22,583 nucleotides of DNA, from IMG/VR virus record IMGVR_UViG_3300025655_000316, positions 1 to 22,583 of that record. One strand, given 5' to 3'. This DNA is from a virus. Positions within the stretch are counted from its first letter, which is position 1. Each line of letters starts with the position of its first letter. Made by a program: the position numbers and the translations under genes. The notes under the pieces were generated by a model. It searched no databases, had not been told where the DNA came from, and saw only the letters and a list, made by a program, of their open reading frames with translations. Of the stretch, positions 1 through 22,583 are shown piece after piece.

Positions 1-171
1 GTTTGGTACAGTTTTTTGTTTATCCCAATTAGATAATCCACGTTCGTTTTCTCTGATGGTCTTAAGAGCGTTGATTAGTATTTGTTTATGGTTTTGCAAG
101 TAAACAAGGTCACGTTCAAGACCATCATAATATGCTGCTTCCTGTTCTATGTCGTGTTTAACTTTATCCAT
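1..171 (-). CDS. Hypothetical coiled-coil protein, C-terminus cut by window edge
   Basis: An open frame starts with ATG at 171 and runs off the left edge without a stop, so only the first 57 residues are seen. They are charged and helical (heptad-like Leu, Ile and Val spacing, with DLVYL and ILINALKTI), which suggests a short coiled coil. A GGAG ribosome-binding site lies inside the end of the upstream gene, whose TGA stop is one base before this ATG, so the two are probably translationally coupled. It is the most distal visible gene of the leftward early operon. No family is recognised. Confidence 0.7.
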   Translation of the reverse strand, partial: MDKVKHDIEQEAAYYDGLERDLVYLQNHKQILINALKTIRENERGLSNWDKQKTVPN

Positions 172-172
172 T

Positions 173-694
173 TCAATCTCCAGTAATTATGCTTTCAATT
201 TTGCGTATAGCATTTTCGTAGCGTCCAGATTTAATGTCCTTCATAAGAACATTGTTATCCAGTATTTGAATGTTTATTTCTTCAATATTGTCAAACTCTT
301 GTAAGAGGTCGTTAGATTCCCTTAAAGCAGTTTCAAGTCTGTAAGCAGTAACTTTTAACACCTCTAATCTTGTGATTTGATCACTTATATACTCTCTAAG
401 CCGTTCGTTTTCTTTTTCTAGTTCCTTAGCATTAGTATTCATTGTGTCGTTTTCTACTTGCAATTTAGCCAGTAATTTAGGCAATGTGTTACTGTTTCTA
501 TTAGAGTAACTTGCTTCCACACCATTTATGTCGTAGTAAGCATCAATAGCATCCCATAGATTTTCGAGCACACTATCTTCCACAAGATCATATTGTGGAT
601 AATGCTTTCGGACATACTTTATACATTCATACATATTGCTGTTGTTCTCATACGCAAATGCCATAGCGTAATGAATTGTGTCTTGTCCATTCAT
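173..694 (-). CDS. Hypothetical coiled-coil protein, 173 aa
   Basis: The ATG at 694 overlaps the TGA of the preceding gene (ATGA), and a GGTG-type ribosome-binding site sits just upstream. The N-terminal 60 residues are mixed and rich in Tyr and acidic residues. Residues of about 70-150 form a long charged helix (KLLAKLQVENDTMN through LETALRESNDLLQEF) typical of a coiled coil. The C-terminus has another short helix. No signal peptide, membrane segment or catalytic motif is visible. Position in the leftward operon of small genes suggests an early accessory protein. Function unknown; a homology search would be needed to say more. Confidence 0.8.
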   Translation of the reverse strand: MNGQDTIHYAMAFAYENNSNMYECIKYVRKHYPQYDLVEDSVLENLWDAIDAYYDINGVEASYSNRNSNTLPKLLAKLQVENDTMNTNAKELEKENERLREYISDQITRLEVLKVTAYRLETALRESNDLLQEFDNIEEINIQILDNNVLMKDIKSGRYENAIRKIESIITGD

Positions 695-906
695 TCTTCA
701 CCCACCTGTTTGAGTGCTTGCTCTGCTATTTCTTTAATATCCCAATCATCACCTGCATGGCCTCTGACTTCTAATATTTTTTCCAAAGCCTCACGGTATC
801 TGTCACGTTCTGCTTCAAGTTTCTCAACATCTTCATACAGACAGAGTTCTCCTTTGTCATCTTCGTGCAACTGCTCAGTGCATTCGTTATAAGTAAATCT
901 GTTCAT
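691..906 (-). CDS. Small hypothetical early protein, 71 aa
   Basis: The ATG at 906 has a GGAGG ribosome-binding site eight bases upstream, located at the end of the preceding gene. The middle is a charged helix (EKLEAERDRYREALEKIL), followed by a second helix (IKEIAEQALKQ). This 'ERDRYREALEKI...IAEQAL' pattern is common in small accessory proteins of many phages, where its function is not established. Two cysteines occur but not as a zinc motif. It overlaps the downstream gene by four bases, consistent with coupled translation. Confidence 0.8.
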   Translation of the reverse strand: MNRFTYNECTEQLHEDDKGELCLYEDVEKLEAERDRYREALEKILEVRGHAGDDWDIKEIAEQALKQVGEE

Positions 907-1140
907 TTAACCAACCTCCGTTAAGTCTGAATAGCCCGCGTACCAAGGCTTGTCTGAATTAGTTGGGCCTTCAACTAAAAACGGATATGCACCCAGTAAA
1001 TTGGAAATAGCTTTTATTACTACAATTTCACCTTTCTTACCCAGTAAAAATGCCGGATGATCTCCACAGGTAGATTCAATAATGTCGGATGTCAATACAG
1101 CCTTATCTCCTACTTTCCAGTCTATCTTCTGTTTACTCAT
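907..1140 (-). CDS. Small hypothetical protein, possible SH3-like beta-barrel, 77 aa
   Basis: I take the ATG at 1140, which overlaps the preceding stop as TGATG and has AAGGAG about nine bases upstream. The GTG one codon earlier is less likely. The sequence begins DWKVGDKAVLTSDI and continues with GKKGEIVVIKAI, an alternation of short strands and glycine turns seen in SH3- or KOW-like small barrels. A Trp/Tyr-rich segment (KPWYAGYSDL) follows. No enzyme motif is present. Such folds often bind nucleic acid or protein, but that is inference here. Confidence 0.78.
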   Translation of the reverse strand: MSKQKIDWKVGDKAVLTSDIIESTCGDHPAFLLGKKGEIVVIKAISNLLGAYPFLVEGPTNSDKPWYAGYSDLTEVG

Positions 1141-1460
1141 CACCCAACTCCTTCTGCTTTCTTGTGTGCTAAAAATGCTTTACAGATAGCTCGCATAGAT
1201 GACTCTGTATCACACTCCAAATAACCCATTAAGTCAGTGCCTATACAAAACTCACCATCCTCATACTTATTAAACTCAAAGTCTGGCATTTGTTTTAGTA
1301 AGTCCATAGCTTGGTCTGCGTAGATTGATGGGCTATACCTACTGCAAGGTATTGTGTCAGATTCAATATTTGATTTTCTCCATAAGTAACCAAATCCATC
1401 ACTAACACGTTCCCACCCCTGCGCGGTTGCCACAGCACTATCTAATTCTTCGTTAGTCAT
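1140..1460 (-). CDS. Phage ABA-sandwich domain-like protein, 106 aa
   Basis: I choose the ATG at 1460 (protein starts MTNEELDSAV). It lies in an ATGACTAA overlap with the upstream gene and has GGAG upstream; the upstream in-frame ATGs have no good ribosome-binding site. The C-terminal half (AMDLLKQMPDFEF, then FCIGTDLMGYLECDTESSMRAICKAFLAHK) resembles the small alpha-beta-alpha sandwich domain found in many phage accessory proteins of unknown function. The resemblance is from memory of the family pattern and should be tested with a profile search. It is part of the tightly overlapped leftward operon. Confidence 0.75.
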   Translation of the reverse strand: MTNEELDSAVATAQGWERVSDGFGYLWRKSNIESDTIPCSRYSPSIYADQAMDLLKQMPDFEFNKYEDGEFCIGTDLMGYLECDTESSMRAICKAFLAHKKAEGVG

Positions 1461-1647
1461 CACTCTGCTCCAGTACATCATCAATAAATTCATCAGCTAG
1501 TACTACAGCATCCCAGACAGCTCTGGAACATTCTGCCTCATCTATAGAGGCAAGTGCTTTCTTAGCGTTGAATAGTGCTTTCTGATAGGCCACGAGTCTA
1601 AGTTCAAGCTGCGTATGCTTCATTATTAGTTGAGCGTAGCTACTCAT
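1453..1647 (-). CDS. Small hypothetical helical protein, 64 aa
   Basis: The likely start is the ATG at 1647, embedded in ATGAGTAG so that it overlaps the upstream stop by eight bases, the same arrangement seen at the next gene junction. An earlier in-frame ATG would give a six-residue extension (MIRVTR) inside the upstream gene. The product is mostly helical (ELRLVAYQKALFNAKKALASIDEAE, then AVVLADEFIDDVLEQ) and acidic at the end. No family is recognised. Its close coupling to neighbours supports it as a real early gene. Confidence 0.7.
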   Translation of the reverse strand: MSSYAQLIMKHTQLELRLVAYQKALFNAKKALASIDEAECSRAVWDAVVLADEFIDDVLEQSDD

Positions 1648-1855
1648 CCGAGTGACCCTTATCACAATATGATATTCGTTTACCGTGATCGTCTACCGTT
1701 ATAACTTTATGACAGCAAGAACATACAGGTGTGCCAGTTTCATGTTCGATCTCCAATGCTCTAGCTGTTTTTTCGCAAACATCTTTCATATAACTTGTGT
1801 TTACACTCTTTGCTGCTTCTCTCCATTGTGCGGCTGCTTTTAATAAATTACTCAT
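1640..1855 (-). CDS. Small putative zinc-binding protein, 71 aa
   Basis: The ATG at 1855 has GGAG eight bases upstream and is preferred over the GTG immediately before it. The N-terminal half is helical (LLKAAAQWREAAKSV). The C-terminal half carries CSCCHKVI, then YCDKGH, that is CxCC plus later Cys and His residues, which could form one small zinc site. This is the first gene after a structured 112-bp non-coding gap with a terminator-like hairpin. Function unknown. The zinc assignment rests only on Cys/His spacing. Confidence 0.75.
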   Translation of the reverse strand: MSNLLKAAAQWREAAKSVNTSYMKDVCEKTARALEIEHETGTPVCSCCHKVITVDDHGKRISYCDKGHSDE

Positions 1856-1858
1856 CAC

Positions 1859-1970
1859 TTAACTCCAATTAAAAATGCCGGTATCGCCCACAGCACCGGC
1901 AAGCTGTCACCAGAGTCCGGCAGGCTAACGTAGACTCCCGCCATTCTCTCGGGCTATCTCGATCTACGTG
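1859..1970 (-). other. Structured non-coding gap with terminator-like hairpin
   Basis: This 112-base interval is the only sizeable gap in the lower half of the leftward operon. Read leftward, it first shows a 7-bp stem (ACGTAGA at 1928-1934 with TCTACGT at 1963-1969) enclosing a CCCG/CGGG stem (1937-1940 with 1950-1953). Closer to the next gene is a second 7-bp stem (TGCCGGT 1876-1882 with ACCGGCA 1895-1901) followed, in leftward sense, by ATTTTT (1876-1871). The second hairpin could attenuate or terminate transcription before the gene at 1855. The first has no obvious coding explanation. Confidence 0.5.
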
Positions 1971-2273
1971 TCACCGCTGGGAGATAAATTGCTTAAACAA
2001 CTCGTATGGTACGTTTAGTTTGTATCCTACATAGGGCTTGTCTTCTTGATCTTCTTCCTCCGGTTCATCTTGATAACAAGATCTACACTTTGTCATGCCT
2101 CTTCTCTTACGGTTGAGTAGAGTTTCATGGCTCATGTCACTAGGCATGCCACAATTCTCACATTCACATACATAGTACGGAATCAGTCCCCTACTGGTTA
2201 TCTTGCCGGCCTTATATTCTAAAATTCGCATGTTTCCTACTACTTCGTCGACTTCGAATCTAGCCATAGCCAT
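1971..2273 (-). CDS. Zinc-ribbon protein resembling the N-terminal domain of phage HNH/AP2-type proteins, 100 aa
   Basis: Two adjacent in-frame ATGs (MAMARF) could start it; an AAGGCG ribosome-binding site favours the first, at 2273. Residues 12-68 read VGNMRILEYK, then YYVCECENCGM, then LLNRKRRGMTKCRSC. This is the CxxC...CxxC ribbon pattern (C36-C39 and C63-C66, roughly) that often precedes HNH or AP2-type DNA-binding domains in phage proteins. Here no nuclease domain follows. The tail is very acidic (DEPEEEDQEDK), then a short helix. It probably binds DNA or RNA, or is a remnant of a larger protein. It lies 10 bp downstream of the ThiF-like gene. Confidence 0.75.
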   Translation of the reverse strand: MAMARFEVDEVVGNMRILEYKAGKITSRGLIPYYVCECENCGMPSDMSHETLLNRKRRGMTKCRSCYQDEPEEEDQEDKPYVGYKLNVPYELFKQFISQR

Positions 2274-2283
2274 CGCCTTGCAG

Positions 2284-2958
2284 TTATTGGCATAACGTCA
2301 ACGGTTTAAAGAATATCTCAATATCCTCATTCATCGCAGCAGGCTCATGGCGCAAGTGCATAAATTGCCATACAGCCAAATTAGCAATGAGTGATGCAGT
2401 AGTGCCAACAGTCAGTGTCGAGCCACAAGCACTTAACTCTGTGTTGTCATCGTTCTCAGGTAGATTGTTAAAATACTTACGAGTTGATAACTCATCAATC
2501 AGATTAACGTAATGCACATTGCCGTGAGTACTGGCCATGCGTGTATCAAATACATTGAATGTGCCACCATCGCGTTTGAATTTCTCCATCAACATACGAC
2601 GCGCTTCGATACTATCAACACACATGAAGACTGTACCGTGATTGATCGATTGAGACTCAGGTGTGATCTTCTCTTGAAGAAACGTCATCGTATCTGGTAC
2701 ATAACCTAACTTCATACGAACCAAGTCTTCCATCGCATATACTTTCGATACGCCGATGTGACAGTCCATGAAAGCCTGATTAGCGAGGTTATGAGCTTCG
2801 ACCTCATCGAAGTCAATGAATGTAAGTTTAGTTAAACCGAGCTCAACAAGCGCCATACCGACTCGTGAGCCGATAGCGCCAACACCGATTACCGTAACTG
2901 GATAATCGTATTTGTGAACGGGGAAAACCTCGTCATGCCTGATTGTTGAGATCGTCAT
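2284..2958 (-). CDS. ThiF/MoeB/E1-like adenylyltransferase-fold protein, 224 aa
   Basis: The ATG at 2958 has GGAGG nine bases upstream and overlaps the previous gene by 26 bases. Residues 22-31 give the nucleotide-binding loop GVGAIGS. Residues 49-61 give DFDEVEAHNLANQ, matching the DxDxVxxxNLxRQ signature of the family. K72 and CVDS (113-116) match the conserved Lys and Asp. A helix after SACGS (176-180) fits the usual end of the domain. Known relatives adenylate the C-terminus of ubiquitin-like or sulfur-carrier proteins. The signature Arg (NLxRQ) is Ala60 here, the MoeB-type zinc CxxC pairs are absent, and no carrier protein ending in Gly-Gly is visible nearby, so activity is uncertain. 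Confidence 0.85.
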   Translation of the reverse strand: MTISTIRHDEVFPVHKYDYPVTVIGVGAIGSRVGMALVELGLTKLTFIDFDEVEAHNLANQAFMDCHIGVSKVYAMEDLVRMKLGYVPDTMTFLQEKITPESQSINHGTVFMCVDSIEARRMLMEKFKRDGGTFNVFDTRMASTHGNVHYVNLIDELSTRKYFNNLPENDDNTELSACGSTLTVGTTASLIANLAVWQFMHLRHEPAAMNEDIEIFFKPLTLCQ

Positions 2959-3133
2959 CGATTATATCCTCCAGTATTTGTTTAAGTGTTTTCATATCAC
3001 GCAAAACGCGTTCATAAACTTCAGAACGGCCTTGTAGCATGTACGCTTCTGAGTTGAGGCCGGCAATCTTCTTTTCATATTCTTCAATCAAATGATTCAT
3101 CATATTCAGATTTTCTTTTGTGACATTAGCCAT
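2933..3133 (-). CDS. Small coiled-coil hypothetical protein, 66 aa
   Basis: The ATG at 3133 overlaps the previous TAA as TAATG and has GGAG eight bases upstream. Almost the entire protein is a charged helix (LNMMNHLIEEYEKKIAGLNSEAYML, then VYERVLRDMKTLKQILEDIIDDDL) with heptad spacing, so it is probably a dimeric coiled coil. It overlaps the ThiF-like gene by 26 bases, which suggests coordinated production, but no physical partnership can be shown. No recognised family. Confidence 0.78.
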   Translation of the reverse strand: MANVTKENLNMMNHLIEEYEKKIAGLNSEAYMLQGRSEVYERVLRDMKTLKQILEDIIDDDLNNQA

Positions 3134-3384
3134 TACATTGCTCCAAATATTTCTACAGGATCAACACACATGGAGTAGTTTGGAGCTGAGATGCGTGATG
3201 AATGCAGCCATCTTGCATACTCCATACATTTAACGTGTGCTTCGTTAGCAATATCGTCTTTGAAATAACGAATGTATTCTGGATAGTTACGCCCGTCTGT
3301 GTATTCCTGAGCAGGCACAACGAGTACTCGCTCATCAGCTATTGCTGTACTGGCTAGCAATACAAGTAAAAGTAATTTCTTCAT
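3133..3384 (-). CDS. Small secreted or periplasmic protein with Sec signal peptide, 83 aa
   Basis: I choose the ATG at 3384 (MKKLLLLVLL), which has AAGGA upstream; a TTG two codons earlier is less likely. The N-terminus is a textbook Sec signal: two lysines, a Leu-rich core (LLLLVLLAST) and an AIA cleavage site near residue 18. There is no lipobox cysteine. The mature part is about 65 residues with two cysteines (HVKCMEYARW and YSMCVDP) that could form a disulfide in the periplasm. A secreted product of an early phage operon could alter the envelope or block superinfection. That role is inference from location only. Confidence 0.8.
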   Translation of the reverse strand: MKKLLLLVLLASTAIADERVLVVPAQEYTDGRNYPEYIRYFKDDIANEAHVKCMEYARWLHSSRISAPNYSMCVDPVEIFGAM

Positions 3385-3386
3385 AA

Positions 3387-3566
3387 TCAATCCTTCGTAA
3401 CTATAATGTTGTGTTCTTGAGCTTTAGCTAATAAGGAAGAGAAATTTGATTCAAGATGTGTATACACCGTGTCATAAGCGAGCTGTTCTTTTTCTTCAAT
3501 CGTGTACTCTTTAACAATTTCATTAGCTAAATAGTCTAATGCGTCTAAATAGCACATCTCTCTCAT
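3387..3566 (-). CDS. Small hypothetical protein, 59 aa
   Basis: The likely start is the ATG at 3566 (MREMCYLDALDYL), which overlaps the upstream TGA as ATGA and has GGAGG seven bases before it. An upstream ATG would add five residues but lacks spacing for a ribosome site. The sequence is helical and acidic (YLANEIVKEYTIEEKEQLAY, then LLAKAQEHNIIV). No motif or family is recognised. Its stop is two bases before the ATG of the secreted protein gene. Confidence 0.75.
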   Translation of the reverse strand: MREMCYLDALDYLANEIVKEYTIEEKEQLAYDTVYTHLESNFSSLLAKAQEHNIIVTKD

Positions 3567-3796
3567 GCGTGTTCCTCCCAATCATCTTCTTCCATGACTT
3601 CATCCCACTCACCGTCAGTTATACCTGTTTTGATAAATTCACAATCGGATCGGGATAGTTCAGGAAATGCGTCTTGGATAAGTAACCCAGAACGCCAGAG
3701 AATCATGCCATCCTCATAAGCTTGTGGGTCAATGTCGATCTCACGTGTGCGAGTTACGCCAGAAATCATAGAGGTGCGAGTAACTTTCGTAGGCAT
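3563..3796 (-). CDS. Conserved small phage protein of the 'VTRTSxxSGVTRT' type, 77 aa
   Basis: The ATG at 3796 has GGAGG six bases upstream and is the first gene of this stretch of the operon. The opening KVTRTSMISGVTRTREIDI, then GLLIQDAFPELSRSDCEFIKTGITDGEWDEV, is a pattern I know from small non-structural proteins of many phages, including gokushovirus-type microviruses and tailed phages. It is usually written as 'IQxAFPxLSxxxREFxxTGxTxxEWD'. No biochemical role is firmly established to my knowledge. The C-terminus is strongly acidic (EEDDWEEHA). The recognition is from memory of the motif. Confidence 0.8.
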   Translation of the reverse strand: MPTKVTRTSMISGVTRTREIDIDPQAYEDGMILWRSGLLIQDAFPELSRSDCEFIKTGITDGEWDEVMEEDDWEEHA

Positions 3797-4016
3797 GTTG
3801 CCTCCAGTTATTAGTTTGAGAATTGAACTAGAGCGACCCCATACGGTACAAAGGAGGGGTCAAGCCTTTCACCAGTCGGCCGGCAACTCACCCGAGTTAC
3901 AAGCGTTCCGTACCTTTCAAGCAATGGTAGGGCTCATGTCGGTAAGGGCCATTGCTTTGAATAAAAAGGGCGGGTTGAAGAGAGGTTGGTAGTAAGCAAC
4001 CCGCCAAACGGAGTAT
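3797..4016. other. 220-bp non-coding region rich in inverted repeats
   Basis: No convincing gene is present between the leftward operon head and the nuclease gene. Besides the terminator at 3963-4005, it holds a 9-bp perfect inverted repeat (AAGCAATGG 3919-3927 with CCATTGCTT 3949-3957), an AACTC/GAGTT hairpin near 3882-3900, and a GACCCC/GGGGTC pair near 3835-3860. The leftward promoter for the downstream operon should lie here, but I see no clear -35/-10 pair. A rightward open frame spanning it is judged spurious. Confidence 0.5.
3963..4005 (-). terminator. Rho-independent terminator after the nuclease gene
   Basis: Read leftward, a perfect 9-bp GC-rich stem (GGCGGGTTG pairing with CAACCCGCC, at 3997-4005 and 3969-3977) with a 19-base loop is followed by CTTTTT. 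It begins 11 bases after the nuclease stop codon, so it should end that transcript and separate it from the leftward operon below. Confidence 0.8.
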
Positions 4017-4874
4017 TTATCCTACAGAGTGTTCACAATCGCCTGTCTTCTTAACCCATTTGTTGCTGTGTTCTTTCTTTCCGTATGGACAGAACATGCA
4101 ACTGGATTTAGATGGCTTAGGTTTGAACTCTGTATCACTCGTTAATCTTAATGCGCGGTCATTGAAGTTCTTTGCGAATGCCAACGCTTGATGTGCTCGG
4201 TAAGTCTGACTTGCCAGTTCATTCAAGTCAAGGTACCAAAGCTCAGTATGAATCGTCTCAACCTGTGGATATTTCATTGCTGTCGCTAATGCGTACAATG
4301 TCATTTGTTGCCCATGCTTGAGTTCATTACCGTAACGCTTTCCTGTTTTGTAATCCACGATTGTAACTTCTGTGTCTGATAGCCATACGAACGCATCAGC
4401 AATAACCCGAAGCCAAATATTATCGTAATCATCAGGAGCACAGGCAGCCCAGTCCTCAGTGAAGCACCACATCTCTTCAGTGGTGACTGCATCTGGATGG
4501 AGTTCCTTGAGTGTTTCAAGCTCCGGTTTGAAATGTAAAAGCTCCGCAGCCAGCTCATCTGTTTCACCTTTGACGTATTGTTCAGCAGCAGCATGGATTC
4601 TTGACCCCCTGTCGTTTGCAAATTCAGTCTGTCCGGGCTGTAACTCTCTTGGCAACTCCTCAATTTTATCAATATATTGAAGCTTTGCTTTGTAAGGACA
4701 CCCCTCGTAGAGTGTAAGACGTGAAAACGACCATGCTTTGAGCATTTTGACTCTCTTTTCTTCATTGAAATAGGAGTCATCATAATAGTCTTCATTGTCA
4801 TTCGTGTAAAATGGTGTTATTCCTTGTGATTGGTTGTTATTGATTGTTGTTTTGTTGTGATTTAAGTTTGACAT
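4017..4874 (-). CDS. PD-(D/E)XK nuclease with Fe-S-type cysteines (RecB/Cas4-like), 285 aa
   Basis: The frame opens with ATG at 4874 and an Asn-rich tail of about 42 residues, then the conserved domain begins at KAWSFSRLTLYEGCP. Family landmarks are RGSRIH (H94), IADAF (D160), IVDYKTGK (D174, K176) and QMTLY (Q190, Y194), the PD-(D/E)XK catalytic set. Cys59 near the start and Cys259, Cys262 and Cys280 near the end match the four-cysteine Fe-S arrangement of AddB, Cas4 and related exonucleases. In phages such proteins process DNA ends, aid recombination or degrade host DNA. It is divergent from the wHTH gene and has its own terminator. The start is uncertain because the ribosome site (CGGAAA) is weak. 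Confidence 0.88.
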   Translation of the reverse strand: MSNLNHNKTTINNNQSQGITPFYTNDNEDYYDDSYFNEEKRVKMLKAWSFSRLTLYEGCPYKAKLQYIDKIEELPRELQPGQTEFANDRGSRIHAAAEQYVKGETDELAAELLHFKPELETLKELHPDAVTTEEMWCFTEDWAACAPDDYDNIWLRVIADAFVWLSDTEVTIVDYKTGKRYGNELKHGQQMTLYALATAMKYPQVETIHTELWYLDLNELASQTYRAHQALAFAKNFNDRALRLTSDTEFKPKPSKSSCMFCPYGKKEHSNKWVKKTGDCEHSVG

Positions 4875-4899
4875 CTTAAATTTCCGAGTCTATGCTTCG

Positions 4900-4925
4900 T
4901 TTTACTCGCTACTGCGAGCAAAACC
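4900..4925. promoter_or_regulatory. Candidate operator: 11-bp inverted repeat between divergent genes
   Basis: GTTTTACTCGC at 4900-4910 pairs with GCGAGCAAAAC at 4915-4925 around a TACT spacer, with a single A/C mismatch in each arm. It lies in the 77-base gap between the nuclease start (leftward) and the wHTH start (rightward). It is well placed for a dimeric repressor, perhaps the wHTH protein itself, to control both directions. No clear promoter boxes accompany it. Confidence 0.5.
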
Positions 4926-4951
4926 ATTACAACAAACCATCGAGGATTAAA

Positions 4952-5170
4952 ATGATAATGACGTCGCAGGAAGCTGCTGATTACTTACGCATCTCTGAAG
5001 GAACTCTCCGCAGATCACGTTCAACTGGTTATTTATTTGGATTTCCTACTCCCCCGTATCGTAAATTAGGTCATATTGTCCGTTATCGTAAGCCTGATAT
5101 TGATGCTTGGATGGCATTAACTACTGAAGGCACGTCGGCTGATGTCCAAATCTGCGGTTACGGGAGATGA
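4952..5170 (+). CDS. AlpA/excisionase-like winged-helix DNA-binding protein, 72 aa
   Basis: I choose the ATG at 4952, which has GAGG seven bases upstream. An earlier ATG at 4892 would add 20 residues across the inverted repeat and has no ribosome site. The protein reads MTSQEAADYLRISEGTLRRSRSTGYL, then RKLGHIVRYRKPDIDAWMA, the standard pattern of the small MerR-like wHTH family (helix-turn-helix 17) used by excisionases and AlpA regulators. It likely binds DNA at the nearby inverted repeat or at the origin. Its stop overlaps the ATG of the primase-helicase frame (ATGA), so the two are coupled. No integrase is seen, which favours a regulatory or replication role over excision. Confidence 0.88.
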   Translation: MIMTSQEAADYLRISEGTLRRSRSTGYLFGFPTPPYRKLGHIVRYRKPDIDAWMALTTEGTSADVQICGYGR

Positions 5171-5172
5171 GC

Positions 5173-7794
5173 ATGAAATTCAGTCAATTTATTGGTACTG
5201 AGTATGAATCACTCATCCTACCTGCTATTCCGCCCAATGCTGAGATCTCACCGCACAGTAGTATCGACCCTAAACAGTGTGGCAAAATACCGGGCCGCTT
5301 GACCGCATCTGGTTGGACCGGTCTTTCTAAATGGTCTGAGCATATCACTACAGCCGCTGATTTAACGGCTTGGGATGCGTATCAGCGTGCCAATATGTCA
5401 GCGAATTGTAAAGATCAACTCGTTGGCCTCGATGTGGACTCCGAAAACGAAGAGTTTACTGAGATCACACTCTTTGTGTTCGCTATGTTCATCGGGGCTA
5501 ATCATCCCAAGCGTATCCGTTCTAATTCTGGACGTATCCTGCTCGTATGCCGAGGGGATGTCCGGAAGCGCGCGCTTAAGTTCATCAATGAACTCACTGG
5601 CGAAATTGTCGGGATCGACATCCTTGGGAACGGTTCGCAGTTCATCATCTGGGGCGAACATCCGTCTGGCGGCCGGTACGAATGGCCCAATGGGACGCTT
5701 GACGACTATATGTTTGATGATCTCGTCCTTGTCGATAACGATATGATCGATCGCATTATCAATGAGTTGATTAAGCAGGCGTCCGCTAAGGGATGGGTAA
5801 TACAGTCCGGTGTTGGTACAGTAGTACATGGCGATTTCCAGATAGATGTCAAAGACTACGAACCACGCGATGAACATATCGCGTTGCCTAAGCTTAAATC
5901 TGTTATTCCCACAGATATATACCAATTGATCCTTAAAGGTGTCGAAAAGGGTCGTCGTAGTGAGGCTCAAGCCTCGGTTATTTCCAATTTGGTTGCTTTG
6001 GGGTTAGATGATAACTCCATTGCTGACATTTTTTTCAACCCTGCTCATGGCATTGGAGAAAAAGCCCGTGAACAAGGTGTTGAATGGACGATGAGGGACA
6101 TTGCGCGTATGCGCGGTAAATTTCGCCCATCTAATGATGTTGAAACAAAGCAGTCGGAAGTCTCGGTCGAATCGGTGGTTGAACTTAGTGAAGACCTCCT
6201 CGAAGGACGCATCAAATGCTTGGAAAAGGATGCTAAAATCGCCGAAATAGAGGCTATTTGTGTCGATCTTGCCAAGCTACGCAATCAGCCTGTAATCAAC
6301 AGACTGGTACGTTTGATCAAGAAGCAAACAGGCACATCGCTTAAAGATATTAATGAGATTGTTAGTGCTCACTTACCTAAGAAGGCTGATGGCGAGGATG
6401 TGTCGGATAATCCGGCACATGAAGTTACACATCATCAGCTTGCTTTGCGTCATCTCCAAACAGTCGGTAATCTCGGTGTACAGGAGATTTGTTGTGGTGG
6501 TTCACTGTATCGATTGGGCGATGATTTCGTTTGGCAAATGCGCCCTGTCGCTAAAGTTGTGGTCGAGATGTGTCAGTCGATGGACGGCATGGACAATTTC
6601 TCAAGGCGTAGCGATTACGGTTCTGTTCAGAAGCAATATTTGGATATTATTGCTAATGAAGAGTTCTTTGCTAATCGCCCGCACGGTATAGCGTACGAAG
6701 ATTCGTATTTTTACTCTGTCAACGTGGATACGTTGACAGGAACCAAAAAACTGTCGTGTGTGCCACTTGAAGGTAAGCACTGTGTCACTTCAAAGGGTCG
6801 TTTTGCCCCAGATGGGTCAAAAAAGCCCAGAAAGATCTTCAAATTCTTAATCAAAGCACTCAATAATGGCGATTTGAAGGGGCAAGTACGCCAATTGCGT
6901 GAAGTATACGCGATGGTGCTGCTTGGGCATCTGAACTACATGCAGTTGTGCTCTTTCTTTTTTGGTGCACCCGCGACCGGTAAATCCGTGCTGAATGAGC
7001 TGTTGTGTGCTCCATTTGCAAAAGAGTCGGTAGTCTCGATCCAACCGTACTTGCTCACCCAAGAGTATTATGCGATTCAGCTCAAAGATGCGGTGGTTAA
7101 CCAGATCACAGAGCTTGAAAGCGATAAAGTTTGGGGTGAAGCGTTTAAATCATTCGTGGATTTGTCGCTTGTGACAGGTCGCCATCCATCTGGACGCCCT
7201 GTTTCGTTTGTTTCGTTTGCGGCTTTCTTCATTAATGCGAATTCGTTGCCACAGTTTAAAGATAAAACTGAAGCAATGATCCGTAGGCTCGCATTTTTTG
7301 AGTTTCTCAATGTTATTCCTGTTGAGGAGCGTAATCCGCACCTGATTAATGAGTTGATTGAGGAACTGCCATATTTCATGTACTGGTGCTTGGAAGTTGC
7401 AGATGAGGTACTCGCTCGTGGGTACGTTCAACTGAGTAAAACGTGTATTCGTCTCCAAGGCGTTGCGCAAGAGCGTAGCAATAATGTACTCGATTTCCTC
7501 GCCGACGTTGATGTGATAGAGAAGAATGACCACATGGTTATTCCTATTAAAACGGTGTACGAGATATATAAAGGAAGATGCAAAAGTAATGGTATCAAGC
7601 CGTATGGCAAGAATAACTTTGTGGGCATCTTATCTGATCACGCTGAAGTCGCTCGCTCATTTCACAGGGAGAAGAATCCAAATGGCAATCTTTGCTTGCG
7701 TGGATACGCACTTTCTCCCACAGCTTTTCAGGACTGTGGTATCTCAAATCTGAGCCTTCCAAACCAATTTTCCCTGATTATGTCAGTTGGATAA
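5173..7794 (+). CDS. Primase-polymerase / SF3 helicase replication protein, 873 aa
   Basis: Two ATGs are possible. The one at 5173 has GGGAG six bases upstream and is preferred over that at 5167, which overlaps the wHTH stop. The N-terminal 200 residues show GLDVDSE and later GIDILGNGSQFIIWGEHPSGGRYEW, matching the bifunctional primase-polymerase (AEP) fold. Around residues 596-605 is a Walker A loop (GAPATGKSV). Around 685-710 are FINANSLPQFKDKTEAMIRRL, the SF3/D5-like motif C and arginine finger. The enzyme would unwind and prime the phage origin. Length is typical of fused prim-pol-helicases of phages and satellites. The region just downstream is an origin candidate. Confidence 0.9.
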   Translation: MKFSQFIGTEYESLILPAIPPNAEISPHSSIDPKQCGKIPGRLTASGWTGLSKWSEHITTAADLTAWDAYQRANMSANCKDQLVGLDVDSENEEFTEITLFVFAMFIGANHPKRIRSNSGRILLVCRGDVRKRALKFINELTGEIVGIDILGNGSQFIIWGEHPSGGRYEWPNGTLDDYMFDDLVLVDNDMIDRIINELIKQASAKGWVIQSGVGTVVHGDFQIDVKDYEPRDEHIALPKLKSVIPTDIYQLILKGVEKGRRSEAQASVISNLVALGLDDNSIADIFFNPAHGIGEKAREQGVEWTMRDIARMRGKFRPSNDVETKQSEVSVESVVELSEDLLEGRIKCLEKDAKIAEIEAICVDLAKLRNQPVINRLVRLIKKQTGTSLKDINEIVSAHLPKKADGEDVSDNPAHEVTHHQLALRHLQTVGNLGVQEICCGGSLYRLGDDFVWQMRPVAKVVVEMCQSMDGMDNFSRRSDYGSVQKQYLDIIANEEFFANRPHGIAYEDSYFYSVNVDTLTGTKKLSCVPLEGKHCVTSKGRFAPDGSKKPRKIFKFLIKALNNGDLKGQVRQLREVYAMVLLGHLNYMQLCSFFFGAPATGKSVLNELLCAPFAKESVVSIQPYLLTQEYYAIQLKDAVVNQITELESDKVWGEAFKSFVDLSLVTGRHPSGRPVSFVSFAAFFINANSLPQFKDKTEAMIRRLAFFEFLNVIPVEERNPHLINELIEELPYFMYWCLEVADEVLARGYVQLSKTCIRLQGVAQERSNNVLDFLADVDVIEKNDHMVIPIKTVYEIYKGRCKSNGIKPYGKNNFVGILSDHAEVARSFHREKNPNGNLCLRGYALSPTAFQDCGISNLSLPNQFSLIMSVG

Positions 7795-7828
7795 AATACA
7801 TTTCGATACATTTCAGATGTATTTGTTG

Positions 7829-7853
7829 AAAGGCCTCTGTTGAGGCCTTTTTT
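7829..7853 (+). terminator. Rho-independent terminator after primase-helicase
   Basis: A perfect 9-bp stem, AAAGGCCTC (7829-7837) with GAGGCCTTT (7842-7850), has a TGTT loop and runs into TTTTTT. It is 35 bases after the stop of the replication gene and ends the rightward early transcript. Confidence 0.92.
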
Positions 7854-8000
7854 GTTGTTGTTGAAATCAAAACACAGTGTTTTAAAAACATCAATTCAGA
7901 AAATACATTTCCTGATCGGATAAACACAAAAATACATCACATAATCCGTAGGAGAATCAAGAAGATATGTTAATAAATGTATTAGATGTATTTTCTATAA

Positions 8001-8088
8001 GGGGGTAGGTTCCATATGGAAAAAAAAGATAAAAAATTAGCCTAGCTTGTGTTTTTTTTCTTTTTTTCTATATATAAATCCTACCCCC
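8001..8088. repeat. Long imperfect palindrome with A-rich and T-rich arms
   Basis: GGGGGTAGG (8001-8009) is the exact reverse complement of CCTACCCCC (8080-8088). Between them an A-rich tract (8018-8036) faces a T-rich tract (8052-8068) that can pair with it imperfectly, around a TTAGCCTAGC centre. An inner palindrome CCATATGG lies at 8012-8019. The whole could extrude as a cruciform or serve as an easily melted origin element. No coding sequence is present. Confidence 0.65.
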
Positions 8089-8134
8089 CCCCGTACGGCT
8101 ACATTTAATACATGTCTGTTTGTGTGGACGACAT

Positions 8135-8164
8135 AAAAAAGGGGTATGGCTTTCGCCATACCCC
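8135..8164 (-). terminator. Rho-independent terminator of the second leftward operon
   Basis: Read leftward, a perfect 10-bp stem (GGGGTATGGC pairing with GCCATACCCC, at 8155-8164 and 8141-8150) carries a GAAA tetraloop and is followed by TTTTTT. It lies 23 bases after the stop of the 298-residue gene and prevents leftward transcripts from entering the origin-like region. Confidence 0.93.
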
Positions 8165-8187
8165 CAAGAGCTAACGGAGATTAGCTA

Positions 8188-9084
8188 TTAATACATCTCA
8201 ATCCCTTCACGCTCGTTAATTACCATACGCGCTGAGGTCTCGATGCTCTCTGTGAGCGACCGAACCAAGGTGTTGATGTGTTCTTCGAGCTTAGCCAAGC
8301 CAAACATAGCTGAGCGGGCTTTGAGATATTCACCTTGATACTGCTGTGCAAGAAGCGGGTTGATACCCTCGGCCATCTTGTACCGATTCTTGGCCTCTTC
8401 CATAAGATTGAAGGCCTTGAATTTGTGACCGAGCTTTTCAGCGACCTTGCTCTTGCTAGGCGGATTACCGATCTTGAGGCTGAATTTGTTTACATAACGG
8501 AGCAATTCCTGCTCAGTCATTTCAACATAATCCGATGCGACCGGGATCACGAGCAGATTGGCTAGCTCTGCCTGATTCTTGAGAGCATAGGCTGCTGTGC
8601 GCTCAGCCCGATCAATCGCTTGACGGGCACGTTTGGCATGATGCAACTGCTCTGCATGAATCAGCTCATCGACTGTGGTATTGAGCAATGCTGCCTGCTC
8701 TTCCAGATCCTCGACATTTGAATCTTCCATCTCATCAATCTGAGCTGATGGCTTCTGGAAGAATTTGATCATATCGGCTGCATCTGCATTCAGATCTGAT
8801 TTCTGAGCTACTCCATCGAACATGTGGTAAAGCTGACGTGCTGTGGTAAGACGTCTTTCTGTGTCCTTAACTTTCTCAGACCGTTCCTCAGAAGGAGGAA
8901 GAGTTCCAAGATAAGAAAGGTACGCGGAATTGCGAATGACATCATTACACGCGCTATATTTGCCACCAATGGCCAAGAATTCGCCATATGTTGCGTCCTC
9001 CATAGTAGGATGATAGATAGAAGCAGCCTCTTCAATGATGGTTTCGAGGTCAGTTACACGTACGTTATCAATTTTCTCAGACAT
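8188..9084 (-). CDS. Hypothetical helical protein, 298 aa
   Basis: The start is the ATG at 9084 (MSEKIDNVRV), with GGAGA seven bases upstream; four upstream codons lack a ribosome site. The protein is almost wholly helical and charged, with helices such as EDLEEQAALLNTTVDELIHAEQLHHAKRARQAIDRAERTAAYAL and EEHINTLVRSLTESIETSARMVI. No signal peptide, transmembrane segment, cysteine cluster or nucleotide-binding loop is seen. It is the last gene of the operon, directly before the terminator, and is preceded by the first copy of the repeated leader element. It could be a structural or regulatory early protein; no family is recognised. Confidence 0.85.
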   Translation of the reverse strand: MSEKIDNVRVTDLETIIEEAASIYHPTMEDATYGEFLAIGGKYSACNDVIRNSAYLSYLGTLPPSEERSEKVKDTERRLTTARQLYHMFDGVAQKSDLNADAADMIKFFQKPSAQIDEMEDSNVEDLEEQAALLNTTVDELIHAEQLHHAKRARQAIDRAERTAAYALKNQAELANLLVIPVASDYVEMTEQELLRYVNKFSLKIGNPPSKSKVAEKLGHKFKAFNLMEEAKNRYKMAEGINPLLAQQYQGEYLKARSAMFGLAKLEEHINTLVRSLTESIETSARMVINEREGIEMY

Positions 9085-9106
9085 AATAGTCTCCAATTTG
9101 AGTTAA

Positions 9107-9166
9107 CCGTCCAAAGTTGACGGCATAACAAGTTACCTAAGCGGCGCAAGCCGCAACCGCTTAGGT
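9107..9166 (-). promoter_or_regulatory. Structured leader element, copy 1
   Basis: Hairpin 1 is GCGGC (9141-9145) with GCCGC (9150-9154) and a four-base loop. It lies inside a perfect 10-bp inverted repeat, ACCTAAGCGG (9135-9144) with CCGCTTAGGT (9157-9166), which offers an alternative fold. Read leftward, TTAGGTAACT follows, then hairpin 2, CCGTC with GACGG (9107-9111 and 9119-9123). The gene start is 46 bases beyond the GGTAACT tract. See copies 2-5. Confidence 0.75.
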
Positions 9167-9175
9167 GGTTGTCGA

Positions 9176-9340
9176 TTAATGGTCGAATTCAAAACACTCG
9201 CATTCTGTGTAACGAAGTACGAACTCTTTGGCTTTTTCACTCTTAGCCATTGCTACTTCATACATCGTCTCAGCAATATGGAACATCTCTGTTTCATTGC
9301 CTGTCAGGATTGCGATTTCATTTGCATCATCTGCTGTCAT
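9176..9340 (-). CDS. Small hypothetical protein, 54 aa
   Basis: A short leftward frame starts with ATG at 9340 and ends with TAA at 9178-9176. It has the same AACGGAGATAA ribosome-binding site used by several other genes of this operon, and it begins 13 bases after the previous stop. The product is acidic and helical (MTADDANEIAILTGNETEMF, then AMAKSEKAKEFVLRYTECECFEFDH), ending with a CEC motif. No family is recognised. It exactly fills the space between its neighbour and leader copy 1, which supports it as a real gene. Confidence 0.8.
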   Translation of the reverse strand: MTADDANEIAILTGNETEMFHIAETMYEVAMAKSEKAKEFVLRYTECECFEFDH

Positions 9341-9353
9341 ACTTATCTCCGTT

Positions 9354-9605
9354 TTATCTACCTGTGATCAGGCGCGTTGTGTGTAATAATGCTGATAACA
9401 TCAGACCACCAAAGATGGCAGTCATAGCTACTGAGGCCTTGCCCATATAGATGGACGCAGCAAATAGCCCGAATGAGAAGAACATATCGATAAATGCAAT
9501 ACCTTTCTTACCCATGCGTGTTGCTATTCCGAGGGTTAGCAGGACTATGTAGATCACAAGAGCGAGACCTACGCCTGACAATATACTGTCCATTAAGCTG
9601 AACAT
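9354..9605 (-). CDS. Small three-helix membrane protein, 83 aa
   Basis: The ATG at 9605 has one of the best ribosome sites in the window (GGAGGTGAT, five bases away) inside the end of the preceding gene. Three hydrophobic segments are evident, about residues 8-28, 36-54 and 57-75, separated by short charged turns (TRMGKKG and GKA), and the C-terminus is basic (TRLITGR). It is an inner-membrane protein. Size and three-helix topology are similar to class I holins, but there is no lysis gene beside it and it sits in an early operon, so an envelope-modifying or exclusion role is just as possible. Confidence 0.8.
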   Translation of the reverse strand: MFSLMDSILSGVGLALVIYIVLLTLGIATRMGKKGIAFIDMFFSFGLFAASIYMGKASVAMTAIFGGLMLSALLHTTRLITGR

Positions 9606-9973
9606 GGTAAATCACCTCCAAAGATCTTATCGTTTGAGAGATATGTTGTTTCCCAATTAAAGAACACATCAGGGTCTTTTGATGCAAACAAATGACAATG
9701 CACTTTGACACCTGCGATGTCACTGAGCATACGATCACTAACGATTTGAAGATCCTGAAGTTGAGCGACATACATTTGTGATGTTTTCTTATCATCACTC
9801 TTTGTCATGCTTAGGCTATGTTGGATTTTGGTGTAATACTCTTGCATTTGTTCATACACAGCATTGAGGCCTTCAGCCACTGCCGCTGCTTTGGTATGAT
9901 TCATGTATACACCGATGATTGATACACCCATCCCATTCACAGTATGGGTTACTGCTGTTACTTTTATGCTCAT
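9593..9973 (-). CDS. Hypothetical protein, 126 aa
   Basis: The ATG at 9973 follows an AACGGAGAAAAGTT ribosome site and is preceded by leader copy 2. The N-terminus is beta-like (SIKVTAVTHTVNGMGVSIIGVYMNHTKAAAVAEGL), the middle is a helix (LNAVYEQMQEYYTKIQHSL, then QLQDLQIVSDRMLSDI), and the end is again mixed with an aromatic stretch (DVFFNWETTYL). No recognised motif. It overlaps the membrane-protein gene by 13 bases and contributes its strong ribosome site, so both are likely produced together. Confidence 0.82.
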   Translation of the reverse strand: MSIKVTAVTHTVNGMGVSIIGVYMNHTKAAAVAEGLNAVYEQMQEYYTKIQHSLSMTKSDDKKTSQMYVAQLQDLQIVSDRMLSDIAGVKVHCHLFASKDPDVFFNWETTYLSNDKIFGGDLPCSA

Positions 9974-9991
9974 AACTTTTCTCCGTTATTA

Positions 9992-10048
9992 GTCGCCCAG
10001 TTGACGACATAACAAGTTACCTAGGCGGCGTAAGCCGCACACCTAGGT
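9992..10048 (-). promoter_or_regulatory. Structured leader element, copy 2
   Basis: Hairpin 1 is GCGGC (10025-10029) with GCCGC (10034-10038). Outside it ACCTAGG (10019-10025) pairs with CCTAGGT (10042-10048), where copy 1 has ACCTAA/TTAGGT, a compensatory change. Read leftward, CTAGGTAACTTGTTATG follows, then hairpin 2 (GTCG 10005-10008 reading leftward with CGAC 9992-9995). The start codon of the 126-residue gene is 41 bases past GGTAACT. Confidence 0.75.
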
Positions 10049-10064
10049 AGTTGTTAGTTATGCT

Positions 10065-10451
10065 CTATTCAAATACTTCCGCTTTTGATAGATCCAGCGG
10101 AATAAAACATGACCTTGCTGTTAAAAAGCTTGTTGGGTCAAAATACTCTGATTCAAACTCATTGATCAGATCATTTGACTGTACTGGCTTTTTACCTTCA
10201 GCAAGTGACACAGTAATATGGTAACGATTACGATTACCGTTATAGAACAGTTGTGAACCATTACGCACGAATGTAACGACATAACAATGCACACCGTTCT
10301 TTGCCAGTTCTGTAGTGGCGATTGCTTGCCATCCATCACTGATAAGGTCTGAGGTTATTGTGTCTGTACCAAACTTCTCTGTAACATGATGCGCAATAGG
10401 GCGTGCATACACAGGTTTTAGAGATAAGTTGTTTTTGTATGCTGTATACAT
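10065..10451 (-). CDS. Putative 2H phosphoesterase-like protein, 128 aa
   Basis: The ATG at 10451 (MYTAYKNN) has GGAG nine bases upstream and begins one base after the previous stop; a frame extension of five residues inside the upstream gene is less likely. Two H-x-T motifs are present: PIAHHVTEKFG (H22, T24) and NRYHITVSLAEGKKPVQSNDL (H78, T80). The pairing of HxT motifs and the 'HITVS..GxKPVxSN' wording resemble 2H phosphoesterases and RNA-repair-like 2H domains. Family members cleave 2',3'-cyclic or other cyclic phosphodiesters, and phage Acb1 degrades cyclic nucleotides of CBASS defence. The motif spacing here (56 residues) is short for the family and identity needs a profile search. Confidence 0.6.
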   Translation of the reverse strand: MYTAYKNNLSLKPVYARPIAHHVTEKFGTDTITSDLISDGWQAIATTELAKNGVHCYVVTFVRNGSQLFYNGNRNRYHITVSLAEGKKPVQSNDLINEFESEYFDPTSFLTARSCFIPLDLSKAEVFE

Positions 10452-10452
10452 C

Positions 10453-11097
10453 TTAGATTTCTCCATTCAACTGGGCTAAACGGTACTGAGCTTCACGACT
10501 CTCTGGTCCCCAATACTCGTTCTGTCTCATGGTATAGACGTTGTAATCATCACTTTTATAAGGGATCTGTTCGTCACCATTACAGCTATCGTCATCAGGC
10601 CAGATCTTACGTTCAAAATCATAATCGCCACTGATGACGTAATACACCTCATCACCGAACTTGGTCATGGGGTATATCTCAAGCGATGGGAAGTAGCTTT
10701 TAACTAATTCTTCTGCTGCTTCCAGTGAGATGTAGTAGTAAGAACGATTGATGATGACTTCAACCAGATGCTCGGATGGGACATACTCTGCATTGATCAG
10801 ACCTACACGACCAGACCAAGGGCCAATGAGATCTTTAGTTGATCCATCTTCCATTGTGATACGGTATGTACGACCGCCAAAACCGTTACCGGGTTTGTTG
10901 TACGAGAAGAACGCTCCGAACATACCCGCTCTGCCCACGTACATAGTTCCGTCATTTAATTCCAGCTTTTTAAACCGATAATCCTCGCTTTTAGGCAAGA
11001 ACTCTTGATCTACTTCCATTTCGATTGTTGGACCCCATGAGTCCTTGTGATGGGCATTGATGTCAGCTCTTAAACTAATTGTTTTGATTTTAAACAT
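10453..11097 (-). CDS. Hypothetical protein, 214 aa
   Basis: The start is the ATG at 11097 (MFKIKTISLR), with the operon's usual AACGGAGATTA ribosome site and leader copy 3 upstream; the frame extends 26 codons further but without a site and through the leader. The sequence is rich in beta-like segments, aromatic residues and acid (KLELNDGTMYVGRAGMFGAFFSY, then YRITMEDGSTKDLIGPWSGRVG, then YYISLEAAEELVKSYFPSL). No membrane segment, cysteine cluster or catalytic signature is recognised. Its stop is directly followed by the 2H-like gene and supplies that gene's ribosome site. Confidence 0.83.
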   Translation of the reverse strand: MFKIKTISLRADINAHHKDSWGPTIEMEVDQEFLPKSEDYRFKKLELNDGTMYVGRAGMFGAFFSYNKPGNGFGGRTYRITMEDGSTKDLIGPWSGRVGLINAEYVPSEHLVEVIINRSYYYISLEAAEELVKSYFPSLEIYPMTKFGDEVYYVISGDYDFERKIWPDDDSCNGDEQIPYKSDDYNVYTMRQNEYWGPESREAQYRLAQLNGEI

Positions 11098-11117
11098 GGT
11101 ATTAATCTCCGTTATAA

Positions 11118-11165
11118 TCGCCACACATTGACGACAAACGAAGTTACCTAAGCGGCGTAAGCCGC
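11118..11165 (-). promoter_or_regulatory. Structured leader element, copy 3
   Basis: Hairpin 1 is GCGGC (11152-11156) with GCCGC (11161-11165), same stem as copy 2. Read leftward, TTAGGTAACTTCG follows, then a weak hairpin 2 (TCG/CGA at 11132-11134 and 11118-11120). The outer stem of copies 1, 2 and 4 is not formed here. The start codon is 44 bases past GGTAACT. It lies 79 bases downstream of an intact terminator, so its gene may need its own promoter or read-through. Confidence 0.65.
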
Positions 11166-11244
11166 ACTTCTCCACATCTTAAAAGTGATCTTTAGCCAAC
11201 ATGACTGCTGAAGGTGTTCAGGGATGTATTCAGTGGACTACATT

Positions 11245-11265
11245 AAAAAGGGGGCCGAAGCCCCC
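11245..11265 (-). terminator. Rho-independent terminator with UUCG loop inside the operon
   Basis: Read leftward, GGGGGC (11265-11260) and GCCCCC (11255-11250) form a perfect stem closed by a TTCG loop and followed by TTTTT. It is placed just after the 62-residue gene. Because leader copy 3 and its gene lie downstream, the terminator must be partial or a new promoter lies between 11166 and 11244, where I see no clear one. Confidence 0.92.
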
Positions 11266-11271
11266 TCTCTG

Positions 11272-11460
11272 TTATAAATCGCCGCGCTTTTTAGCGTCCG
11301 CGATCACTGCTTTACGGAATTGCTCATACTTCTCACGCTCGAGCTTCATCTTTTCCTCGGTTATGATTTTCTGGACTTCACGTTCCATATCCTCTGCTTG
11401 TGACTGCTCTACATAGCTTGACATGGCTGCGATTGTGGCTTTACGTAATTTCTTAAACAT
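11272..11460 (-). CDS. Small charged coiled-coil protein, 62 aa
   Basis: The ATG at 11460 follows AACGGAGAAAAGCC, and leader copy 4 is upstream. The protein is basic at the N-terminus (MFKKLRKATIAAM) and then one long charged helix (EDMEREVQKIITEEKMKLEREKYEQFRKAVIADAKKRG). No fold or family is recognised. It ends six bases before the UUCG-loop terminator, so it is probably made in larger amounts than genes further downstream. It could be a nucleic-acid or protein-binding regulator, but that is speculation. Confidence 0.8.
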   Translation of the reverse strand: MFKKLRKATIAAMSSYVEQSQAEDMEREVQKIITEEKMKLEREKYEQFRKAVIADAKKRGDL

Positions 11461-11479
11461 GGCTTTTCTCCGTTAATTA

Positions 11480-11536
11480 CCATCGACGTTGATGGCATGC
11501 GTAGTTACCTAAGGGGCGTAAGCCCCCCAAGTAACT
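11480..11536 (-). promoter_or_regulatory. Structured leader element, copy 4
   Basis: Hairpin 1 is GGGGC (11513-11517) with GCCCC (11522-11526), a compensatory change from GCGGC/GCCGC. An outer AGTTAC (11503-11508) pairs with GTAACT (11531-11536). Read leftward, TTAGGTAACT follows, then hairpin 2 (CCATC with GATGG, 11480-11484 and 11491-11495), also changed on both sides relative to copy 1. The start codon is 42 bases past GGTAACT. Confidence 0.75.
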
Positions 11537-11553
11537 GTGTGGCGTGAGGTTAA

Positions 11554-11865
11554 TTATGCAAACTGCATCTTTTTCAGTGCGTGCCAAGCTTCCGCTCTAG
11601 TTGCGTAGCTATGTACCACGACCATTTTGCTAGCTTTTCCGCGGCAGATGTTACAGCCCTTGACGTAGAGAGCTGAGTTCTGGTACTTGCCCGGTGCTGA
11701 TTTAGGCGCTGCTTTAGGCGCAACTGGGTTCGATACCTTGGCCAGTATGCGGCCTAGACGTTCAGATGCTTCTTGCAGCGGGTATGGCCCTTTTGTTGCG
11801 CCGGACTCTGTGTTCATGATGAAGAACTGTGCTTTGCGACCGTCTTGTACGAGTGTGTATGACAT
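11554..11865 (-). CDS. Hypothetical protein with CxxC pair, 103 aa
   Basis: The ATG at 11865 follows AACGGAGATTACATC and leader copy 5, and it is the first gene of the leftward operon. The N-terminal part is beta-like (SYTLVQDGRKAQFFIMNTESG), the middle is an Ala/Pro/Lys-rich linker (NPVAPKAAPKSAPGKY), and the C-terminal part has GCNICRGKASKMVVVHSYATRAEAWHAL with one CxxC. A single pair is not enough for a zinc site unless the protein dimerises. Two short domains joined by a linker is a reasonable reading. No family recognised. Confidence 0.82.
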   Translation of the reverse strand: MSYTLVQDGRKAQFFIMNTESGATKGPYPLQEASERLGRILAKVSNPVAPKAAPKSAPGKYQNSALYVKGCNICRGKASKMVVVHSYATRAEAWHALKKMQFA

Positions 11866-11889
11866 GATGTAATCTCCGTTGTGTAATGT

Positions 11890-11931
11890 GGCGATGTTGC
11901 CGTGATAAGTTACCTATGCGCCGTGAGGCGC
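11890..11931 (-). promoter_or_regulatory. Structured leader element, copy 5
   Basis: Hairpin 1 is GCGCC (11918-11922) with GGCGC (11927-11931), a third compensated stem variant. Its loop is also changed (GTGA on the plus strand, TCAC leftward). Read leftward, ATAGGTAACTT follows, then hairpin 2 (GGC/GCC, 11890-11892 and 11899-11901). The start codon is 42 bases past GGTAACT. It is the copy closest to the divergent control region. Confidence 0.7.
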
Positions 11932-12037
11932 TACCTCCCCTACCCGAATTCGGAAACCGAAACCGAACCGCCCCCCTTCCTGAGAGGAGGGGGGAGGGGT
12001 AGATCACCACCCCAGCCACAACTTTTTTCAATTTTCA

Positions 12038-12070
12038 AATTTATAAAAATTTATAAAAATTTATAAAAAT
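12038..12070. repeat. 10-bp tandem AT-rich repeat, three copies
   Basis: The unit ATTTATAAAA recurs three times with an exact 10-bp period just upstream of the late-operon promoter candidate. One repeat per helical turn would place the A-tracts on one face, giving intrinsic curvature or an UP-element-like contact for RNA polymerase. It could equally be a binding array for a late activator. Confidence 0.65.
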
Positions 12071-12079
12071 TTTTGAATG

Positions 12080-12109
12080 TTGTAAAAATTCGGCAACATG
12101 AGCTAAACT
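12080..12109 (+). promoter_or_regulatory. Candidate sigma-70-like promoter for the late operon
   Basis: TTGTAA (12080-12085) and TAAACT (12104-12109) are separated by 18 bases, a moderate match to host promoter boxes. The -35 overlaps an inverted repeat (ATGTTG 12077-12082 with CAACAT 12094-12099). Transcription would begin near 12116, leaving almost no leader before the terminase ATG at 12118, so a different start or a phage-specific polymerase remains possible. Confidence 0.4.
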
Positions 12110-12117
12110 GCGGAATT

Positions 12118-12600
12118 ATGGGATTATTAGCTCAACTCGTAGACATCGATTTCAACATTACCGACGAACAAAAGCGGTTGGTAGAGGGTCTTTTTGCCGG
12201 TTTAACCAAAAAACAGGCGTTAGCAAGGGCCGGTTTCCGTGAATCGATGAACATTAATCGCTATTTCCGTGATAATCCGCATCTTGAAGACTATGCTAAG
12301 CACTTGCAGTCGGAAGAACGGAAGAAATGGCGCGTATCACGCGAGCAGGTGACCCAAGGATTGATGGAAGCAATACAAGATGCAAAAATGCTTGAAGAAC
12401 CTAATACTCAGATCAATGGGTGGAGAGAATTGGGCCGATTGCACGGGCTTTATGCACCTGAAGAGAAAAAAGTGACCCTCTCGGCTGAAAAATCCGAGCA
12501 GATGCGCCAAATCGAAGAAGCCTCTGTGGAAGAATTGCTTGATATGACTGGACACGAGATGATCGAGGGCGATTTCGAGCTAATTTCCGATGTCACATAA
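12118..12600 (+). CDS. Terminase small subunit, 160 aa
   Basis: I choose the ATG at 12118; the frame is open 15 codons further to a TTG, but that would run through the promoter-like region. The upstream GCGGAA is a weak ribosome site. Residues 14-65 form a helix-turn-helix-like segment (ITDEQKRLVEGLFAGLTKKQALARAGF, then NINRYFRDNPHLEDYA). Residues 76-118 match the classic small-terminase pattern (VTQGLMEAIQDAKML, then QINGWRELGRLHGLYAPEEKKV). The protein recognises the packaging site on phage DNA and activates the large subunit. It overlaps the large-terminase gene by 11 bases. Confidence 0.88.
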   Translation: MGLLAQLVDIDFNITDEQKRLVEGLFAGLTKKQALARAGFRESMNINRYFRDNPHLEDYAKHLQSEERKKWRVSREQVTQGLMEAIQDAKMLEEPNTQINGWRELGRLHGLYAPEEKKVTLSAEKSEQMRQIEEASVEELLDMTGHEMIEGDFELISDVT

Positions 12601-14611
12601 AAACTTGCCCACTAGAAAGTGGGGGATGACGCCGACTGAGCTAAAGAAAATGCGTTTTTGCGGCTCGTGCGGCAACCTGATTCATAGAAAATCGTTCAGT
12701 TCGAGCGGCGCAGCCCGCTGTGTGAATTGTCAGAACGATGAGATCCCGACCAAACCCGAAAATATTAATAAAGAGCGCCAACGTGTCCGGTATATTAAGG
12801 ACAAAGAAGCGGCGCGAAATAATGGCGTAGCAGGTGGAAAGGCCGCAGGCCAGATTCAGAAAGAGCGGGCCGAGGACAAAAAGAAAGAGTGGCCTGACAA
12901 AGCGCCTAAGAATGTGGAGTTGGAGAAACGCCGTGCCCGACATGCGAAGGAGCCTATTATTGGGCAGACCGCTAGTCGGGATATTGTGAAAGCTGAGCTT
13001 GCAAACCGTGCTTTAGCTAGAAAAAAGTTAATATTTTTCATTCTGCGCAACTTTCCTGAGTACCAACCGGGGTGGGTGCATAACCTTATTTGTTCAAAAT
13101 TAGAAAAATTTAGCCAAGATGTTATTGACAGAAAAGCCCCCCGTCTCATGTTGTTTGTGCCGCCACGGCACGGAAAGTCGGAAATCGCTAGTAAGATGTT
13201 TCCTGCGTGGCATCTCGGTCGCGCCCCTAAGCATGAGATTATCGCAGCGAGTTATGGTGTCTCCCTCCCTATGGGCTTTTCTCGCAAAATTAAGGAAATG
13301 ATGAAAACCCCAGCGTACACCAATGTGTTCGCTGAATGCCGCCTGCATAAAGATGCTCAAGCCACTGAAGGATGGCTAACGGATAAAGGAGGTGGCTATG
13401 TGCCTGCGGGTGTCGGCGGTTCTATTACGGGTAAGGGTGCGCATGTTCTTATTATTGACGACCCTGTTAAGGATGCTGATGAAGCGGATTCTGAAACAAT
13501 CCGTGAGCGAAATTGGGATTGGTACGGGTCAACAGCACGTACACGTCTTGCTCCGGGTGGAGGAATCCTTGTTATCCAGACTCGATGGCATGATGATGAC
13601 CTTAGCGGGAAGCTCATCCACCAAATGCAAGAAGACCTCAGAGCGGTTGATGAGGAGTTGGAAGAAGCACTTGAGCGCGGAGCTGATGAGTCGGAAATCT
13701 CGAAGATTCGGCGCAAATACGACGAGATCGAACAGTGGGAAATAATATGCTTACCGGCATTGGCGGAACAGGAGGAGTGGTTCAACCCACATAATGGGCA
13801 GATTGAGTACAACCGATCTACCCCGGAGTCCAGATTTCTGCGCCATGTTGGCGATGCGCTCCACCCTGCCCGGTTTGATGAGCTAAGCTTACGTAAGATG
13901 AGGCGGACGATGGCCAAGCGCCATTGGTCTGCGTTGATGCAACAAAACCCGGTCCCTGATGATGGCGATATATTTACAAAGGATTCTTTTAGGTTTATAC
14001 CTCACCGTCCCCGTCTTAACAATCATCATGTGTATATTGCTTGGGATTTAGCCATCGGCCAGAAGCAGCAGAACGACTGGACTGTGGGCATGGTTGGTGC
14101 GATGAACGAAATGGGGTTTTTAATTATTTACGACATGATTAGGGTGAAAACGAATGAACTCGCAAAACTCATATACGACACCTCTGTGCTATACAAAAAT
14201 CACCTCCAGCAAATTGGTCTGGAACGCGGTCAAATCCAGATGTCCATCATGCCATCTCTCCAAAGACTGTTCGACGAGAAAAAGTTTTACCCAAGCTTCA
14301 ACGAAGACTTAAAGCCGGTGACGGACAAAGTGGCGAGGGCTAGGGTAGCGCAGGGAATGGTACAGCACGGAAAGGTGCTATTGCCGGAAGATCAGCCTTG
14401 GGTAGAGACTTTTCTGGCAGAACTGCTAAGATTCCCCAATGGATTACACGATGACGCGGTTGACGCGTTTTCTTGGTTATGCCGCATGGTTGAAGGTGTA
14501 TCGCCACCGCGAGCTTCAGCGCAGAAACAAAAACTGAAAAGTTGGAAAGATAAATTAGGTCAGTACATTGATGCTGATGGACTTAATTCGGGTGGAGCAA
14601 TGTCAGCATGA
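12590..14611 (+). CDS. Terminase large subunit, 673 aa
   Basis: This is the DNA-packaging motor. Residues 191-198 (PPRHGKSE) are the Walker A motif and 286-292 (HVLIIDDP region) Walker B of the ATPase. D486 (AWDLAIG) and HDDAVDA (620-626) mark the RNase H-like nuclease that cuts the concatemer. The first 50 residues carry CGSC (24-27) and CVNC (44-47), a zinc-finger-like extension, followed by a long basic segment. A charged helical insert (about 345-382) lies between ATPase and nuclease. The protein is longer than the usual 450-600 residues because of these additions. The ATG at 12590 overlaps the small subunit; an ATG at 12626 is possible but would still include the finger. Confidence 0.95.
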   Translation: MSHKNLPTRKWGMTPTELKKMRFCGSCGNLIHRKSFSSSGAARCVNCQNDEIPTKPENINKERQRVRYIKDKEAARNNGVAGGKAAGQIQKERAEDKKKEWPDKAPKNVELEKRRARHAKEPIIGQTASRDIVKAELANRALARKKLIFFILRNFPEYQPGWVHNLICSKLEKFSQDVIDRKAPRLMLFVPPRHGKSEIASKMFPAWHLGRAPKHEIIAASYGVSLPMGFSRKIKEMMKTPAYTNVFAECRLHKDAQATEGWLTDKGGGYVPAGVGGSITGKGAHVLIIDDPVKDADEADSETIRERNWDWYGSTARTRLAPGGGILVIQTRWHDDDLSGKLIHQMQEDLRAVDEELEEALERGADESEISKIRRKYDEIEQWEIICLPALAEQEEWFNPHNGQIEYNRSTPESRFLRHVGDALHPARFDELSLRKMRRTMAKRHWSALMQQNPVPDDGDIFTKDSFRFIPHRPRLNNHHVYIAWDLAIGQKQQNDWTVGMVGAMNEMGFLIIYDMIRVKTNELAKLIYDTSVLYKNHLQQIGLERGQIQMSIMPSLQRLFDEKKFYPSFNEDLKPVTDKVARARVAQGMVQHGKVLLPEDQPWVETFLAELLRFPNGLHDDAVDAFSWLCRMVEGVSPPRASAQKQKLKSWKDKLGQYIDADGLNSGGAMSA

Positions 14612-16791
14612 GCGACATTAGTATTGTTAAAGAGCAGTATGAGCGGTACATCTATGCGCGTGATAACGGGCATACAGATTTTTTACAAAAGGCTGAAAAA
14701 TGTGATGCCTTTTATAATGGGGAGCAGTGGAACGCGGCTGATAAAGCCAAACTGGCTCGTCAACGCCGTCCGGCTCTAACGTTGAACAAGCTCCTCCCCA
14801 GTGTTGCCGCGATTCAGGGGCAGCAGTTATCAAATAGATCAGATGTGAGTTTCCGCCCAAAAGACGGTGGAAACCCAGAAACAGCAATGGCGCTCGACAA
14901 GCTGTGGTTACATATTTCTCAAACCAATCACCTTGATGAGCTGGAATCGGATGTTTTCACTGACGGTATCATTACCTCTCGTGGGTTTTACGACGTACGT
15001 ATGGACTTTAGCGATAATATATACGGAGATGTTCGTATTAAGTTGCTTAATCCTTATAACGTCATCGTTGACCCGGATGCTGAAGAATATGACCCAAAAG
15101 CATGGAAAGAAGCATGGTTAACTAAGTGGTTGAGTCACGACGACATTGAGCGCCTTTATGGTAAAGACGTATCGAAGCAGCTCAAAGGTAAAATCCAATC
15201 ACGCTACGAAATCGGATATGACTTTGTTGACAAGCGCTTCGGGAGCTTCGGTGGCAGCGAACGGAGGGTTGGTGACGAATTCGACCCTGATGCGACACAC
15301 AGGCGGCGATTCAGGGTTTTAGAGCGTCAGCATAGAACGAAGTCTATCCGACCCCATTTTGTTGATATTATTACTGGCGAGACTCGTGTGATCCCGGAAG
15401 GTTGGGGTCCAGAGAAGATTGCAATGGCGGTCCAGTATTACAATTTGCAGGTTATCAAACGCCCGTATGAAGAGATTCATTGGACGGTAACGATCGATGA
15501 TGTGTTGGCGCACAACGAGAAGTCTCCGTATAGCGACTTCACCATCGTGCCTTACTTCCCCTTTTTCCGCCACGGTACAACAATCGGGCTGGTTGAGAAC
15601 ATGATCGACCCGCAGGAGTTGTACAACAAAACCAAATCGCAAGAGTTACATGTGATCAACTCGACTGCTAACGGTGGTTGGCAGGGCGAAGAAGGTCAAT
15701 TGGCTAATATGTCCGAAGAGGAGTTGGAACATCGTGGCGCGGAAACCGGGCTTGTCATCATGCGTAAGAAGGGAACCCTTCCGCTTGAGAAAATCCAGCC
15801 AAACCAGATCCCTTCTGGACTCGATCGAATCGGCTATATGGCGGCTGAAGACCTTAAAGAAATCTCAATGGCCTCAGACTCCCTCAGAGGATTCGACAGA
15901 GAAGACGTAGCCGCGAAAGCGATTATGACCAAGCAGGCGATGGGCGCATCAAACTTCGCCATGCCATTGCACAATTTACAGCGCACTCGCGGCTTGTTGG
16001 CCTATCGGGTACTGGATCTGGTACAGCAGTACTACACTGAAGAGCGCGCAATTACCGTGACCAAATCGGATCTGGCGGCTCAGCCAGAGACCCTTACTGT
16101 GAATCAGATGTCGCCAGAGGGCGAGATTCTGAACAACTTGCAGGCCGGTGAGTACGAGGTTGTGTTGACCACTGTTCCGGCTCGCAACACTTTTGAAGAG
16201 TCTCAGTTCCAGCAAGCTAAAGAACTACGTGAACTAGGTATTATGATTCCGGACGACATTCTCATCGAGAACTCAACCCTGTATCGTAAACACGAGATTG
16301 CCAAGCGTCTGAAAGAAGCAAATGGCGGTGGTGAGGCTTCGCCAGAACAGCAACAGATGATGCAACTTGAGCTTCAGATCAAGCAGCTTGAAGCGCAGAA
16401 GATGGCGGCTGAGGCCAAGAAGATCGAGGCGGATGCGGTGCTCTCCCTTGTGCGTGCGCAGGACATTGCTGAGGGTGAAGAAGGTGATGGCGGCATGATG
16501 GAAATGCGCAAGATGCAGAACGAGAACGAACGGTTCTTGGCTCAGCACGAAGCGGATATGAAGAAACTCGACGCAGAGCTTGGGTATAAGTATGCCGAGC
16601 TGGATCAGCGTAGAGCGGAATCTGATCACAAAGCAAACATTGATAAAGCCAATGTGTTGACCAGTATCGAGTCAGCCCGCCGCAAAGCGGATAATGACGA
16701 TGCAAAATCCCAAATCGCCGCCCACCAAGCACAAACCCAACGTAAGGCTGCGGAACGCCCCGCACCGAAACCCGCAGGAGGGAACAAATAA
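14608..16791 (+). CDS. P22-type portal protein, 727 aa
   Basis: The ATG overlaps the terminase stop as ATGA. The length equals that of P22 portal (about 725 residues). Family features are an N-terminal EQYERYIYARDNGHTDFLQKAEKCDAFYNGEQW, and the central PYFPFFRHGTTIGLVENMIDPQELYN...NST (about residues 312-352), typical of the family. The last 150 residues (about 583-720) are a very long charged helix (QLELQIKQLEAQKMAAEAKKIEA onward), like the barrel/tail of P22 portals. Twelve copies would form the DNA channel at one capsid vertex, binding the terminase during filling and later the tail. Confidence 0.93.
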   Translation: MSDISIVKEQYERYIYARDNGHTDFLQKAEKCDAFYNGEQWNAADKAKLARQRRPALTLNKLLPSVAAIQGQQLSNRSDVSFRPKDGGNPETAMALDKLWLHISQTNHLDELESDVFTDGIITSRGFYDVRMDFSDNIYGDVRIKLLNPYNVIVDPDAEEYDPKAWKEAWLTKWLSHDDIERLYGKDVSKQLKGKIQSRYEIGYDFVDKRFGSFGGSERRVGDEFDPDATHRRRFRVLERQHRTKSIRPHFVDIITGETRVIPEGWGPEKIAMAVQYYNLQVIKRPYEEIHWTVTIDDVLAHNEKSPYSDFTIVPYFPFFRHGTTIGLVENMIDPQELYNKTKSQELHVINSTANGGWQGEEGQLANMSEEELEHRGAETGLVIMRKKGTLPLEKIQPNQIPSGLDRIGYMAAEDLKEISMASDSLRGFDREDVAAKAIMTKQAMGASNFAMPLHNLQRTRGLLAYRVLDLVQQYYTEERAITVTKSDLAAQPETLTVNQMSPEGEILNNLQAGEYEVVLTTVPARNTFEESQFQQAKELRELGIMIPDDILIENSTLYRKHEIAKRLKEANGGGEASPEQQQMMQLELQIKQLEAQKMAAEAKKIEADAVLSLVRAQDIAEGEEGDGGMMEMRKMQNENERFLAQHEADMKKLDAELGYKYAELDQRRAESDHKANIDKANVLTSIESARRKADNDDAKSQIAAHQAQTQRKAAERPAPKPAGGNK

Positions 16792-17483
16792 TGGCAAATG
16801 GTTATGACGAGAATAAGCGACGTGCCGCAGAGGGTCGTAGTTTCCAGCGTAGGAGTGGTTTTCCAAAAATAAATTCGGGTAATGCCAGCGCGAGCGGATC
16901 AATTGATAACCCGAACGCACCGGAAACTGCCCAAACACGCAATGCTAAAGCGAGAGCGTCAAACAATAGGCTTAATAAACCTACTGCAATGAAAACAGGT
17001 CCAAGCGAAGCAATGGGTGCGCGCAAAGCTCGGTCAGGTAGGATGAATATTATCAAAGCAAATGAAGCCACTGGTGAATATTCTAAAAATAGGCCAAGTC
17101 CGCGCACTCCTAAGCCGAAGGGTCGCGCTGCGCGTGCTACAGCACCCGGTATGCTGAATACTGATATGAAGAACTACGCGGCACAGAACAAAGCGGCGGC
17201 TCGGGCAAAGATGGTACAAAACGCTAAAGCCGGTGCTTTGAAAGGCCTGCGCGGTAATCTGATCGGTATACCGCTCGGTGCAGCAATCGGTGTTGCTGTA
17301 GGCCAAGGCAGACGTACACCAACAACTAAAGGCCAGATGGGCCGTGTTAATAAGCTTCCCCCCAAGCCGACGACTGCGCCGATGGTGAGTCCTCAAGTAC
17401 AGGCCCGCCAGCAGGCTTTGATTAATGCAAACCCCGGCATGGCCTCTTTGGCAGAGCAGGATTTAAACAAACGTAAAATGTAA
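16791..17483 (+). CDS. Basic, low-complexity head-module protein, 230 aa
   Basis: The ATG overlaps the portal stop (TAATG) and has AGGAGG nine bases upstream. The product is very basic and rich in Ala, Asn, Arg, Lys and Pro, with little predicted order. An exception is a hydrophobic glycine-rich segment at about 153-173 (GLRGNLIGIPLGAAIGVAVG) that could insert in a membrane. Such features suit a DNA-associated internal protein or an ejected protein. Its slot between portal and scaffold supports a virion or assembly role. No family is recognised. Confidence 0.82.
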   Translation: MANGYDENKRRAAEGRSFQRRSGFPKINSGNASASGSIDNPNAPETAQTRNAKARASNNRLNKPTAMKTGPSEAMGARKARSGRMNIIKANEATGEYSKNRPSPRTPKPKGRAARATAPGMLNTDMKNYAAQNKAAARAKMVQNAKAGALKGLRGNLIGIPLGAAIGVAVGQGRRTPTTKGQMGRVNKLPPKPTTAPMVSPQVQARQQALINANPGMASLAEQDLNKRKM

Positions 17484-17503
17484 CCCTAATAGGAGCCACC
17501 CCT

Positions 17504-18394
17504 ATGTCTGAAGAAAATGAAGTAGTTGAAGAAGAAGTAATTGATCGCGGCGATGAAATCCTTGCGGAAGTGGAGGAAGAAGTTGACGCGATTGAAGCCG
17601 AGGAAGAAGAAGCTGAGGAAGCCGACGGCCTCGAGTTAGAGGACGAAATAGAAGATGATGAACCGAAGGCTAGAAAAGAACCGATGCTCCCTAAATCTAG
17701 GTACGACTCCGTGGCGGCTAAAAACCGCGAGTTGGAAGCGCGGATTGCCGAGATGGAAGCGGCCGGAAGGAACAAACAAGCGGCTCAACAGCGTGAAGAG
17801 CAAACTGCTAACATGGAAGACTACATTTCGCAACTGGACGCGGATTACGCCGAAGCTGTGAAAGATGGTGATACGGATGCTATGTCCCGTATCCGTAAAG
17901 AACAACGTAATGCTGAGCGCGAGATGTATCGTATGGAGATGCAGGAGTCTGATCAGAGGTCAGTATCTCAGGCACAGGAACAAGTGCGCCTTGACCTGAC
18001 CATCGATGCTATTGAGTCTCAGTATGACCAACTGAATCCGGAATCTGACAACTATGCGCAGGATGTAGTGGACCAGATACAGGAGCTACGATCAGGGTTT
18101 GAAGCGACAGGCCGCTACACCCCAACGCAAGCGTTGGTTCGTGCAGTTAAGTTCGTACTCCCGGATAACCCTGCGGCGGCAGCGCAAGCTGCTCCACAGG
18201 CCAAACCGAAAGGCAACTTGGGTAAGAAAGTTGCCGCGGCCAACGCCCAACCGCCCTCAATGGATGGCGTCGGTGACCAAGGCAACTCAGGTGGCAAAAC
18301 CACGGCTGATCCATCTCCAATGGAGATGACTGAAGACGATTGGGCCGCATTACCTGAGTCTACTCTTAAACGTATGCGTGGAGATGCGTTTTGA
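17504..18394 (+). CDS. Capsid scaffolding protein, 296 aa
   Basis: AGGAG precedes the ATG at 17504. The first 60 residues are strongly acidic (EEEVIDRGDEILAEVEEEVDAIEAEEEEAEE), then MLPKSRYDSVAAKNRELEARIAEMEA (about 61-86) gives the usual scaffold 'PKSR' coiled-coil start. Long helices run to about residue 215, and an Ala/Pro/Gln linker leads to a short acidic-then-basic tail (MTEDDWAALPESTLKRMRG). This organisation, between portal and capsid genes, is that of phage scaffolding proteins, which organise the procapsid and then leave. A protease is not evident in the window. Confidence 0.87.
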   Translation: MSEENEVVEEEVIDRGDEILAEVEEEVDAIEAEEEEAEEADGLELEDEIEDDEPKARKEPMLPKSRYDSVAAKNRELEARIAEMEAAGRNKQAAQQREEQTANMEDYISQLDADYAEAVKDGDTDAMSRIRKEQRNAEREMYRMEMQESDQRSVSQAQEQVRLDLTIDAIESQYDQLNPESDNYAQDVVDQIQELRSGFEATGRYTPTQALVRAVKFVLPDNPAAAAQAAPQAKPKGNLGKKVAAANAQPPSMDGVGDQGNSGGKTTADPSPMEMTEDDWAALPESTLKRMRGDAF

Positions 18395-18549
18395 GTAAAC
18401 TACGAGACAAAATTCTCGCACGGCGCGAGGCCTACCTCACTCGTGAAAATATGACACGAGAAGAGTATTTGGCTAGTAAATCTGAAAAAAAGGCAGCCGC
18501 TAAAGCGCGGTATGAACGCAGACAACAGGAGGCTAATTCAAATGGCTAA
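18391..18549 (+). CDS. Small basic hypothetical protein, 52 aa, TTG start
   Basis: A TTG at 18391 overlaps the scaffold stop (TTGA), with GGAG seven bases upstream, and the frame runs to a TAA at 18547-18549. The product is highly charged and helical (MSKLRDKILARREAYLTRENMTREEYLASKSEKKAAAKARYERRQQE). Codon patterns and the tight overlap with both neighbours (the next mini-gene begins inside its end) support translation. It could be a small head-assembly peptide. No family is recognised. Confidence 0.65.
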   Translation: MSKLRDKILARREAYLTRENMTREEYLASKSEKKAAAKARYERRQQEANSNG

Positions 18550-18583
18550 AGGTAAAAAAGGCGGCGGCGGCAAGAAGTGCTAA
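18542..18583 (+). CDS. Thirteen-residue Lys/Gly-rich peptide (leader or mini-gene)
   Basis: A 13-codon frame (MAKGKKGGGGKKC) follows a perfect AGGAGG at nine bases. Its TAA stop is immediately followed by the ATG of the next gene (TAAATG), whose own ribosome site is poor. It is either a short functional peptide with a terminal cysteine, or a coupling leader that loads ribosomes for the next gene. The strength of the ribosome site argues that ribosomes really initiate here. Confidence 0.6.
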   Translation: MAKGKKGGGGKKC

Positions 18584-20293
18584 ATGCCATACGCCCCCGG
18601 TAAAAATCCACTACGCCCAGACGAAGCCACGCGACAAGCGATGGCTGAGTCTCGTATACGCAATGCAAATGCGTCCCCACAATCAGTGGGGCACGCACTT
18701 TCGCAAGGCGTACGGACTATACCGGGAGGAATTGCACGACTTCCTTTGTTACCTGCTTACTTGGCAGGCGATGTGCCCCCGGAAGCAGACCAACGGCTCA
18801 TTGGCGGCGTCGTTGACCGCGCAATGGGTGTAGACCCCAATTATCAGCCGAAAGCGGACTTTGAAAAGATTGCTTATTACGGCGGTCAATTTGCAGATGT
18901 CGCAATCCCCGGTACGGTGATTCCTAAGGTTTATCGTGGCTTAAAAACAGCATCAGAAGTCCCTTTTGATGTTACTCGACGTCAAGCAGGAGGTCTTCGT
19001 GACGTTGCTGATGCGTTCAAGAAGGGTTATCAGGAAGACGTAGCCAAAGGGCCAATCCTAGCGCAGAAGGAAGATTTCCCTGAAGCTGTACAGGCTGGTG
19101 CACCAATGACGCGGCGTAAGTTTAATACGCTGGCTGCGGGTACAGCCGCGGCAGCAGCAATCCCTGCGACTGCGTATCAGGTTACTAAAGCGCTGGACGC
19201 GCCGGTTGCAGAAGCCGCAGCAAAATCGTCGGCGCACGTTGCACCGAAAGCCGCAGCCGCAGTAACGCGTCTTGTTACACCCGAAGGTACAGCACTTTTA
19301 TCCAAAATGGATAGCCGTTTACTTAATCATCAAGCAATGAATGCGGCTCGATTAAGGCATAGTGCTGAATTCTCCGCTCTTCAGAAACAGATAGACGTAG
19401 TACCGACAAAAGCATACAGAAGCGATAAACTACCGGGCGAGTACGGAAAAGTTTTTGACGAGTATGATAACGCTCTAGCGAAAGATTTTCTTGATGCACC
19501 ACGACGGTATGATATTAACGAAGCTGCATTAAATGCAGAGAGGCAGTCTGCCGTCCCTCTGGAAACAGAATACCGCCATACTGGAAAAATCAAAGACTAT
19601 TTGGGTAGAAAACAACTACAAGCGGATAAGTTTGGAGACCGTTTTCCATCGTTGAAAAGGGTTAACCAACTAAAAAAAGAGAACCTGACAGACCGCGGTT
19701 TCAAGGGACAACTTTCTGGGAATGAAGCTGCATTCTCTAATATGCAACAAGCTAAGAGAATGCACATGGATGTTGGTTATCGTATAAATGTAAGTCACGA
19801 TATTAAACGTGCCATGAATGCTGAGCGCAAAGGCATAAAACAAGACGTTAGTATTTATGGTGATGACTTTAAGTGGGCGGAACACGCTGCTATTAAAGAT
19901 TTAGTTAAGCTTCAGCGTGAGTACGACAATGCTGTAAAATTTGGACAAACAGATCGAGCTAAATCCCTTTATGACGATGTTCAAACCGTCCGTGCGGAGC
20001 TATCCTTTTATGATAAGGGCAGAAAGTACGTCACGGGCGACATAGGAATCCCTAATGTTAATGAGGCGCGAGCATTTAATAGCGAACCACAGTGGGTAAG
20101 GGACCGTATTGATTACAGTCCTTACGAGGGGTCTTTCCGTGTCGTTGATGATCAAACGGGAGAAGCCTTTATATTCGGTTCATCTCAACCATCAGAAGCA
20201 GTCGATTTTGTTAAAAATCCAGATAAATGGGTAAGACTAGATAATGGTCATTATGGGCGAGCAAAAGATTACCCTTGGATGCGTAAAGAGTAA
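18584..20293 (+). CDS. Hypothetical head-module protein with internal Tat-like segment, 569 aa
   Basis: The ATG directly follows the mini-gene stop, so translation is probably coupled. No domain is recognised. Residues 1-170 have hydrophobic patches (GIARLPLLPAYLAG and GGQFADVAIPGTVIP). Residues 175-199 read MTRRKF followed by an Ala-rich hydrophobic run, closely resembling a twin-arginine signal peptide but internal. The C-terminal half (about 230-569) is charged and helical, ending in a beta-like region (EGSFRVVDDQTGEAFIFG). Location between scaffold and capsid genes suggests a virion, perhaps ejected, protein. From about 19300 on it is more AT-rich than its neighbours. Confidence 0.8.
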   Translation: MPYAPGKNPLRPDEATRQAMAESRIRNANASPQSVGHALSQGVRTIPGGIARLPLLPAYLAGDVPPEADQRLIGGVVDRAMGVDPNYQPKADFEKIAYYGGQFADVAIPGTVIPKVYRGLKTASEVPFDVTRRQAGGLRDVADAFKKGYQEDVAKGPILAQKEDFPEAVQAGAPMTRRKFNTLAAGTAAAAAIPATAYQVTKALDAPVAEAAAKSSAHVAPKAAAAVTRLVTPEGTALLSKMDSRLLNHQAMNAARLRHSAEFSALQKQIDVVPTKAYRSDKLPGEYGKVFDEYDNALAKDFLDAPRRYDINEAALNAERQSAVPLETEYRHTGKIKDYLGRKQLQADKFGDRFPSLKRVNQLKKENLTDRGFKGQLSGNEAAFSNMQQAKRMHMDVGYRINVSHDIKRAMNAERKGIKQDVSIYGDDFKWAEHAAIKDLVKLQREYDNAVKFGQTDRAKSLYDDVQTVRAELSFYDKGRKYVTGDIGIPNVNEARAFNSEPQWVRDRIDYSPYEGSFRVVDDQTGEAFIFGSSQPSEAVDFVKNPDKWVRLDNGHYGRAKDYPWMRKE

Positions 20294-20304
20294 TTGTTGC
20301 ATTT

Positions 20305-20332
20305 TTTACAACACTTGCTACCATTCTAATAT
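20305..20332 (+). promoter_or_regulatory. Strong sigma-70-like promoter candidate before the capsid gene
   Basis: TTTACA (20305-20310) and TAATAT (20327-20332) are 16 bases apart, a good match to host promoter boxes. The -35 overlaps an inverted repeat (TGTTG 20295-20299 with CAACA 20309-20313). Transcription starting near 20339 would give a leader of about 125 bases with several short stems before the capsid ribosome site, and would boost expression of the most abundant head proteins. Confidence 0.6.
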
Positions 20333-20464
20333 TCGAAGCCGGTGAGCGATAACATCGGGGTCTATCAGAACGACCTAAAAGGGTTGAACCAAAAGTCCGC
20401 AGGCTCAAGCGATATGAGTATTTTGACAAACCATTTGTATTTAACAGCATAGGAGATTGCCACT

Positions 20465-21592
20465 ATGGCATTGACTAACTTTGCTGCACTTACAGACGAG
20501 CAGAAAACAGTCTGGTCTATGGACTTTTGGAAGCACGCCCGTAACTACAGCTTCATGAACAAATTCACTGGCACAGGCCAAGACTCACTCATTCAACGCG
20601 TAACTGAACTGCGCAAAGATGAGCGAGGCGCTCGTGCTGTAATCACCCTCGTAGCTGACCTGCTTGGTGACGGTATCGCAGGAGACCGTACTCTGGAAGG
20701 CAACGAAGAAGCCATGCGTTCTTACGATCAGGTTATCCGTATTGACCAACTGCGTCATGCTAACCGCAATATGGGTAAAATGAACGATCAGAAATCCATC
20801 GTCCGTTTCCGCGAGCAGTCTCGTGACAAACTGGCTTATTGGATGGCTGACCGTATGGACCAGCTTGCTATCCTCACCATGTCTGGTGTTGGTTACGGCG
20901 TACACACCAACGGTGCTACCCGTGTAGGTTCCGACCTGATCAATCTGGAATATGCTGCTGATGTTAAAGCAGGTTCTGCTAACCGCGCTTTCGTCTGGGA
21001 CGGTACTAACAAAGTTCTGTCCACCACTCAGACTCAGACTGACATCACCCTTGCCGCTGATAAACCGACTTGGGAAATGTTCGTTGAACTGAAAGCACAG
21101 GCCAAGAACAACTACGTACGTCCAGTCCGTACTTCTGACGGTATCGATTTCTACCATGCTTTCGTTACTCCAGATGCTATGGCTGCTCTGAAGAAAGATC
21201 CAAACTTCATTGCTATGGTTCGTGACGCCGGTGTTCGTGGTGCTTCAAACCCACTGTTCAAAGGTACTGATACCATTATGGTTGACGGTATTGCTATCTC
21301 TGAATATCGCCATGTATTCAACAACAAAGGTCTGGCAGATGGTTCCCGTTGGGGCGCTTCTGGCGACGTAACAGGTTGTCGTATGCTGTTCTGTGGTGCT
21401 CAGGCTCTGGCTTTCGCCGACATCGGTGCTGCCTCTTGGGACGAAGAAATGTTTGACTACGAGAATCAGATCGGTATTTCTACTGGTAAGATCTTCGGTT
21501 TCCTCAAACCACAGTTCCATACTGACGTGACCAACTCTGTTGAAGACTTCGGTATTATGACTGTAGACTTCGCCACTGGAGGTAACGACTAA
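20465..21592 (+). CDS. N4-gp56 family major capsid protein, 375 aa
   Basis: AGGAG lies nine bases before the ATG at 20465. The sequence matches the N4-gp56 capsid family: KTVWSMDFWKHARNYSFMNKFTGTGQDSLIQRVTEL, then RGARAVITLVADLLGDGIAGDRTLEGNEEAM, then QLRHANRNMGKMNDQKS..FREQSRDKLAYWMADRMDQL, and a C-terminal GMKFGFLKP-type strand region (GKIFGFLKPQFHTDV). Members adopt the HK97 fold and build the icosahedral shell. Codons are strongly biased (CTG, CGT, GGT, AAC and TAC are frequent), as expected for the most highly expressed phage gene. The stop overlaps the next ATG. Confidence 0.95.
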   Translation: MALTNFAALTDEQKTVWSMDFWKHARNYSFMNKFTGTGQDSLIQRVTELRKDERGARAVITLVADLLGDGIAGDRTLEGNEEAMRSYDQVIRIDQLRHANRNMGKMNDQKSIVRFREQSRDKLAYWMADRMDQLAILTMSGVGYGVHTNGATRVGSDLINLEYAADVKAGSANRAFVWDGTNKVLSTTQTQTDITLAADKPTWEMFVELKAQAKNNYVRPVRTSDGIDFYHAFVTPDAMAALKKDPNFIAMVRDAGVRGASNPLFKGTDTIMVDGIAISEYRHVFNNKGLADGSRWGASGDVTGCRMLFCGAQALAFADIGAASWDEEMFDYENQIGISTGKIFGFLKPQFHTDVTNSVEDFGIMTVDFATGGND

Positions 21593-22017
21593 TGGCTATT
21601 TCTAAAACTTATGGTCACCAAGACCAACTCGTATGCGTTGCAGAAATTGCCGTTGATGCGGATCTGGCAGCAGGTACTTATGTACTGGCTGACCTGCCGT
21701 TCGATGCCATCATCCTGAACGCAAGTCTGGTTGTTGAAACTGCTGTAACTGGTATGACTACCCCAACCGCTGCGCTGCAACTGCATCGTGCCGGTGGTGC
21801 GTATGACACCCCAGTTGCTCTGTTGGGTGCAACCGCAATCGACGCCGCTGCTACTACTGGCGCAACCAATGCGACCGTTGCATCTTCTGATGCGATTCGT
21901 ATGGACGAGTCTGTAGACGTAGAAGTGGTAATCGCAGGTACTGGTACTGCTACCGCTGGCCGCATTTATGTGGTTATCGAGTACACTCGTACTGAGCGTG
22001 CACGCGAAGTTCGCTAA
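21592..22017 (+). CDS. Small beta-rich capsid accessory (decoration-like) protein, 141 aa
   Basis: The ATG overlaps the capsid stop (TAATG). The protein is rich in Ala, Thr, Val and Gly with alternating strands (DLAAGTYVLADLPFDAIILNASLVVETAV, then SVDVEVVIAGTGTATAGRIYVVIEYTRTER), typical of small beta-sandwich capsid decoration or cement proteins. Codon bias is as strong as in the capsid gene and a terminator follows, so it is made in similarly large amounts. Specific family membership is not established; a head-fiber or stabiliser role is inference from position and composition. Confidence 0.75.
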   Translation: MAISKTYGHQDQLVCVAEIAVDADLAAGTYVLADLPFDAIILNASLVVETAVTGMTTPTAALQLHRAGGAYDTPVALLGATAIDAAATTGATNATVASSDAIRMDESVDVEVVIAGTGTATAGRIYVVIEYTRTERAREVR

Positions 22018-22040
22018 GGGTTCACACCCTCGGTGATGAG

Positions 22041-22075
22041 AAGGGGGTCTTCCGTAAGGAATACCCCCTTTTTTC
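22041..22075 (+). terminator. Rho-independent terminator after the capsid genes
   Basis: AAGGGGGT (22041-22048) pairs with ACCCCCTT (22063-22070). An inner TTCC/GGAA stem carries a GTAA tetraloop, and TTTTTC follows. It ends the capsid transcript 24 bases after the accessory gene. Confidence 0.92.
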
Positions 22076-22088
22076 TTTAAACTACACG

Positions 22089-22100
22089 ACCCTATAGGGT
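22089..22100 (+). promoter_or_regulatory. 12-bp palindrome upstream of the next head gene
   Basis: ACCCTATAGGGT is a perfect palindrome just before the GGGAG ribosome site of the 127-residue gene and just after the terminator. Together with the preceding ACGAC it vaguely resembles a T7-type promoter with two bases missing. It may be a binding site or a phage promoter; evidence is limited to this single copy. Confidence 0.3.
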
Positions 22101-22112
22101 TGGGAGACTAGA

Positions 22113-22496
22113 ATGCCTGTAGAAATGGTACTACACTATGACCATCGCCACGTTTCTAAAACTGGTCGTATTGTTGGATTTAAAGCTGATGTCCCATCGA
22201 TGATCCCCGACGATGTGGTGGCTGAATGTGTTGCTTTTGGTGCTCGTAGAACAGACAGTAAACCGGCTGTATCTGCCCCACCGAAGCCAAAGAATGAAAC
22301 TGCTCCAAGCGGTATTGCTCGTAGTGATGCAATCAAGGCCGCTTTGGTAGTATTGAAAGAAGAAAACGACGAATCTAAGTTTGCTGGAACGGGTCGCCCG
22401 AAGGTAAATGAGGTTTCTAAGATGGCGGGCTTTACCGCTGATGCTAAAGAAGTATCGGACCTTTGGGACGAATTGAATGGCTCTGGAAACGAGTGA
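22113..22496 (+). CDS. Small head-module protein, 127 aa
   Basis: GGGAG is six bases before the ATG at 22113. The N-terminal part (VSKTGRIVGFKADVPSMIPDDVVAECVAFGA) and the C-terminal part (DAIKAALVVLKEENDESKFAGTGRPKVNEVSKMAGFTADAKEVSDLWDEL) are joined by a Pro/Lys linker. The C-terminal pattern 'FxGTGxPKVxxxxxxxGFxxxxxExxxLW' is common in small phage head or neck proteins, though no specific role is firmly known. It lies between the capsid genes and a likely adaptor gene and overlaps the latter by 20 bases. Confidence 0.8.
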   Translation: MPVEMVLHYDHRHVSKTGRIVGFKADVPSMIPDDVVAECVAFGARRTDSKPAVSAPPKPKNETAPSGIARSDAIKAALVVLKEENDESKFAGTGRPKVNEVSKMAGFTADAKEVSDLWDELNGSGNE

Positions 22497-22583
22497 TATT
22501 TTTAATCTTTTAAGACTTGAATTAGACGACAAAGAGTTGCCGGGTAACGGCGACTCTTCGTTCTCTCTTTGGTCGAATGAAGA
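22477..22583 (+). CDS. Likely head-to-tail adaptor protein, N-terminus only
   Basis: A frame starts with ATG at 22477, in a different frame from and overlapping the previous gene, and runs off the right edge. The 35 visible residues (MALETSDIFNLLRLELDD, then SFSLWSNEE) end in a 'LWSNEE' motif. This resembles the 'LWSDEEL..YxNEA' start often seen in phage neck/adaptor proteins. The position after the capsid module fits. No ribosome site is clear, so it may depend on coupling to the previous gene. Confidence 0.6.
   Translation, partial: MALETSDIFNLLRLELDDKELPGNGDSSFSLWSNE

Follow-up and report, generated by a model that had tools for sequence, protein, structure and literature searches.

A repeated two-hairpin element, putatively an mRNA leader, precedes each independently initiated gene of a leftward block in an uncultivated phage

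The window, by which we mean the whole 22.6 kb stretch of DNA analysed, comes from an uncultivated phage whose genome is incomplete. Adjoining its terminase genes is a block of leftward genes (8188-11865), the first of which has no family match and is divergent from terS, and five copies of a structured element, c1 to c5, are found in front of genes of this block (Table 1). Three further genes, starting at 9340, 9605 and 10451, lack a copy, an absence that the original prediction had noted and had taken to define a regulon. The absence is real; the regulon does not follow from it, given that each of the three adjoins or overlaps the preceding gene. Because their starts lie, in that order, 13 nt beyond the end of the preceding gene, 13 nt within it and 1 nt beyond it, they are probably translationally coupled to the leader-bearing genes; the element therefore stands before every cistron of the block that is initiated independently (five out of five), not before a subset.

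Table 1. Genes, terminator-like hairpins and copies of the element in the leftward block, in window positions.
Feature	Position	Strand	P1	TAGGTAACT	P2	GGAG	ATG	Remarks
c5	11874..11931	(-)	11931-11927/11922-11918 (GCGCC/GGCGC), loop TCAC	11916-11908	11901-11899/11892-11890 (GGC/GCC)	11877-11874	11865	
103-aa gene	11554..11865	(-)						led by c5; first of block, divergent from terS
c4	11468..11526	(-)	11526-11522/11517-11513 (GGGGC/GCCCC), loop TTAC	11511-11503	11495-11491/11484-11480 (CCATC/GATGG)	11471-11468	11460	
62-aa charged protein gene	11272..11460	(-)						led by c4
Terminator-like hairpin	11238..11264	(-)						GGGGGCTTCGGCCCCC + TTTTT; between c4 gene and c3
c3	11107..11165	(-)	11165-11161/11156-11152, loop TTAC	11150-11142	11135-11130/11122-11117, with G-U pairs	11110-11107	11097	leads first gene past terminator 11264-11238
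214-aa gene	10453..11097	(-)						led by c3
Gene	10065-10451							no leader of its own; starts 1 nt after 214-aa gene
c2	9981..10038	(-)	10038-10034/10029-10025, loop TTAC	10023-10015	10008-10003/9997-9992, loop AACTG	9984-9981	9973	
126-aa gene	9593..9973	(-)						led by c2
Gene	9354-9605							no leader of its own; 13-nt overlap with gene 9593..9973
Gene	9176-9340							no leader of its own; 13-nt gap after preceding gene
c1	9091..9154	(-)	9154-9150/9145-9141, loop TTGC	9139-9131	9123-9119/9111-9107, loop AACTTTG	9094-9091	9084	
298-aa gene	8188..9084	(-)						led by c1
Terminator-like hairpin	8140..8165	(-)						GGGGGTATGGCGAAAGCCATACCCC + T run; closes block

The five copies that had been predicted are all present, at the coordinates given for them and on the minus strand, and share one architecture: a hairpin, P1 (5 bp, loop TYRC), a single base, the invariant tract TAGGTAACT, a spacer of 6-7 nt, a second hairpin, P2 (3-6 bp, loop AAY...), and a GGAG, which lies downstream on the same strand in every copy. 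The foot of P1 is ∼60 nt from this Shine-Dalgarno sequence, and the distance from GGTAACT to the ATG, predicted to be 41-46 nt, is 46, 41, 44, 42 and 42 nt in c1 to c5. The stems are as originally described, P1 being GCGGC/GCCGC in three copies and GGGGC/GCCCC or GCGCC/GGCGC in the others, while P2 takes the forms CCGTC/GACGG, CCATC/GATGG, GTCG/CGAC and GGC/GCC. The window contains the tract TAGGTAACT five times and no more, always inside a copy, and the relaxed core pattern TYRC-N6-TAGGTAACT-N9-RTCAA matches four copies and nothing in any of 100 shuffles. Among the copies a 24-nt core is 75-96% identical and the flanks are unrelated (17-38% identity over the 40 nt upstream, 20-48% over the first 60 nt of coding sequence); thus conservation ends at the borders of the element.

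That this is a conserved structured leader with compensatory changes, as the original prediction held, is borne out by alignments, shuffles and a covariance model alike. The pairs of P1 and P2 are formed in 50 of 50 cells of a hand-set alignment and in 48 of 48 of the covariance-model alignment; in the latter, two-sided changes affect 5 of the 10 pairs, and both helices contain compensatory changes. In 500 shuffles the degree of pairing, the count of two-sided changes and the covariation score were each equalled 0 or 1 times and the number of pair types 37 times; sliding the alignment reduced the paired cells to 33-58%. RNAalifold gave -16.4, as against -3.2 ± 2.0 in 1000 column shuffles, none of which was as good, and each individual leader folds more stably than its shuffles (z -1.9 to -3.9). 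A covariance model built from c1, c2 and c4, with c3 and c5 held out, recovered both from the window (c3 at 62.8 bits, E 6.3e-16; c5 at 40.1 bits, E 1.1e-9), the next match being the antisense of c4 at 16.4 bits. This search found no sixth copy anywhere in the window, whether before the other genes checked or in coding DNA. Since P2 contains several G-U pairs, in c2 and c3, we favour an element that acts as RNA rather than as hairpin DNA.

The element had been thought to belong to no described family, and the comparison with Rfam is in keeping with this: no Rfam 15 family reached its gathering threshold in the window, and a search of 8900-12150 at E up to 5 returned sub-threshold noise only. 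Further copies were found neither in Rfam nor in IMG/VR, GTDB species genomes, INPHARED or PLSDB, nor did BLASTN with one copy match phages or plasmids. The exact-core pattern gave seven matches in IMG/VR, all of one unrelated conserved sequence, and the relaxed pattern gave 4 in IMG/VR and 17 in GTDB species genomes, in which only 0-4 of the 5 P1 pairs form and which we judge to be chance. Searches for relatives through the leader-linked proteins, primase and exonuclease found none; against INPHARED phages, too, the leader-linked proteins had no match. The large terminase subunit TerL was likewise without a match in GTDB genomes and revealed one near relative elsewhere (L013, 71%), the contig of which ends just short of the position of c5, together with distant ones. 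In the records of the relatives the model (R1) found nothing convincing, its best match, at 17.3 bits, being a bare hairpin (L026/L027). No element-carrying relative was found in the databases searched. Even without relatives, compensatory change within one phage genome is strong evidence of an RNA structure that is selected at several genes.

The original prediction also described outer stems, ACCTAA/TTAGGT and ACCTAG/CTAGGT, that compensate in the same manner; such a stem has statistical support in c2 and c4 only, is a plausible one in c1, and is lacking from c3 and c5. The stem of c2 (ACCTAG/CTAGGT, AACAA/TTGTT) is a long interrupted inverted repeat (p about 0.01), while that of c4 (p 0.002-0.005) has a different left arm, AGTTACTTGG, and lengthens P1 to 15 consecutive pairs, including G-U (11536-11503). 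In c1, ACCTAA/TTAGGT pairs perfectly over 6 bp, with a bulge of 6 nt, and extends up to 9166 (p 0.2-0.3). The copies with longer stems, c1, c2 and c4, lie inside operons; c3 and c5 begin transcription units. Given that some copies have an outer stem, the TAGGTAACT tract is not necessarily single-stranded in every copy.

From these results we lean, with moderate confidence, towards a phage-specific mRNA leader that acts in cis to coordinate post-transcriptional control, probably at the level of translation. Compensatory change keeps its helices intact within putative untranslated leaders, as in structured cis-regulatory leaders, whereas an intrinsic terminator is not what the copies resemble: in all of them P1 is followed by N-TAGGTAACT, and a terminator scan calls neither P1 nor P2. 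P1, with its UYRC tetraloop, the invariant UAGGUAACU and P2, with its loop AAY..., stand at a fixed place with respect to the ribosome binding site. Their likeliest role is as a single site recognised by an RNA-binding protein acting in trans, of phage or host origin, that would jointly set the translation and/or stability of all leader-bearing messages. In copies that have an upstream arm to offer (c2, c4 and perhaps c1), this arm may fold the UAGGUAACU tract into a longer P1 stem, which could serve as a switch or a processing site. Transcription of the copies as leaders is our inference, as are the factor acting in trans and the direction in which it controls. When the minus strand was scanned, no sigma-70-like site turned up a short distance upstream of any copy; no regulator gene was identified, and the five copies come from a single incomplete genome. 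Two further devices were considered and set aside. As a simple means of repression, minimum free energy folds pair the linker with the Shine-Dalgarno sequence or start codon in c2-c4, but the duplex energies are neither significantly better than those of shuffles (p 0.07-0.9) nor better than those of other genes' ribosome binding regions. A pseudoknot between the UUAC loop and GUAA of the linker is possible in c2-c4, requires a wobble in c1 and is mismatched in c5; by inspection, the linker tract does not track the change in the loop. AGGUAAC also resembles the 3' end of 16S rRNA over 7 nt, a length that we take to be at chance level.

There are four other explanations to be weighed against this one. 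The best of them, which we nevertheless consider unlikely, is that P1, with its longer forms, serves in the processing or stabilisation of mRNA: either a host RNase would cleave there or the hairpin would protect the 5' end, so that each cistron receives a stable message of its own. The early messages of T7 are cleaved by RNase III, and the 15 consecutive pairs of c4, the long interrupted stem of c2 and the restriction of longer stems to operon-internal copies, none being found in the unit-starting c3 and c5, are what such an explanation would lead one to expect. However, the extension is missing from two copies and its left arm varies, the conserved core (the 5-bp P1, TAGGTAACT and P2) is smaller than a normal RNase III substrate, and a plain stability hairpin needs neither an invariant 9-nt tract nor a constant spacing to the start codon.

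Markedly less probable is that a phage RNA polymerase uses the element as a promoter, of hairpin type or duplex, in the style of the N4 virion RNA polymerase, whose promoters are small hairpins with a covarying stem, recognised in single-stranded DNA. A small GC hairpin followed at a fixed distance by an invariant short tract, and repeated before genes, fits this description, and the stem of a DNA hairpin would also covary; yet P2 covaries too, with G-U pairs, a promoter has no need of a fixed distance to the start codon, and the loop here has four bases rather than the three of N4. No RNA polymerase was found among the window genes that match PHROGs or the four largest ORFs of one relative (G001), both contigs being incomplete.

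We give marginally less credence again to a processive antitermination element of the put/nut kind, in which RNA hairpins modify RNA polymerase: two hairpins flanking a conserved tract in a leader, with terminator-like hairpins between and after the genes, would suit it, but such an element is needed once per transcript, near the 5' end, whereas here cistrons inside operons have copies too, and it is the distance to the start codon that is conserved. Equally improbable is a dispersed mobile or recombination cassette without a direct regulatory role (a module-shuffling linker, or a REP- or MITE-like hairpin), for although a repeated intergenic hairpin unit among unrelated small genes with unrelated flanks recalls the linker cassettes of T4-type phages, all five copies share one orientation, a similar distance to the ATG and the GGAG, their pairing is maintained, as the compensatory change indicates, no conserved foot tetranucleotide or target-site duplication is seen, and the bases before P1 differ (GGTT, GTGT, AAGT, TTGG, GGTA), unlike REP/REPIN elements.

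Returning to the cis-acting leader, a more specific form of it, which we put forward only tentatively, is a putative new family of phage translational-operator RNA, in which one phage or host protein would recognise P1-UAGGUAACU-P2 and set translation cistron by cistron, the optional upstream arm of the operon-internal copies hiding the recognition tract and so acting as a switch. If one factor does bind, the otherwise unrelated genes of this phage block would share a control system that works cistron by cistron; the five natural variants make the recognition rules directly testable.

No described RNA family matches the element, although repeated leaders of a comparable kind, with no known function, occur in other phages. 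The PeSL cassettes of T4-type phages, intergenic units in which a conserved early promoter accompanies a terminator-like hairpin, are likewise repeated among small genes; here, by contrast, the hairpin has no T run or conserved promoter, and the conserved block reaches the Shine-Dalgarno sequence. The RNase III sites of the T7 early region, long irregular duplexes of which there are about five between early cistrons, are similar in number and placement, but what is conserved here amounts to a 5-bp hairpin and an invariant 9-nt tract at a fixed distance from the start codon. Distant relatives (L014-L018 and L029; terminase about 49-51% identical) carry a different hairpin leader in three copies, which occupies the same genomic place among leftward genes divergent from terS, lies in each case within about 90 nt before an ATG, and has stems that differ by compensatory change (GGACGC/GCGTCC as against GGACAC/GTGTCC). 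That leader is one longer hairpin with GGTRAGGCT in its loop, P2 and TAGGTAACT are not seen, and model R1 does not match it; because two copies have a T-rich tail, it may be terminator-like.

Of the elements described so far, the closest analogue comes from Cluster K mycobacteriophages: the extended start-associated sequence (ESAS), an imperfect inverted repeat of 17 bp whose spacer is 4-13 bp, beside the 13-bp start-associated sequence (SAS) GGGATAGGAGCCC; the function of SAS/ESAS is unknown, with a role in translation suspected (PMC3203893). Like SAS/ESAS, the element is repeated within one genome, immediately upstream of the start codons of unrelated genes and mostly in one orientation. The imperfect inverted repeat that ESAS has upstream of the translation start, in a subset of genes, may have a counterpart in some copies: c4 has an inverted repeat of 15 pairs, c2 a long interrupted one and c1 a bulged one, while c3 and c5 have none. 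The SAS GGGATAGGAGCCC is absent before the ATGs, the five leaders reading AACGGAG or TTGGAG, and, in contrast to ESAS, two short covarying hairpins enclose the invariant TAGGTAACT, while the GGAG is plain and stands apart. The mechanism of ESAS-type leaders was left open by those who described them, cistron-by-cistron control being of a kind suspected for such leaders.

All five copies of the leader described in the original prediction (c1 to c5) are present as reported, on the minus strand. The conserved element extends from the foot of the first hairpin (P1) through GGAG, with the layout GCGGC-TTAC-GCCGC-N-TAGGTAACT-N6-7-P2-N6-12-GGAG-N6-9-ATG, where P2 is the second hairpin. The window has exactly five occurrences of the linker TAGGTAACT, each inside a leader copy. 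In the 75 nt leading up to each of the other genes checked, we found no linker upstream of minus-strand genes and, on both strands, no 5-bp/4-nt GC hairpin, with the single exception of CTCGCAGTAGCGAG before the exonuclease gene; the leader is absent from the leftward genes at 173-4874. Identity between copies is 75-96% in the 24-nt core, 17-38% in the upstream 40 nt and 20-48% in the first 60 nt of the genes. The core is thus alike while flanks and gene starts are unrelated, and therefore the copies are not recent tandem gene duplications.

The compensatory stem changes that had been claimed are borne out in both hairpins. P1 has no gaps in any copy and has changed on both sides twice, from C-G to G-C in c4 and from G-C to C-G in c5; P2 shows replacements between C-G and U-A, G-C and A-U, and U-A and G-C, with U-G pairs in c2 and c3. 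In our hand-set alignment 50 of 50 cells are paired, and RNAalifold gives -16.4, against -3.2 ± 2.0 (best -13.1) in 1000 column shuffles preserving gaps and conservation. Given that P2 gaps in this alignment were positioned with the structure in mind, P1 and the covariance-model test are the cleaner evidence. A model built on c1, c2 and c4 alone recovers c3 (62.8 bits, E 6.3e-16) and c5 (40.1 bits, E 1.1e-9) and finds no sixth copy, the next match (16.4 bits) being the opposite strand of c4. When the model aligns the copies, all 48 cells (100%) are paired, with changes on both sides in 5 of 10 pairs; shuffles and slid structures score far lower. Individual leaders also fold more stably than dinucleotide shuffles (z -1.9 to -3.9). 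The presence of G-U pairs argues for an RNA rather than a DNA hairpin.

Three leaderless genes had been taken to define a selective regulon. This is not borne out, as they start in the way that translationally coupled genes do: 9605 lies 13 nt inside the preceding gene, and 9340 and 10451 begin 13 nt and 1 nt after theirs. The leader is found on all five block genes that cannot be coupled to a preceding gene, and is better said to mark every independently initiated cistron of the leftward block.

The predicted outer stem around P1 (ACCTAA/TTAGGT, ACCTAG/CTAGGT) holds for c2, where ACCTAG/CTAGGT is joined by AACAA/TTGTT (p about 0.01). Its counterpart in c4 uses another left arm, AGTTACTTGG, so that P1 becomes a helix of 15 pairs (p 0.002-0.005). 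Copy c1 has it as six perfect pairs across a bulge (p 0.2-0.3); c3 and c5 have none. Because of two terminator-like hairpins (table), the leftward block probably consists of two transcription units, 11865-11272 and 11097-8188. Of the five leaders, c5 and c3, which open these units, lack the outer stem, and c4, c2 and c1, which lie inside the operons, have it, an association that is only suggestive, given that five copies would produce it 1 time in 10 by chance.

Features of the window
Position	Strand or direction	Feature	Source
2284-2958	minus	224-aa protein	PHROGs (unknown function)
3797-4016	minus	220-nt intergenic region before gene 3563-3796
4017-4874	leftward	exonuclease	PHROGs
4892-7794	rightward	excisionase/HTH protein, primase	PHROGs
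8165-8140		terminator-like hairpin	terminator scan
8188-11865	leftward	block with the repeated leader, divergent from terS
11264-11238	minus (other strand in scan listing)	terminator-like hairpin	terminator scan
11940-12073		intergenic region, terS/leftward block
12073-22017	rightward	terminase small and large subunits, portal, major head protein, spanin	PHROGs

Since the conserved unit reaches to the ribosome binding site and no further, and keeps its spacing from the start codon, the most economical reading is that the leader acts in the initiation of translation or in the stability of the message. The invariant tract is flanked by two hairpins whose loop types are fixed (UYRC, AAY...), an arrangement that looks like a protein recognition site; we favour a step in which one RNA-binding protein would control the leader-bearing genes. 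A simple switch, with the linker hiding the Shine-Dalgarno sequence, was tested and is unsupported. The rival explanations are that the element serves RNA processing or stabilisation, that it is a hairpin promoter or an antitermination element, or, lastly, that it is a shuffling cassette.

The window, an IMG/VR virus record of 22,583 bases, has no DNA-level relatives in INPHARED, and its terminase is most similar to those of Pseudomonas phages of KPP25 type and Aeromonas phage phiA008 (37-41% identity). The 224-aa protein matches solely PHROGs of unknown function; its sequence GVGAIGSRVG resembles a nucleotide-binding motif and, judged by eye, suggests a ThiF/E1-like fold. In the region at 3797-4016 several stems are possible, but its fold is only marginally more stable than those of shuffles (z -1.5), and no Rfam family matches it. 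The region at 11940-12073 contains a 10-bp A/T repeat (AAATTTATAA-like) three times, at 12034-12073, as well as TTCGGTTTCGGTTTCCGAA in a G/C-rich stretch; the distant relative L015 has TTCGGTTTCCG at the equivalent position, and contig L013 stops there. A cos/pac site or regulatory sequences could lie in this region.

The original prediction knew of no described family like the leader, and the Rfam comparison gave no match. BLASTN against INPHARED and PLSDB found nothing, and matches to the core pattern (exact or relaxed in IMG/VR, relaxed in GTDB species genomes) all lacked the complete element. The one near relative, L013 (TerL 71%, MCP 80%), breaks off immediately ahead of where c5 would lie, and contigs of more distant relatives do not match the covariance model. 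Two contigs carry a P1-like hairpin, GGGGCTTGCGCCCC, just before the portal gene with GGAG between (L026:10483-10534 and L027:14676-14727, plus strand); lacking the TAGGTAACT tract, it is probably chance. Six distant relatives (L014-L018 and L029; TerL about 49-51%) have another hairpin leader, AAGGACGCGGTAAGGCTGCGTCCTT, in three copies at the same genomic place, preceding consecutive leftward genes beside terS (L015:8522-9122, and likewise in the other five), one copy showing a compensatory two-sided change (GGACGC/GCGTCC versus GGACAC/GTGTCC). In KPP25, GC hairpins with entirely different stems precede several leftward genes beside the terminase genes (those ending at 17401, 17102, 16550 and 15682), two sharing a GGA loop with 9-bp stems. 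Phages of this group may thus recurrently carry a hairpin leader for each cistron beside the terminase genes, with rapid turnover of its sequence; some of these distant hairpins may be no more than terminators.

Among described phenomena, the closest is the ESAS of Cluster K mycobacteriophages, an imperfect inverted repeat that recurs ahead of the start codons of unrelated genes; its authors do not decide between a host and a phage product as the factor that binds it (PMC3203893). Since our leader differs in sequence, in its two-hairpin anatomy and in its invariant tract, we file it as the same kind of element as ESAS, but not as a member.
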